Origin: a virus
Reading direction: 5' to 3' (one strand)
DNA length: 50,764 nt
Virus record (IMG/VR): IMGVR_UViG_3300030099_006312
Coordinates: 1 to 50,764 of that record
Notes under the pieces: model-generated
Told to the model about the DNA's origin: nothing
The model's input: only the letters and a program-made list of their open reading frames with translations
Database searches by the model: none
Translations under genes and position numbers: made by a program
Shown: positions 1 through 50,764 of the stretch, piece after piece
How positions within the stretch are numbered: position 1 is the stretch's first letter
How the letters are laid out: every line of letters starts with the position of its first letter

Positions 1-1338
1 TTTGGTAGCTCCATTTCAAGTGACGGAACATACTCGACACCTTGGCCTATGTTATGTAATGGTTTATTAGTTGTACCTGGTTGTATGGACCCACAGTACC
101 AAGAGTATAATCCATTAGCTGATGTAGATGATGGTAGTTGTCAGACATTACACATTTACGGGTGTATGGATAGTACCTCATTTAACTATGACCCTAACGC
201 TACTTCTCCAGAATATATTAGTCCTGTACAATACCAAGTAATATTAGAAGACGATGGTGGTGACGGTTGGGGCAATTCATTTATTGGTTTAAGGCAAGGA
301 AATCAACTATGGGATTTTAAATTAGACCCTGGAGTTTTTGTAGATACATTCTTTATAGACTTAACTGTAGACGTATACCAAACACCTTTAGAGATGTTTT
401 ACTTTGAAATACCACTACCACAACAAAACCCATCTCAAATACAAATACAGACTATACAAAATTCAGTCGTAGTTAAAAACGATTATGGTATAATAATAGA
501 AGAAGGTACATATCCTTGGGCTAATGGTAATAAATTGAAAAAATTTAATGGTCCCCAAGATATATACACGGGTACCCCTTTTGGTGGGTATAATTGCATA
601 CCTAAAGTTTTTGGGTGTACTGATTCTACTGCTCATGTAGACTCTTACAACCCTAACGCTAATACTGATGATGGCTCTTGTTTTTATAATCCAGGATGTA
701 ATAATGCTGGGTTTGTGGAATTTTGGGAGGCAGACTCAACAGTGGTAGATTACTGGAGTATAGATTATTGTTACACACCTGCAATTTTTGGATGTACCGA
801 TAGTACAATGCTTAACTACAATCCTTCAGCTAATGTAGATAATGGAACTTGTATAGAAATGGTTATGGGATGTACAGATGTTAGTGCGTACAATTACAAT
901 TCATCTGCTAATGTAGATGATGGTAGTTGTTTATATGACGCTGGTTGTATTGGTGGTCCTGGTGTACCGTATTGGTTAAACGATACTTGTTACGCTTGGG
1001 TAATATCTGTTGACCCCTATTGTTGTGATAACTCCTGGGATGCATTCTGTCAAGCGGAATATAATTTTTGTCAAGACGGTACACCACTTAATTTAGATGA
1101 GGCATCAGAAGACACCAGAAAAATAATTGTATATCCTAACCCAACACAAGAAACTATCAATATCAAACATAACTTGAATGACGATGTAATTGTAGAAATA
1201 AGAGACGTTATGGGTAAATTAATATTAACTTCTAGGAATGAGAGTAAAATAAATGTTTCATCTCTCACAACAGGGTTATACAATTTAACTGTTAAATCAA
1301 ACCAAATTATAGTAACTAAAAGAATTATAAAACAATGA
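1..1338 (+). CDS. Secreted repeat adhesin-like protein with type A T9SS sorting domain (5' end outside window)
   Basis: The reading frame is open to the left edge (the first 16 codons precede the first ATG at 49), so the gene is truncated and its signal peptide is not visible. The visible 445 residues hold about five copies of a cysteine repeat of the form GC[MT]D...NYNPxAxxDDGSC, common in secreted proteins of marine Bacteroidota, then a Cys-rich segment (DPYCC...WDAFC). The last ~75 residues match the T9SS C-terminal sorting domain: YPNPTQ, a beta-rich middle with DVMGK, then GLYNLTV and a basic end. Such proteins cross the outer membrane through the host T9SS and are anchored on or released from the surface. 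The stop overlaps the next start (ATGA). A host-surface or virion-associated adhesin is inference. Confidence 0.85.
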   Translation, partial: FGSSISSDGTYSTPWPMLCNGLLVVPGCMDPQYQEYNPLADVDDGSCQTLHIYGCMDSTSFNYDPNATSPEYISPVQYQVILEDDGGDGWGNSFIGLRQGNQLWDFKLDPGVFVDTFFIDLTVDVYQTPLEMFYFEIPLPQQNPSQIQIQTIQNSVVVKNDYGIIIEEGTYPWANGNKLKKFNGPQDIYTGTPFGGYNCIPKVFGCTDSTAHVDSYNPNANTDDGSCFYNPGCNNAGFVEFWEADSTVVDYWSIDYCYTPAIFGCTDSTMLNYNPSANVDNGTCIEMVMGCTDVSAYNYNSSANVDDGSCLYDAGCIGGPGVPYWLNDTCYAWVISVDPYCCDNSWDAFCQAEYNFCQDGTPLNLDEASEDTRKIIVYPNPTQETINIKHNLNDDVIVEIRDVMGKLILTSRNESKINVSSLTTGLYNLTVKSNQIIVTKRIIKQ

Positions 1339-2423
1339 AAAAATTACTAGTATTATTATTACTTTACCCCCTAATAGTTTTAGGGCAAGTAGACACAACA
1401 CCAACAAAAAAAGAACCTTCTAAATTTTCACAAGGAATGAAGAAAATTTTCAAGTATTCTACATTTTACGCGGCAATGAATGGTAATAATTCTATATCTG
1501 ATGGTGATTTATATAGTATTACACCACAAGGACAACTATCTTATGATAAAGCTCAAACACCTTTTGATTTTTCTATAGCTGTAGGGATTAGAAAAAGAGC
1601 TAGATTTGGATATGAAAATAGAGCTAATATATTTTATGATGGTACAGAAAAATCTTTAAGTGACGCGTCTACTGTGGGTAAAATAAAAGGATTTGAGTAT
1701 CTGGCAGAGGTTGACTATAGAAGATTATTAGGTGAAAATTATTTGAACCAACACTATTTTTTAAGATACGTAGATAAACATTGGTTGGCTAAAGTAGAAT
1801 ATTTAGAAAATAACTTTACCGATATTACTTACTTTGAGTCCTCTCAAAGGTATAGATATAATTTAACTAATAAGTTATCGTTTAATCTGGGATTGGTCCA
1901 GAGGATATCTGACCCTTATGGTTATGACCCAGTAGAAGAATGGTTAATTCAAAATGGGTACAGTGATTACACTTATTTGGCACAAGAAGAGGGTTATACA
2001 TTCAACCCTACTGACGGTAATTATTATGACCCTAACGGTGAATTAGTTGCTACAAGTAGTGCGGTTTTTGAAAATACTGTAATCCCTACAGTAATATCTG
2101 ATTATAGTAGAGAAAAACGAGACGAAATACCACCTCAGTGGTGTCACTCATTAATTTTAGGAGCTGATTTTTATCACTACACAAAAGATTTCTGGGTACA
2201 CTCCTGGATAAACGTATTACCTTACCATTTAGATTTAAAACAAGACTATTCTTATCATCGTTTTAACGAAAATAAAAACTGGGTAGATTACGGTGGTGGA
2301 TTAATATTTGGTTGGAGAATAACTAAAAGTGTAGGGATATTTTTAGAGGGAAATTATACTAAATATTGGAATAGAGAATGGCACGACTTTAAAGTGGGTG
2401 CTAATTATATATTTTTAAAATAA
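1335..2423 (+). CDS. Probable outer-membrane or periplasmic beta-rich protein with signal peptide
   Basis: The protein has 362 residues. A typical signal peptide (MKKLLVLLLLYPLIVLG) is followed by Gln, as usual for Bacteroidota signal peptidase I substrates. The rest is rich in Tyr, Phe and Trp with alternating hydrophobic residues and no obvious catalytic motif. The last third (GGGLIFGWRITKSVGIFLEGNYTKY and on) reads like amphipathic beta-hairpins of a barrel. The start overlaps the previous stop by 4 nt, so translation is probably coupled to the T9SS adhesin gene. I do not recognise a named family. A phage-encoded barrel could alter the infected cell surface; that is inference. Confidence 0.6.
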   Translation: MKKLLVLLLLYPLIVLGQVDTTPTKKEPSKFSQGMKKIFKYSTFYAAMNGNNSISDGDLYSITPQGQLSYDKAQTPFDFSIAVGIRKRARFGYENRANIFYDGTEKSLSDASTVGKIKGFEYLAEVDYRRLLGENYLNQHYFLRYVDKHWLAKVEYLENNFTDITYFESSQRYRYNLTNKLSFNLGLVQRISDPYGYDPVEEWLIQNGYSDYTYLAQEEGYTFNPTDGNYYDPNGELVATSSAVFENTVIPTVISDYSREKRDEIPPQWCHSLILGADFYHYTKDFWVHSWINVLPYHLDLKQDYSYHRFNENKNWVDYGGGLIFGWRITKSVGIFLEGNYTKYWNREWHDFKVGANYIFLK

Positions 2424-2435
2424 CATAAAATAACA

Positions 2436-2726
2436 ATGAGTAAAGAACTAAACGAAGATACGTCATTTAAGGTTTCCATAAAAACCTTACTGGGGATAGG
2501 TGCGGGAATGGCTACCATTATCAGTATGTGGTTTATTCTTCAAGCTGACATACAAGAAGCAAAAGAACTACCTGTAATAGAACTACCAGAGCCTGAAGTT
2601 ACTAGGATGGAGTTCGATATGAAGGACCAACTAATTAGACAAACTATTATGACTACTCAAGAGGACGTTGAGGAAATTAAAGAAGATTTAAAACGTATAG
2701 AAGAGAAGTTAGATAAACTTAGATAA
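2436..2726 (+). CDS. Small membrane protein with C-terminal coiled coil
   Basis: The protein has 96 residues: a short cytoplasmic start, one hydrophobic helix at about 14-36 (TLLGIGAGMATIISMWFILQA), a Pro/Glu-rich linker, then a charged heptad-like helix to the end (VEEIKEDLKRIEEKLDKL). The layout of one anchor plus a coiled coil fits holin accessory, spanin-like or tail-associated small proteins of phages, but no family is recognised. It lies 12 nt after the barrel-like gene and 10 nt before the thioredoxin-like gene, so all three are probably co-transcribed. Confidence 0.6.
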   Translation: MSKELNEDTSFKVSIKTLLGIGAGMATIISMWFILQADIQEAKELPVIELPEPEVTRMEFDMKDQLIRQTIMTTQEDVEEIKEDLKRIEEKLDKLR

Positions 2727-2736
2727 GTAAGTTAAC

Positions 2737-3105
2737 ATGGTAAAAATTTTTAAAATCATATCTATAATAATATTTAGTGTTACATCTTTAAATGTTAACG
2801 CTCAAACTAAAATAACAAAAGTAAGTAATTCGGGTATACAAGTAGTAGAATTTAACGCTAAATGGAATTCAGCAAAAAATGTTTCTTGGTTAGGTAAACT
2901 TAGTGATTGTTCAGTAGGTAGGTTACTTATAGATGAAAATCCAAAATTTCAAAGTAGATACAAGATACTGGTAGTACCAACAATTATTGTTTTTAGAGAT
3001 GGTGAAGAAATGGAACGATTTCAAGCTAATATAATGATGGATATGGAAGTTACAGTAAAAGATGTGCAAGAATCAGTGGATGATGCACACATGGAGGGAT
3101 TTTAA
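2737..3105 (+). CDS. Exported thioredoxin-fold protein lacking the CxxC active site
   Basis: The protein has 122 residues. A signal peptide (about 1-22, ending NVNA before Gln) leads to a thioredoxin-like domain: VVEFNAKW stands where thioredoxins have V-x-F-x-A-x-W-C, and VVPTIIVFRDGEEMERF matches the cis-Pro loop and last strands. The usual CxxC is replaced (WNSAK), and a lone Cys lies a few residues on, so disulfide exchange is not expected. The fold assignment is from motif spacing. It may bind unfolded or partner proteins in the periplasm. It ends 4 nt inside the convergent small gene on the other strand. Confidence 0.6.
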   Translation: MVKIFKIISIIIFSVTSLNVNAQTKITKVSNSGIQVVEFNAKWNSAKNVSWLGKLSDCSVGRLLIDENPKFQSRYKILVVPTIIVFRDGEEMERFQANIMMDMEVTVKDVQESVDDAHMEGF

Positions 3106-3344
3106 CGCCTAAAACCTTTTATTTCAGTTCTAGTACCTATTCCAATCATAGTATTAATAAAATTAATTCTTTCTTCTATTTTACTTTTAGCCATATTAAG
3201 TATTTCAGTATCAAATTCTGAATTAACCCAATTAACAAAATCTTCACTACTAAAAGGAGCTTCATAATTTGTTAAATCAACCTCTTCTTCTATTTTATTT
3301 AAAAGTTTCTGATATTGCTTTTCTGTTAAAATAATCTTAGACAT
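3102..3344 (-). CDS. Small protein with the shared N-terminal capsid-targeting-like element
   Basis: The protein has 80 residues. It starts MSKIILTEKQYQKLLNKIEEE, the same pattern seen in the genes starting at 11921, 16152, 17823, 24349, 24678 and 28023, whose bodies are unrelated. The body is short, acidic then basic, with no known domain. A TATTTATA box lies 16 nt upstream of the start on the minus strand, as for the other late genes. By analogy with T4 internal proteins it may be packaged in the head and trimmed by the prohead protease; that is inference. Confidence 0.6.
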   Translation of the reverse strand: MSKIILTEKQYQKLLNKIEEEVDLTNYEAPFSSEDFVNWVNSEFDTEILNMAKSKIEERINFINTMIGIGTRTEIKGFRR

Positions 3345-3360
3345 CTACTATTCTTTTTAT

Positions 3361-3368
3361 TATAAATA
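3361..3368 (-). promoter_or_regulatory. Late-type promoter box TATTTATA
   Basis: On the minus strand the sequence reads AGTATTTATAAT, 16 nt before the start of the 80-residue gene. It matches the box found before many other genes in this window. Whether a phage sigma factor reads it is inference. Confidence 0.5.
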
Positions 3369-3388
3369 CTTATATTATAGTAATAGAT

Positions 3389-4000
3389 ATGTTATGTAAA
3401 AAAATAGTTGGGGTAATTTTAATGGTAATATTAGGTTTTAATGTTATCGCTCAAAATTGTACAGGTACTGAATCATTTACCTTAACCCCACCACCACCTC
3501 CAGGTGGTTATACTCCAGGAACCGTAGTTACAGTGTGTTATACCATGAATGGTTGGACTGAAGTAAATAGTAATTGGCTTGAAGGTTTTGATATAAATTT
3601 AGGAAATGGATGGACTAATCTAACTCCTGGTTTACCACCTGACGATTGTTTTATTACCAGTTCTGGTCAATGGTTATGGATGACCACTACGACTAGTTCT
3701 ACCACTGGGATAAGTGTAGGGCCTGGATGGTTTTACGAATACGGTTCACCTGGTAATGGAAATCCTGGAGATGATTTTGGTGACTGGGACCCTAACGGAA
3801 CCTGTTCATGGACCTTCTGTTTTACAGTAGAGGTGGTACAGACCTGTAATCCTTTAGATTTAACTATTGAGGTAACAGCTGGTGCTGATGGTACTTGGGG
3901 TGGGTGGACTAACAACGCTTGTACATTAGTACCTTTCAATATCTATAACGGAAATATTCAAGTGGTAACACCGACTACTTCTAACATAAACCATTATTAA
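3389..4000 (+). CDS. Secreted Gly/Trp/Thr-rich protein, first gene of a PKD-like surface operon
   Basis: The protein has 203 residues. A signal peptide ends GFNVIA before Gln. The mature part has a proline run near the start, many Gly, Trp and Thr residues, and several Cys in the second half. It looks like a beta-sandwich surface protein, but no domain is named with confidence. It ends in NINHY, and the next protein ends in PIQHY, so the two share a short C-terminal [NQ]HY motif. The gene lies 12 nt upstream of the next, and three genes in a row encode exported proteins. The third carries a T9SS sorting domain, so the three may form one surface complex. Confidence 0.6.
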   Translation: MLCKKIVGVILMVILGFNVIAQNCTGTESFTLTPPPPPGGYTPGTVVTVCYTMNGWTEVNSNWLEGFDINLGNGWTNLTPGLPPDDCFITSSGQWLWMTTTTSSTTGISVGPGWFYEYGSPGNGNPGDDFGDWDPNGTCSWTFCFTVEVVQTCNPLDLTIEVTAGADGTWGGWTNNACTLVPFNIYNGNIQVVTPTTSNINHY

Positions 4001-4012
4001 AATAATTAAAAA

Positions 4013-4555
4013 ATGAAAAAATTATTAACTTTTTTACTAGTTGTATTTACAACAACAATTTATGCTCAAACAACAATTAATCCTGATACGGTATGTATCA
4101 ATGCTGTAGGTGAACAATATTTTGTTACAAATACTGTGGGGTCAACATATCAGTGGACGGTCACTGGAGGTGGAGGTATCTTACAAACAGGACAAGGAAG
4201 TAATTCGATTACTGTCGATTGGGGAGGTACCCCAGGTCTTTATCCTAACGCAATTTCAATTACCGAAACAAACGTTAGTGGGTGTCCTGGAATTCCAGTA
4301 AATTTGGATGTATATATTTTACAACTCACACTTAACAACCTTGGGCCTTTTTGTGTTGGTGACCCATCATCACCTTTAACTTTTTCCCCAACTGGAGGGA
4401 CTTTAAGTGGACCTGGTGTGGTTGGTAATAACTTTGACCCAGTTACCGCGGGAATAGGTAATCATGTAATAACTTATAGTTTAGCTGGTTGTAATACAAC
4501 AATTAATGTAACAGTAAATAACGGACCCGTTACAGGACCAATCCAACATTATTAA
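4013..4555 (+). CDS. Secreted PKD-like adhesin protein
   Basis: The protein has 180 residues with a signal peptide ending TIYA before Gln. Residues ~25-100 form a PKD-like domain found in Bacteroidota surface proteins: YQWTVTGGG, then ITVDWGGTPGLY, then GCPG. The next gene repeats the pattern (YYWEVNGG, VTIQWDDTPGTY, GGCVG), so the two are probably paralogous at domain level. A second beta-rich segment with CVGDPSSPLTFSPTGGTLSG follows. The protein has no sorting domain of its own and ends in IQHY, like its upstream neighbour. It probably works with the sorted protein encoded next; that is inference from operon order. Confidence 0.65.
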   Translation: MKKLLTFLLVVFTTTIYAQTTINPDTVCINAVGEQYFVTNTVGSTYQWTVTGGGGILQTGQGSNSITVDWGGTPGLYPNAISITETNVSGCPGIPVNLDVYILQLTLNNLGPFCVGDPSSPLTFSPTGGTLSGPGVVGNNFDPVTAGIGNHVITYSLAGCNTTINVTVNNGPVTGPIQHY

Positions 4556-4556
4556 T

Positions 4557-5111
4557 ATGAAGTGGTTTATAATTTTGTTATTTCCTTTACAAATTTTTTC
4601 ACAAGGAATTTATAATAATTGTGAACCAATTCCCCCGCAAAACTATGAAGTAAGTTATGATATCAATAAAGATTATTACTGGGAAGTCAATGGGGGCTAC
4701 ATAACCAATAGTAACGGACATCAAGTTACTATACAATGGGACGACACTCCAGGAACATACACTTTAAGTGTGTATAGTGGTATAGGTGGATGTGTTGGTG
4801 ACACTTCTTATTATACAGTAAAAATAGAAGAATGTTCATCTTTATTATTTATACCCAATACTTTTACACCAGATGGAGATGGTTCTAATGAAGTTTTTAA
4901 AGCTACTGGTTCACCTGGATTAGAATTTCATATGATTATATTTAATAGATGGGGACAGGTAATATTTGAATCTTATGATATAGACGGTTACTGGGATGGG
5001 ACTTATAATAATTTACAATGTCAAGAAGGTGTTTATGTATATAGAGTTAGGTATATTACACCACCAAATAAACTTAATTTATTTATAGGACACGTTACAC
5101 TTTTAAGATAA
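4557..5111 (+). CDS. PKD-like surface protein with type B T9SS (CHU_C) sorting domain
   Basis: The protein has 184 residues. A signal peptide (MKWFIILLFPLQIFS before Gln) leads to one PKD-like domain and then a C-terminal domain of the gliding-motility-associated type. Signature segments are FIPNTFTPDGDGSNEVF, then IFNRWGQVIFES, GYWDGTYN, EGVYVYRVRY and GHVTLLR at the end. This type B domain targets proteins through the T9SS for attachment at the cell surface. The start follows the previous stop by 1 nt. A surface-targeted phage protein of this kind could modify or mask the infected cell; that is inference. Confidence 0.85.
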   Translation: MKWFIILLFPLQIFSQGIYNNCEPIPPQNYEVSYDINKDYYWEVNGGYITNSNGHQVTIQWDDTPGTYTLSVYSGIGGCVGDTSYYTVKIEECSSLLFIPNTFTPDGDGSNEVFKATGSPGLEFHMIIFNRWGQVIFESYDIDGYWDGTYNNLQCQEGVYVYRVRYITPPNKLNLFIGHVTLLR

Positions 5112-5118
5112 TTTTTCC

Positions 5119-5126
5119 TATATTTG
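5119..5126 (+). promoter_or_regulatory. Bacteroidota-type promoter -7 box TATATTTG
   Basis: TATATTTG matches the Bacteroidota -7 consensus TAnnTTTG. It lies 19 nt before the ATG at 5146 and points to it. Confidence 0.55.
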
Positions 5127-5145
5127 TATCACAAAAAAAAATGTT

Positions 5146-5355
5146 ATGGGAAAAATGAAAGAAGTTTTTATGAAAGAAAGAGAATCAGAAAATGATAAAT
5201 ACGTAGATGAATCCTATTTTTATAATAAATGGAAAGTGGAACAACAAGAACCAAAAAATTACATCGGTGGCGATGAAGATTTTGTAGACTTTGTTGACGA
5301 GGTGCCTCCTGTAGTTCGAGAATATACCGATGTAGACGACTCTAACGAATACTGA
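5146..5355 (+). CDS. Small acidic hypothetical protein
   Basis: The protein has 69 residues. It is acidic in its second half (GGDEDFVDFVDEV, DVDDSNEY) with Tyr and Lys in the first half, and has no signal peptide or membrane segment. I do not recognise it. It has its own host-type promoter box (TATATTTG) and no late box, so early or middle expression is likely. An ATG at 5141 gives only a very short frame, so the start at 5146 is preferred. Confidence 0.5.
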   Translation: MGKMKEVFMKERESENDKYVDESYFYNKWKVEQQEPKNYIGGDEDFVDFVDEVPPVVREYTDVDDSNEY

Positions 5356-5409
5356 TATCTTTTCTTTAAAAATTTTCTTTTTTTATATCTGGGTGGGTTA
5401 ACCGCTAAC

Positions 5410-5526
5410 TTAAATTGAATCACCATATTTGTCTTTTAAGTATTTGTACCATTCTTCTTGTTTTCTTCCGTTTACAAAAAACCAACCCATTTTTAGGTCA
5501 AACCATTTTTTTAATTTTTTAATCAT
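5410..5526 (-). CDS. Small basic protein downstream of thymidylate synthase
   Basis: A 38-residue frame starts MIKKLKKWFDLKMGWF and ends KDKYGDSI. It begins 12 nt after the thymidylate synthase stop on the same strand, so it would be co-transcribed with it. It is Lys/Trp/Tyr-rich and amphipathic. No family is recognised; support comes from its clean start, the close operon spacing and normal codon use. The flanking 5356-5409 segment is AT-rich and shows no other gene. Confidence 0.45.
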   Translation of the reverse strand: MIKKLKKWFDLKMGWFFVNGRKQEEWYKYLKDKYGDSI

Positions 5527-5537
5527 ATTTTCTTTTT

Positions 5538-6554
5538 TTAATTACTAAGAGGTGCTTTAATAGGTGAGTGTGAGTTATAGTCTTCCAGAGACACTTCAGC
5601 GTATCCTAATAACAAATCTAGATTACCTACCTTAACGTTTGGTAAGTCCATAGGTTCTCTAGTTAGTTGTTCCTTAGCTTGTTCAAGATGATTGTTATAT
5701 AAATGTACATCACCCAAGTTACCTATTAATTCACCTGGTACCATATTAACTTCTTGAGAGATTAATTTTAAAAGTAACCCATAAGATGCTATGTTGAATG
5801 GTAGGCCTAAAAAGGTATCTACAGAGCGTTGGTTCCACATTAACGATAACATTCTTTTAGGTACTCTTAAAGAATCTAATTTGATGTGTGAATCCACATC
5901 ATGTTCACAAAGTTTCTGCCTTTCTTCTAGACTTAACTCTCTTGTATAAACTTGAAATCCATAATGACATGGTGGGAGAGTCATTTGGTCTAATTCACCT
6001 ACATTCCAAGCGTTAACCATTAATCGTCTACTATCTGGATTTGTTTGAAGTTGTTCTATTAAGTTTTTTATTTGGTCTATTGTTTTAACACCAATATATT
6101 TTTCATCTTGACTTACTTCTGGGTATGTTTTTGGGAAATGGTGGAACCACAATCTCCATTGTTTACCATACACTGGACCTAAATCACCCCACTTCTTAGC
6201 AAACTCATCATCTGTTTTTATTGCATCAATGAATTCTGGTTGTGTCATCGTAGGGTAGGGATATGGAGATTCTTGACAATAAGCCTTATAAGCGTCCCCA
6301 TCCCAAATATGACAATCATTATCAACAAGGTATTTGATGTTTGTATCACCACGTAAGAACCATAACAATTCTGTTACAATTCCTTTCCAATACATTTTCT
6401 TTGTTGTTAGTAAAGGGAAACCATTTTTCATGTTATGTCTAATGGTGTAACCAAATATAGATTTAGTTCCTGTACCTGTTCGGTCTTTTTTATCCACACC
6501 ATACTCCAGTATGGTTTTAAGTAATTCTTGATATTGTTTATCTAAGTTGTTCAT
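5538..6554 (-). CDS. thyA: Thymidylate synthase ThyA
   Basis: This enzyme converts dUMP to dTMP using methylene-tetrahydrofolate, supplying thymidine nucleotides for phage DNA synthesis. Visible family signatures are DRTGTGTKSIFG near residue 25, FPLLTTKK at 46, ELLWFLRGDTN at 62, the Arg pair SRRLMVNAWN at 175, the catalytic Cys at 196 in LPPCHYGFQVY, and GLPFNIASYGLLL and GDVHLYNNH. At 338 residues it is longer than the usual ~264 form because of inserted segments around 90-170 and 205-230, as in many larger ThyA proteins. The start overlaps the upstream stop (ATGA), so translation is probably coupled. Confidence 0.97.
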   Translation of the reverse strand: MNNLDKQYQELLKTILEYGVDKKDRTGTGTKSIFGYTIRHNMKNGFPLLTTKKMYWKGIVTELLWFLRGDTNIKYLVDNDCHIWDGDAYKAYCQESPYPYPTMTQPEFIDAIKTDDEFAKKWGDLGPVYGKQWRLWFHHFPKTYPEVSQDEKYIGVKTIDQIKNLIEQLQTNPDSRRLMVNAWNVGELDQMTLPPCHYGFQVYTRELSLEERQKLCEHDVDSHIKLDSLRVPKRMLSLMWNQRSVDTFLGLPFNIASYGLLLKLISQEVNMVPGELIGNLGDVHLYNNHLEQAKEQLTREPMDLPNVKVGNLDLLLGYAEVSLEDYNSHSPIKAPLSN

Positions 6555-6928
6555 TTTATTATTTTAACCTCTTTGTTTTTTAATTCATCATAAATAAATT
6601 CAACCAATTCGTCAATACCGTATTCACTTAAAAAAACATCCCAGTCCATAGTGGAGTAAGTTTGATAGACGGTTTCTCTAGCGTAGTCCCAGTGGTCCTG
6701 AAAAGTTTCCAGGTCTCTTGTGTCCATAAAACTATCAAAAGAATCTGTATCTAAGAACTCCTCAATGTCCCCATCCTCACTGTATTTCACAATAATAATT
6801 TCATCATCATCACCATAGTAATATACATCATATAAATTACCACCATACTCAACACCTTCTTCTTTTTCTAAAGAAGATACATTTTCCAAAACAAATTTAC
6901 TTAACTGGTTAAATTTAGATTTTTCCAT
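6551..6928 (-). CDS. Acidic hypothetical protein upstream of thyA
   Basis: The protein has 125 residues, strongly acidic with many Asp, Glu and Tyr (YYGDDDEIIIVKYSEDGDIEEF), and ends in a short basic tail (KNKEVKIIK). No known motif, signal peptide or membrane helix is seen. Its stop overlaps the thyA start by 4 nt, so the two genes form a coupled pair. No clear promoter box was found upstream. Acidic proteins of this size in phages are often small regulators or DNA mimics, but nothing here supports a specific role. Confidence 0.55.
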   Translation of the reverse strand: MEKSKFNQLSKFVLENVSSLEKEEGVEYGGNLYDVYYYGDDDEIIIVKYSEDGDIEEFLDTDSFDSFMDTRDLETFQDHWDYARETVYQTYSTMDWDVFLSEYGIDELVEFIYDELKNKEVKIIK

Positions 6929-6974
6929 AATACTCTAATAATAAGAATTAGGTGGTAAAGTATCAAGTGGAAGA

Positions 6975-6982
6975 TATTTATA
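6975..6982 (+). promoter_or_regulatory. Late-type promoter box TATTTATA
   Basis: The box lies 5 nt before the ATG at 6988 and inside the longer GTG-started frame. This favours 6988 as the true start and suggests a very short or absent leader. Confidence 0.55.
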
Positions 6983-6987
6983 AAATA

Positions 6988-7710
6988 ATGAAAACAGGTT
7001 TATTAGACATATTAAAAGAATCTATAAATGAAGGTGGGGTTAAAAAAGACCTTTACACTAATTTAAAATTATCTAAACGTAATGAATTTTACGAACAATT
7101 TGAGGAAATAGATGCCTATGCTAAAAGGCAATACGACGCTAAAATGGAATATGAGAGAGAGGTAGAAAAAATAGGAGCTGGAAATAGTGTTTTTGGAAAA
7201 AAATTAAGACATTATTTTACTTATTTACAACGTATAGGTGGAATGGAAGAATTAAAAAATGCAATGGAAACGCAACCTCATTCAACAGGAAACTTACCAG
7301 CTTATAAAGGTGCGATAGGTGGATTAAAGTTAGTTGGGTTTAATAAAGAGTACTATAAACCAACACGAATGGACATAAAAGATAAAATATACGTTTTATT
7401 GGTTAACTATTTTCATAATGGAGGAGACAGTAGAAATTTTATGGAAGGACCTTTAAATATTATACCCGCTAAAGAATGGGATATAGATACGGATTACGCA
7501 GAAGACGTGATTGAATATGGGACTTCTTTTGGTACCGCATATGGTGATAATGAAGAACGTATTAAAGAATTGGTGTTGGCTAATCCATATCATTTTGAAC
7601 AAGATAGAGAAACTTACGACCATGATTATGTGGGAGACTATAAAAACAAAGAAATAAAAAGTATAAAGTCTAAAGACCTTAAATTAGTAAGACAAGCATT
7701 TGAACAATGA
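6988..7710 (+). CDS. Putative packaged internal protein with capsid-targeting-like N-terminus
   Basis: The protein has 240 residues. I chose ATG 6988 over the GTG at 6952 because a TATTTATA promoter box overlaps the extra codons. The start then reads MKTGLLDILKESINEGG, very close in style to T4 internal-protein capsid-targeting sequences, with gp21-type cleavage candidates (LKE before S, INE before G). The body is charged and helical at first, with many Tyr and Asp residues later, and has no recognised domain. The stop overlaps the next start (ATGA). Head packaging is inference. Confidence 0.6.
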   Translation: MKTGLLDILKESINEGGVKKDLYTNLKLSKRNEFYEQFEEIDAYAKRQYDAKMEYEREVEKIGAGNSVFGKKLRHYFTYLQRIGGMEELKNAMETQPHSTGNLPAYKGAIGGLKLVGFNKEYYKPTRMDIKDKIYVLLVNYFHNGGDSRNFMEGPLNIIPAKEWDIDTDYAEDVIEYGTSFGTAYGDNEERIKELVLANPYHFEQDRETYDHDYVGDYKNKEIKSIKSKDLKLVRQAFEQ

Positions 7711-7904
7711 AAAATATAGAAAACAAAATTAAAAGAATGAGGAAATTAATGTTGGAGTCTGAAGGTAGTCCTGAAGAAAACGACTTAATTGACGGTATTA
7801 GGGACATCTTAAAAAAACAGAAGGAAAATAAGGATGAGGATGCTTATTATGACGACTTAGAAGATTTATTAAAAAAATACAAAATCCCCCTAACGAGGGA
7901 TTAA
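7707..7904 (+). CDS. Small helical charged protein, possible packaged protein
   Basis: The protein has 65 residues. It starts MKNIENKIKRMRKLMLESEG, basic and amphipathic up to a gp21-like MLE before S, then acidic and helical (DLIDGIRDILKKQKENKDED). No family is recognised. It is translationally coupled to the preceding gene. The N-terminal pattern groups it loosely with the capsid-targeting-like set. Confidence 0.5.
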   Translation: MKNIENKIKRMRKLMLESEGSPEENDLIDGIRDILKKQKENKDEDAYYDDLEDLLKKYKIPLTRD

Positions 7905-7909
7905 GTAAA

Positions 7910-8380
7910 TTAAAAATCACCAGGAGCAACTTGCATACAAGTTAACCCGTTTTTTCTCCACATATCCACAACCTTTTGACGGTCATCGAAAACAGCTACA
8001 ATTCTATCTCTTATATCACCAGGAAATAAGTCGTCTAACCAGTGTTGTTTTAATTCATCGTCTGGCATATACATCCACTCCTTACTTGTAGGTCTCATTT
8101 TAATAATGTGGTAAGGTACGTTATTTCTGTTTAACCAAGATTTCGTAGTTAATTGTGTTCCTTTACTCCTTCCTGATAAAATTGCAATCATGTGACCAGA
8201 TTCCGCTAAGACTTGTGCCATTTTAATTACCGCAGGATTAGGTTTATCTAATCTAATGTTTTCAGGGTCGAAAAATTTATCCCAATCCATTTTACCATTA
8301 TCTTTTGTAGATAATTTTCTCCTCTCTTCGATATTAGCGAGAGTACCGTCCAAATCAAATATTACCCAAGAATCTTTCAT
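7910..8380 (-). CDS. HAD phosphatase like the 3'-phosphatase domain of T4 Pnk
   Basis: The protein has 156 residues. HAD motifs are visible: nucleophile DLDGTLA at residues 9-15, motif II LSGRS near 69, and the acidic motif FDDRQKVVDMW near 131. The C-terminus VVDMWRKNGLTCMQVAPGDF closely parallels the end of T4 polynucleotide kinase-phosphatase. The kinase half of T4 Pnk is absent, so this is a stand-alone phosphatase. By homology it would remove 3' or 2',3'-cyclic phosphates from nucleic acid ends; a nucleotide phosphatase is the alternative. A TATATTTG box lies 34 nt upstream. Confidence 0.85.
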   Translation of the reverse strand: MKDSWVIFDLDGTLANIEERRKLSTKDNGKMDWDKFFDPENIRLDKPNPAVIKMAQVLAESGHMIAILSGRSKGTQLTTKSWLNRNNVPYHIIKMRPTSKEWMYMPDDELKQHWLDDLFPGDIRDRIVAVFDDRQKVVDMWRKNGLTCMQVAPGDF

Positions 8381-8414
8381 TTTTTATTTTTATTTTAAAA
8401 ATTATTAATTAATA

Positions 8415-8422
8415 CAAATATA
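8415..8422 (-). promoter_or_regulatory. Bacteroidota-type promoter -7 box TATATTTG
   Basis: On the minus strand TATATTTGTATT lies 34 nt before the phosphatase start and fits TAnnTTTG. Confidence 0.55.
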
Positions 8423-8484
8423 TAAAAAAAATATCTTTTGACCTAATTTATCTTAAAAAAACTTAATAACTCTATTCTACATTC

Positions 8485-8492
8485 TATTTATA
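8485..8492 (+). promoter_or_regulatory. Possible late-type promoter box TATTTATA with long leader
   Basis: TATTTATA sits 93 nt before the next plus-strand ATG (8586), much farther than usual, giving a leader with a hairpin. The box could be fortuitous in this AT-rich stretch. Confidence 0.3.
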
Positions 8493-8539
8493 TAATATAT
8501 AAGTAGAAATACGTATACCTTCTTTACGTGTTTATAAGG

Positions 8540-8562
8540 GACATTTATCCACTATAAGTGTC
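8540..8562 (+). promoter_or_regulatory. Leader hairpin upstream of the secreted protein gene
   Basis: GACATTTAT and ATAAGTGTC form a 9-bp stem (one T-G pair) around CCACT, 23 nt before the ATG at 8586. There is no U-run close enough for a typical terminator, so an mRNA leader structure is more likely. Confidence 0.35.
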
Positions 8563-8585
8563 TACAAAATTAAAAAAAATATATT

Positions 8586-9437
8586 ATGAAAAAGTTACTT
8601 CTCGTACTACTATTGTTAGTACCATTTCTCGTTAAAACCCAATGTAATAACGGAACAAATTATTATCCATCAACAATAGGTGTACCACCAGTCGATTCTT
8701 GGTCCTATGCTACAACATGTAATTGGGCCGGTGAAGTAATGCGAATGAATGTTGAAGCTGGAGACACATATCAATTTTCAACGTGTGCTGAACGTGGAGG
8801 GGTAGCTGCTTCATATGATACACAGATAACTTTACGTGATGGTAGTGGCACATTATTAGCATATAATGACGATTTTACTGGATGTTCAGGACTCACATCT
8901 TATATAAACTGGATAGCAACATATACCGGAGTGGTGTATGTACATCTTAATGAGTACCCATGTTCTTCAAATATGATATGCACAAGAATTATGGTATATA
9001 GAACAGAACCAATTGCACTACCTATAACTTTATATCATTTTGATGCCTTTTTATCTGAAGGTATTAAAAAACATGTAATTATAGAATGGTCAACATACTC
9101 AGAACAAAATAATGATTACTTTACCATATATAAGTCATATGATGGGTATGAATGGTCAGAATTAACTAAAGTAGATGGTGCTGGTAACTCTAACAACTTA
9201 TTAAATTATACGTCTAGAGATGATAATCCTAGACCTGGTTACCAGTATTACAAATTAAGACAAACCGACTATGATGGTAATTACGAGGAATTTAACGTAG
9301 TTTCAGTGGGATTAGAAGTGCCACGTTTAGAAGTAGTAAAAGTATATAATCAAATGGGTCAAGAAGTTAGTATAGAAACTAAAGGTCTATTATTTCTAGT
9401 GTGGGATAATGGTGACGTAACAAAAATTATAAACTAA
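8586..9437 (+). CDS. Secreted beta-sandwich protein with a T9SS-like C-terminus
   Basis: The protein has 283 residues. A signal peptide ends LVKT before Gln. Residues ~25-140 resemble pre-peptidase C-type or Ig-like domains (GDTYQFSTC, DTQITLRDGSGTLLAYNDD, VYVHLNEYPC). Residues ~150-240 match the fibronectin-like segment that often precedes T9SS tails in Bacteroidota (ITLYHFDAF, IIEWSTYSEQNNDYFTI, YYKLRQTDYDGN). The end (RLEVVKVYNQMGQEV to VTKIIN) keeps the MGQEV core of a sorting domain but lacks the YPNP start, so it may be shortened. Export through the host T9SS is probable. The stop overlaps the next start. Confidence 0.75.
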   Translation: MKKLLLVLLLLVPFLVKTQCNNGTNYYPSTIGVPPVDSWSYATTCNWAGEVMRMNVEAGDTYQFSTCAERGGVAASYDTQITLRDGSGTLLAYNDDFTGCSGLTSYINWIATYTGVVYVHLNEYPCSSNMICTRIMVYRTEPIALPITLYHFDAFLSEGIKKHVIIEWSTYSEQNNDYFTIYKSYDGYEWSELTKVDGAGNSNNLLNYTSRDDNPRPGYQYYKLRQTDYDGNYEEFNVVSVGLEVPRLEVVKVYNQMGQEVSIETKGLLFLVWDNGDVTKIIN

Positions 9438-9811
9438 TGAAAAATTTAATTTTAAGTATAACTTTATTAATCTGTGGTGTTTCATATGGACAGTATAATG
9501 GTGTTGACTGGAATACACAAGACAATTGTCAACACCAAACAATAATATATTACGATAACGGACGTATAAAAGAAGTAGGTTGTCATAATAATGATTTAAA
9601 AAAAACTGGACAATGGCACATGTACGCACCCAACGGTGAACGAATTTCAATCGCAGGATTTGACCATGAAGGTAAAAAACATGGTGAGTGGAAAATATGG
9701 AATAATGAGGGTAAAATTAAAGCTCATATGATTTACGACCATGGGAAAAGGGTTGGTGTATGGAAAGTATATTTATCTGACGGTACTGTTCAAAAAAGAA
9801 AATATAACTAA
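9437..9811 (+). CDS. Exported MORN-like repeat protein
   Basis: The protein has 124 residues. A signal peptide ends VSYG before Gln. The mature part holds about four repeats of a MORN variant common in Bacteroidota, with the pattern xYxxxGxxxxxGxxxxGKxxGxWxxY: YYDNGRIKEVG, GQWHMYAPNG, GKKHGEWKIWNNEG and GKRVGVWKVYLSDG. It is coupled to the previous gene by a 1-nt overlap and followed by a terminator. MORN-type repeats usually bind partners or lipids; the role here is unknown. Confidence 0.8.
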   Translation: MKNLILSITLLICGVSYGQYNGVDWNTQDNCQHQTIIYYDNGRIKEVGCHNNDLKKTGQWHMYAPNGERISIAGFDHEGKKHGEWKIWNNEGKIKAHMIYDHGKRVGVWKVYLSDGTVQKRKYN

Positions 9812-9870
9812 TAAGGGATTTTACAAAAAAATCGTATATATATTATAGCAGCATGCGTTAAAGCAAAAAG

Positions 9871-9902
9871 AAAAAGCAAGTTATTAAATAGCTTGTTTTT
9901 TT
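9871..9902 (+). terminator. Intrinsic terminator after the MORN gene
   Basis: CAAGTTAT and ATAGCTTG form a stem around TAA, flanked by an A-run on the left and seven T on the right. It closes the 8586-9811 operon. Confidence 0.75.
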
Positions 9903-9953
9903 AATGCTAGGAAAATTCAAAATCAATTTTTCATTTTATATGTTTAGTAGAAG

Positions 9954-9961
9954 TATTTATA
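9954..9961 (+). promoter_or_regulatory. Late-type promoter box TATTTATA
   Basis: TATTTATA is followed by GTAT and the ATG at 9966, a near-leaderless arrangement. Confidence 0.55.
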
Positions 9962-9965
9962 GTAT

Positions 9966-10775
9966 ATGAAAAACGACATCCGTAAAGTTTTAAGAGAATA
10001 TTGGAACAACGAACCAGACAAATGGGGGTTGTTAGAAATGGATGTTCGTGCTCTTACAGATAAAATTATTGAACGTCACAAAGATAACTGGGGAGGTGAC
10101 CAATATGCTGTTATTGATGCGATACAACAAGTATTTGAAGGTATGTTCGAAAAAGTACCAATTAATGAAGTCGTAGATAATGTTAGTGGTGGAGAAGAAA
10201 AATTAAAAGACTCTGGTAATACTCTTATCGGGTCACAATACTATAAAGGTTATGGTGATAATAAAGGTTATTATGCTGAAACTATAAATAAAGATATATT
10301 TTTTAAAATAATAAAAGCAATAGTCCAATATACAGAAATTTCTCAAATCCAAGAAATACATGACGATGAACCTTATCGTTGGGCTGAAATTATTGACCCA
10401 GTAGTTAAATTATTTGATGTTAAAAATATAAACTATTCACCAGACGGTCTGGGTACAAGAATTTGGTTTACGATTAAAAATCCTAAAAATTATGATGGTA
10501 TAAAAGATGGTACCATCACTAATGTTAACCAATTAGAAATACCTGAAAGAAAAACTTTTGAAGTTCATATGAATCAAGATGATACGGAATTTGTAAATTA
10601 TAGGTATACTGTGACTGTTGTTGGTTATGATGAGGACGCTGTTGCTATTGCAGTACGAGACGATGAAGATGATGAATATAATTGGTATGACCATGAAGAT
10701 ACTAAAGATTTTAGTAGAGACGTGTATGATGGAGAGACAGGGTCAAAAGAAGTTATATCAATAAAAGAAATATAA
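9966..10775 (+). CDS. Hypothetical late protein, acidic C-terminus
   Basis: The protein has 269 residues. It starts MKNDIRKVLREYWNN, a short basic amphipathic N-terminus like that of neighbouring late genes. The middle contains an alpha/beta region with no known motif. The last ~70 residues are very acidic with beta character (RYTVTVVGYDEDAVAIAV, RDDEDDEYNWYDHED). It has its own late-type promoter box and precedes other candidate internal proteins. No family is recognised. Confidence 0.6.
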   Translation: MKNDIRKVLREYWNNEPDKWGLLEMDVRALTDKIIERHKDNWGGDQYAVIDAIQQVFEGMFEKVPINEVVDNVSGGEEKLKDSGNTLIGSQYYKGYGDNKGYYAETINKDIFFKIIKAIVQYTEISQIQEIHDDEPYRWAEIIDPVVKLFDVKNINYSPDGLGTRIWFTIKNPKNYDGIKDGTITNVNQLEIPERKTFEVHMNQDDTEFVNYRYTVTVVGYDEDAVAIAVRDDEDDEYNWYDHEDTKDFSRDVYDGETGSKEVISIKEI

Positions 10776-10787
10776 AGATTTTAAAAG

Positions 10788-10795
10788 TATTTATA
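10788..10795 (+). promoter_or_regulatory. Late-type promoter box TATTTATA
   Basis: AGTATTTATATAAA lies 18 nt before the ATG at 10814. Confidence 0.55.
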
Positions 10796-10813
10796 TAAAA
10801 AAACAATACTACT

Positions 10814-11083
10814 ATGTTAAGAAAAGCAAGAGAAACAAAACTAAAATTAATACAGGAAGCTAATAAAAGATTACTGAATGAAAAAGACCAACCTGCTCTA
10901 ATAGATTTTGAGGTGGATGGAATTAGAACGCAAATAAGTAACCTCAACACCGCGATTGATAAGTGGGATAGAAAAGTTAAAGCAACCTCTCCAGAGGGAA
11001 GTGTTGAGAAATTAAAAAAACTAAATAATTTGTTAAAAAAAGCTAATGATTATTTACTTAACGATTTAGGTGTTGGTGGTTAA
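10814..11083 (+). CDS. Small helical protein with gp21-like cleavage candidates
   Basis: The protein has 89 residues, almost all predicted helix (RETKLKLIQEANKRLLNEKD; ISNLNTAIDKWDRKV). Two candidate prohead-protease sites occur near the N-terminus: IQE before A and LNE before K. It has no signal peptide or membrane segment. It heads a tight late cluster (10814-12373) whose next members carry the shared N-terminal element. Confidence 0.55.
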   Translation: MLRKARETKLKLIQEANKRLLNEKDQPALIDFEVDGIRTQISNLNTAIDKWDRKVKATSPEGSVEKLKKLNNLLKKANDYLLNDLGVGG

Positions 11084-11093
11084 TTTATATAAG

Positions 11094-11918
11094 ATGAAAA
11101 GAAAACTCACAAATAACGAAATTAGAAAAGCCATTAGAGGAGTCATAAATGAAGGACATAGTTCTTATATGGCTAAGTCTCAATTATACAATATCGCTAG
11201 AAAAGCACAAAGTATGTATGACCAGTTAGAAAAAGGTGAACCTTTGGAAGATTGGATGGAATCTAATATTGCAAAAATGGACAATATGATGGACAGTGTT
11301 AGTGACGCTTTCTCATACGACCAACACCAGGAAAGAAGTTGTCCAGATGGGATGTACTGGTGTAATGAAGACCAAATTTGTAAACCTGACTCACAAGATA
11401 TGAGTATTATGGTTTCTACACAGGATATGCATGAAGACTATGAAATGTCAGACACCTACAGTAGGTCATCATATAAACCTACCCCTAGAGAAACACAAAT
11501 TAGTGGGGCTTTTGGGAAATACGGTGAGGATATACCACCAGCGGTAATAAGGTACATTAGAAAAAATCCTAAACTCGTACTTAAAAATTTAGCTGATATA
11601 TATGGAGACAAAATTTATGATTATATACCACCTAAAATAGAAGAAGAAATTAATGAAGCTATAGGTTTTACTAAAAGTTATAGTGGTGAATTAAATGAAC
11701 ATATTGACGCGTTTGTTAACATTGTATGTGGGCACATAAAAGAACAAGTAAATAAAAAATCTTTATATGGTAACGATGTTATTGTACAAAGATTATATCA
11801 GTTGTTAGCAGAAGAAGGTGAGTTACATTCTCCAGTACAAGAACTAATAAACATACTGGACAGTTTACCAGACAAAGAACAAGGTCCGATGGGTTTTAAA
11901 ATAGGGCAAAATTATTAA
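11094..11918 (+). CDS. Putative packaged protein with capsid-targeting-like N-terminus
   Basis: The protein has 274 residues. ATG 11094 is preferred over an upstream TTG because it gives the shared start pattern MKRKLTNNEIRKAIRGVINEG, with a gp21-type site (INE before G). A small Cys motif follows at about residue 80 (CPDGMYWCNEDQICKPD), then a Met/Asp-rich stretch and a helical C-terminal half (VIRYIRKNPKLVLKNLADIY). No known family. It lies 10 nt after the previous stop and 2 nt before the next start, so the three genes form an operon. Confidence 0.6.
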   Translation: MKRKLTNNEIRKAIRGVINEGHSSYMAKSQLYNIARKAQSMYDQLEKGEPLEDWMESNIAKMDNMMDSVSDAFSYDQHQERSCPDGMYWCNEDQICKPDSQDMSIMVSTQDMHEDYEMSDTYSRSSYKPTPRETQISGAFGKYGEDIPPAVIRYIRKNPKLVLKNLADIYGDKIYDYIPPKIEEEINEAIGFTKSYSGELNEHIDAFVNIVCGHIKEQVNKKSLYGNDVIVQRLYQLLAEEGELHSPVQELINILDSLPDKEQGPMGFKIGQNY

Positions 11919-11920
11919 AA

Positions 11921-12373
11921 ATGAAAAAAATTTTAATCACAGAAAGACAACTAGAAAGACTTACTAAAAAAGTACTTAACGAACAAACTGTACCAGATAG
12001 TGATAAAAAATTAAATATTTTTTGTCAAAGTGATATTTTAAATGATAGTTTTCACGAAAGTGGTTTAACTTATTCTGATGATAAGGATTTACATGGTGGT
12101 GTTAACAACGGAGGGTTTAAAAGAATTTCTCTACAGGCAAACCCTAACATTCCCCGTCAAACATATGAAATAGGTTATAATCAACCTATAACTTTAGACG
12201 CTATTTTAACCAAAAACTTAAGTAAAGATTTATTAAAAAGGACAAAAATATCGGGACACCAAGAAGGTCAAGATATTTTAGCTTTTATCATCCATAAAAA
12301 GCGTTCACCTTATTTCTGTAAAATCGAGAGAGGGACTGACTCTGCTTGGGCTACCTATCTAAATAATCTTTAG
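11921..12373 (+). CDS. Putative packaged protein with capsid-targeting-like N-terminus
   Basis: The protein has 150 residues. It starts MKKILITERQLERLTKKVLNE, a textbook example of the shared element, with LNE before Q as a possible cleavage site. The body is a small alpha/beta protein with two Cys (NIFCQSDI, PYFCKIERG) and no recognised motif. It ends 4 nt inside the convergent secreted-protein gene. Confidence 0.6.
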   Translation: MKKILITERQLERLTKKVLNEQTVPDSDKKLNIFCQSDILNDSFHESGLTYSDDKDLHGGVNNGGFKRISLQANPNIPRQTYEIGYNQPITLDAILTKNLSKDLLKRTKISGHQEGQDILAFIIHKKRSPYFCKIERGTDSAWATYLNNL

Positions 12374-12633
12374 TATTTAGGTGGAGGAGGAGTCATTGGT
12401 TCCGTAGGGATAGTGATTTGACCTCTAACGTAAAAAAAGTTTTTTACAAACCAAACTCTATACTCTTCTGACCATGTTGACATTTCTTTAGCATACGCAT
12501 CACCAAAAGCTTGTAATTTACTTAACTCTGTAGGCTCTTTTTTTATTTTTAAAGTACTATCAGTTTTTGGTGTTGTTTGGGTGTATCCTAGAATTGATAT
12601 CCCCATAAATAAAATTAAAAGTATTTTTTTCAT
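12370..12633 (-). CDS. Small exported protein
   Basis: The protein has 87 residues with a clear signal peptide (MKKILLILFMGISILGYT before Gln). The mature part is short, Thr/Lys-rich at first, then helical with Trp and Tyr (TWSEEYRVWFVKNFFYV), and ends in a proline-rich tail. No family recognised. A Bacteroidota-type promoter box lies about 28 nt upstream. It adds to the phage-encoded set of exported proteins. Confidence 0.6.
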   Translation of the reverse strand: MKKILLILFMGISILGYTQTTPKTDSTLKIKKEPTELSKLQAFGDAYAKEMSTWSEEYRVWFVKNFFYVRGQITIPTEPMTPPPPKY

Positions 12634-12661
12634 ATTAAATGTTTTTAAATTAAACTTACCA

Positions 12662-12669
12662 CAAATATA
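12662..12669 (-). promoter_or_regulatory. Bacteroidota-type promoter -7 box TATATTTG
   Basis: On the minus strand TTATATTTGTGG lies 28 nt before the start of the small exported protein gene. Confidence 0.55.
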
Positions 12670-12696
12670 AAAAAAATTTTGTTATAAACCAAAGAA

Positions 12697-13302
12697 TTAG
12701 TCAAATAATCCCATAGCCTTGTAAACTTCAAAAGCTGAAACTGGACTATTACCACCTATTGACCAGTAATCTATATCTTGTGGGTGAACACCATATTGTT
12801 TGTAGTCATATATAGAAGCTCTAACACCATTGTCGAATTTAATATCCCATTCCATCTGTACTTTACCGTCTCCAGAACTTTGGTCCCAAGTAGGTGGTCC
12901 GAATACTCTGACAATGTCGTCCATATAAATACCCTCCAGTTCACCCTGCCTACTCCCACCTACAAAAGGTAAACCTCTCTGAGGTGTACCAACTATAAAA
13001 CTTCTAGGTTGTAATTCAAATGCTAAATCTTCTAAATCCCAATCTGAAGCCATAGGGTCATAAGCTTCTATAAATAACGAAAATAACATAAATATCACCT
13101 TATCACTATTATCAAAACCAAACAACTTAGCCTCATCTTTTATTAATTTTTGTAGTGACATAGTAAATTTATAACTGTGTGCTTGACCTGGGTGGGTTAA
13201 TCTACCATCATCATGAATAGAATCTAGGTCTTCTGCCATTTCTATACTCATTTTAGGTCTAATGTGTCTAAATAGATGTAGTATGTTTTTAATATTATTC
13301 AT
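12697..13302 (-). CDS. Hypothetical late protein
   Basis: The protein has 201 residues. The first ~80 residues are helical (NNIKNILHLFRHI; DEAKLFGFDNSDKVIFMLFSLF), and the rest is beta-rich with GTPQRGLPFVGG and KFDNGVRASIYDYKQYG. I do not recognise the family. It has a TATTTATA box 5 nt before its ATG on the minus strand, so it is probably a late gene although it faces left. It is not clearly part of the shared N-terminal set. Confidence 0.6.
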   Translation of the reverse strand: MNNIKNILHLFRHIRPKMSIEMAEDLDSIHDDGRLTHPGQAHSYKFTMSLQKLIKDEAKLFGFDNSDKVIFMLFSLFIEAYDPMASDWDLEDLAFELQPRSFIVGTPQRGLPFVGGSRQGELEGIYMDDIVRVFGPPTWDQSSGDGKVQMEWDIKFDNGVRASIYDYKQYGVHPQDIDYWSIGGNSPVSAFEVYKAMGLFD

Positions 13303-13307
13303 TTACT

Positions 13308-13315
13308 TATAAATA
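13308..13315 (-). promoter_or_regulatory. Late-type promoter box TATTTATA
   Basis: On the minus strand GTATTTATAAGTAA runs straight into the ATG at 13302. It is arranged divergently with the plus-strand box at 13318. Confidence 0.55.
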
Positions 13316-13317
13316 CA

Positions 13318-13324
13318 TATTTAT
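13318..13324 (+). promoter_or_regulatory. Late-type promoter box TATTTAT
   Basis: ATATTTATCATAAA lies 16 nt before the ATG at 13341, back to back with the minus-strand box. Confidence 0.5.
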
Positions 13325-13340
13325 CATAAAAACAATTATT

Positions 13341-13529
13341 ATGAAAAAACTAAAAGAATTATTTGTGAAAGTAAAAAGTTGGGTAGACTCTAAAGGGTTT
13401 TCAGCTTTAGCCTCTTTAGGAATTGGTATTAGTTTATGGATATTTGGATACAAAATTTATGCAGGAATTGCATTTGGTGTGTTCTTAACCAGGAACTGGG
13501 ACCTTTTCCGAGGTTGGTTAAAAAAATAA
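13341..13529 (+). CDS. Small membrane protein, possible holin
   Basis: The protein has 62 residues: a basic amphipathic N-terminus (MKKLKELFVKVKSWVDSK), a hydrophobic centre at about 20-50 that could span the membrane once or twice (FSALASLGIGISLWIFGYKIYAG...), and a charged end (WDLFRGWLKK). Size and layout fit holins or related lysis proteins, but no family motif is certain. It is a single-gene unit between a late-type box and a strong terminator, which fits a separately timed product. Confidence 0.55.
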   Translation: MKKLKELFVKVKSWVDSKGFSALASLGIGISLWIFGYKIYAGIAFGVFLTRNWDLFRGWLKK

Positions 13530-13536
13530 TTTAATT

Positions 13537-13562
13537 AAAAAGGACTTCGGTCCTTTTTTTTA
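13537..13562 (+). terminator. Intrinsic terminator with TTCG loop
   Basis: AAAAAGGAC-TTCG-GTCCTTTTT followed by more T. A stable tetraloop terminator just after the small membrane protein gene. Confidence 0.9.
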
Positions 13563-13577
13563 TGCCGTAACATAATA

Positions 13578-13585
13578 TATTTATA
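13578..13585 (+). promoter_or_regulatory. Late-type promoter box TATTTATA
   Basis: TATTTATAGGTATG: the box ends 3 nt before the ATG at 13589. The same 14-mer occurs at 36458. Confidence 0.6.
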
Positions 13586-13588
13586 GGT

Positions 13589-14590
13589 ATGTTAGAACTT
13601 CTTGAGGCAAAAAATAAAACACATATTTTATCTAAAAAACTACCTGTAGACTTAGATAATAGACTTTATAGTATGATTCACCTCATAGGTGGAATGGACT
13701 TTAGAGACGTGATAAGATTTGCAAATAATGCAAGTTTTGACCAGGTAACAGAGTTACAACAAAAGGTAGAACAATTCCCATCAACCATAGAAGAAATAAT
13801 GCTTTATGTAGGTGGGTTTGAGTACCTTAAGGACTCAAAAGAATACAATGAAATTTTAGATTTAATCTTTAGTCCTAAACCAGAAAACTTATATGAAGAT
13901 GTGGAGGTAGGACCTGACGGCCTATATAATACCGACACTAACCCCTATTTTACCAGATACATCACACCAGAACTAAAAAAGATATTATTTAAAATGTGGG
14001 ACAAAAAAGGTAAACCTAATTACACAGATTTAAAATTATTGGGTGTCGATTCCGAAGAGTTATTCCAGGACACAGATTTTGCAAATCTTCCCGATATTGT
14101 AATGCCTCTCTTAATGATAGAATGGATGGGTGGTATTCAAAATACAGAATTTGCTAAAGATAAGAGTTTTATTACATGGGAAGGTAATACGCAAGGAAGA
14201 GGAGATGGGTTAATAAGATTTAGATTAGAACCTACAGGTTTTGATTATTCGTTTGATGAACAAGAAAATTTTGGGGACGCTGGTTATTCATGTTGGTTTC
14301 TGAAAATATACATAGATAAAAATTCTACAGTTCCACGTAGTTACATTACGAGTCCAGGAGCAGACAGGTTATGGGATTGGGAATCTAGGATTGAAGGGAG
14401 TACAGATGATAGGAATATGTTTATAAAAATAAGTGACCTATTTCCGCCAGAGTATCTCAATAAAGAAATGTCATATAGAGATTACACCCACCCACAAATG
14501 GACCTTATAGAAGGAATGTGGGAAAGTTACACAGATTTAGCTTGTGAGTACTTCTGTAGTTTTTGTAGAGTAGAGGTGGTACTAGTCTAA
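13589..14590 (+). CDS. Hypothetical late protein
   Basis: The protein has 333 residues. It opens MLELLEAKNK, with a gp21-like LLE before A, then a helical region (FRDVIRFANNASFDQVTELQQKV) and a mixed region rich in Trp, Asp and Pro with a DGLIRFRLEPTGFDY strand pair. Two Cys lie close together at the end (CEYFCSFC). No family recognised. It is preceded by a terminator and a late-type box fused to the start codon, and ends 4 nt inside a small convergent gene. Confidence 0.6.
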   Translation: MLELLEAKNKTHILSKKLPVDLDNRLYSMIHLIGGMDFRDVIRFANNASFDQVTELQQKVEQFPSTIEEIMLYVGGFEYLKDSKEYNEILDLIFSPKPENLYEDVEVGPDGLYNTDTNPYFTRYITPELKKILFKMWDKKGKPNYTDLKLLGVDSEELFQDTDFANLPDIVMPLLMIEWMGGIQNTEFAKDKSFITWEGNTQGRGDGLIRFRLEPTGFDYSFDEQENFGDAGYSCWFLKIYIDKNSTVPRSYITSPGADRLWDWESRIEGSTDDRNMFIKISDLFPPEYLNKEMSYRDYTHPQMDLIEGMWESYTDLACEYFCSFCRVEVVLV

Positions 14591-14766
14591 ATAGTTTGAG
14601 TAAACCCACTTAAATCCAACGATAACTGGTTAGGGTTATTATTTTTAATTTTTCTTATATAGGTAGCTCGTTCCTTTCTTTTTTTAATAGTTCTAGTGTG
14701 AGCCTTAACAAAAGTACCATCTTTCCTCCTATATTCCTTTATGTGAACTTCAATATATGTTTCCAT
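14587..14766 (-). CDS. Small basic protein with KDGT-x-VKAHxRT motif
   Basis: The protein has 59 residues from ATG 14766; an upstream TTG start is less likely. It starts METYIEVHIKEYRRKDGTFVKAH and is very basic (TRTIKKRKERATYIRKIKN). The pattern xYxRKDGTxVxxHxR is common in small proteins of phages and mobile elements, where it often sits near or within larger virion proteins. The function is unknown; nucleic-acid binding is possible from its charge. Confidence 0.5.
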   Translation of the reverse strand: METYIEVHIKEYRRKDGTFVKAHTRTIKKRKERATYIRKIKNNNPNQLSLDLSGFTQTI

Positions 14767-14802
14767 CACTATAAGTTTAAACAATTTTTTATATTTAGTA
14801 AC

Positions 14803-14809
14803 TATTTAT
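14803..14809 (+). promoter_or_regulatory. Late-type promoter box TATTTAT
   Basis: ACTATTTATTATAAA lies 14 nt before the ATG at 14824. Confidence 0.5.
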
Positions 14810-14823
14810 TATAAAAAACTATT

Positions 14824-15618
14824 ATGAATTTAAATCATCCACGTTGGGACGGACATCAGTTTAATATGAGAAAAGCTAATCCCGTCCATTATAATAACTC
14901 AGCTGGTGAAACTTCTAGAATTAGAAAACTCCATGAAAGTTTTGGAGCTACTTTAAGTTCTCCAGAAGGGCAATTAAACATGGAACCAGAAAACCACGCC
15001 TTATCAGATGATAGACATGGTTTAGTGGTTAACCATTTAAATGAAGTTAATAGGTACGTTAACGAAGAATCTCTACACGAGTTCGTTCAAGGTTTTAACG
15101 AAATGGAAGAAAGATTAGGGTACGTTAAGAAAAATCGTTTTAAAAAAAAAACACTAAACGAATCTGATAGGTATTATAGTCAGTGTGCAGGTGAAGTATT
15201 CGGGTCCGATATCTGTGCAATTGGGGGAGAAGGATATTATTCAGAACTTTCAGATTCAGAATCACAAAAACTAGACAAAGTTTATGATGCAGCAAATAAA
15301 ATTGCGGACGCTTGTAAATGTTTTAAAGGTGGAATCTTTACCGACTGGGACGAAGATGTTGTAAAATCATCTTTAGAAAATGTACCTTCTGGAAGTGAAG
15401 ACGATTTAAAAGATTTATTGTATTGTTATATGAAAGGAGCTCCAGATTCTATGTTTAACAAACTAAAACCAAATTATAATCCAGTAGACGCTTTAATAAG
15501 AACACTAACACCCAAAACACAATATTTTGACTCTACTGACTGGAGGTCAGTTTCAAACAAGTATGGGGTTGACTATGAAGACGTTAGAGCGATTATTAGT
15601 CGGGATATGGAAAAATAA
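14824..15618 (+). CDS. Putative virion protein with internal gp21-like site
   Basis: The protein has 264 residues. The first ~110 are polar and helical (SRIRKLHESFGATLSS; LHEFVQGFNEMEERLG) and end in RFKKKTLNESDRYYSQ, where LNE before S looks like a prohead-protease site between a propeptide and the mature part. The second part has four Cys (SQCAGEVFGSDICAIGG; DACKCFKGG) and a helical end. No family recognised. It has a late-type promoter box and convergent neighbours. Confidence 0.55.
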   Translation: MNLNHPRWDGHQFNMRKANPVHYNNSAGETSRIRKLHESFGATLSSPEGQLNMEPENHALSDDRHGLVVNHLNEVNRYVNEESLHEFVQGFNEMEERLGYVKKNRFKKKTLNESDRYYSQCAGEVFGSDICAIGGEGYYSELSDSESQKLDKVYDAANKIADACKCFKGGIFTDWDEDVVKSSLENVPSGSEDDLKDLLYCYMKGAPDSMFNKLKPNYNPVDALIRTLTPKTQYFDSTDWRSVSNKYGVDYEDVRAIISRDMEK

Positions 15619-15621
15619 ACC

Positions 15622-16086
15622 TTAAACGTTACCCCAAGATATTTTTTTCACTAATACCCGTCTTCCACCATATCTAGGAAGACCCTCACAAATACCAAAC
15701 AATTTTAGGTAGTTAGCAATTTCTTTATTTGAAATACTACGAATATGGTCTCTAATTCTTTTGTGGTGTTCATATCCCCAAGAATTATCGTAACGGTAAC
15801 AATCATTTCTTGACACTTTAGATACCTCTTCAATAGGTTTTAATTGAACCTCATCCTTCCAGCGAGCTTTAGTACTAGCAGTACCAGATACTACGACGTT
15901 AACATATACCTCACTCCAACCACGGCGGTTAATCGGAGTTTCATCTTCGTTCCAACGTTCTTCTGTAGTTCCAACAGTTTGAATTCGTAGTTTTATTTCC
16001 ACACCAGAATCACGACCATCTAAACTGTTAAAGTTAAATCTTTTCTTCTTAATAATCTGTTGGAGTTTTTTCGGTAATCTTTTCAT
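15622..16086 (-). CDS. Basic hypothetical protein
   Basis: The protein has 154 residues, basic and Arg/Lys-rich throughout (MKRLPKKLQQIIKKKRFNF; YGGRRVLVKKISWG), with a central beta-rich part (GVEIKLRIQTVGTTEERW; SEVYVNVVVSG). It has no signal peptide or membrane helix. A TATCTTTG box ends 4 nt before the ATG, so it probably uses host-type transcription and may be leaderless. The charge suggests nucleic-acid binding, but no family is recognised. Confidence 0.5.
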   Translation of the reverse strand: MKRLPKKLQQIIKKKRFNFNSLDGRDSGVEIKLRIQTVGTTEERWNEDETPINRRGWSEVYVNVVVSGTASTKARWKDEVQLKPIEEVSKVSRNDCYRYDNSWGYEHHKRIRDHIRSISNKEIANYLKLFGICEGLPRYGGRRVLVKKISWGNV

Positions 16087-16090
16087 ACTA

Positions 16091-16098
16091 CAAAGATA
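16091..16098 (-). promoter_or_regulatory. Bacteroidota-type promoter -7 box TATCTTTG
   Basis: On the minus strand TATCTTTGTAGTATG: only 4 nt separate the box from the start codon. The same layout occurs at 29711. Confidence 0.55.
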
Positions 16099-16140
16099 AT
16101 AAAAAAATTGTAGCCACCAAACTAAATGTGAAATAAAATA

Positions 16141-16147
16141 TATTTAT
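16141..16147 (+). promoter_or_regulatory. Late-type promoter box TATTTAT
   Basis: TATTTATTGGTATG leads directly into the ATG at 16152. Confidence 0.6.
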
Positions 16148-16151
16148 TGGT

Positions 16152-17561
16152 ATGAAAATTAAATTATCTGAAGAACAATATAAAAAGTTAATGAGTGAAA
16201 TAGGTGGGTATGATGACCCAGCTACAGGTAGGAGGGATGAAGAAGCTATCATGCGTACAGTTATAGAGTCTTACAAAAATTTAACTAACGGAATGAATAT
16301 ACTTAGTGATTTAATTCCTGGTATTTTAGTACAAGACCGTCTAAGAAATCAACTGATGGAAATTAGAGAATCCTTAGTTAATCCGTTAAATGGGTTTAGT
16401 GCCCTATTGAGGGACATCCAAGGCCAACAAGGTGAAGGTCGAATGGAAGATTCAGATATGGAATTAGATGAAGGAAGAAAAAAGAAAAGAAAATCTAGAA
16501 AGAAAAAGTCAAGAAAGAAAAAATCTAAAAAAGGAGATAGATGTACTAGAATAGCTAAAAGAAAATATGATGTATGGCCTTCAGCTTATGCGTCAGGTGC
16601 TGTAGTTAGATGTAGGAGAGGAGAGATTTGGAAAGGACTTAACGAAGAAGATGTTTCAAATGTTACTGAAGGTTGGTCTGACGAATATAAAAAATCCATA
16701 GATTGTAATAACCCAAAAGGATTCTCACAAAAAGCTCACTGTGACGGTAAAAAAAAAGCGTCACTAGAAGAAGCTAAAAGAAAAAAAAGAAAATCAAAAA
16801 AAAGAAAGTTAACTTCTAAACCTAGTTCTGAAGGCAGTTTACGTGACTGGTTTAAAAGAAAAGGTGCTAAAGGTAGTAGTGGTGGTTGGGTAGATTGTAA
16901 CGCACCAGATGGTGATGGAGGTTACAAATCTTGTGGGAGACAAAAAGGTGAAAAACGAAGTAAGTATCCCGCTTGTAGACCAACACCATCCGCGTGTAAA
17001 AGTAAGGGTAAAGGTAGAAAATGGGGTAAAAAAGCTGCACGTAACGAATCTTTAGTTTATCATCTCAAAAACAATATCCCCTTAAATGAAAGTGTTTTTA
17101 GATATGGGAGTGACTCTCACTTTAACTTAATTAATGACGCTAGAAATTTATTTAAAGAAAATGAATTACAATTAAATCCTGTAGAAAAAGATTTGGTAGA
17201 AAGTGATATGGGTAGGTTTGGTTATTACCAAAATGAATTAGTTCCACTAGACTTACCTATGGAACTTAATGAAGCAGAATACAGAGGTAAAAAAGTTACA
17301 TTAAACAAACCTAAAAGAGGTGGGTCTAAAGCATATTACGTTTACGTTAAGAATCCAAAAACAGGGAAAGTTAAAAAAGTGGCTTTTGGTTCTTCAGGTC
17401 TTAGAGCAAAAATTAATAACAGAGGTGCTGTTAAGAGTTTTGTAGCACGTCACAAGTGTAAACAAAAAAACGATAAGACTAAACCAGGTTATTGGTCCTG
17501 TAGATTACCTAGATACGCTAAATCTTTAGGGCTAGCTGGTGGTGGTGGACAATGGTGGTAA
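16152..17561 (+). CDS. Very basic putative DNA-packaged head protein with DUF5872-like segments and several gp21-like sites
   Basis: The protein has 469 residues. It starts MKIKLSEEQYKKLMSEIGG (shared element; MSE as possible cleavage site). Residues ~112-130 and ~210-222 are Lys/Arg runs. Two cysteine segments resemble DUF5872 proteins: CTRIAKRKYDVWPSAYASG near 132, and GGWVDCNAPDGDGGYKSCGR near 243 with CRPTPSACKSKG. Multiple candidate prohead-protease sites lie between blocks (LDE-G, LNE-S, LVE-S, LNE-A). The C-terminal ~100 residues form another basic module (KAYYVYVKNPKTGKVKKV). It may be a precursor cut into several basic peptides that bind DNA in the capsid, as T4 internal proteins are. 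That is inference. Confidence 0.65.
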   Translation: MKIKLSEEQYKKLMSEIGGYDDPATGRRDEEAIMRTVIESYKNLTNGMNILSDLIPGILVQDRLRNQLMEIRESLVNPLNGFSALLRDIQGQQGEGRMEDSDMELDEGRKKKRKSRKKKSRKKKSKKGDRCTRIAKRKYDVWPSAYASGAVVRCRRGEIWKGLNEEDVSNVTEGWSDEYKKSIDCNNPKGFSQKAHCDGKKKASLEEAKRKKRKSKKRKLTSKPSSEGSLRDWFKRKGAKGSSGGWVDCNAPDGDGGYKSCGRQKGEKRSKYPACRPTPSACKSKGKGRKWGKKAARNESLVYHLKNNIPLNESVFRYGSDSHFNLINDARNLFKENELQLNPVEKDLVESDMGRFGYYQNELVPLDLPMELNEAEYRGKKVTLNKPKRGGSKAYYVYVKNPKTGKVKKVAFGSSGLRAKINNRGAVKSFVARHKCKQKNDKTKPGYWSCRLPRYAKSLGLAGGGGQWW

Positions 17562-17565
17562 GAAT

Positions 17566-17826
17566 ATGAATTTTCCATTTAAAGAATACACCCAAGACGG
17601 GTACCACATTAGAACTTTTTCACAAAAAGTAGACAGTGAAGAATTAATGTGGCATAGAGACAAAGAAGATAGGATAGTAGAATCCGTAGGGAATACTGAT
17701 TGGATGATTCAACTAGACGATAAATTACCCCAGACCTTAACTGAAAAAGTATTTATACCTAAAGAGATTTACCATAGAGTAATAAAAGGAAATGGTGATT
17801 TAACAGTAAAAGTTAAAAAATTATGA
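17566..17826 (+). CDS. Small cupin-like protein
   Basis: The protein has 86 residues from ATG 17566; an earlier GTG at 17539 overlaps the upstream gene. It is beta-rich with the pattern LMWHRDKEDRIVE, then WMIQLDDKLPQ, IPKEIYHRVIKG and GDLTVKV. Paired His/Glu and a late His resemble a one-domain cupin or similar jelly-roll fold. The stop overlaps the superoxide dismutase start by 4 nt, so the two are coupled. Metal binding is possible but not established. Confidence 0.55.
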   Translation: MNFPFKEYTQDGYHIRTFSQKVDSEELMWHRDKEDRIVESVGNTDWMIQLDDKLPQTLTEKVFIPKEIYHRVIKGNGDLTVKVKKL

Positions 17827-18470
17827 AAATTATAATAACAGAGTCACAATATAATTTAATATTGGAGAGTAAAGAAGATAACTTTAAAAGAGTTAAACTT
17901 CCTTATGACTATTCTGATTTAGAAAAATTTGTAGGAAGAGAAACTATGTGGGAACATTATAATCGTCATTATAAAGGTTATACTACTAAACTTAATGAAG
18001 CATTTTCCCATAGAAAAAATCCACCTAAAGATATTGTAGGTATTATTAAAAACATTGGGAGGTACGATAAATTCACCAGAGATAATGCGGGTGGTTATTA
18101 TAACCATAGTTTATTTTGGAATTACTTAAGTCCTAAACCAACTAAACCTTCACCAGAATTAAATAAAAAAATAAATGAAGATTTTGGTAGTATGTCTAAA
18201 TTTAAAAAAAAATTTGACGAAGAGTCTGCTAAAGTTTTTGGTTCTGGCTGGTGCTGGTTAGTATTTAAAAGTGGTAAATTAAAAGTTATTACTACACCAA
18301 ACCAGGATAACCCTCTTATGGATAATTTAGGTAAACCACTTTTAGGGTTAGATGTGTGGGAACACGCTTACTATCTAAATTATATGGCAGACCGTAAAAA
18401 ATACATTAAAAATTTCTGGAAAGTAGTTAACTGGGATACAGTTTCTAAAGAATTTAATTTGGTAGTTTAA
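17823..18470 (+). CDS. Mn/Fe superoxide dismutase with capsid-targeting-like N-terminal extension
   Basis: The protein has 215 residues. The dismutase core starts near residue 22 (FKRVKLPYDY). Metal ligands are present: His45 in MWEHYNRHY, His95 in NHSLFWN, Asp177 and His181 in DVWEHAYY. AGGYYNHSLFW and a Gln in PNQDNPLM point to the Mn-type or cambialistic form. Superoxide is converted to hydrogen peroxide and oxygen. Ahead of the core is MKIIITESQYNLILESKEDN, the shared late-protein element with LE-S as candidate cleavage site; ordinary dismutases lack this. This suggests loading into the phage head. Translation is coupled to the cupin-like gene. Confidence 0.93.
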   Translation: MKIIITESQYNLILESKEDNFKRVKLPYDYSDLEKFVGRETMWEHYNRHYKGYTTKLNEAFSHRKNPPKDIVGIIKNIGRYDKFTRDNAGGYYNHSLFWNYLSPKPTKPSPELNKKINEDFGSMSKFKKKFDEESAKVFGSGWCWLVFKSGKLKVITTPNQDNPLMDNLGKPLLGLDVWEHAYYLNYMADRKKYIKNFWKVVNWDTVSKEFNLVV

Positions 18471-18481
18471 AAAATTTTACT

Positions 18482-18489
18482 TATATTTG
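18482..18489 (+). promoter_or_regulatory. Bacteroidota-type promoter -7 box TATATTTG
   Basis: TTATATTTGTATT lies 25 nt before the ATG at 18515. Confidence 0.55.
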
Positions 18490-18514
18490 TATTATAATAT
18501 TTAAACCGATACAA

Positions 18515-18796
18515 ATGACAGTAAAAGAATTAAAAGAAAAATGTAGAGAACAAGGTCTGAAAGTTTCAGGCACTAAACAGCAACTAATTGACCGACTTAA
18601 AAGTCCAGACACTGATGACGTAATGACCGTCCCCAACTCCAATAAAGTAATAGTAGGATTTGCACTTAAAGACCCTATTAAAATTAAACTTAACCCCCTA
18701 CTTCTAAAAGGTTTCGCTCATTTCAAGTACTATTCTTGTGATAAATGGTACTATGAAATTAATAAACAAAAATGGGCTGAAGCATTAAAATCTTAA
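18515..18796 (+). CDS. SAP-domain protein
   Basis: The protein has 93 residues. Residues 1-30 are a SAP motif (MTVKELKEKCREQGLKVSGTK, then QQLIDRLKS), a helix-loop-helix that binds DNA in many proteins. The rest (~40-93) is a small beta/alpha module ending FAHFKYYSCDKWYYEINKQKW, of unknown function. It has a host-type promoter box and is followed by the small-RNA region, not by late genes. A DNA-binding or regulatory role is likely. Confidence 0.8.
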   Translation: MTVKELKEKCREQGLKVSGTKQQLIDRLKSPDTDDVMTVPNSNKVIVGFALKDPIKIKLNPLLLKGFAHFKYYSCDKWYYEINKQKWAEALKS

Positions 18797-18840
18797 AAAA
18801 AAAGATAAAAAAATTGACTTATCGTAATTTTTTGCATATT

Positions 18841-18848
18841 TATGTTTG
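18841..18848 (+). promoter_or_regulatory. Bacteroidota-type promoter -7 box TATGTTTG for a short transcript
   Basis: TATGTTTG lies about 24 nt after a TTGAC at 18814. No start codon with a useful frame follows before the terminator, so it would drive a short non-coding RNA. Confidence 0.45.
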
Positions 18849-18854
18849 TATTGC

Positions 18855-18921
18855 CACTATGGTAAAAGTATTACTTTCCTACTTACCATAATAAAAAAAA
18901 GGGACAAATGTCCCTTTTTTT
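18855..18921 (+). ncRNA. Candidate small RNA, plus strand
   Basis: A promoter-like box at 18841 is followed by a stem-loop (TATGGTAA at 18858-18865 pairing with TTACCATA at 18883-18890) and then an intrinsic terminator, giving a transcript of about 65-70 nt with no coding frame. The exact 5' end is estimated from the box. Confidence 0.4.
18893..18921. terminator. Bidirectional intrinsic terminator
   Basis: AAAAAGGGACA-AA-TGTCCCTTTTT with A- and T-runs on both sides works on either strand. It ends the candidate small RNAs from both directions. Confidence 0.8.
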
Positions 18922-18974
18922 GTTTTTGTACTTTCCTCCTTTAAAAATTTTTTTGTAATGTTTATTTAACTAGT
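18893..18974 (-). ncRNA. Candidate small RNA, minus strand
   Basis: A late-type box at 18981-18988 (GATATTTATAGGT on the minus strand) faces a gene-free stretch and ends at the shared terminator, about 80 nt away. The transcript would contain AAAGGAGG, a strong Shine-Dalgarno-like sequence, without a following gene. A coding role was not found. Confidence 0.35.
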
Positions 18975-18980
18975 TACACC

Positions 18981-18988
18981 TATAAATA
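18981..18988 (-). promoter_or_regulatory. Orphan late-type promoter box TATTTATA
   Basis: The extended form TATTTATAGGT matches the boxes at 13578 and 36458, but no ATG follows on the minus strand. Confidence 0.45.
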
Positions 18989-19013
18989 TCATGTAAAAAG
19001 CGTAAAATTTCAC

Positions 19014-19358
19014 TTACTTCCAAAAAATCTGTATCATTACTAACGCTAAAGCAAGTGATAAAGAAACAAATGTTTTGGTGGTGATACCCTCACCCATAAA
19101 AAACCAAGTACACGCAGCAAATATAAAAATTCCTAAACCAAAGCCTAAAAGTCTTTGAGCCCATAGAACATTATCAAATCCCTGGTAACCTAGCTTAGTA
19201 GCTACAATAAAAAAATAACTAACTGGTACACCTATTAAAGAAAGTACTAGTGGGTTTTTATCAAACCATTTCCAAATAAACTGGCCATTTAATTGAAACC
19301 AAACACATATTTGTCCCAACATTAGGAGTAACATACAAAATAATATATCTTTATTCAT
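19014..19358 (-). CDS. Small multi-pass membrane protein
   Basis: The protein has 114 residues with four hydrophobic segments at roughly 4-22, 38-55, 65-84 and 92-112, separated by short polar loops (NGQFIWKWFDKNP; GYQGFDNVLWAQR). This looks like a four-helix inner-membrane protein of the small-transporter or DUF486-like type, but the family is uncertain. No promoter box of either class is obvious close upstream. It stands alone between the small-RNA region and a large late gene. Confidence 0.55.
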   Translation of the reverse strand: MNKDILFCMLLLMLGQICVWFQLNGQFIWKWFDKNPLVLSLIGVPVSYFFIVATKLGYQGFDNVLWAQRLLGFGLGIFIFAACTWFFMGEGITTKTFVSLSLALALVMIQIFWK

Positions 19359-19396
19359 AATTAAAATATAGTATTTTTATTTAAACAAGTCCACGA

Positions 19397-19403
19397 TATT
19401 TAT
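19397..19403 (+). promoter_or_regulatory. Late-type promoter box TATTTAT
   Basis: GATATTTATTATT ends 6 nt before the ATG at 19410. Confidence 0.55.
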
Positions 19404-19409
19404 TATTAT

Positions 19410-21872
19410 ATGGAAAAATACAATCCTAAAATACAAAAAGAGTTAATACAAATTTACTTAGAAAAATTCTGGCCTAAGTGGCGTAGAGAACTTTTTGGTG
19501 AACTATATCGTACTTTCCATCCTAGTACTTATGAAGAGAGTTTTTCGACCCCCACATCCAACTTTATTGATATGTTAGACACTTTAGAAGATAAAGCAGT
19601 ACAAGAAGGTGTAAAATTAGGTTTAATTAATCCAGATACTTTTAATAGTTTTCCTAGATTAGATGGTGAATTAATTATAGATGAAGGGGCTAATTTAGAT
19701 TGGGTACATGGTATGTTACTTTATTCAGTAATATATGATTTAGTAATGGACTTTAGATGTTACCAAGGAACAATGGGAATTGACCCTAATTGTGAAGGAA
19801 AGTATATGAATGATTTTAATTGTCTTAAACAAGTCTACGAAAAGTTATACGATTATATGTTAAAGTTAGAAGAGTTTGGGGTACCTGTGGGTGAATTGAT
19901 TGGTCAAGAAAAATTAAAAAAAATTCCACTGGTGGATTTACCAGTAGAACAAGAATGTGGTGGAAGAAAGGACATATGGAATGAATATGGTGTAATACAA
20001 GAGGCTTTAGAAGACGACCCAGAAGTAAAGTACCTTTTAGATAATATAGACTTGGTTAAAGTTATGAAAGGACCAGACGCTAAACTAATATCTGATTATG
20101 TTGAAGGATTACGTGAATGGGGAAGATATAATATGATTATGACAGAGTTATCTCCATTTTTAACTGACCCAGAGACTGTACTTAAAGGAGAATTATCTTC
20201 AGAGATAATGCAGTGGGCGACAGAAAACGAATCTTGGCCTCCAGATTATGAAGAATTCTTCAATCAACAGGAAGACCCATTACCTTACTTATGGGCGATG
20301 AGACAAAAGATTAGGGACGCTATGACCAGACTAACCATGAGGTCTATGGAACAAACTGGTGAACCTATGGATATGGATAATGTAAATAAAATATTTAGAG
20401 AATTAGCTAAAAGAATTTATGTTTTTGTATTACGTGGACCTCATCTGAAAATGGCTCAGGACAGAAAAAGAAGATTAGATGAAGCTGATGAACTTAACCC
20501 ACCCGTACAAATAGGTGACGTAATAGAGTTACTTCATTTAGAAGACCCATACAGCCCTATTCCACTTTTAACTAAAGGGATTGTTGTTGGATTCGATAAA
20601 GACCCGTTGGAAGATAGATTATTAGTTAGATGGATTATAGACCCTGATGGTCCAGAGTTTAAGAATATGCCTTTATATCCATCCATAGACGCTTATAGAC
20701 TCGTTAGAAGTGAAGAACTCCTAGAAGAATCCATAATCTTAAATGAACAACAAACACAAGAGATTAATTATACCAGTATAACTGACCCCAAGTTTTATGG
20801 TAGGAATCAACTTGTATTTTTAAAAACTAAAGACAAAAAATTACCAGGAGTAGAGAGGTTAGTCTTAAACGGACCTACCGATGACTATCCTACGATTAGC
20901 ATTGATTCTTACGAAGTTAAAGATGGTAAATATGGTGGTCTACAAGTTAACTATAATAATAATACAAGAGGAGACCTAGACCTGGTGTTTAATAGACGAG
21001 AAAGAAACCAACCAGAACCACAACCTGGAGGGGGCAACTGTAATTATAATAAAAATAACGTTCTAAAACCGACATATTGGTGTAAAACATGTCAATGGCG
21101 TAAAAAATTACAATCCACAATTAGAAAAATATTAAATCAAATGTATTCTCAATACAAAGCACCAGATGGGTTACCAACTCCGTATCACCTAAAGAATGGA
21201 TTTATTAATGTTCCAGGTACAGATGCTTATGGGACCACACATGGATGGTCCATATTAAATTTCTTTGAGACAAATTCTAATGTGAGAAAAATATTAATCG
21301 AAGCTTATGCACAACACAAAAATGACAACAACCTCAATTGTTGGTTTAATATTGATGAGTTTACAGATTGGTTAAAAGAAAATAAAAATGAACTGTTTGG
21401 TATGGGAAAACCAGTATTTAATAAGTTAGTTGAAAAAAATACGACACAATGGGAGGGAGGTCAAATAGCTGAACAGGAGGCTGCTAAATATTTAAGTAAT
21501 TTATATGGAAGTGAGTGGGAACCTTATTATTCGGGAGAACCAGGAATATTTAATGACGCAATAACAGGAGTGGATGTAACAATGATTAAAACAGGTACTA
21601 ACATAAAACACACCTACCAAGTTAAACCATTCAGAGGAATGTACCAAAAAAATGGTCAGTGGTGGGTAGAGTCATACGACTTACAACCTTATAATGCAGA
21701 CACAACGAAATATTTCTTTTTTGGGCCCTCACAAGGAAAAGGTTATATTTTTAATAACGACGGACAAGGGCCTACCATTAAAGACAATAAAGAATATTAC
21801 GTATTTAATACACCAGAAGTAGTAAACCCAGAAACGATTAACGAATCAGTTTATAAGTCTTTCTGGAATTAA
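19410..21872 (+). CDS. Large late protein with DUF4314-like and probable PD-(D/E)XK nuclease regions
   Basis: The protein has 820 residues. Residues ~1-350 are helical, with no named domain. About 365-430 resembles DUF4314 (GDVIELLHLEDPYSPIPLLT, then KGIVVGF). YWCKTCQW near 556 is a possible metal-binding pair. The end holds a pattern typical of PD-(D/E)XK nucleases: GGQIAEQEAAKYL near 683, ITGVDVTMI near 720, and TYQVKP near 737, i.e. E...D...QxK. gp21-like sites occur (LEE-S, LNE-Q). With its late-type promoter and place among candidate internal proteins it may be ejected with the DNA and cut host DNA; that is inference. Confidence 0.6.
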   Translation: MEKYNPKIQKELIQIYLEKFWPKWRRELFGELYRTFHPSTYEESFSTPTSNFIDMLDTLEDKAVQEGVKLGLINPDTFNSFPRLDGELIIDEGANLDWVHGMLLYSVIYDLVMDFRCYQGTMGIDPNCEGKYMNDFNCLKQVYEKLYDYMLKLEEFGVPVGELIGQEKLKKIPLVDLPVEQECGGRKDIWNEYGVIQEALEDDPEVKYLLDNIDLVKVMKGPDAKLISDYVEGLREWGRYNMIMTELSPFLTDPETVLKGELSSEIMQWATENESWPPDYEEFFNQQEDPLPYLWAMRQKIRDAMTRLTMRSMEQTGEPMDMDNVNKIFRELAKRIYVFVLRGPHLKMAQDRKRRLDEADELNPPVQIGDVIELLHLEDPYSPIPLLTKGIVVGFDKDPLEDRLLVRWIIDPDGPEFKNMPLYPSIDAYRLVRSEELLEESIILNEQQTQEINYTSITDPKFYGRNQLVFLKTKDKKLPGVERLVLNGPTDDYPTISIDSYEVKDGKYGGLQVNYNNNTRGDLDLVFNRRERNQPEPQPGGGNCNYNKNNVLKPTYWCKTCQWRKKLQSTIRKILNQMYSQYKAPDGLPTPYHLKNGFINVPGTDAYGTTHGWSILNFFETNSNVRKILIEAYAQHKNDNNLNCWFNIDEFTDWLKENKNELFGMGKPVFNKLVEKNTTQWEGGQIAEQEAAKYLSNLYGSEWEPYYSGEPGIFNDAITGVDVTMIKTGTNIKHTYQVKPFRGMYQKNGQWWVESYDLQPYNADTTKYFFFGPSQGKGYIFNNDGQGPTIKDNKEYYVFNTPEVVNPETINESVYKSFWN

Positions 21873-22789
21873 TTATCCAAATCCTCTAAACTTTTTTTCA
21901 TGGCGTCTGCCATATAGGTGTACTCTAAACTTTTAGTCACTAGACCATCTACATCTAGTGTTGTTGTAGTATTACCTTCATATAAGGTCCATTCAGGTGC
22001 TGGTAGGGTTTGTAGTTGGGGTTGAGGATTTAAATTCATAGGTATTACATTACAATTATCATCTTTAACCTTCAGTTCTTCTGACCTTTCCTTATCCCTA
22101 CCTTTAAAGTAATCTGAATTGGGTTGTTTAATGGTTAAATAATGGTTTAAAACAATTTGTGTAATTTTAGAAGGAACATTAAGGGTTAGTGAGTCTACTT
22201 TCCTATCCTCAACATCCCACCAACTCATCTCAACACTTTTCTCTTTTTCGAAGTACCAGTGAACACCATATTTTTCTTTTGTACCCAATTTTATAACGTA
22301 TAAAAGAACACCATCATTAGAGTAATTATAAAAAGCTTTATCGTCTTCTCTACTACTCGTACACCACTTAGTTCCTGCACCATAAATTTTAGAAGATTCG
22401 TAACTTAAAGGTTTTAAAACTAACCACTCTTTGTCTTTATATAAAATAGAAATTTCTTTTTTTAAATCTCTTTTTTTAAGTTTTAATTCAGCGTAAACTA
22501 GTTGTTCGTGTAAGTCCCCAAAATTTTTTATTAAAGAAACATCCTTAATTTTGGTTCGATTATTATCAAGATGATTATTAAAATCTTCTAATGCCCGTAA
22601 ATTTTCCTTACCCATTAAATGCATAATTTCAAGTGTTATGTATTTTTTAAACTCAGAAGATTCTTCTTTGAAACGTTTAATTAATAGTGTTAGAAATTTA
22701 TTTGTTTTTGAAGGGTCAAGTTCAGCGAGTATATCAATAATGTCAATTACCAAATCTTTATGTTGGTTTTTTAAATCTTTTTTTCCCAT
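21869..22789 (-). CDS. Hypothetical protein with YGAGTKWCTSS motif
   Basis: The protein has 306 residues. The N-terminal ~130 are helical and Lys-rich. The core (~115-200) carries WLVLKPLSYESSKIYGAGTKWCTS, then FYNYSNDGVLLYVI and KYGVHWYFE. This W...P...S..YG.GTKWCT pattern recurs in many phage proteins of unknown function, which I cannot name with certainty. The C-terminus is Pro-rich. A TATTTATA box lies ~50 nt upstream. It overlaps the end of the 820-residue gene by 4 nt. Confidence 0.6.
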   Translation of the reverse strand: MGKKDLKNQHKDLVIDIIDILAELDPSKTNKFLTLLIKRFKEESSEFKKYITLEIMHLMGKENLRALEDFNNHLDNNRTKIKDVSLIKNFGDLHEQLVYAELKLKKRDLKKEISILYKDKEWLVLKPLSYESSKIYGAGTKWCTSSREDDKAFYNYSNDGVLLYVIKLGTKEKYGVHWYFEKEKSVEMSWWDVEDRKVDSLTLNVPSKITQIVLNHYLTIKQPNSDYFKGRDKERSEELKVKDDNCNVIPMNLNPQPQLQTLPAPEWTLYEGNTTTTLDVDGLVTKSLEYTYMADAMKKSLEDLDN

Positions 22790-22840
22790 AAGATAATTGT
22801 ATTAATTTTTTTTAATAAAGGAAATGTCTTTTGCTTACAT

Positions 22841-22848
22841 TATAAATA
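22841..22848 (-). promoter_or_regulatory. Late-type promoter box TATTTATA
   Basis: AAGTATTTATAATG on the minus strand lies about 51 nt before the start at 22789. Confidence 0.45.
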
Positions 22849-22872
22849 CTTATTCTCAAAAATAATATCATT

Positions 22873-23019
22873 ATGGAATTGTACGACATTATAGAATTAC
22901 TAAATGAAGCCATTCAAGACAAGGACTGGGATTTAGTAGAAACATGTAAGAACAAGTTGGAAGAGGTTTATGATTTAAACGACGGTAGTCTAGACAATTA
23001 TTTTGAAATAGAGGACTAA
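22873..23019 (+). CDS. Very small protein with capsid-targeting-like N-terminus
   Basis: A 48-residue frame starts MELYDIIELLNEAIQDKDW and ends NYFEIED. LLNE before A at residues 9-13 closely matches gp21-type sites, and the whole N-terminus resembles T4 internal-protein capsid-targeting sequences. It is acidic and helical. Its stop overlaps the convergent lipoprotein gene by 4 nt, as is common in this genome. No promoter of the plus-strand late type is obvious; the divergent box at 22841 is on the other strand. Confidence 0.5.
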   Translation: MELYDIIELLNEAIQDKDWDLVETCKNKLEEVYDLNDGSLDNYFEIED

Positions 23020-23933
23020 TTAATTCGCTCCATCCACACATTAATAGAACCAGAGGTTCCAAATATACCATTCATTGTAAGGTTATTTAATTCTCCTTCA
23101 TCGATGAAAGACAATCCCACTTGCCCTGAATAATTGCCCCCCAAAGTAACACATTCATAAAGTGTTAAATTGTATAAATTATTACCAGTATTATTGGAAA
23201 ATGAATAGGTGTTTACATTAGACCCATTTATATTATAAGTAACACCACTAATAAAATTAATAGTATCATTAGGGTACACTGGTGTCATACCATCGTCATA
23301 TCTAGTGATAACCCATGAGGTACCATTTAATTGTAAATGTCCAGGAACAGGTTCTACACTATTAGTAACTGTGCCCATATAGGTATAATCAGTGTTAGGT
23401 GGAGTACCACATTCAGGACAACTATAACCCACCCTTACAAATGTAAGTGTTGAAAAATAATGATAATTGTCCCCATTATGAGATTCGTTGGACTCATATA
23501 ATTTAATGTACATTACATTATCATCAAAGTCTATAACTTCTATATTTCTAGATGAACCATTGGGAGGCACCCCATATATTGAGTATTGTTTACGTATTCC
23601 ACTACCTTGTGTGTTATAATCGTAAGTATTTAAATTATTTACCATAAAAGTGCCATCATAAAAATACCAGTTAGTGACACCTTGTTCCAGTATATCAATA
23701 TCCACACTAGAACCACCAAAAATGTCTAAATTGGATGTTGTTTTACTACTATCAAAATGGTCATAATATAATTTTTCCCCAGTAGTCAAATTTTCGGTAT
23801 AAACTTTACCACTAACTAGAACCCATTGAGTTCCTTCTATAGTGGCTAGGTCTTGTTCAAAGTCGTATTTTTCACAACTCGTAAAAACTGTTATGATAGT
23901 GGTAAGAAAAAGTAGTAATTTGTTTATTTTCAT
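23016..23933 (-). CDS. Predicted lipoprotein with two lipocalin-like repeats
   Basis: The protein has 305 residues. A lipoprotein signal peptide (MKINKLLLFLTTIITVFTSC) places Cys20 as the lipid-modified residue. The mature part contains two related beta-rich units, beginning GTQWVLVSGKVY (near 34) and GTSWVITRYDD (near 205), which resemble the lipocalin-like domains of Bacteroidota lipoproteins. It would sit in a membrane of the infected cell. A TATCTTTG host-type box lies about 42 nt upstream. Superinfection exclusion is a common role of phage lipoproteins, but nothing specific shows it here. Confidence 0.7.
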   Translation of the reverse strand: MKINKLLLFLTTIITVFTSCEKYDFEQDLATIEGTQWVLVSGKVYTENLTTGEKLYYDHFDSSKTTSNLDIFGGSSVDIDILEQGVTNWYFYDGTFMVNNLNTYDYNTQGSGIRKQYSIYGVPPNGSSRNIEVIDFDDNVMYIKLYESNESHNGDNYHYFSTLTFVRVGYSCPECGTPPNTDYTYMGTVTNSVEPVPGHLQLNGTSWVITRYDDGMTPVYPNDTINFISGVTYNINGSNVNTYSFSNNTGNNLYNLTLYECVTLGGNYSGQVGLSFIDEGELNNLTMNGIFGTSGSINVWMERIN

Positions 23934-23974
23934 AAGAATTATTTTTTAATCGTGTATTTTTAAAGTTATTAGTA

Positions 23975-23982
23975 CAAAGATA
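23975..23982 (-). promoter_or_regulatory. Bacteroidota-type promoter -7 box TATCTTTG
   Basis: TTATCTTTGTACT on the minus strand lies 41 nt before the lipoprotein start. Confidence 0.5.
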
Positions 23983-24006
23983 AAGAAATATTCTCTAATA
24001 ACCAAA

Positions 24007-24014
24007 TATTTATA
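24007..24014 (+). promoter_or_regulatory. Late-type promoter box TATTTATA
   Basis: AATATTTATAAGTAAA lies 14 nt before the ATG at 24029 and would drive the 24029-25640 operon. Confidence 0.55.
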
Positions 24015-24028
24015 AGTAAAATTAAACA

Positions 24029-24352
24029 ATGGGTAATTCTTTTAAGTTAAGTCTACATCTAGAGCATATCATTAATGATATAGTTGAAAAGCGCCAGTCT
24101 GGAAAGGGGGAGGATAGATTATCGGAAAATATATTTACTTTTTTAGATACTATTTATGAAAATAGGGGAAAAGTAAATAATGTAGAAGCTATGCGTCTTG
24201 TTAAAGGAGGTTTTAGAGACCAACTTATTAAAGAGGCAATGTGTGAAATGTCTGATGATGAAGATTACCTTACTTCTACCATAAATAAAAAAATAGATAC
24301 ACTGTCCAAAGAATACATTAAAGAGTGGATTAATAAAAAAATTGTAAAATGA
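24029..24352 (+). CDS. Small helical late protein
   Basis: The protein has 107 residues, helical and charged (SLHLEHIINDIVEKRQSGKGEDR; FLDTIYENRGKVN; IKEWINKKIVK). No family recognised. It is first in a three-gene operon with 4-nt overlaps (ATGA), where the next two proteins carry the shared N-terminal element. Its own start (MGNSFKLSLHLEHI) does not match that element well. Confidence 0.55.
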   Translation: MGNSFKLSLHLEHIINDIVEKRQSGKGEDRLSENIFTFLDTIYENRGKVNNVEAMRLVKGGFRDQLIKEAMCEMSDDEDYLTSTINKKIDTLSKEYIKEWINKKIVK

Positions 24353-24681
24353 AAAAAGTAGTAAGACTTACCGAATCAGAATTAGTTAGAATTATCGAAA
24401 ATCTAACTTTAGGTTATGAATTAGAAGAAAAAAAAGAAGGTTCTTCTACAAAAACCCAAAGTGAAAGTACACCTAAGACCGCGAATCCAATAGCGAAAAA
24501 AACTTTTGATGATGTTGTAGGTCATTTAGAAGCTACTAAAGGAACTTTTACTTTAAGAAATAGAAGTACGACACAAAACGACGAAGACGATAAACTTAAA
24601 AAGACTTGGAAATGGAAAACTAATGATGAAAAAGTTGAAATTGTTGTTACCCTTGACGTTAAAATGAACCCTAAAAAATGA
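24349..24681 (+). CDS. Small protein with the shared N-terminal element
   Basis: The protein has 110 residues. It starts MKKVVRLTESELVRIIENL, the shared pattern, followed by a Ser/Thr/Lys linker and a short beta module (GTFTLRNRSTTQNDEDDKL; KVEIVVTLDVKM). No known family. Translationally coupled on both sides. The place of a cleavage site is less clear than in its neighbours (ELEE near 25). Confidence 0.55.
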   Translation: MKKVVRLTESELVRIIENLTLGYELEEKKEGSSTKTQSESTPKTANPIAKKTFDDVVGHLEATKGTFTLRNRSTTQNDEDDKLKKTWKWKTNDEKVEIVVTLDVKMNPKK

Positions 24682-25640
24682 AAAAACTAATATTAACTGA
24701 GACTGAACTAATTGCTATTATTAAGAGTATCATTAGTGAACAGGAGGGTACCGAAGGTGGTGGTGTGGAGTCTGGTACTTCAGACGCTGGAGGAACAGGA
24801 GCTTCTACTTGGTCCACAGGACTTACCAGAGGTGCAGCAAATCCAGCTGGTGGAGGTGTAACTCACTGGGCAGACTCTTACAGTATTAGTAGGGGAAAAG
24901 CAAATCCATTATCGGAAGAAGAAGACGAGAATTTACTAAATGAAAGTAAATGGTATAACACCTTTTTAGATGTTGTTGGAATTGTAGACCCAACAGGTAT
25001 AGCTGACGGTATAAATGCAATATCTTATTTTAGACAAGGAGATATGTTATTTGGAATTTTAAGTTTAATTTCTTTAGTTCCTTATCTAGGTGATGCGATT
25101 GCGAAACCTTTTATCGGGATAATCAAAATGGGTAAAATAAATAAAAATGTAATAAATGCTGGTCTCAAATCTGGAAACGCTGCTAAAGTCGCAGCAGAAA
25201 TGGGTAAATCCACTAAAGGTAAAGCGGTGTTGGATGCTATGAAAAACCCTAAAACACAAAGTTTTATAGCTGGCCTTTTAGCTAAGTTAGGTAAATTACC
25301 AGGAATGGGTAGGTTTGTAAAAGACGCTAAAACATATACAAAGGTATTTACAGAAGCTGCAACATTAGCTTCAAAAGGTAAAGGTGTTAGAATATTTAGA
25401 AGTGGTGGACTCCTTACTAAAATGCAAAGAAGAGGTCTACTAAATAGAACAAAATTATATGGTAAGTTTATACAGTGGTTAACTGGAACTGGTGTAGGAG
25501 CTGCAGCAATACAAGGAATGAGTGATGATGAACTAAATAAGAAGTTTACTAATTTCTTAAATACTGAAGATGGACAAAACTTTTTCTCTCAAATGGACTT
25601 AGGTGACCAAGAAGAAATGGTTAATGCTATGTCATCTTAA
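24678..25640 (+). CDS. Putative ejected protein with pretoxin-like hydrophobic region
   Basis: The protein has 320 residues. It starts MKKLILTETELIAIIKSIISE (shared element, ISE before Q), followed by a Gly/Ser/Thr-rich linker. Residues ~91-150 (FLDVVGIVDPTGIADGINAI, then GILSLISLVPYLGDAIAKP) closely resemble the hydrophobic pretoxin segments of polymorphic toxins. The rest is basic with further Gly/Ala helices (FIAGLLAKLGKLPGMG) and ends with an acidic helix. Packaged, membrane-active ejection proteins have this style. Function is inference. Confidence 0.6.
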   Translation: MKKLILTETELIAIIKSIISEQEGTEGGGVESGTSDAGGTGASTWSTGLTRGAANPAGGGVTHWADSYSISRGKANPLSEEEDENLLNESKWYNTFLDVVGIVDPTGIADGINAISYFRQGDMLFGILSLISLVPYLGDAIAKPFIGIIKMGKINKNVINAGLKSGNAAKVAAEMGKSTKGKAVLDAMKNPKTQSFIAGLLAKLGKLPGMGRFVKDAKTYTKVFTEAATLASKGKGVRIFRSGGLLTKMQRRGLLNRTKLYGKFIQWLTGTGVGAAAIQGMSDDELNKKFTNFLNTEDGQNFFSQMDLGDQEEMVNAMSS

Positions 25641-25651
25641 ATAAAATCTAC

Positions 25652-25659
25652 TATTTATA
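25652..25659 (+). promoter_or_regulatory. Late-type promoter box TATTTATA
   Basis: CTATTTATATAAAAAAG lies 14 nt before the ATG at 25674. Confidence 0.55.
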
Positions 25660-25673
25660 TAAAAAAGAAAAAA

Positions 25674-28001
25674 ATGATAAAAAGAAAACCACAATTACAT
25701 GAAGAAATTCAAAAAATGGATTACCTTCTAGGTTACGACAAAGATTTTTCTTATGATGAAGCAAAAAGTTATAACGAAAAAAAACATATCAAAGAATCTA
25801 AACAATTACTTAAAACCACCAACACTAGAGATTTAGAAAAATTAAATGAGTGGGCACAAGCGGCGAGATTTATATTACCAAAACTTGCGAACGTCGGTAG
25901 ATTTGGAGCAAGAATAGGTAACAAACTACCAGGTAAAGGTAAAGTTGCGGGATTTTTAAAATCGTTAGCTGGTGTAGGTAATGTCGGTACTAAAGGTCTA
26001 GAAAAAGCCACAGGTCTAGGTTCAAAACAAATAGCTAATATCGCCAAGGGTGCTGGTTATGATGGGAGTAGATTTTTAACTAACTCGGCATATAAAAGTA
26101 TACTGAAGAAAGAAGCTTTGAGTGGAATAGGTAGTCTTATAGCTTGGGGTTTTGGACTAAATATGTTAGCTAACTGGGGTTCCGAAGGTGAAAGTGCTGT
26201 AGAAGCTGCGGGAGCTATGGAGAATTGGGGGACTGGTGAAGGTGATGATGCTACCAATAAAATGGCTTTAGCTTTTAGTCCTGTTTTCTATAAAGAAACA
26301 TATGAAGGTACTTTAAGAAATTCAGTTGATGTTACCTTTATGGATAAAGGTACAATAACAAAATTAGCAGATGTAATTCATGACGCTACCGAGGGTGGTG
26401 AAAAATACGTGGGTAAAGGTGTTGTAGATTGGGCTGTAGGAGGTCTAGCAGATTTTGTTGGTGCTGGTGATTATGTTAGAGGAGCTGGTACGGACGAAGA
26501 AGAAGTGAATAGAGCTATCCGTGCATGTACTACCATAGCTGACATTTCACATTTATCAGGTGTTTATGAAACCAAATACGGTGTCCCCTTAATAGAAGAA
26601 CTTGTTGATGAGTTAGATGAGGGTGAATTATTAGACATACAACAAATAGTGCAAGATAAACCATTAGCTATTATTGATGGTAAAAGAATATTTAACCCAG
26701 AAGATTTAAATGACACACTGGAAGGAATATCTAAAGACCTAATTCAAAAACCTGAGGGCCTTCCTAAATTTAGAACACGTTTTAACTCTCTATTTGATGG
26801 TAAAATGGTGGATGTTTGGGTTAAAAGAACTGGAGATGTCGCAATTGTTTTTATTGGAGACAAATTCGTAGGTGAATTTCAATACATAAGAAGTAATGGT
26901 AAAGTTTATTTTAAACCGGTGGGTAAAGAGCCTATGTCGATAACTGATAAAGAAGACGAAAACCAAGTAATGAAAATATTTGGAGCTGCAGACGATGAGG
27001 AACAAGCGGCTAGTGATTTAGGTACGTTATCTAGAAGTATAAACGTAGGGGGTAGACAATATAGTGCGGGAACTCCACTTAGTTCTATTGAAGGGCCAAA
27101 TGGTACAGCTGCTGAATACATAGACGAACTTAAAGAAGATAATCCTACAATAGCAACAACTAAACCTACTGTAATCCAAGGAGCTGCAATAGCAGTAGCG
27201 ATGGGAGAGGAAAATTACCAAATAATACAAGAGACTATAACTGATTTAAGAAGTGTTTTAGGTGAAAGTAGATTATTAGAACAAGATTATAGTGTATCAT
27301 TCGATAGGGGGGACGATAAATACAAAATTAGAAGAATTAATACGGGTACCACAAACCCTAATAATAATACAACACCAACATATAAACCAGCTATGTCATT
27401 ACAAGATGTCGCGTCTGGAGCTGGAAGTATTAGAAAAGGAGAAAAGGGTGATGCTATAGTTACAATCCAAACATTCTTAAATGTACCAAATGTGACAGGT
27501 GTTTATGATGATGAAACATTTGATAGAGTTGTAAGTTTCCAGTCACAAAATAATATTGTACCAGCGAATGGACTTGTAGGACCTGAAACAGCTTTAGCTA
27601 TTATTAGAGCTATTAATGTTAAACAACCAACACCAAAAACTAATACTAACACACAAACACCAAAAACAAATAATAACACACAAACAACTCCAGATAAAAA
27701 AGAAACAGAGAAAAAAATAAATAGAGTGGCGGGAAGATACGCAAGTGAAGATGAAGCTCAGGATGTATTAGACCAAGTTAGAAACTTAGAAGACACCGAA
27801 GTCAGTTACGATACTTGTGTGGAAGTAATTGCAACCGCATCTAGAGCATTACCCGCTAAAGGTGGACCTTCCACTTATAAAGTTTTACAGTTCTGTTATG
27901 ATAAGTATAACTTTGGTAGATTGGGTAAAACATCTAGAAAAGTTAAACGAGAGTATGGTATTTCACATGACGGTGATAGAAGAAATCGTAGAAGAAGATA
28001 A
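25674..28001 (+). CDS. Large late protein with annexin-like repeat and peptidoglycan-binding domain
   Basis: The protein has 775 residues. An N-terminal charged region (to ~60) leads to Gly/Ala-rich hydrophobic helices at ~60-175. Residues ~268-325 look like one annexin-type repeat: GAGTDEEEVNRAIRA, then YETKYGVPLIEELVDEL. A beta-rich region follows (GDVAIVFIGDKFVGEFQYI). At ~583-646 is a PG_binding_1 domain: SIRKGEKGDAIVTIQTFL, TGVYDDETFDRVVSFQ and GLVGPETALAI. A Thr/Asn/Gln linker and a second helical repeat end it. This suits a virion protein that acts at membrane and cell wall during entry. No catalytic hydrolase motif was recognised. Confidence 0.7.
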   Translation: MIKRKPQLHEEIQKMDYLLGYDKDFSYDEAKSYNEKKHIKESKQLLKTTNTRDLEKLNEWAQAARFILPKLANVGRFGARIGNKLPGKGKVAGFLKSLAGVGNVGTKGLEKATGLGSKQIANIAKGAGYDGSRFLTNSAYKSILKKEALSGIGSLIAWGFGLNMLANWGSEGESAVEAAGAMENWGTGEGDDATNKMALAFSPVFYKETYEGTLRNSVDVTFMDKGTITKLADVIHDATEGGEKYVGKGVVDWAVGGLADFVGAGDYVRGAGTDEEEVNRAIRACTTIADISHLSGVYETKYGVPLIEELVDELDEGELLDIQQIVQDKPLAIIDGKRIFNPEDLNDTLEGISKDLIQKPEGLPKFRTRFNSLFDGKMVDVWVKRTGDVAIVFIGDKFVGEFQYIRSNGKVYFKPVGKEPMSITDKEDENQVMKIFGAADDEEQAASDLGTLSRSINVGGRQYSAGTPLSSIEGPNGTAAEYIDELKEDNPTIATTKPTVIQGAAIAVAMGEENYQIIQETITDLRSVLGESRLLEQDYSVSFDRGDDKYKIRRINTGTTNPNNNTTPTYKPAMSLQDVASGAGSIRKGEKGDAIVTIQTFLNVPNVTGVYDDETFDRVVSFQSQNNIVPANGLVGPETALAIIRAINVKQPTPKTNTNTQTPKTNNNTQTTPDKKETEKKINRVAGRYASEDEAQDVLDQVRNLEDTEVSYDTCVEVIATASRALPAKGGPSTYKVLQFCYDKYNFGRLGKTSRKVKREYGISHDGDRRNRRRR

Positions 28002-28022
28002 AATTAATTTAAATAATAAAAA

Positions 28023-28841
28023 ATGGCTAAAATAAAATTTACTGAAGCAGAATTAATTGATTTCATAGAAGAAATCGCTAAAGATAAAAAGAAAACTAAC
28101 AAACCTGTTTTGTCCGAATCTAAATCTAGAAAGATAGAAATTTGGAAAAGAAGATTTGAAAGAAAAAATATTAACGAATCTGATGATGTCATATGTGAAA
28201 ATTTTTATAATGAAATTTTAAAACTTAACAGAAACGGAATTTCACCAGAAGATGTATCACTTTTTTTAGAAAGTAAAACTCAGTTATTGGGTGAACAATC
28301 TGTAGGTGGACTTAATTTAAGTCAAGGTATATTTGGTGGATTATGGGAAACAATCCGAGAAAAATTATATATGTGGATTTTAGGTAAGTTTGGTGTGGAA
28401 GGAGAATTAGCAAAGTATTTATCACAATCATTAGCAAACGTTCCTTTCTTTGAGTTACCTAAACTTATGAATTGTAACTACTTAGCTCCTGTAATTACTA
28501 AAGGTGTGATAGAATATGCTGTACGTAGTGTGGGTGCGAAATTTACTGGTATGTCAGGTACATTTGAACAAATTTTCGGTAACAGTTTAGATAATTTGTT
28601 AGACAACACTGAGTTTTACCAAGATGTATTACAAGGTGTTACTAATACTATTTGTGGTCCACTAGGTGAAAAAAGAACTCAGGTACAAGGTGCTATTAAT
28701 AGTGTTGAATCTGAATATGAAGGTCAGTCGTCACCTAATCAAAAAACTACACCTACTGGTAGTAACACTGCTGGAATAGATGGTAGCACGTTCCAAAAAT
28801 ATTTTGATATGTTTAAACAGAATATGGCAGCATCAGAATAA
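28023..28841 (+). CDS. Putative packaged protein with the shared N-terminal element
   Basis: The protein has 272 residues. It starts MAKIKFTEAELIDFIEEIAKD, the shared pattern, with later candidate sites (LSE-S near 38, INE-S near 56, LGE-Q near 91). The basic stretch KSRKIEIWKRRFERK lies between two of these sites. From ~95 on the protein is hydrophobic and helical (LWETIREKLYMWILGKFG; VIEYAVRSVGAKF) with two Cys, and it ends in a polar tail. No family recognised. It lies 21 nt after the 775-residue gene and is followed by a strong terminator. Confidence 0.6.
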   Translation: MAKIKFTEAELIDFIEEIAKDKKKTNKPVLSESKSRKIEIWKRRFERKNINESDDVICENFYNEILKLNRNGISPEDVSLFLESKTQLLGEQSVGGLNLSQGIFGGLWETIREKLYMWILGKFGVEGELAKYLSQSLANVPFFELPKLMNCNYLAPVITKGVIEYAVRSVGAKFTGMSGTFEQIFGNSLDNLLDNTEFYQDVLQGVTNTICGPLGEKRTQVQGAINSVESEYEGQSSPNQKTTPTGSNTAGIDGSTFQKYFDMFKQNMAASE

Positions 28842-28866
28842 GTTTATATAAATACATTAAAACATA

Positions 28867-28891
28867 AAAGGTCCCAATCGGGACCTTTTTT
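28867..28891. terminator. Bidirectional intrinsic terminator
   Basis: AAAAGGTCCC-AATC-GGGACCTTTT with A/T runs on both sides. It ends the late operon on the plus strand and the tmRNA/tRNA transcript on the minus strand. Confidence 0.9.
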
Positions 28892-28897
28892 TGTTAG

Positions 28898-29303
28898 TGG
28901 AGATGGGGGGAGTCGAACCCCCGTCTTGTCCATTGTCTATCGTACCTATCCTACACGCTTAGTTTATTCTTTTATTCTCGGACTTACCCTTCTAGAATAA
29001 ACAACCATCCAGAAGCCCCAACCATAATATTATTTAACCACCTTAATGATATTGGTGCGGTCGATTTGTCTGTCGACACCTCATATACTAAAGACACAAA
29101 TCTTAAATTCTTTAGACGAGATGGAGCCTTAGTCGTAATTTAATTACGCTACAGCCACAGTTGACTCCTCACGGATAAGACCGAGAGTTGTCATAGTATC
29201 TAATACGTTGCCGATTAGAAGTATAAACCAGTTTTACAAGGTTAGTTTAGCCTCGACGTGCTGATATCAATCAAACTAACGTCAATCAATTCCAGTCATC
29301 CCC
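28898..29303 (-). ncRNA. ssrA: tmRNA (transfer-messenger RNA)
   Basis: This RNA rescues stalled ribosomes and adds a degradation tag. The ends pair as a tRNA-like acceptor: 5' GGGGATG with 3' CATCTCC. The T-arm is GGGGGTTCGACTCCCCC. Pseudoknot 1 is complete: CGAGG (nt 49-53) with CCTTG (63-67), and TAAAC (55-59) with GTTTA (76-80). Resume codon GGC is at nt 92, preceded by TAATC (TAGTC in E. coli), and the tag ends at a TAA within a small CGTAAT/ATTACG hairpin. Length is about 406 nt without CCA; CCA is not encoded (CTA follows). It is transcribed with the tRNA genes and ends at the 28867 terminator. Confidence 0.93.
29144..29212 (-). other. tmRNA tag reading frame (22 codons plus stop)
   Basis: From resume codon GGC the frame reads GNVLDTMT..., passes LIREE and ends STVAVA before TAA. 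The Gly start is like Bacteroidota tags, but the tag is about twice the usual length and lacks the canonical ALAA end. The other frame from GCA gives only three codons, so this frame is preferred. Confidence 0.75.
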
Positions 29304-29360
29304 ATATTTTCAAAGAACTCATATAAATACACCCGATAAATTAAAAAATTTATCTTCGGG

Positions 29361-29437
29361 TAGACGGAATGGGACTTGAACCCACATGTAACCAGTTACC
29401 CTTTCTACAAGGTATAAGCTTGAGGGGATACCCGTCT
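29361..29437 (-). tRNA. Aberrant tRNA-like element, identity unassigned
   Basis: A 7-bp acceptor stem (AGACGGG with TCCGTCT, one G-U pair) and a T-arm (GTGGG-TTCAAGT-CCCAT) are clear, with A as the discriminator. The middle does not fold into normal D and anticodon arms: TACC and GGTA pair around a 10-nt loop containing GTA, and GTAA/TTAC form an extra stem like a long variable arm. It could be a degenerate tRNA-Tyr or a tRNA mimic. It sits 58 nt from the tmRNA. Confidence 0.5.
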
Positions 29438-29445
29438 ATATTTAG

Positions 29446-29519
29446 TACACCCGATAGGATTCGAACCTATGACCTACTGCTTAGAAGGCAGTTGCTCTAT
29501 CCAGCTGAGCTACGGGTGC
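29446..29519 (-). tRNA. tRNA-Arg (anticodon UCU)
   Basis: Full cloverleaf: acceptor GCACCCG/CGGGTGT, D-arm AGCTCAGCTGG...GAGC, anticodon arm CTGC-CTTCTAA-GCAG, T-arm ATAGG-TTCGAAT-CCTAT. CCA is not encoded. It decodes AGA, a codon used heavily by the phage genes here. Confidence 0.95.
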
Positions 29520-29526
29520 ATTTGGG

Positions 29527-29611
29527 TACTCGGGGCGGGAATCGAACCCGCACGGCCACAATGGCCAAGGGATTTTAAGTCCCTCGTGTCTACCTATTCC
29601 ACCACCCGAGC
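29527..29611 (-). tRNA. tRNA-Leu (anticodon UAA)
   Basis: Class II tRNA with acceptor GCTCGGG/CCCGAGT, anticodon arm GGGA-CTTAAAA-TCCC, a long variable arm (TGGCCATTGTGGCC) and T-arm GCGGG-TTCGATT-CCCGC. It decodes TTA, the dominant Leu codon in this AT-rich genome. First gene of the minus-strand RNA operon. Confidence 0.95.
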
Positions 29612-29634
29612 ATGTTTGTGTGATGAATACAAAG

Positions 29635-29666
29635 CAAATATAGAATATAATTCCAACTAATCCAAA
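29635..29666 (-). promoter_or_regulatory. Promoter of the tRNA/tmRNA operon
   Basis: On the minus strand TATATTTG (29642-29635) follows TTTGG (from 29666) after about 20 nt, matching the Bacteroidota -33 TTG and -7 TAnnTTTG layout. The predicted start is about 15 nt before tRNA-Leu. Confidence 0.6.
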
Positions 29667-29710
29667 TTAAAAAAGTTTAAATTTTATTTTTTTCTTTAAA
29701 ATATTATTCG

Positions 29711-29718
29711 TATATTTG
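29711..29718 (+). promoter_or_regulatory. Bacteroidota-type promoter -7 box TATATTTG
   Basis: TATATTTGTAGTATG: the box is only 4 nt from the ATG at 29723, suggesting a leaderless transcript. Confidence 0.6.
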
Positions 29719-29722
29719 TAGT

Positions 29723-30544
29723 ATGAATAGAGAAACACTAAATAAATTAAAAAACTTACTTTCCGTTCCTACCCATACTTGGGAGGAGGATAGACTCATA
29801 GAACACGTTATTAATTATATTAGTTCTCTAGACTCGGTTAATTATTATCAAGATAAGTTGGGGAGTCTCTATATTACTAAAGGAGACTCTTCGACCTATC
29901 CTTGTTTGGTAGCTCACCTTGATAGTGTTCATAGTATTACCGAAATGGAGGTTATGGAGGAACAACTACCTAACGCACAAGGTGAACTTAAATTAGCGTT
30001 AAAAGCTTACGACAAAGAAGAAGGTTTACCTACTGGTATTGGTGGAGACGATAAAGCAGGTGTGTTTATCTGTTTACAATTACTAGAAAAATTAGACTCA
30101 TGTAAAGTATTTCTACCAGTAGCGGAAGAAACAGGATGTAACGGTTCTAAAGAGGCGGACCCAGAGTTCTTTACAAATGTAGGGTACGCTATTCAGTTTG
30201 ATTCTACAGAAAATGATACAATGAGTAAAACTCTTATGGGGGTTAAATTATACGAAGAAGAAAGTAGATTTTTTGGTTCAGTAAAAGATATAATTTTAGA
30301 ACACGGGTTTACCAAGTGGTTAAACCACCCTTACACAGACACTATGATGTTAAAGAAAAAATTTAACTTTCCTTGTTTAAATTTTGCAGCGGGTTACTAT
30401 CGTTACCACACCCCATATGAGTATGTTGTGGTAGAAGACGTACAAAATGCTATAAATCTAGGATTTAAGGTAGTAAACCAACTAGGTAATAAAAAATACG
30501 AGTTTATACATAAACCTCAATCACACCCATATAATCTTTTATAA
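29723..30544 (+). CDS. M20-family-like zinc aminopeptidase
   Basis: The protein has 273 residues. Metal-site motifs of M20-type peptidases are in order: VAHLDSVH at 63-70 (His, Asp), GIGGDDKAGV at 106-114 (bridging Asp), VAEETGCNGS at 133-142 (catalytic and metal Glu), QFDST at 159, and a late His in YYRYHTPYEY. This resembles peptidase T and related di- or tripeptidases but is shorter than the usual ~400, apparently because the lid/dimerisation domain is reduced. It would release amino acids from peptides in the cytoplasm. A host-type promoter box abuts the start. It lies just upstream of the tRNA/tmRNA promoter in a divergent arrangement. Confidence 0.85.
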   Translation: MNRETLNKLKNLLSVPTHTWEEDRLIEHVINYISSLDSVNYYQDKLGSLYITKGDSSTYPCLVAHLDSVHSITEMEVMEEQLPNAQGELKLALKAYDKEEGLPTGIGGDDKAGVFICLQLLEKLDSCKVFLPVAEETGCNGSKEADPEFFTNVGYAIQFDSTENDTMSKTLMGVKLYEEESRFFGSVKDIILEHGFTKWLNHPYTDTMMLKKKFNFPCLNFAAGYYRYHTPYEYVVVEDVQNAINLGFKVVNQLGNKKYEFIHKPQSHPYNLL

Positions 30545-30564
30545 TATTATTTCATTATCAGTAA

Positions 30565-30571
30565 TATTTAT
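30565..30571 (+). promoter_or_regulatory. Late-type promoter box TATTTAT
   Basis: TAATATTTATTGTAAA lies 15 nt before the ATG at 30587. Confidence 0.5.
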
Positions 30572-30586
30572 TGTAAAACAATAGAT

Positions 30587-32089
30587 ATGCCTTTACCGAT
30601 ACCTTTTTATCTACGAGATAATCAAACAATACCTCTAACACACACCCAATTAGATGGAAATTTTACTATTTTAAACAGTAAAATTGATAACACTACCTGT
30701 AACAATATAGGGAATGGTGTGGGTATTTTTGAAAGTAAAGAAACAACTGCAAATAGTGGTACTATAAATTTATATTCGCTATCTGGTGTTAATGGTGTTA
30801 GTATAGGTGTTAGTGGTACTACATTAGTAGTTGATGGTTCTGGTATAAATGATAGTGATTGGTTAAGTAATGGAGATGCCATTTATAATGCTAATACGGG
30901 TAATGTAGGTATTGGAACACCTGTCCCTAAAACAAAATTAGAGTTATATTCTACAGGGAACACAGTAACGATAAATAACATATTAAGATTTGCTGATAAC
31001 GACACTGTAGTAAGCCCATTTCAAGAACAATTTATAGGTAAAATTGAATTTCATAGTAATGAAAATAGTGGTAATTCGGGTGTTAAAAGTTACATAGGTG
31101 GTGTACAAAATAGTGCTGCGGGTAGTTCTATAATATTTGCAACAACTGGTGGAACAAATGGAACTTTAGAGGGAGCCAATCCTCAAGATTTGGTTGGTGA
31201 AAGGATGAGAATCGACCCAGATGGTAACGTTGGTATTGGTATTGGAGTAATAGCACCTGGTGTTCCTGTTGTTTCTGCAAAATTACACGTTAATAATACT
31301 ACAACAGCACCATCGTTTCTAGTTGAAGATTCTACACATCCAGACTCCACACCATTTATTATAAGTTCGGGTGGCAGTGTGTCTATTGGTACTGATATCA
31401 TCAGGCCTGGTTTTAAATTACTTATTAGTGGTGATACACTATCTGAAGGTGATATTTACTTACCAGATAACCACAAATTAAGGATTGGTGATAGTTCTGA
31501 TTTACAAATTTACCATGATGGTCTTAATACTTATATAGCCGAAGTAGGGACGGGTCAACTACTCCTTTCTGGTACAGAATTACATTTAGAGGACGCTTTA
31601 ACAGGAAAACCTTTTTTACGGGGTAATTCTGCTGCGAGTAACGTAAAATTATATTGGAGTGGTGACTCAAGAATTACTACAAGTGAGGATGGATTGGTAT
31701 TAGATAAGACCATTAGTGGGACGCCTATAGCAAACCTATCTGTTAGAGCTGATGGTACTATAATCACTGGAAGTACCGTACCAGAAGGACTTTCAACAAC
31801 TGTAATCAGTAATGCTGACCCAGATATACCTTACGGTATAAATACAGTATTCTACACAACAACTTCTCCTGGTGGAACAATTTATATAGGTGATTCTTCT
31901 GTTTTACCTTCAGGATACCAAGTGAAATTAATTAGGACTAGCACTACCGCAGCAGCTACTTTAGGTGCGGGTGGTACATCTACAATTAACGGGTCCGTGA
32001 CTAAACCCTTACCTACAGACATATATTCAGTAACCACATGTATTGCAAATGGTAACGTGTGGTACTGTTCTACAGATACGGTTCTTTAA
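30587..32089 (+). CDS. Tail-fibre-like virion protein
   Basis: The protein has 500 residues, beta-rich and rich in Gly, Ser, Thr and Asn. Features typical of phage fibres are TGNVGIGTPVPKTKLEL near 104 and DGNVGIG near 210, several SVSIGT-type turns, and the segment HKLRIGDSSDLQIYHDG near 303 that recurs in marine phage fibres. The N-terminus (MPLPIPFYLRDNQTIPLTHTQLDGNF) may be the virion attachment part. No C-terminal chaperone or lectin motif was recognised. It has a late-type promoter box and ends back to back with clpC, with no gap. Confidence 0.75.
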   Translation: MPLPIPFYLRDNQTIPLTHTQLDGNFTILNSKIDNTTCNNIGNGVGIFESKETTANSGTINLYSLSGVNGVSIGVSGTTLVVDGSGINDSDWLSNGDAIYNANTGNVGIGTPVPKTKLELYSTGNTVTINNILRFADNDTVVSPFQEQFIGKIEFHSNENSGNSGVKSYIGGVQNSAAGSSIIFATTGGTNGTLEGANPQDLVGERMRIDPDGNVGIGIGVIAPGVPVVSAKLHVNNTTTAPSFLVEDSTHPDSTPFIISSGGSVSIGTDIIRPGFKLLISGDTLSEGDIYLPDNHKLRIGDSSDLQIYHDGLNTYIAEVGTGQLLLSGTELHLEDALTGKPFLRGNSAASNVKLYWSGDSRITTSEDGLVLDKTISGTPIANLSVRADGTIITGSTVPEGLSTTVISNADPDIPYGINTVFYTTTSPGGTIYIGDSSVLPSGYQVKLIRTSTTAAATLGAGGTSTINGSVTKPLPTDIYSVTTCIANGNVWYCSTDTVL

Positions 32090-34129
32090 TTAAACTGTAA
32101 TTATTTTTACTTCCTTATCTTTATTAACACTTAACGAGTAGTGAACATCTTCCAATATTTCACCTTTTAATATATTTTCAGAAATAAAATCCTCTATGTC
32201 GTTCTGAATAGCTCTTTTAATGGGTCTGGCTCCAAATTTGTCATCATATCCTTCCTCTACTACGTATTTAGTTACAGAATTATCAAAGATAATATTGTAA
32301 TTTTTTTCATTTAAACGTTCCTTAAGATTAAGTAATTCTAATTTAACAATTTTAGAAATAGTTTTTTTCTGAAGAGGTTTAAAGACTACTGTTTGGTCTA
32401 TTCTATTTAAGAATTCGGGTCTAAATGTGTTTTTTAAAGCTTTTTTAATTATTTGGTCTTTAGCTTCTTCTAGTCTAGACTCACTATCTTTTGTAGAAAA
32501 ACCAAGAGGTTTATTAAATTCACTAACTTGTTTAGCCCCCACATTAGATGTCATTATAATTAATGTGTTCTTAAAATTTATTTTTCTCCCCAGACTATCA
32601 GTAAGGTGACCCTCGTCAAATATCTGAAGTAATAGGTCATATATGTCTGTATGAGCTTTCTCAATCTCATCTAGTAGTATTACTGAGTAAGGTTTTTTTC
32701 TAACTGCCTCTGTCAATTGGCCACCTTCATTATAACCTACGTATCCTGGAGGAGAACCTATTAGTCTAGTAGAGTTAAATTTTTCTTTGTACTCTGACAT
32801 ATCTAATCTAATCAATGAATCTTCATTACCAAAAATTTCTTTCGCGATAGACTTAGCTAAATGAGTTTTACCCACACCAGTTGAACCTAAAAACATAAAA
32901 GAACCTATTGGTTTTTTAACTTCTCTAATCCCCACTCTATTTCTTCTAATAGCTTTGGCTATTTTTCTAATAGCTTCATCTTGACCCATTACTAATTTTT
33001 TTAATGAGGTCTCTAAAGATAATAAATTTTTAGTCTCATTAGTGTCTAATTTAGTTAATGGTATTTTAGTTATTTGGGAAACCACTTCGTAAATATCTTC
33101 TTCTGTAACACCCACTCTTTGTTCTTCCATTTCTATTTCCCAAGAAGCTTTTCTATCTTCTAATTCATCAAGCACATGACGTTCCTGGTCTCTTAATTCT
33201 GCGGCTTTTTCATACTTCTGAGATTTTACAACCTCGACTTTTTCTAATTTTAAAGATTGTAGTTTATTACGAAGGTCTTCGATTTCCTTAGGAAATTCTA
33301 TGTCAACTTGTACTTTCGCACCTACCTCATCCATAATGTCAATAGCTTTATCTGGAAATTCTCTATGTGTTATATATCTTTCAGCTAATGTAACACACGC
33401 TTCTAAAGATTCAGGACTAAAGTTTACTTTATGGTGTTCTTCATACCTATCTTTTAAGTTTTGTAAAATTTGTAGAGTTTCCTCAACAGTTGTAGGTTCT
33501 ACCATGACTTTTTGAAACCGTCTTTCTAGTGCACCATCCTTTTCAATATTCTCACGATATTCGTCTATAGTTGTAGCTCCTATACATTGCACTTCACCCC
33601 TCGCTAAAGCTGGTTTAAAAATATTAGCTGCATCTAAAGCACCAGAAGCATTACCAGTACCTACAACAGTGTGAATTTCATCTATGAAAATTATTATATC
33701 GGGATTTTCTCTTAACTCATCTATAATAGCTTTCATTCTTTCCTCGAACTGTCCTCTATATTTAGTACCCGCAACAATAGAAGTTAAATCTAATCCTATA
33801 ATTTTTTTATCTAATAAATTTCTAGGACATCTTCCTTCACTTATTTTCATCGCTAACCCTTCTACTAAAGCAGTTTTACCACATCCAGGTTCACCTATTA
33901 ACACAGGATTATTCTTTTTCCTTCTGGATAAAATTTGAGCTATTCTATTAATTTCTTCACTCCTTCCAACTACAGGGTCTAATTTTCCCTCTTCCGCATA
34001 TTTTATTAAATCTCTAGAAAAATTATCTAATACTGGAGTAGTACTTTTACTACTAGTACCTTTATCTCTTCTAGGTGAGTTCTTCTCTTCTGACGACTCA
34101 AAATCAGCATAATTACCTTCTAATTTCAT
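32090..34129 (-). CDS. clpC: ClpC-type AAA+ unfoldase lacking the N-domain
   Basis: The protein has 679 residues. Two AAA+ modules are complete: D1 Walker A GEPGCGKT (79-86), pore loop KYRG (123), Walker B FIDE (148); D2 Walker A GSTGVGKT (415-422), pore loop GYVG (462), Walker B LLDE (485). The middle region has a UVR-like motif (KYEKAAELRDQE near 305), typical of ClpC. The usual ~150-residue N-terminal repeats are replaced by a ~35-residue charged Ser-rich leader. PLGF at 541-544 matches the ClpP-docking tripeptide, so it could feed host ClpP. Loss of the N-domain should change substrate or adaptor choice. Divergent from dnaK. Confidence 0.95.
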   Translation of the reverse strand: MKLEGNYADFESSEEKNSPRRDKGTSSKSTTPVLDNFSRDLIKYAEEGKLDPVVGRSEEINRIAQILSRRKKNNPVLIGEPGCGKTALVEGLAMKISEGRCPRNLLDKKIIGLDLTSIVAGTKYRGQFEERMKAIIDELRENPDIIIFIDEIHTVVGTGNASGALDAANIFKPALARGEVQCIGATTIDEYRENIEKDGALERRFQKVMVEPTTVEETLQILQNLKDRYEEHHKVNFSPESLEACVTLAERYITHREFPDKAIDIMDEVGAKVQVDIEFPKEIEDLRNKLQSLKLEKVEVVKSQKYEKAAELRDQERHVLDELEDRKASWEIEMEEQRVGVTEEDIYEVVSQITKIPLTKLDTNETKNLLSLETSLKKLVMGQDEAIRKIAKAIRRNRVGIREVKKPIGSFMFLGSTGVGKTHLAKSIAKEIFGNEDSLIRLDMSEYKEKFNSTRLIGSPPGYVGYNEGGQLTEAVRKKPYSVILLDEIEKAHTDIYDLLLQIFDEGHLTDSLGRKINFKNTLIIMTSNVGAKQVSEFNKPLGFSTKDSESRLEEAKDQIIKKALKNTFRPEFLNRIDQTVVFKPLQKKTISKIVKLELLNLKERLNEKNYNIIFDNSVTKYVVEEGYDDKFGARPIKRAIQNDIEDFISENILKGEILEDVHYSLSVNKDKEVKIITV

Positions 34130-34162
34130 AGATATATTTTTAATTTTTTAATTCCCTCTAAT

Positions 34163-34246
34163 TATACCACCAATAATATTAATAATCAACCATTATAATT
34201 ATGACATGTACTCATGACAAAATGTCAGTATATTATTAATGGTATA
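34163..34246. promoter_or_regulatory. clpC-dnaK divergent control region with inverted repeats
   Basis: The 198-bp gap between the two starts holds TATACCA (34163) with TGGTATA (34240), ATTAATAAT (34178) with ATTATTAAT (34232), and TGACAT (34202) with ATGTCA (34222). A TTGAC at 34251 precedes dnaK. The repeats could be operator sites for joint control of the two chaperone genes; the centres do not coincide exactly and no regulator is known. Confidence 0.4.
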
Positions 34247-34327
34247 CTATTTGACTACTTGATTTAATGAAAAGTATTGATATATTTTTCATAAATAAAT
34301 AAATAACCATAAATAAAAATTAAACAA

Positions 34328-36193
34328 ATGGGAAAAGTAATTGGTATAGATTTAGGAACAACAAATTCCTGTGTTGCCGTAATTGAAGGTAACGAACCTA
34401 AAGTTATTGTTAATGGTGAAGGTCAAAGAACCACGCCATCTGTAGTAGCTTTTAAAAATAAAGGAGAAAGGGTAGTTGGTGACCCAGCTAAACGACAAGC
34501 GGTCACTAATCCTGAAAAAACTATCTACTCAGTAAAAAGATTTATGGGTAGTACATACTCAGAAATTAAAAAAGAGGCAAGTAAAATGCCATATAAAGTA
34601 TCACAAATACATAATAATGGTGTAGGTATAGAAATAGATGATACGGATTATATTCCACAAGAAATTTCAGCTGTGGTTTTACAAAACCTTAAAAAGACAG
34701 CTGAAGAATACTTGGGTGAAACAGTGACAGATGCTGTTATTACTGTACCAGCTTATTTTAATGATTCACAAAGAAATGCAACTAAAGAAGCGGGAGAAAT
34801 TGCGGGATTAAATGTTTTAAGAATTATAAATGAACCAACCGCAGCTTCACTAGCTTATGGTCTTGATGATAATAAAGATAAAAAAGTTGTAGTATATGAT
34901 TTAGGTGGTGGTACTTTTGATGTTTCTATTTTAGAAATGGGTGATGGTGTTTTTGAGGTACTTTCTACAAATGGTGACACTCATTTAGGTGGGGATAATT
35001 TTGACGAAGTAATTATGGATTGGATAATCACTGAGTTTAAAAAAGAGAACGGAGTTGACATTAGTAAAGACCCCATGGCTTTACAAAGAATCAAAGAAGC
35101 GGCTGAAAAAGCAAAAGTAGAATTATCTTCATCTACTAATACTGAAATTAATTTACCTTATTTAACTGCCGATTCTACGGGACCTAAACACTTAGTAGTT
35201 TCACTATCACGGTCTAAGTTTGAAACAATGGTGGATAATTTAGTAAAGAGAAGTATTAAACCTTGTGAAAAAGCTCTTAAAGACGCTAAACTTAAAGTAA
35301 GTGAAATTGATGAGGTAATTTTAGTTGGGGGTTCTACTAGAATTCCTATAATCCAAGAGTCGGTAGAAAAGTTCTTTAAACGTAAACCATCTAAGGGGGT
35401 GAATCCAGATGAGGTAGTAGCGATGGGAGCAGCAATCCAAGGAGGTGTATTGTCAGGAGACGTGAATGATGTGTTATTATTAGATGTCACCCCACTCTCA
35501 CTGGGTATTGAAACAATGGGTGGAGTAATGACCACATTAATTGAGTCTAACAGTACAATTCCGACATCTAAGTCTCAAGTATTCTCTACAGCAGTAGACA
35601 ATCAACCATCTGTAGATATACACGTACTTCAAGGGGAAAGACCTATGGCTACCGATAATAGAAGTCTAGGAAGATTCCAACTAACGGATATACCACCATC
35701 ACCTAGAGGTATTCCACAAATTGAGGTGACTTTCGATATTGACGCTAATGGTATTATTAGTGTGAGTGCAAAAGATAAAGGTACTGGAAAATCTCAGAAC
35801 ATTAAAATTGAATCGGGAGGTAGTTTATCAGATGAAGAAATCGAAAGAATGAAAATGGAAGCTGAACAGAATCAAGCCAAAGACCAAGAAAAAAAGGAAA
35901 AAGTAGAAAAATTAAATGAGGCTGATTCCATGATTTTCCAAACCGAAAAACAAATAAAAGAATTTGGTGATAAATTAAGTGAGGAAGATGTAAATAAACT
36001 TAATGAATGTCTAGATAATCTTAAAGAATCTCATCAAAAAGAAGATATAGGATTAATTGATAGTAGTTTAGAAAAACTAAATGAAGAATGGCAATCAATA
36101 ACTACTAAAATCTATCAACAAACTGAAGAACCAGTTACAAGTGAGGATAATGAAGAACAGGCAACTGACGTTGAATACGAAGAAGTAAAATAA
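34328..36193 (+). CDS. dnaK: Hsp70 chaperone DnaK
   Basis: The protein has 621 residues, near full length for DnaK. The nucleotide-binding domain shows [13 protein letters not shown] (6-18), [37 protein letters not shown] and VGGSTRIP. The interdomain linker is [11 protein letters not shown] (near 383), followed by the beta substrate-binding domain and a helical lid. It ends in EEVK, like the bacterial C-terminal tail. It folds client proteins with J-domain and GrpE partners, presumably the host's, as none are seen here. Full-length phage dnaK genes are unusual. The KTSC gene follows after 1 nt. Confidence 0.97.
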
Positions 36194-36194
36194 C

Positions 36195-36440
36195 ATGGGA
36201 GTTTTATCAGAAATATACAGTGGTGACAGAATCGTGAATCAATATAAGTCCTCCAATATAAAAGGTTCGATTTATAATAAAAACACTAAAAAACTTATAG
36301 TTGAGTTTAATTCTGGACGTAAATACGAATACGAAGAAGTACCCGATAATGTAGCTGCAGGTTTAAGAATAGCTAAAAGTCAGGGTAGTTACTTTAATAA
36401 ACAAATCTCTAAAAAATACAAATATAAATTACTTTCTTAA
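36195..36440 (+). CDS. KTSC-domain protein
   Basis: The protein has 81 residues. The KTSC pattern is clear: VNQYKSSNIKGSIYN, KLIVEFNSGRKYEYEEVP, then GLRIAKSQGSYFNKQI and a KYKY end. KTSC domains are small and occur alone or fused to nucleic-acid enzymes; their molecular role is not established. It is 1 nt after dnaK, so both are probably co-translated, which is an uncommon pairing. Confidence 0.85.
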   Translation: MGVLSEIYSGDRIVNQYKSSNIKGSIYNKNTKKLIVEFNSGRKYEYEEVPDNVAAGLRIAKSQGSYFNKQISKKYKYKLLS

Positions 36441-36457
36441 CTTCCATTAAGATAGAC

Positions 36458-36465
36458 TATTTATA
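36458..36465 (+). promoter_or_regulatory. Late-type promoter box TATTTATA
   Basis: TATTTATAGGTATG ends in the ATG at 36469, identical to the 13578 site. Confidence 0.6.
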
Positions 36466-36468
36466 GGT

Positions 36469-37233
36469 ATGACATTGGCAGATAAAATACTAAGTAGTTT
36501 TAATCAGAAAAAAAGTTTGAATCCCGAAATTTGGACCTTAGACAAAAATGAAAATTATGTTTTAAGGAAAGATGTTCGGGATAAACTTTTGCTTAGTGCT
36601 AACGATTTTTTAGATTTTATTGACATAGATAATTTAGATTGTGATGTGGATACTAGAAAATGTGACATAGGAGATATTACAATCACTGGTAGTATATGTA
36701 ACTACAATTGGTCTAAGTTTTCAGATATTGATTTACACATATTAATAGATTATGAACTAATAAACGATAATGTTAAATTAGTAAAAAATATATTAAACAC
36801 TAAAAAAAATTTATGGAATGCTTCACACGATATTCAGATTAAAGGGTATGAAGTGGAGGTGTACGCACAAGATGTAGAAGAAGCACATCACTCCAGTGGG
36901 GTTTATTCAGTACTTTTTGATAAATGGTTAGTAGAACCACAATATGATAATGTAGATATTGATTTTCGTAAGGTTTTACAAAAATCTCGTGGGTGGATGG
37001 AAATGATAGATGATGTTCACATTAACGCTTATGATATGTCTAGTGAAGAAGTTTTAGATGTTATAGATAAAATCAAAACCAAACTTAAAAAATTTAGAGC
37101 GACAGGATTAGAAAAAAATGGTGAATACTCTTACGAAAATTTAGCTTTTAAATTTTTAAGACGAAGTGGTTATATAAAAAAATTATTTGATTTAAAAAAT
37201 AAAGTATTAGATTTAAGTCTAAGTTTAGATTAG
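36469..37233 (+). CDS. Predicted nucleotidyltransferase
   Basis: The protein has 254 residues. A polymerase-beta-type nucleotidyltransferase core is seen: GSICNYNWSKFSDIDLHIL near 73 has the GS motif and paired Asp, and YEVEVYAQD near 126 gives the third acidic residue. The C-terminal half is helical (VLDVIDKIKTKLKKFRATG). Such proteins transfer a nucleotide to protein, RNA or a small molecule; phage examples are mostly uncharacterised. The late-type promoter box fused to its start suggests late expression, so a virion or maturation role is possible. Confidence 0.75.
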   Translation: MTLADKILSSFNQKKSLNPEIWTLDKNENYVLRKDVRDKLLLSANDFLDFIDIDNLDCDVDTRKCDIGDITITGSICNYNWSKFSDIDLHILIDYELINDNVKLVKNILNTKKNLWNASHDIQIKGYEVEVYAQDVEEAHHSSGVYSVLFDKWLVEPQYDNVDIDFRKVLQKSRGWMEMIDDVHINAYDMSSEEVLDVIDKIKTKLKKFRATGLEKNGEYSYENLAFKFLRRSGYIKKLFDLKNKVLDLSLSLD

Positions 37234-37259
37234 AAAGGTTTTTTTTCTCTTAAACTTAA

Positions 37260-37267
37260 TATTTATA
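37260..37267 (+). promoter_or_regulatory. Late-type promoter box TATTTATA
   Basis: AATATTTATATAAAAA lies 19 nt before the ATG at 37287 and heads the structural cluster. Confidence 0.55.
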
Positions 37268-37286
37268 TAAAAAAATAAATTCTATT

Positions 37287-37649
37287 ATGGCAAATTATGC
37301 AGGAATATCCTACGGGAATGAACTAATTACTGGAACCGATATATTAAACTATATCGACGGTAATGGAATCCTTACAGGTAAAACATGTTCACAAGTACAT
37401 AATAACTCTACTGGAAACATTACAGTAGGTATTAATGGTACTAGTATAGGAATAACAACAGGAGAAGTATATGATGTTATAGTAAATAGCGTAACGACAG
37501 GTGGAGATTTATCAAACGCATTGTTTGTGTGTTCATGTCACAATTGTTCTGACCCAGATGGGAACGCTGAAAAAGCTACCTATAGTGGAAGTACAATAAA
37601 TCCAAGTTCACCCTTCACATTAATAGGTATGGGATATTTACAAAGTTAG
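37287..37649 (+). CDS. Small beta-rich structural-like protein
   Basis: The protein has 120 residues, rich in Gly, Asn, Thr and Ile, with beta strands (NITVGINGTSIGITTGEVYDV) and a Cys cluster (FVCSCHNCSDPDGN). There is no signal peptide. Composition is like that of head or tail decoration proteins, but no family is recognised. First gene of the 37.3-42.7 kb late cluster. Confidence 0.55.
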   Translation: MANYAGISYGNELITGTDILNYIDGNGILTGKTCSQVHNNSTGNITVGINGTSIGITTGEVYDVIVNSVTTGGDLSNALFVCSCHNCSDPDGNAEKATYSGSTINPSSPFTLIGMGYLQS

Positions 37650-37682
37650 AATAAAAAAAAAAGAAATTAAATAAAATACAAA

Positions 37683-39515
37683 ATGGCAGATTTAAAACCA
37701 GTAGGAAGTGAAAAACTTTCAGTAGACCTAAAAATCCAAAGAATAATGGAAATCGCTAATTATGGTATCCAACCTAAAGTAGATACACATAAAACGGCTT
37801 CATTAGAATATAATATTACAGCAGCTGACGGTAACAAATACGGTATTATCCGTGAAAATGCTAAATATATGATTTTAAAAGAAGGTAGTAATGGATACAC
37901 CTATATGGATGGTATGAGAAACAATTCTAGATATTCTTTTAATTCATATTCAGAAGCTTTAAAGAAATTAAACTTATTAATGAAACCTATTAATGAAACC
38001 TATAATTCTGGTAAACAATTTAATTTGATTGGTGAACAAGAAGAAGCGGGGAAAAAATTTGTTTTAAAACAACCAGAAAGTGAGGTTGAAGACGAAGAAG
38101 AAACTGAAGATTTTTCATTCGATGATACTAGTACAGATGAAGGTGGAGAAACTGAAGATTTTTCATTTGACGATACTGAAATGAGTATGGATGATGAAGG
38201 TGGTGAAGAAATTGAAGGTTCTATGGACGTAGAAGTTACAGATGATGAGGACGCCACTAAAGCAGTTCAAAAACTAACTGGTAAACTAGGACAAAAATTA
38301 AGAGACCTACCTGAAACGGACATGGATGCTGATATTATTAAGTATGTTTTAAATTCTATTATATCTGCAGTTGATTTAGAAAAATTAAGTGAAGAGGATA
38401 AAGAAGAGATGGTAGAAAAATTTGAAGACGAGGATATTGAATATACTGAGGAAGGTGAATTTGATGTCGACCTAGGTGGTGAAGAAGAACTTGACCTAGA
38501 TGGTGGAGACTTCGATTTGGGTGGTGAAGAAGAAATGGATTTAGAAACAGAATTATCTGAAAACTTGGGAGCTTTAGGTAGAGCCGCAGCAACTGGTTTT
38601 GGAGCTATGGTAGCTGATAAAGCAACTCGAAGAATGGGTATGGATGAAGAAGAACAAGAAGAAAAACTTACACGTTCAGCTGAAATGGCAATGTCTGAAA
38701 TGTCTACACAAAGAAACATGAACGAAATGTATGAGGGTATGGATGAAAGAATAAGTGATGTCTTGAAAGTTATTATGGCTAAAGACGCAGATAAAGAAGG
38801 TTTAGAAAACTTTCTAGAAGCTGTAATGGAATGTGCGGATATAGAAAAAGGTGAGGGAAGTAATAAATATTTTAATTTATGGGATGCTGTTGGGGAAGGC
38901 ATAGGTGAGTGTGGTACGGTAATGAATATAAGACAAAATGACATCTGTATGTCTAGCTTAGTAAAATGGTTGTCCAATACCAACGTATTTAAAGGAACGG
39001 CTTGTTTGGTAAATAAAATGAGCACTGGTGTATTCACCAGTATGGTAGATAAAGCTGGTGACATGATAAGTAAAGGTATGGATACAATATCAGGTATGTT
39101 AGATGAAGAAGATATGATACAAGTACCAGAAAATCCTGAATTATCAGACGAAGCTGCTGAAGCAGTAGCAGACGTATTCGATATGTTTGAATCTAAAAGT
39201 AAGGTAGGTAAAACTTTAACTTCTTATTTTGATTATACTGAAGAAGAAAAAAATAAAATTCAAGAAGCTAAAGAAAGAAGAAGTTTTGATTTACATTTAG
39301 CTAAAAATGAACTTTTAGAATCAGTTTTGAAAAAAGCTAAAACAAATAAAATAATTAAAAATTCCTTTTCTAGTTATGAACAAGAAAGAACAACTACAAA
39401 ATTTTTAAATGAAAATAAAAATATGAAGTTTGTCGGTAAGAACAAAAGAGGTAGTTTAGTTTTTAAAGGAAAAAATAATTTAGTAGAAATAAATACAAGA
39501 GGTAGAATTTCTTAA
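37683..39515 (+). CDS. Acidic putative virion or core protein
   Basis: The protein has 610 residues. A ~110-residue N-terminal part (to GKQFNLIGEQEE) is followed by a very acidic stretch to ~300 with repeated DFSFDDT and DLGGEE elements. A helical region with several Cys (CADIEKG; ICMSSL; TACLVN) and a basic C-terminus (RRSFDLHLAKNEL; KKAKTNKIIKN) follow. gp21-like sites are present (IGE-Q, LLE-S). The layout of acidic middle with cleavable ends resembles T4-type prohead core proteins, but no homology was recognised. Confidence 0.6.
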   Translation: MADLKPVGSEKLSVDLKIQRIMEIANYGIQPKVDTHKTASLEYNITAADGNKYGIIRENAKYMILKEGSNGYTYMDGMRNNSRYSFNSYSEALKKLNLLMKPINETYNSGKQFNLIGEQEEAGKKFVLKQPESEVEDEEETEDFSFDDTSTDEGGETEDFSFDDTEMSMDDEGGEEIEGSMDVEVTDDEDATKAVQKLTGKLGQKLRDLPETDMDADIIKYVLNSIISAVDLEKLSEEDKEEMVEKFEDEDIEYTEEGEFDVDLGGEEELDLDGGDFDLGGEEEMDLETELSENLGALGRAAATGFGAMVADKATRRMGMDEEEQEEKLTRSAEMAMSEMSTQRNMNEMYEGMDERISDVLKVIMAKDADKEGLENFLEAVMECADIEKGEGSNKYFNLWDAVGEGIGECGTVMNIRQNDICMSSLVKWLSNTNVFKGTACLVNKMSTGVFTSMVDKAGDMISKGMDTISGMLDEEDMIQVPENPELSDEAAEAVADVFDMFESKSKVGKTLTSYFDYTEEEKNKIQEAKERRSFDLHLAKNELLESVLKKAKTNKIIKNSFSSYEQERTTTKFLNENKNMKFVGKNKRGSLVFKGKNNLVEINTRGRIS

Positions 39516-39517
39516 TT

Positions 39518-39919
39518 ATGAAATTAGTGTACGTTAATGAATTAGGACCTAATTTTAAGGGTAATTACGTATATGAATTCATCTTTTCTACTAATTTAGT
39601 CGATATTTGGGGTGAAGACTGGGACACTGCTCCAGCAGGAGGAAAACCCCAACCCCCAGAAATTGAATTTATTGAAAAAGTAGGGATATTCTCTAACGAA
39701 GGTTTGGAATTTGATTTAGTTCAAACTTCAGACTATTTTTCTTTTACAGACGCAATAGATGATGTGATATCATTAGCGTGGGAAAGACATGAAGAAGACT
39801 CTGTTGAGGAAGGAAGACTGGTTTTTAGATTTGGTGAAGACCAAAAATCAGTAGAAGATAAACTTTATAGTAGAGATTTAATATTAAAATACAATGAAGA
39901 AGAATATAAAAAAGTTTAG
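39518..39919 (+). CDS. Hypothetical protein of the structural cluster
   Basis: The protein has 133 residues, acidic with many aromatic residues (YVYEFIFSTNLVDIWGEDWD) and an end rich in charged residues. No family or motif is named with confidence. It lies 2 nt after the acidic 610-residue gene and overlaps the start of the next gene by 26 nt in another frame, so the order is fixed within one transcript. Genes of this size next to neck and terminase genes in T4-like phages often encode neck or head-completion proteins. Confidence 0.55.
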   Translation: MKLVYVNELGPNFKGNYVYEFIFSTNLVDIWGEDWDTAPAGGKPQPPEIEFIEKVGIFSNEGLEFDLVQTSDYFSFTDAIDDVISLAWERHEEDSVEEGRLVFRFGEDQKSVEDKLYSRDLILKYNEEEYKKV

Positions 39920-41288
39920 TAAAATAGACACTCTATCTAAATTAGTTAGAGAAGGTTTCAATATAGATACCCTACTTAAGTTTAGTGACAAACAACTTAT
40001 CCAGTTAAAATCTAAAGTTTTAAACGAACAGGATGATGAAGGTACTTACGAAGTTACCAAATTAGAACCCAATAAGGCGGTAGAGGTTGAAGATGCTAGA
40101 GTATACGAAAAGGATGGTGAAACTTACATAAGTAAAAAAATTAATGAAGATGACGAACCTTATTTAGACCCGAGATATCCTGAAGCTAAATCTTATAGAG
40201 ACGCTGAAGGAAAAGAAATGAAAATATTAGAAGATAATTTAGACGAAGAAATTATGGATATGGGAGCGGGAGATTTTGACGATACTTCATTTTACAATCC
40301 CGATGCTGGTGGATTCCACAGTTCACAAGGACCGATGGATTCTTATTACTCAACAGACAATAAAGGAAAATTTGTTCGTAATGGTATGGAAGGAGACGCT
40401 GGACAATACAGTCAAAACGCTGACTATTTAGACACACCTTCATTTCACAATCCAGACGCTCAAGGTTTTGACTCAGATGGACCAATGGATTCCTATGGTG
40501 GAAACGGATGGGACGAAGGTGGTTTTGCGGGTGAATTAAATGAATTTGCACCAGAACCAGACTATTCATTTATAAATCCTGTAGCTAGAGGTCATCAGTC
40601 AGATGGACCAAGAGGACATAGTAGAGGTCTACATGAAGATGAGTCTGAAACTAACCAGTATTTTGGTCAAAAAGTAACAGGTCAATCAGTACCTCACGAT
40701 GCAGATGATATGTCAAATGACGGAATGGCTGACGATTCTGACCCAGAAAGTCCATCTCATAAAAATATGGGGGATATTGCAGAAACTCACATTACAAAGA
40801 AAGATTTAATGGAAAAATTTGCTTCTAAAGCTCAAGCAAGATATTTTTACGAAAAAGCTAATGAACCAGGAAAAGAAGGGAAAAAATGGAAAAAATACGC
40901 TAAAGAATTTTCTGACGACACAAAAGATTTTGACTCTTTACCAGAAAAAGTTAAAAAAGAAAAAAACGAACAACAAATAGTTGAAAATTGGTTACTAGGG
41001 TTAGTTGAAAAATATGAAAGACCTTCAATGACAAAATCACAATTTTTACAAACTTTAAATGAAATTGCGGTAGAGACACAAGATATTGAAGTTATTGATA
41101 ATGACGTTGATGACGCAAAATATGAGTTACCAGCTTGGATGGATTTCGATACTCTATTTATGAACGCACCATCCCCAACAACTAAACCCGCACCAACTAC
41201 GACTCCTTCTCCTACAAAACCAGGTAGAAAGTCACCTTACAAACCTAAACACAAACCAAGACCAAAAGCTATAAGTGATGAAAACTAG
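39894..41288 (+). CDS. Structural-cluster protein with three NPxAxGxxSxGP repeats
   Basis: The protein has 464 residues. The first ~45 residues are basic then helical and end in VLNEQDD (gp21-like). An acidic region holds three degenerate repeats at about 125, 180 and 222: SFYNPDAGGFHSSQGPMDS, SFHNPDAQGFDSDGPMDS and SFINPVARGHQSDGPRGHS. A helical Lys/Glu-rich domain follows, then a Pro/Thr/Lys tail. No family recognised. Its start lies inside the previous gene, and its stop overlaps the next start. Confidence 0.6.
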   Translation: MKKNIKKFSKIDTLSKLVREGFNIDTLLKFSDKQLIQLKSKVLNEQDDEGTYEVTKLEPNKAVEVEDARVYEKDGETYISKKINEDDEPYLDPRYPEAKSYRDAEGKEMKILEDNLDEEIMDMGAGDFDDTSFYNPDAGGFHSSQGPMDSYYSTDNKGKFVRNGMEGDAGQYSQNADYLDTPSFHNPDAQGFDSDGPMDSYGGNGWDEGGFAGELNEFAPEPDYSFINPVARGHQSDGPRGHSRGLHEDESETNQYFGQKVTGQSVPHDADDMSNDGMADDSDPESPSHKNMGDIAETHITKKDLMEKFASKAQARYFYEKANEPGKEGKKWKKYAKEFSDDTKDFDSLPEKVKKEKNEQQIVENWLLGLVEKYERPSMTKSQFLQTLNEIAVETQDIEVIDNDVDDAKYELPAWMDFDTLFMNAPSPTTKPAPTTTPSPTKPGRKSPYKPKHKPRPKAISDEN

Positions 41289-42654
41289 AAAAATATTAAG
41301 AGAATTTAAGAAGAACATGTTTGAAGCACCTATAGATTATGGTGATAGACCAGAGAGAATGGACCCCTCATTACAAAGAAAATTAGAAACTGGGGATTTT
41401 CCAGGTGCAGGTTCTGACGCTTATCCATCTGTAGACCCTTCAGGTATTCCAAGTAATTTTGAGGAGTTAGTGTCATCAGAAAGATTTAAATCGGTAGTAG
41501 AAAAAGTTAAGAACTATACTGGTGTTAGAAATGTGACACCCCAATCATTTATGCAATTACAACAAATGTTAATGGGTGCTACACAAAGAATTTTACAATT
41601 AGAATCACAACACAAAGAAGACCTAGAAGAACTAGCTGTCAAAATAGTAAGAGAAGAAATGGCTATCCCACCAGATGCTTTACAATTTGACGCAAAGATT
41701 GTGGGTATGGGAGAAATCGATATGTCGGGCATGCAAGGTCAATCTCAAGAACAACAGATGGACGCTGAAGAAGAAGCCATGGAAGAATTTGAGGACTTTG
41801 ATATAGAAAAACAAAAAAGAAGATTCCTAAACCAATTAATCCAAGGAGCTTCCAAAAAAGGACACTACATGTTTCATTTGGTAGAAGAAGAACTTAATAA
41901 TATTAGTCCAGATTTAATTAACTTATATGGGGTAATGATGTCAATTAATGATTTGGTTTATTGGATTATGCCAGACCAAACAACTATGATGATGGCTCAA
42001 AGTGGTCAAGGAATGGCTGGAAAAGAAGAAGTAGACCCAGACACGGACCCACCTACAGTAAAAGCACAAGGTATAACCTTTCCTATCTTAGTACATGAAT
42101 TAGTTAAGGGAGTTATGGAAGTACTTGCAACTCAAGGTTTACCAGACGACCCTAATAAAGCACAACGAGTAATGGACTCGGAAGATACATTAGTTGCGGA
42201 AGTATGGGATTTAAGACTAGGACCAGTAATCTGGGAAAAGTTTAGAGAAGCTTACCCACACGATTTACTTCAAGACGATAAAAGAGAAATTCAAAATTAT
42301 CTATTTAGTGAGTTTGCGAGTATGCAAGCGACTGATATGTTTGCATTAGCTAAGAAAATCTTAAGTGGTGGTGATGAGGGTAGAGAGGAATTAGAAAGAA
42401 TTGTTAAAGAAATTATAGAACAATTAAATGAAGAAGCTTACGAAGACGCTACTGGTGACTTTGGGGACGACGATGGTGATACTGCAGTAGCAGGTTCAGA
42501 TACTGGAGATGTATTGGGAACTCTAGATGTACCTAAAGCTAATGAAAATCAACAATATGACGTTGATGACATACTAGACAAAATAGGTAGAAGTGGAATG
42601 TCTTCACTAACAAGTGGTGAGTTACAATTCCTTAGAGACCAGTCTAAATCTTAA
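41278..42654 (+). CDS. Structural-cluster protein with cleavable-type N-terminus
   Basis: The protein has 458 residues from ATG 41278; a GTG one codon earlier is also possible. It starts MKTRKILREFKKNMFEAPIDYG, a basic leader with MFE before A, a gp21-type site. The middle is helical and Gln/Met/Glu-rich (FMQLQQMLMGATQRILQLES), then a mixed domain (ISPDLINLYGVMMSINDLVYW; VWDLRLGPVIWEKFREAYPHD) and an acidic end. It lies directly before the large terminase, where T4-like phages have neck or small-terminase genes, but no similarity is recognised. Confidence 0.6.
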   Translation: MKTRKILREFKKNMFEAPIDYGDRPERMDPSLQRKLETGDFPGAGSDAYPSVDPSGIPSNFEELVSSERFKSVVEKVKNYTGVRNVTPQSFMQLQQMLMGATQRILQLESQHKEDLEELAVKIVREEMAIPPDALQFDAKIVGMGEIDMSGMQGQSQEQQMDAEEEAMEEFEDFDIEKQKRRFLNQLIQGASKKGHYMFHLVEEELNNISPDLINLYGVMMSINDLVYWIMPDQTTMMMAQSGQGMAGKEEVDPDTDPPTVKAQGITFPILVHELVKGVMEVLATQGLPDDPNKAQRVMDSEDTLVAEVWDLRLGPVIWEKFREAYPHDLLQDDKREIQNYLFSEFASMQATDMFALAKKILSGGDEGREELERIVKEIIEQLNEEAYEDATGDFGDDDGDTAVAGSDTGDVLGTLDVPKANENQQYDVDDILDKIGRSGMSSLTSGELQFLRDQSKS

Positions 42655-42671
42655 TAAAGATTAAATACAAC

Positions 42672-42678
42672 TATTTAT
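42672..42678 (+). promoter_or_regulatory. Late-type promoter box TATTTAT
   Basis: TATTTATCGGTATG leads straight into the terminase ATG at 42683. Confidence 0.6.
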
Positions 42679-42682
42679 CGGT

Positions 42683-44407
42683 ATGGGAATGAACAAACAA
42701 GAACTCATACAAGAATATGTGAAATGTCATGGTAACACACCATATGCACTTAAAACTTACTTGCAAACTTACGACAATACCCAACAGAAGCATGTACCAT
42801 TCGAATTGTTTCCAGAACAAAAGGAAATGATATATGATTTTGAAAACCATTCGGATAATATTGTTTTAAAGTATAGACAAGCTGGTGTTTCTACAGCAAC
42901 AGCGGGATGGATTTCAAAAAAACTCCAGTTCGCTTCTAAAGAGTCACCAGAAAAAATTCTTATACTTGCTAACAAATTAGATACTGCCACTGAAATGGCA
43001 AACAAGATAAAAGGTTTTTTAAGACAATGGCCCGACTGGATAAATGTAGGGTTCGATAAAGACAAAAATTCACAAAAACATTACAAACTTAATAACGGTT
43101 CTGAGGTAAAAGCAGTCGCAACTTCAGTGGATGCACTTAGAGGGTATACGCCCACAATATTAGTATTTGATGAGGCTGCTTATATAGAATCTGGTGGGGA
43201 TTTATGGGCTGCATGTATGGCGTCACTAGCTACTGGGGGTAAGGTAATTGTTATTTCCACACCTAATGGATTCGACCAAATTTACTACGAAGTTTTTGAC
43301 CAATCAGTTAGAGGGTTAAATAATTTTCGAATAAGTTATTTAAGTTGGTATCATGACCCTAGATTTACACAAGATTTAAGGTGGGTTAAAACCAAGGATA
43401 TTGTACATTTTCTTTTAAATAGAGATGAATATAATGAAGAAGACATATTATCCAAAATAGACAAAGAAGAGTACCAAACTTATTTAGATAAAGGTTACAA
43501 ACCATTTTCAGATTGGTTTGAAGCTATGTGTAAAAAATTAAAATTTGATAGACGAAAAATTTCACAGGAGTTAGAGTGTGCATTTTTAGGTTCAGGAGAC
43601 AATGTAATTAACAGTACGACAATGGACCAACTAGAAGAACATATATGTGACCCCGTTGAAAAATGGGTAGGCAATGGTCTTTGGGTTTGGAAAGAACCTG
43701 TTCCTGACCACAAATATATTATGGGGATAGATGTTTCTAGAGGTGATAGTGAAGACTCTAGTGGTTTTGTTATTATAGATTTTGATGAACGAGAAGAGGT
43801 GGTAGAATATTTGGGTAAGATTCCACCAGATATTGTAGCAGATTTAGCTAATAAATGGGCTACCAAGTATAGTTGTTTTGTAGTAATAGATATTACGGGT
43901 GGAATGGGTGTTGCTACCTCTAGAAAAATGTTGGAGTTGGGATACAAAGATTTTTATTATGATGGAGTTAAATCTGATGAAATGTGGAAATTTAATCCTG
44001 ACAGTAAGACACCAGGAATAAATTTTAATAGTAAAAGAGCACAACTAGTCCAAGCTTTAGAAGAACAATTAAGGACAGGTTTTAAAATAAGGTCGCAAAG
44101 ATTGATGAATGAATTAAAAACTTTTGTCTACATAAACGGTAGGCCCGACCACATGAAAGGTCATCACGATGATTTAATCATGTCTTTAGCTATGGCACTT
44201 TATGTGGCTCAAAATTCATTTACCCAATTAAAAAAGAATGTAGCACAAGCAAAAGCAATGATAGATGCCTGGGTTACTGACGAAAGAAAATTCAACACCA
44301 CAAAAGGAAAACCAGTATTTCAACCAGGTAGAGCGAGAAGTAATCCATTACCACCTTCTTCTAATGACCCTAAAGACTATTTATGGTTATATACTGGATT
44401 AAAATAA
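42683..44407 (+). CDS. Large terminase subunit (T4 gp17-like)
   Basis: This motor packages DNA into the prohead and cuts concatemers. The protein has 574 residues. ATPase motifs: Walker A-like YRQAGVST (64-71), Walker B LVFDEAAYI (160-168), coupling motif ISTPNG (191-196). The RNase H-like nuclease domain has MGIDVSRGDSED (Asp350), VVIDITGG (Asp403) and HHDDLIMSLAMAL (Asp496/497). The order and spacing match T4-type terminases. The ATG is fixed by the adjacent promoter box. Headful packaging is typical of this family. Confidence 0.95.
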   Translation: MGMNKQELIQEYVKCHGNTPYALKTYLQTYDNTQQKHVPFELFPEQKEMIYDFENHSDNIVLKYRQAGVSTATAGWISKKLQFASKESPEKILILANKLDTATEMANKIKGFLRQWPDWINVGFDKDKNSQKHYKLNNGSEVKAVATSVDALRGYTPTILVFDEAAYIESGGDLWAACMASLATGGKVIVISTPNGFDQIYYEVFDQSVRGLNNFRISYLSWYHDPRFTQDLRWVKTKDIVHFLLNRDEYNEEDILSKIDKEEYQTYLDKGYKPFSDWFEAMCKKLKFDRRKISQELECAFLGSGDNVINSTTMDQLEEHICDPVEKWVGNGLWVWKEPVPDHKYIMGIDVSRGDSEDSSGFVIIDFDEREEVVEYLGKIPPDIVADLANKWATKYSCFVVIDITGGMGVATSRKMLELGYKDFYYDGVKSDEMWKFNPDSKTPGINFNSKRAQLVQALEEQLRTGFKIRSQRLMNELKTFVYINGRPDHMKGHHDDLIMSLAMALYVAQNSFTQLKKNVAQAKAMIDAWVTDERKFNTTKGKPVFQPGRARSNPLPPSSNDPKDYLWLYTGLK

Positions 44408-44413
44408 AATAAA

Positions 44414-44698
44414 ATGGCTAAAATAAAAAACCCTGGATTTGGGTCAGGTGGAAGATTTAAAAGTGGTAAACAACTCAGACAAGTACTGGGAACTACCATT
44501 TACACTTGGTTACCAACACCTCCCGATTATTTTGTTAAAAACGATGTTTTAGATAAACAAAAAAAAAGTGTGATTTGTTGTGAAAAGTGTTCAGGTCAGA
44601 TAGTAGATAATTGTGTGACTTATGTTAGTGGGGGCCAATGTAAAGAAGGGTCCTATAATGGTATAGCCGCTTACGTAGATTGTAATTATGTTATTTAA
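44414..44698 (+). CDS. Small Cys-containing protein between terminase and portal
   Basis: The protein has 94 residues. It starts MAKIKNPGFGSGGRFKSGKQLRQV, and has a Cys cluster (VICCEKCSG; DNCVTYVSGGQC; DCNYVI). No family recognised. In T4 the tail sheath and tube genes lie between terminase and portal; here only this gene does, so those tail genes must be elsewhere. A zinc-binding or decoration role is possible. Confidence 0.55.
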   Translation: MAKIKNPGFGSGGRFKSGKQLRQVLGTTIYTWLPTPPDYFVKNDVLDKQKKSVICCEKCSGQIVDNCVTYVSGGQCKEGSYNGIAAYVDCNYVI

Positions 44699-44738
44699 TT
44701 ATTTACATGAATTAATATTTGATTAAGTTTAAGAAGTT

Positions 44739-46547
44739 ATGGCAGAAAACAATATGACAATTTTTCAAAGGTTAACTAACCTTTTTGGTGCTGAGGGACC
44801 TCAGGCACCTAAACGTAGTTATAGTTTTGATAAAAAAGATATTTTAAAAACTACATCTAAAGCTGATTATGACCGTACTAAATTAGAACTACAACAAGGT
44901 CAGTATTTAGCTAATCAATGGCAGAAAATAGAATCACAACTTTATTCTCAGGCAGTTTATTATGAACCTACTAGATTAGCTTCTTATTATGATTATGAAT
45001 CTATGGAGTTTACTCCAGAAATTTCAGCAGCTTTAGATATTGTATCTGAAGAAGCTTGTACCATTTCTGAAAGAGGTTACATGTTGAACATATATTCAGA
45101 ATCTAAAAGAATAAAAGCTATACTAGGCGATTTATTTAATAACGTTTTAGACATAGAATCTAACCTACCAATGTGGGTAAGAAACACATGTAAATACGGT
45201 GATAATTTTGTTTACCTTAAAATTGACCCCGAAAAAGGTATTGTGGGAGCAAGTCAATTACCTAACATTGAAATTGAGAGAATCGAAAAAGGTATGAACA
45301 CTTACCAAACTAACCATACTGAATCTGAAGAGAGAGAAGTTAAATTTATATGGAAGAATAAAAATATGGAATTCAATACCTGGGAAGTAGCACATTTTCG
45401 TTTACTTGCTGATGATAGAAGACTTCCTTATGGGACTTCTATGTTAGAAAAATCTAGACGTATATGGAAACAATTACTTCTAGCAGAAGACGCTATGTTA
45501 ATATATAGAACTTCTAGAGCTCCTGAAAGAAGAGTATTTAAAGTCTACGTTGGTAACATGGAAGACCAAGACGTAGAAGCTTATGTACAAAGAGTAGCTA
45601 ATAAATTTAAAAGAGACCCAATTGTAGATAAAGATACTGGAAATGTAGATTTACGTTACAATCAAATGGCTGTAGACCAAGATTTCTTTATACCAGTTAG
45701 AGATTTAGCTGCACCTAACCCTATAGAAACTCTTCCTGGAGCCACTAACCTTGCAGAAATTGCGGATATTGAATATATACAGAAAAAACTATTAGCGGCT
45801 TTACGAATACCGAAAGCTTTTCTTGGTTTTGAAGATGTGGTGGGAGAAGGTAAAAATTTAGCAATTCAAGACATTAGATTTGCTAGAAGTATTAATAGGA
45901 TTCAAAAATCTATAATACAAGAACTTAACAAAATAGCGATAATACACCTTTATATGTTAGGGTTTGAGGAGGAGTTAGGCAATTTCACTTTAGGTCTTAC
46001 TAACCCGTCTACCCAGTCTGAATTATTAAAGATTGAACAATGGAAAGAAAAAATTACTTTATATAAAGACGCTGTTACTGACCCAGGTTCTGGTATACAA
46101 GCTGTATCCGCTACTTGGGGTAAAAAACATATACTTGGGTTCTCGGACGAAGAAATTAAATTAGACTTACAACAACAACGTATAGAAAAAGCGGTAGGTG
46201 AGGAATTAAATCAAACTGCTACAATTATTAAAAATACTGGAATATTCTCCAATATAGACAAACTTTATGGTGAAATGAAACCTGACGAAGGTGGTGCTGA
46301 AGAAGCCGCTGCAGGTGGAGAAGAAGAATCTCCAGCTGATACAGGTTTAGAAGGTGGTATGGATGAGACCCCACCTACAGACTTAGGTGGTTCAGACACC
46401 GAAGCGGGAGATACACTAGCTGAAAAAAGAAAAAAAGAATTACCTCTAATTTTAGAAAAACTAGATAACAATAATTTTAATGTTGATAAAGGAAAAGATA
46501 ATTTAAACGAAGTCGCCAACAAAATAGAAAGTTTATTAAGTGAATAG
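44739..46547 (+). CDS. Portal vertex protein (T4 gp20-like)
   Basis: The protein has 602 residues. It forms the ring at the head vertex through which DNA passes. Family-like segments: YDYESMEFTPEISAALDIVS near 88, ACTISERG, WVRNTCKYGDNFVYLKID near 147, VAHFRLLADDRRLPYGTSML near 218, RAPERRVFKVYVGNM near 262, and RIPKAFLGFEDVVGEG near 358. The C-terminus is acidic and Gly/Glu-rich, then Lys/Asn-rich. It precedes the core, protease and scaffold genes as in T4. Confidence 0.93.
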   Translation: MAENNMTIFQRLTNLFGAEGPQAPKRSYSFDKKDILKTTSKADYDRTKLELQQGQYLANQWQKIESQLYSQAVYYEPTRLASYYDYESMEFTPEISAALDIVSEEACTISERGYMLNIYSESKRIKAILGDLFNNVLDIESNLPMWVRNTCKYGDNFVYLKIDPEKGIVGASQLPNIEIERIEKGMNTYQTNHTESEEREVKFIWKNKNMEFNTWEVAHFRLLADDRRLPYGTSMLEKSRRIWKQLLLAEDAMLIYRTSRAPERRVFKVYVGNMEDQDVEAYVQRVANKFKRDPIVDKDTGNVDLRYNQMAVDQDFFIPVRDLAAPNPIETLPGATNLAEIADIEYIQKKLLAALRIPKAFLGFEDVVGEGKNLAIQDIRFARSINRIQKSIIQELNKIAIIHLYMLGFEEELGNFTLGLTNPSTQSELLKIEQWKEKITLYKDAVTDPGSGIQAVSATWGKKHILGFSDEEIKLDLQQQRIEKAVGEELNQTATIIKNTGIFSNIDKLYGEMKPDEGGAEEAAAGGEEESPADTGLEGGMDETPPTDLGGSDTEAGDTLAEKRKKELPLILEKLDNNNFNVDKGKDNLNEVANKIESLLSE

Positions 46548-46548
46548 A

Positions 46549-46555
46549 TATTTAT
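46549..46555 (+). promoter_or_regulatory. Late-type promoter box TATTTAT
   Basis: GATATTTATTGCAAA lies 17 nt before the ATG at 46573, directly after the portal stop. Confidence 0.5.
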
Positions 46556-46572
46556 TGCAAAAATAAATTAAT

Positions 46573-47301
46573 ATGTTCGGTATAGTAAAAAACAAGTTAG
46601 ATAACATCTTAGTAGAATCCTTTAATAGTAAAGGACAGTTTAAAAAAATTTTTCACGAATCTATGTCAGCTTTAAAAAGTAACAAAACTAGTAGAGAATT
46701 TTTTGTTATCTATTCACAGTTAGAAAATAAAAAAATTAGTGACCCAGTTAAAGCAGAAAAATATCTTAATGAAACTTTAGATTTTTTAAAAGAAAAAAAG
46801 AAACATCTTAGACTAAAAAAATTAGAGACTACTCTTAGTAAATTTAATAAATTTCAGAAAAAAAATAGGAATCCCTTATACGAAAATTTGGACATTTTAA
46901 TATTCTCAAATAATGCTTTAGATATTGAAAAAAGAATAGAAGCTAAAAATAATATTTTAAAATCCATTATGGAAGTAAAAAAAGAATTTGTTACTGAATC
47001 TAAAATCCCTAATTCATTATTAATAAACTTATCCACCAAAAAATTTAATGAAAAATTTTCTAATCTAACTGAAAGTGATAAGAAAAAATTTAAAGAATTA
47101 TTCAATACCGATATTAATAATTTAGAAAATAAAATGAGCTCTTTGGTTGAGGAGGTTACTGGAAAAATAAATACTTTAATTAAAAATACCGAAGATAAAA
47201 ATTTACTAACTAAACTAGAAGAGACAAGAAAAAAAATTATCGAGAGTAAAACAAGTAAAGTTTCTTTTTATAAAATAAAACAATTAAACAAAACACTATA
47301 A
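46573..47301 (+). CDS. Lys-rich helical putative prohead core protein
   Basis: The protein has 242 residues, almost all helix and very rich in Lys, Asn and Glu. It starts MFGIVKNKLDNILVESFNS, with LVE before S as a gp21-type site. Heptad-like segments follow (DFLKEKKKHLRLKKLETTL; EEVTGKINTLIKNTEDKNL). It lies between portal and protease, the place of T4 gp67 and gp68 core proteins. The role is assigned from position and composition only. Confidence 0.55.
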   Translation: MFGIVKNKLDNILVESFNSKGQFKKIFHESMSALKSNKTSREFFVIYSQLENKKISDPVKAEKYLNETLDFLKEKKKHLRLKKLETTLSKFNKFQKKNRNPLYENLDILIFSNNALDIEKRIEAKNNILKSIMEVKKEFVTESKIPNSLLINLSTKKFNEKFSNLTESDKKKFKELFNTDINNLENKMSSLVEEVTGKINTLIKNTEDKNLLTKLEETRKKIIESKTSKVSFYKIKQLNKTL

Positions 47302-47302
47302 T

Positions 47303-47593
47303 ATGAATTTTATACAAAATATGTTAAGTAGTGAAGGTAAGATTTCTAGTAAAAGATTTGTTACTTTTACATGTCTATTATTTATGATTATCGGATATAC
47401 CGCTAATCTATTTTGGGATTTTGATGTTAAAGATTCGTTATTTGAAGCTTTACAATGGATTGTAATGGCAGGATTAGGATTTACCGCTTCAGAAAATTTT
47501 GCAGGTAAGAAAGAAGAACCTAAAGAAGACCCTTCACCGTCACACACCACCATTACCCACGAATACGATTATGGGGACGAAGAGGAAGTCTAA
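47303..47593 (+). CDS. Holin-like small membrane protein
   Basis: The protein has 96 residues. Two hydrophobic helices at about 19-37 (FVTFTCLLFMIIGYTANLF) and 46-65 (LFEALQWIVMAGLGFTASE) are followed by an acidic, Pro-rich tail ending YDYGDEEEV. The SSKRFVTF start before the first helix is common in Bacteroidota phage holin-like proteins. Its place inside the head cluster is unusual for a lysis gene. It is followed by a perfect hairpin terminator. Confidence 0.65.
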   Translation: MNFIQNMLSSEGKISSKRFVTFTCLLFMIIGYTANLFWDFDVKDSLFEALQWIVMAGLGFTASENFAGKKEEPKEDPSPSHTTITHEYDYGDEEEV

Positions 47594-47616
47594 AGTTAAT
47601 TTTGACAAAAATATTA

Positions 47617-47650
47617 AATGCTATTATAATTATGTATAATAGCATTTTTT
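47617..47650 (+). terminator. Perfect 12-bp hairpin with T-run abutting the next start codon
   Basis: AATGCTATTATA pairs with TATAATAGCATT around ATTATG, then T continues to the ATG at 47651. It may terminate the core/holin-like transcript or act as an attenuator before the next gene. Confidence 0.7.
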
Positions 47651-48082
47651 ATGAAAACAGGAAAACAATTTAAACTTAATCTTAATCCTAATTTTAGGAC
47701 ATACTATGGGAGTGTGGATTACAAAAAACCAAAATCAATATACGTTAATATAGCTTCTTGGTTCTCACCTTTAGAGGAAGAAGAAAACTGGGAACGAATA
47801 GTAGGGCAACTCAAAAGACAAATAAAATACACAATTACTGACGTACCTATTACCGACTATTTCTTATCGAATAAACATATTGTGGATTTAGATATAAGGA
47901 CTAGTGGAATTAGAAAAAATAAACGTAGTTACATGAATTGTGAAATAACTCTTTTTCTTAAACAAGAGGAAGATATAAAATCCAACGGAATCAAAGTCCT
48001 TGTAAAAGACCTACTAAATGATATTATAAGTAAAAATTTGACTACATCCAAAAAATTTAATTTCTATTTAACTAAAAAATAA
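47651..48082 (+). CDS. Hypothetical protein of the head cluster
   Basis: The protein has 143 residues, basic, with beta strands at the start (KQFKLNLNPNFRTYYGSVDY; SIYVNIASWFSPLEEEENW) and a helical middle and end (RIVGQLKRQIKYTITDV; IKVLVKDLLNDIISKN). No family recognised. Its ATG directly follows a terminator-like hairpin, so its expression depends on read-through or on an unseen promoter. It lies just before the protease gene. Confidence 0.6.
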   Translation: MKTGKQFKLNLNPNFRTYYGSVDYKKPKSIYVNIASWFSPLEEEENWERIVGQLKRQIKYTITDVPITDYFLSNKHIVDLDIRTSGIRKNKRSYMNCEITLFLKQEEDIKSNGIKVLVKDLLNDIISKNLTTSKKFNFYLTKK

Positions 48083-48108
48083 TAAGAGAAGTTTTATTAA
48101 CACTTTAC

Positions 48109-48115
48109 TATTTAT
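48109..48115 (+). promoter_or_regulatory. Late-type promoter box TATTTAT
   Basis: CTATTTATTGGTAAAG ends 14 nt before the ATG at 48130. Confidence 0.55.
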
Positions 48116-48129
48116 TGGTAAAGAGGAAA

Positions 48130-48846
48130 ATGGAAATAATAAAACCTGGAAAAGTAGGCACTGGAATTCTTATAGAATACGATGCAGGACACATTTCACC
48201 AAAAAATACCTTTAATAAAAAAATAATTAAAGAAATGGAAGATAGGTCAATCCAACAAGGACCTATTATTTTTCATGCCATATTACAAAAAAGTGGTGTT
48301 GAAAATAGAAATGGGAGAGTATACCCAGATAAGATATTAAGAAGAGAAGTAGAAAACTATCAGTCTTTGATAGAAAAAGGCAGTGCCTTATCAGAATTAA
48401 ATCACCCAGAATCATCTTTAGTAGATTTAGAAAGAAGTTCTCATAGAGTAATAGAAACTTTTTGGGAAGGTAATATCCTTATGGGTAAATTAGAAATATT
48501 AACTTCTCCAGCTTATCACGATACTGGAGTTTTATCTTGTGTCGGTGACATCGCAGCTAATTTATTAAGACACGGAGTTACTCTAGGAATTTCATCTAGA
48601 GGTGTAGGTTCTTTAGAAAGAGAAAATGGTCAAAACATGGTACAGGATGACTTTGAATTAATATGTTTTGATTTAGTATCATCACCATCTACACCAGGAG
48701 CATACCTTTTTAAAAATTTAGAAGATAAAGAAATTTATGATGAATCTTTAAGTCATGAAACTAATAAAGAAGAGTTAACAAGTAACGCATTAAGTGGTTC
48801 ATTAAACTTAATGAATAAATTAGATAATTTTTTATCTGGGTATTAA
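48130..48846 (+). CDS. Prohead protease (T4 gp21-like)
   Basis: This protease trims core, scaffold, capsid and internal proteins during head maturation, usually after [LIV]xE before A, G or S. The protein has 238 residues from ATG 48130; an in-frame TTG five codons earlier overlaps the promoter box. Family motifs: ENRNGRVYP near 58, SELNHPESS with the catalytic His at 92, LGISSRGVGSL with the catalytic Ser at 155-156, and LICFDLVSSPSTPGAYL near 174. It stands between core and scaffold genes as in T4. Many proteins in the window carry matching cleavage candidates. Confidence 0.93.
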   Translation: MEIIKPGKVGTGILIEYDAGHISPKNTFNKKIIKEMEDRSIQQGPIIFHAILQKSGVENRNGRVYPDKILRREVENYQSLIEKGSALSELNHPESSLVDLERSSHRVIETFWEGNILMGKLEILTSPAYHDTGVLSCVGDIAANLLRHGVTLGISSRGVGSLERENGQNMVQDDFELICFDLVSSPSTPGAYLFKNLEDKEIYDESLSHETNKEELTSNALSGSLNLMNKLDNFLSGY

Positions 48847-48901
48847 AATTACTTTTTCTTTTATATTTCATGTGTGATGGGAATTTTTCCCACGTTCATT
48901 A

Positions 48902-48908
48902 TATTTAT
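48902..48908 (+). promoter_or_regulatory. Late-type promoter box TATTTAT
   Basis: ATTATATTTATTAACAAAG lies 41 nt before the ATG at 48950; it would drive the scaffold and capsid genes. Confidence 0.5.
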
Positions 48909-48949
48909 TAACAAAGATAAACATAAAAAGCGCTAATAAAAAAATTAAC

Positions 48950-50611
48950 ATGGCAGATAATAAATCAGTCCTAGAACAAGCTTTGTTAGAGGCACAACAG
49001 TTAGAAGAAGCTGTTAAATCTAATGCAAAGGGAATACTTGCAGCTACTATGAAGCAAGAAATCGAAGAATTAGTTAAAGAATCTCTCACTGAACAAGAAG
49101 AAGACGACTTCGTAAACGTAAAAGATACGGAAGAAGGAGAAGAATTTGATTTTGATGATGGGGATTTTGATGACGAAGAAGATGAAGACCTAGAAAATGA
49201 GGTAAGCGTTAATTTACCTGACGAAGAAGAAGCAATGGTATCCATGAGTATGGATGCGGATGAACCACTCGACCTAACCCTTGCGTCCGATGAGGAAGTA
49301 TTGAAAGTTTTCAAAGCTATGGGAACTGAAGACGGAATTGTTGTTACACAAGATGGGGACACAATTGATATTGAAGACCAGGAAGCTGGTACTGAATATA
49401 AAATTGAGTTGGCCGAGAATAAACTTAACAGTTTCCGAGGTTTAATAAACGAAGGAAGCTACAAGTCTGATAAACACGAATCAGTTATTGATGATGAATC
49501 AGATGATGAAATCAAAGAAGGTATGAAAAAAGACATGTATGAACTTAAAATGAAAGACGAACCAATGTACGAAGTCGAACTAGAAGAAGATGACGTTACA
49601 GCGGAAGACCTTGAAGAAATGATGCAATCAAAGAAAGACCGAAGAGATGAAAGAGGTGGTATGAGAAAATATTACGGTGAAAACCCTGATGGTTTACATT
49701 CTACAGGTCGTAAAAATGTACAAGGTTATAATGCTAGAGAAGACGAATCTTTAGGTATGTCACATGCACATGAAGCACATGGAAAAGATTTGGAAGAACT
49801 ACGTCATAAAGAATCTCATGAAGCATATGAGCGAGAAATGAGAGAAGGACACTACGGAATGAACAAAGGTAATAAATATCATAGACATGATGTTGATGGT
49901 CACGAAAAAGAAGCCGGAGAGTACGGAGCATATATGGGAGAAGGTCACGATGAAGAACATCATGAAGCATACGGTGTAGATAAAGAAGCTAATGAAGGTC
50001 ATTATGGAAAAGAACATCATGAAGCATACGGTGTAGATAAAGAAGCTAATGAAGGTCATTATGGAAAACAAGGTGATATGGAAGAAGCTTCAAGAACGTA
50101 TGGTTTTGGTTCTAAATCTGGAAGAGGTTTGAGAAAAGCCATTACTCCAAATAGGAACTATGTATACCCGATGAATGAATCAACTAAGAAACACATCAAT
50201 AACATCATAAGAACTGCAAAACAGTTACAAGAAGAAAATCAGGCTTACAGAGAGAAAAATAAAGAATATAGACAAGCGCTTAAATTGTTTAGAGAAAAAC
50301 TCAACGAGGTAGCTGTGTTTAACGCTAATTTAGCTTATTCAACTAAGTTATTTACTGAGAACACAACAACTAAAAAAGAGAAAATCAATATTCTTAGACG
50401 TTTTGATAACGTAAAAACTCTCAACGAAAGTAAAAACTTATTCACTAATATTAATCAAGAACTTGGTTCTAAGGTTAATAAATTGAACGAGTCGGTTCAA
50501 AAAACCATTACTAAAACTCCATCAGGAGGGTCATCAATTAATTTAATTGAGACTAAAACTTATGAAAATCCACAAATCGCAAGAATGAAGGATATCATGA
50601 ATAAATTATAA
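48950..50611 (+). CDS. Acidic scaffold-like core protein (position of T4 gp22)
   Basis: The protein has 553 residues. The N-terminal helix (VLEQALLEAQQLEEAVKSN) is followed by a very acidic part to ~110, then a mixed part with RGLINEGSYKS (gp21-like). A His/Glu/Gly/Tyr-rich middle (~270-380) includes two exact tandem units starting EHHEAYGVDKEANEG. A coiled-coil C-terminal part (HINNIIRTAKQLQEENQAYR) is followed by several LNE sites and a final LIE before T. Acidic, helical and protease-sensitive, it stands between protease and capsid genes as T4 gp22 does. The His-rich repeats are not typical of scaffolds. Confidence 0.7.
   Translation: MADNKSVLEQALLEAQQLEEAVKSNAKGILAATMKQEIEELVKESLTEQEEDDFVNVKDTEEGEEFDFDDGDFDDEEDEDLENEVSVNLPDEEEAMVSMSMDADEPLDLTLASDEEVLKVFKAMGTEDGIVVTQDGDTIDIEDQEAGTEYKIELAENKLNSFRGLINEGSYKSDKHESVIDDESDDEIKEGMKKDMYELKMKDEPMYEVELEEDDVTAEDLEEMMQSKKDRRDERGGMRKYYGENPDGLHSTGRKNVQGYNAREDESLGMSHAHEAHGKDLEELRHKESHEAYEREMREGHYGMNKGNKYHRHDVDGHEKEAGEYGAYMGEGHDEEHHEAYGVDKEANEGHYGKEHHEAYGVDKEANEGHYGKQGDMEEASRTYGFGSKSGRGLRKAITPNRNYVYPMNESTKKHINNIIRTAKQLQEENQAYREKNKEYRQALKLFREKLNEVAVFNANLAYSTKLFTENTTTKKEKINILRRFDNVKTLNESKNLFTNINQELGSKVNKLNESVQKTITKTPSGGSSINLIETKTYENPQIARMKDIMNKL
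49955..50068 (+). repeat. Tandem 57-bp direct repeat (two copies) inside the scaffold-like gene
   Basis: 49955-50011 and 50012-50068 are identical or nearly so and encode 19-residue units starting EHHEAYGVDKEANEG. The length is a multiple of 3, so copy-number change would keep the frame. Confidence 0.9.
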
Positions 50612-50643
50612 TTAAATAAACGCTAACTAAAAAAAATATTAAA

Positions 50644-50764
50644 ATGGGAGCATTATTAGAATCAGGTATGGTCGGAAACATAGGTTTAAAACACCTTAAA
50701 GTTATCCGCGAAGATACTATTGGAAAATGGAACAAGCTTGGGTTCCTTAACGGATTAAATGGGC
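50644..50764 (+). CDS. Major capsid protein, N-terminal part (cut by window edge)
   Basis: The frame starts MGALLESGMVGNIGLKHLKV and runs open to the right edge with KWNKLGFLNGLNG. A short helical propeptide of this kind, with a KW..LGFL.GL segment and LLE before S, is found at the start of T4 gp23-like capsid precursors. Its position after protease and scaffold supports the call. Only about 40 residues are visible, so the family is assigned from context plus weak motif. Confidence 0.7.
   Translation, partial: MGALLESGMVGNIGLKHLKVIREDTIGKWNKLGFLNGLNG

Follow-up and report, generated by a model that had tools for sequence, protein, structure and literature searches.

To our knowledge, T4 is the only phage for which protein targeting to the capsid has been described in detail; one of its cargo proteins, internal protein I, blocks a restriction enzyme of the host. 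The packaging of foreign proteins by means of a capsid-targeting sequence is established in that phage (PMC9026906, PMC3012670). T4 propeptides of 10-19 residues target proteins to the capsid. A short motif precedes the gp21 cut, which falls on the C-terminal side of a Glu; in IPIII, targeting is affected by residues 4 and 7 and processing by residues 8 and 10 (PMC9026906). Outside the phages, a packaged superoxide dismutase (SOD) is established for chlorovirus PBCV-1, whose Cu/Zn enzyme A245R is the product of a late gene, present in the virion and linked to lower superoxide in infected cells (PMC7019647).

The DNA analyzed here is a stretch of 50,764 nucleotides (the window), comprising positions 1 to 50,764 of IMG/VR virus record IMGVR_UViG_3300030099_006312. 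It encodes a 215-aa SOD of the Mn/Fe family with an N-terminal leader (17823-18470, + strand), in a single ORF from ATG to stop. Both halves of the enzyme are recognized by Pfam (Sod_Fe_N, 4.9e-15, 56.2 bits against a curated cut-off of 27; Sod_Fe_C, 1.1e-41, 141.4 bits against 20.9) and together cover residues 22-209; PHROGs returned no match for the SOD. The closest solved structure is a Sphingobacterium MnSOD (2.3e-58), with a match that begins only at residue 20, and an AlphaFold model built on 28 relatives (mean pLDDT 88) compares with this structure (6gsc) at a TM of 0.87. The metal ligands His45 (17955-17957), His95 (18105-18107), Asp177 (18351-18353) and His181 (18363-18365), all on the + strand, are invariant in an alignment of 28 sequences, as are second-shell H49 and Y53 and the Mn-type residues G91 and Q161. 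The preliminary description of this locus had reported an intact core with four metal ligands, and on this point the two analyses agree. Selection on the core is strongly purifying, with a dN/dS of 0.015 in the closest pair and values of about 0.03-0.11 in wider pairs, the latter limited by dS near saturation. Given the intact fold, the ligands and the purifying selection, the predicted enzyme is very probably functional.

The first 15 codons (17823-17867, +) encode the leader MKIIITESQYNLILE, a proposed capsid-targeting propeptide. At the junction with the core the protein reads MKIIITESQYNLILE/SKEDN, where the slash marks the predicted cut. The candidate prohead-protease site, I13-L14-E15/S16 (17859-17870, +), follows from the T4 gp21 rule (PMC9026906) and places the cut between bases 17867 and 17868. 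AlphaFold predicts a helix at leader residues 7-15 with low confidence, and by eye the leader has no likeness to T4 leaders beyond the end motif. Related leaders open at least six other ORFs of the window. These are the first gene of the SOD run, which encodes a 469-aa protein without a Pfam match (MKIKLSEEQYKKLMSE; 16152-17561, +), four genes for unrelated proteins with class A leaders (MKKILITERQLERLTKKVLNE/Q, 11921-12373, +; MKKVVRLTESELVRIIE/N, 24349-24681, +; MKKLILTETELIAIIKSIISE/Q, 24678-25640, +; leader head MAKIKFTEAELIDFIEEIAKD, 28023-28841, +), and a gene for a small protein, also class A (MSKIILTEKQYQKLLNKIEEE; 3102-3344, -). A small gene (17566-17826, +) lies between the 16152 gene and the SOD and overlaps the SOD start with its 3' end. 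The extra N-terminus had been described as about 20 residues long and as a shared element with a candidate protease site; the shared element and the candidate site are borne out, and the leader measures 15 residues.

The window was compared with seven related virus records (G001, G003, G004, G005, G006, G009 and G010). Three leader classes were distinguished, with the patterns K-I-I-L-T-E-x-Q-L (class A), S-E-x-E-K-N-R-I-x-x-L-H (class B) and M-R-N-L-I-K-K-I-L-R-E (class C); the window also encodes a protein with a class C leader, MKNDIRKVLRE (9966-10775, +). In profile searches of the eight records against shuffled, reversed and internal decoys, 47, 22 and 23 real N-termini of classes A, B and C scored above the best decoy, counts that are partly circular because the seeds were hand-picked by eye. 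Most of the 60 non-redundant tagged proteins have no recognizable function. The recognizable cargo includes M23 and SLT wall hydrolases, VanY, lysozyme, a TseH-like protein, a zeta-like kinase and SOD, and in some relatives the SOD is located amid other tagged genes. There is also one tagged protein with a match to DUF5856 and one with a match to PHROG 858 (starvation-inducible), which, if Dps-like, would be a second DNA-protecting cargo.

A non-circular test of the cut site was made by defining leaders by their head alone and scanning the next 18 residues. The motif [ILVFM]xE[AQSGN] was present in 19 of 41 leaders (46%). Its frequency was 13% at the corresponding positions of untagged N-termini (p=3e-7) and 7% in windows from the interior of the tagged proteins themselves (p=5e-10); about half of these 41 leaders have no [AQSGN]-type site within range. 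The excess at leaders disappeared once Glu was replaced by Asp or Lys, or the hydrophobic P3 residue by a polar one. In T4 IPIII, Asp in place of this Glu blocks processing. A genome-wide count of motif positions made without a tag definition gave just about a two-fold excess at residues 7-24 and was superseded by this test.

The window leader is absent from related cellular enzymes. The preliminary description had named the same extension on cellular dismutases as one observation that would count against its reading. The 80 best relatives from a scan of 84,980 species genomes, mostly Bacteroidota, included 79 parseable SODs, and on inspection none of the 79 carries the leader; their cores are preceded by a bare MxFxLP-type start or an export-type leader. 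Bacteroidota Mn/Fe SODs resemble the phage enzymes in the core (about 45-52% identity, all ligands, Mn-type Gly and Gln) and differ in starting at the core or with an export-type leader. In the phylogeny of the core suggested earlier as a check, the phage SODs form a clade apart from those of Bacteroidota. Twelve apparent phage SOD matches (H1-H9 and H12-H14) were set aside as short, unannotated or host-assembly records resembling host DNA, and the SOD of MW462191 has cellular-type genes as its neighbors.

One clade (support 99) unites the SODs of the closest viruses; it falls into two groups, and the split matches the kind of leader. In the group of the window SOD the leaders are MKIIITESQYNLILE/S, MKIRITESQYNLILE/G and MNIVISESQYKLLLE/E, and in the sister group they include MRNLIKKILNENIIAE/A, MRELIKKILKEGFLSE/A and MKDLIKNIIRESLVTE/A. 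Cores are 72-76% identical between the groups, whereas the leaders share little except the end motif [ILV]xE. A similar exchange is seen in the gene before the terminase large subunit gene, which in the window begins MKTRKILREFKKNMFE/APIDYGD (41278-42654, +) and whose orthologues carry other leaders ending exactly at xE/A, among them MKKDILITKEQLDKLSYSMNE/APIDYGD in G010, RFKKNLRE/APIDYGD in G003 and MAKKKLYE/APPIEYS in G005. Five different leaders occur on this gene, and the common body begins directly after xE/AP, so that the orthologues provide a natural test of the cut position. Class A and class C leaders are also exchanged on a P-loop kinase and on one uncharacterized protein. We hold leader swapping at the predicted Glu to be the strongest evidence that the leader is a module of its own, cut off at its end.

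Viral SODs outside this clade are more varied at the N-terminus: L017 has the leader MSYESKVYQLLE/A, L015 has a 39-residue extension, and L018 and L020-L022 have no leader. The SOD of Vibrio phage 2.275.O (L183:1486-2055) also lacks an N-terminal leader and has a C-terminal extension with MLDE/SVNIRHLINFISK, possibly a C-terminal version of the tag. The zeta-like P-loop kinase is a separate tagged protein in G004, G006 and G010, and in G005 (L054-L066, 45839-51202) the same kinase is fused into a 1787-residue protein (85% identity over 186 residues).

The timing of SOD expression can be approached through promoter boxes. A TATTTATT box (16141-16148, +) lies directly upstream of the 16152 gene, with which the SOD run of the window begins, and also occurs before the protease and terminase genes; it is likely a late promoter element. 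Upstream of genes in the window and related viruses, words of the TATTTAT[AT] type show an enrichment of about 13- to 26-fold, and most of them lie some 8-27 bases from the start codon. Within distance ranges of our own choice, the box precedes 28 of 54 tagged leading genes vs 99 of 537 others (p=2e-7), and a host-type TAnnTTTG box precedes none of the 54 tagged genes vs 60 of the 537 others. In most genomes the box precedes either the SOD or the first gene of its run: it stands before the SOD itself in G004, G009 and G010, and before neither in G005. For the T4 late promoter word TATAAATA the window shows only weak enrichment (22 occurrences vs 12.6 expected); on the coding strand the enriched box is TATTTAT[AT]. 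As the boxes are common to tagged, protease and terminase genes, we infer that the SOD is expressed late. The occurrence of TATTTAT[AT] before late-type genes and of TAnnTTTG before others resembles a two-class promoter system.

These results bear on a cytoplasmic role, in which the SOD would be an auxiliary metabolic enzyme, the leader would be inert or affect translation or stability, and incorporation into heads would be incidental. In its favor, SOD is soluble, a leader is missing from some other viral SODs, and late expression alone would give the cytosol far more SOD than a few hundred packaged copies could. Such a role does not, however, account for two unrelated leaders with one end motif on the same SOD core, which demands a function linked to the motif, and the swapping of leaders at the same boundary on other genes and the Glu-specific enrichment also speak against it. 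We regard a purely cytoplasmic enzyme as unlikely.

The head genes of the window include further components of a putative T4-like processing pathway. The terminase large subunit (TerL; 42683-44407, +) and the portal protein (44739-46547, +) are encoded there, together with a prohead protease of the Peptidase_S77 (T4 gp21) family, the proposed processing enzyme (48130-48846, +). A scaffold-like acidic protein without a family match occupies the gp22 position between the protease and capsid genes (48950-50611, +), and is followed by the 5' part of a gp23-type major capsid precursor (MGALLESGMVGNIGLKHLKVIRED...; 50644-50764, +), which is ended by the window edge and present as a full copy in G001. 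The S77 protease was found in 7 of 16 searched records (the window and six fetched relatives), and six of those seven also have a gp23-type capsid protein; the seventh is the window, which gives no gp23 match because it ends inside its capsid gene. In three relatives the capsid prosegment ends HLINE/AT directly ahead of the conserved body, the same motif as at the leaders. The virus is a large T4-like phage, probably of a Bacteroidota host. Elsewhere in the window, an ORF at 34328-36193 (+) resembles by its N-terminus a full-length DnaK (621 aa), and adjoining it near the head genes is an ORF at 32090-34129 (-) that by its N-terminus resembles a Clp-type ATPase. Two tRNA genes (Arg-TCT and Leu-TAA) lie at 29445-29612 (-), where overlapping short ORFs are probably spurious.

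The leaders could instead be localization signals for another late structure, such as the tail, the baseplate or an assembly site. Some tagged genes in relatives do adjoin a tail-tube-like gene, and resemblance to the tail lysozyme and tape-measure families is seen in some of the tagged proteins. Against this, the portal, terminase, tail-tube-like and sheath-like genes, judged by their N-termini, have no such leader, and the Glu rule fits a head protease and the capsid prosegment; we consider a destination other than the head quite improbable. A leader that merely docks the SOD on the scaffold during assembly, with the enzyme degraded or gone before DNA packaging, would recall the T4 core proteins gp22, gp67 and gp68, which are degraded to small peptides (PMC9958956), but the folded, strongly conserved core with its single N-terminal site resembles the retained T4 internal proteins, and this possibility is very slight.

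The interpretation of the leader as a T4-like capsid-targeting propeptide is strongly supported by comparison of sequences, and the SOD is likely packed in the phage head. The proposal in the preliminary description that the enzyme is packaged by way of its tag is supported as far as the tag is concerned, through the S77 protease, the capsid prosegment motif, leader swapping and the absence of the leader from cellular SODs; packaging itself is likely. In the complete scheme, which we judge to be probably correct, an Mn-type (or cambialistic) SOD would be made late in infection as a precursor, and its 15-residue leader would dock it into the scaffold core of the prohead. The T4-type S77 protease would then cut after Glu15 (I-L-E/S), and the free dismutase would stay among the packaged DNA. 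The benefit, which is conjectural, would most plausibly be local, a shielding against superoxide of packaged or entering DNA and of proteins packaged with it, either at entry or while the particle is outside the cell. One hundred copies in a cell of 1 femtoliter correspond to about 0.17 micromolar, and a few hundred copies would add well under 1 micromolar SOD per cell, probably little beside the host's own. This small added concentration favors local protection over a host-wide effect, and the earlier suggestion that the enzyme blunts an oxidative response of the host is doubtful for the same reason, the copy number being too small. If the scheme holds, it becomes possible to test whether phages are under selection from superoxide during entry or from damage to virions that wait outside cells.

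Other phages offer limited parallels. Pseudomonas jumbo phage PA5oct, which belongs to a distant phage group, encodes a SOD-like protein with relatives, EST35_0261 (annotated only as hypothetical in PA5oct); it is 29% identical to the window SOD and keeps the four ligands, and the NQDNP loop is missing (Gln161 not kept). Its leader, MNDSIKKYISIAE/AASSVKK, has an end, SIAE/AA, that resembles the window-type site. The GenBank entry bears an ESI-MS/MS note, as do the structural proteins of that record. The note also stands on ribonucleotide reductase and thymidylate synthase, which leaves room for co-purification. Of the MS-noted proteins 18% have the motif at residues 7-25, vs 8% of the others (p=0.012), an excess seen at residues 40-58 too. 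The note on such enzymes and the extent of the excess weaken the hint from PA5oct. The MIJ3 and KTN4/PA5oct papers do not discuss SOD. The Flavobacterium phage immuto was examined as a cultured relative; the class A-C profiles fit it poorly and the leaders of its head-region proteins are worded otherwise (LKE/N, LKE/G). Its capsid prosegment ends QIVSE/A, leaders in its head region (L178-L181) include MADNFNLRSFLTENKLTKNAQLLKE/G and MKKQILSEQFRRMQKLAGIITE/S, and it is a possible laboratory model; we found no proteomics for this phage. In the open-access literature we found no paper linking a phage SOD with the prohead or with head cargo. The preliminary description knew of no head-packaged dismutase, and for phages no example was found here either; the statement needs qualifying in that PBCV-1 packages a late-expressed Cu/Zn SOD in its virion (PMC7019647), and that the PA5oct homologue bears its ESI-MS/MS note.

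If the leaders act as in T4, the cargo of a large group of uncultured phages, which includes an antioxidant enzyme and a kinase besides enzymes that cut the wall, becomes readable from sequence, and the tags of T4 would be joined by another set, with its own wording, that can bring proteins into heads. On balance we lean towards an exchangeable-tag system of large T4-like Bacteroidota phages, by which dozens of unrelated enzymes, SOD included, would be packed into the head, processed by the head protease and passed on together with the DNA, and which would provide the first described head-packaged phage dismutase.

Among known systems, phiKZ and SPN3US have head and ejection proteins from which a gp21-related protease removes propeptides by cutting after Glu, as proposed here, but these propeptides are often longer than 100 residues and end in S/A/G-x-E or A-x-E, and SOD is unmentioned in the available part of the source (PMC5694885). 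PBCV-1 A245R is likewise a late viral SOD inside the particle, a location that for the window SOD is predicted; it differs in belonging to the Cu/Zn family and to a eukaryotic algal virus, and the excerpted text describes no capsid tag or prohead protease (PMC7019647). A parallel also lies with the internal proteins IPI-III and Alt of T4 and their capsid-targeting sequences, with which the window shares a short leader (10-19 residues in T4, 15 here), a hydrophobic-x-Glu before the cut, an S77 protease (gp21 in T4), a gp23 capsid and unrelated cargo behind one kind of leader. Unlike in T4, the window-type leaders are worded differently, fall into at least three interchangeable classes and head dozens of protein families, and their predicted cargo includes SOD, peptidoglycan hydrolases and a kinase. 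What appears to be new is therefore a phage SOD as putative tagged head cargo and the exchangeability of the leaders; the principle of delivery is already known.
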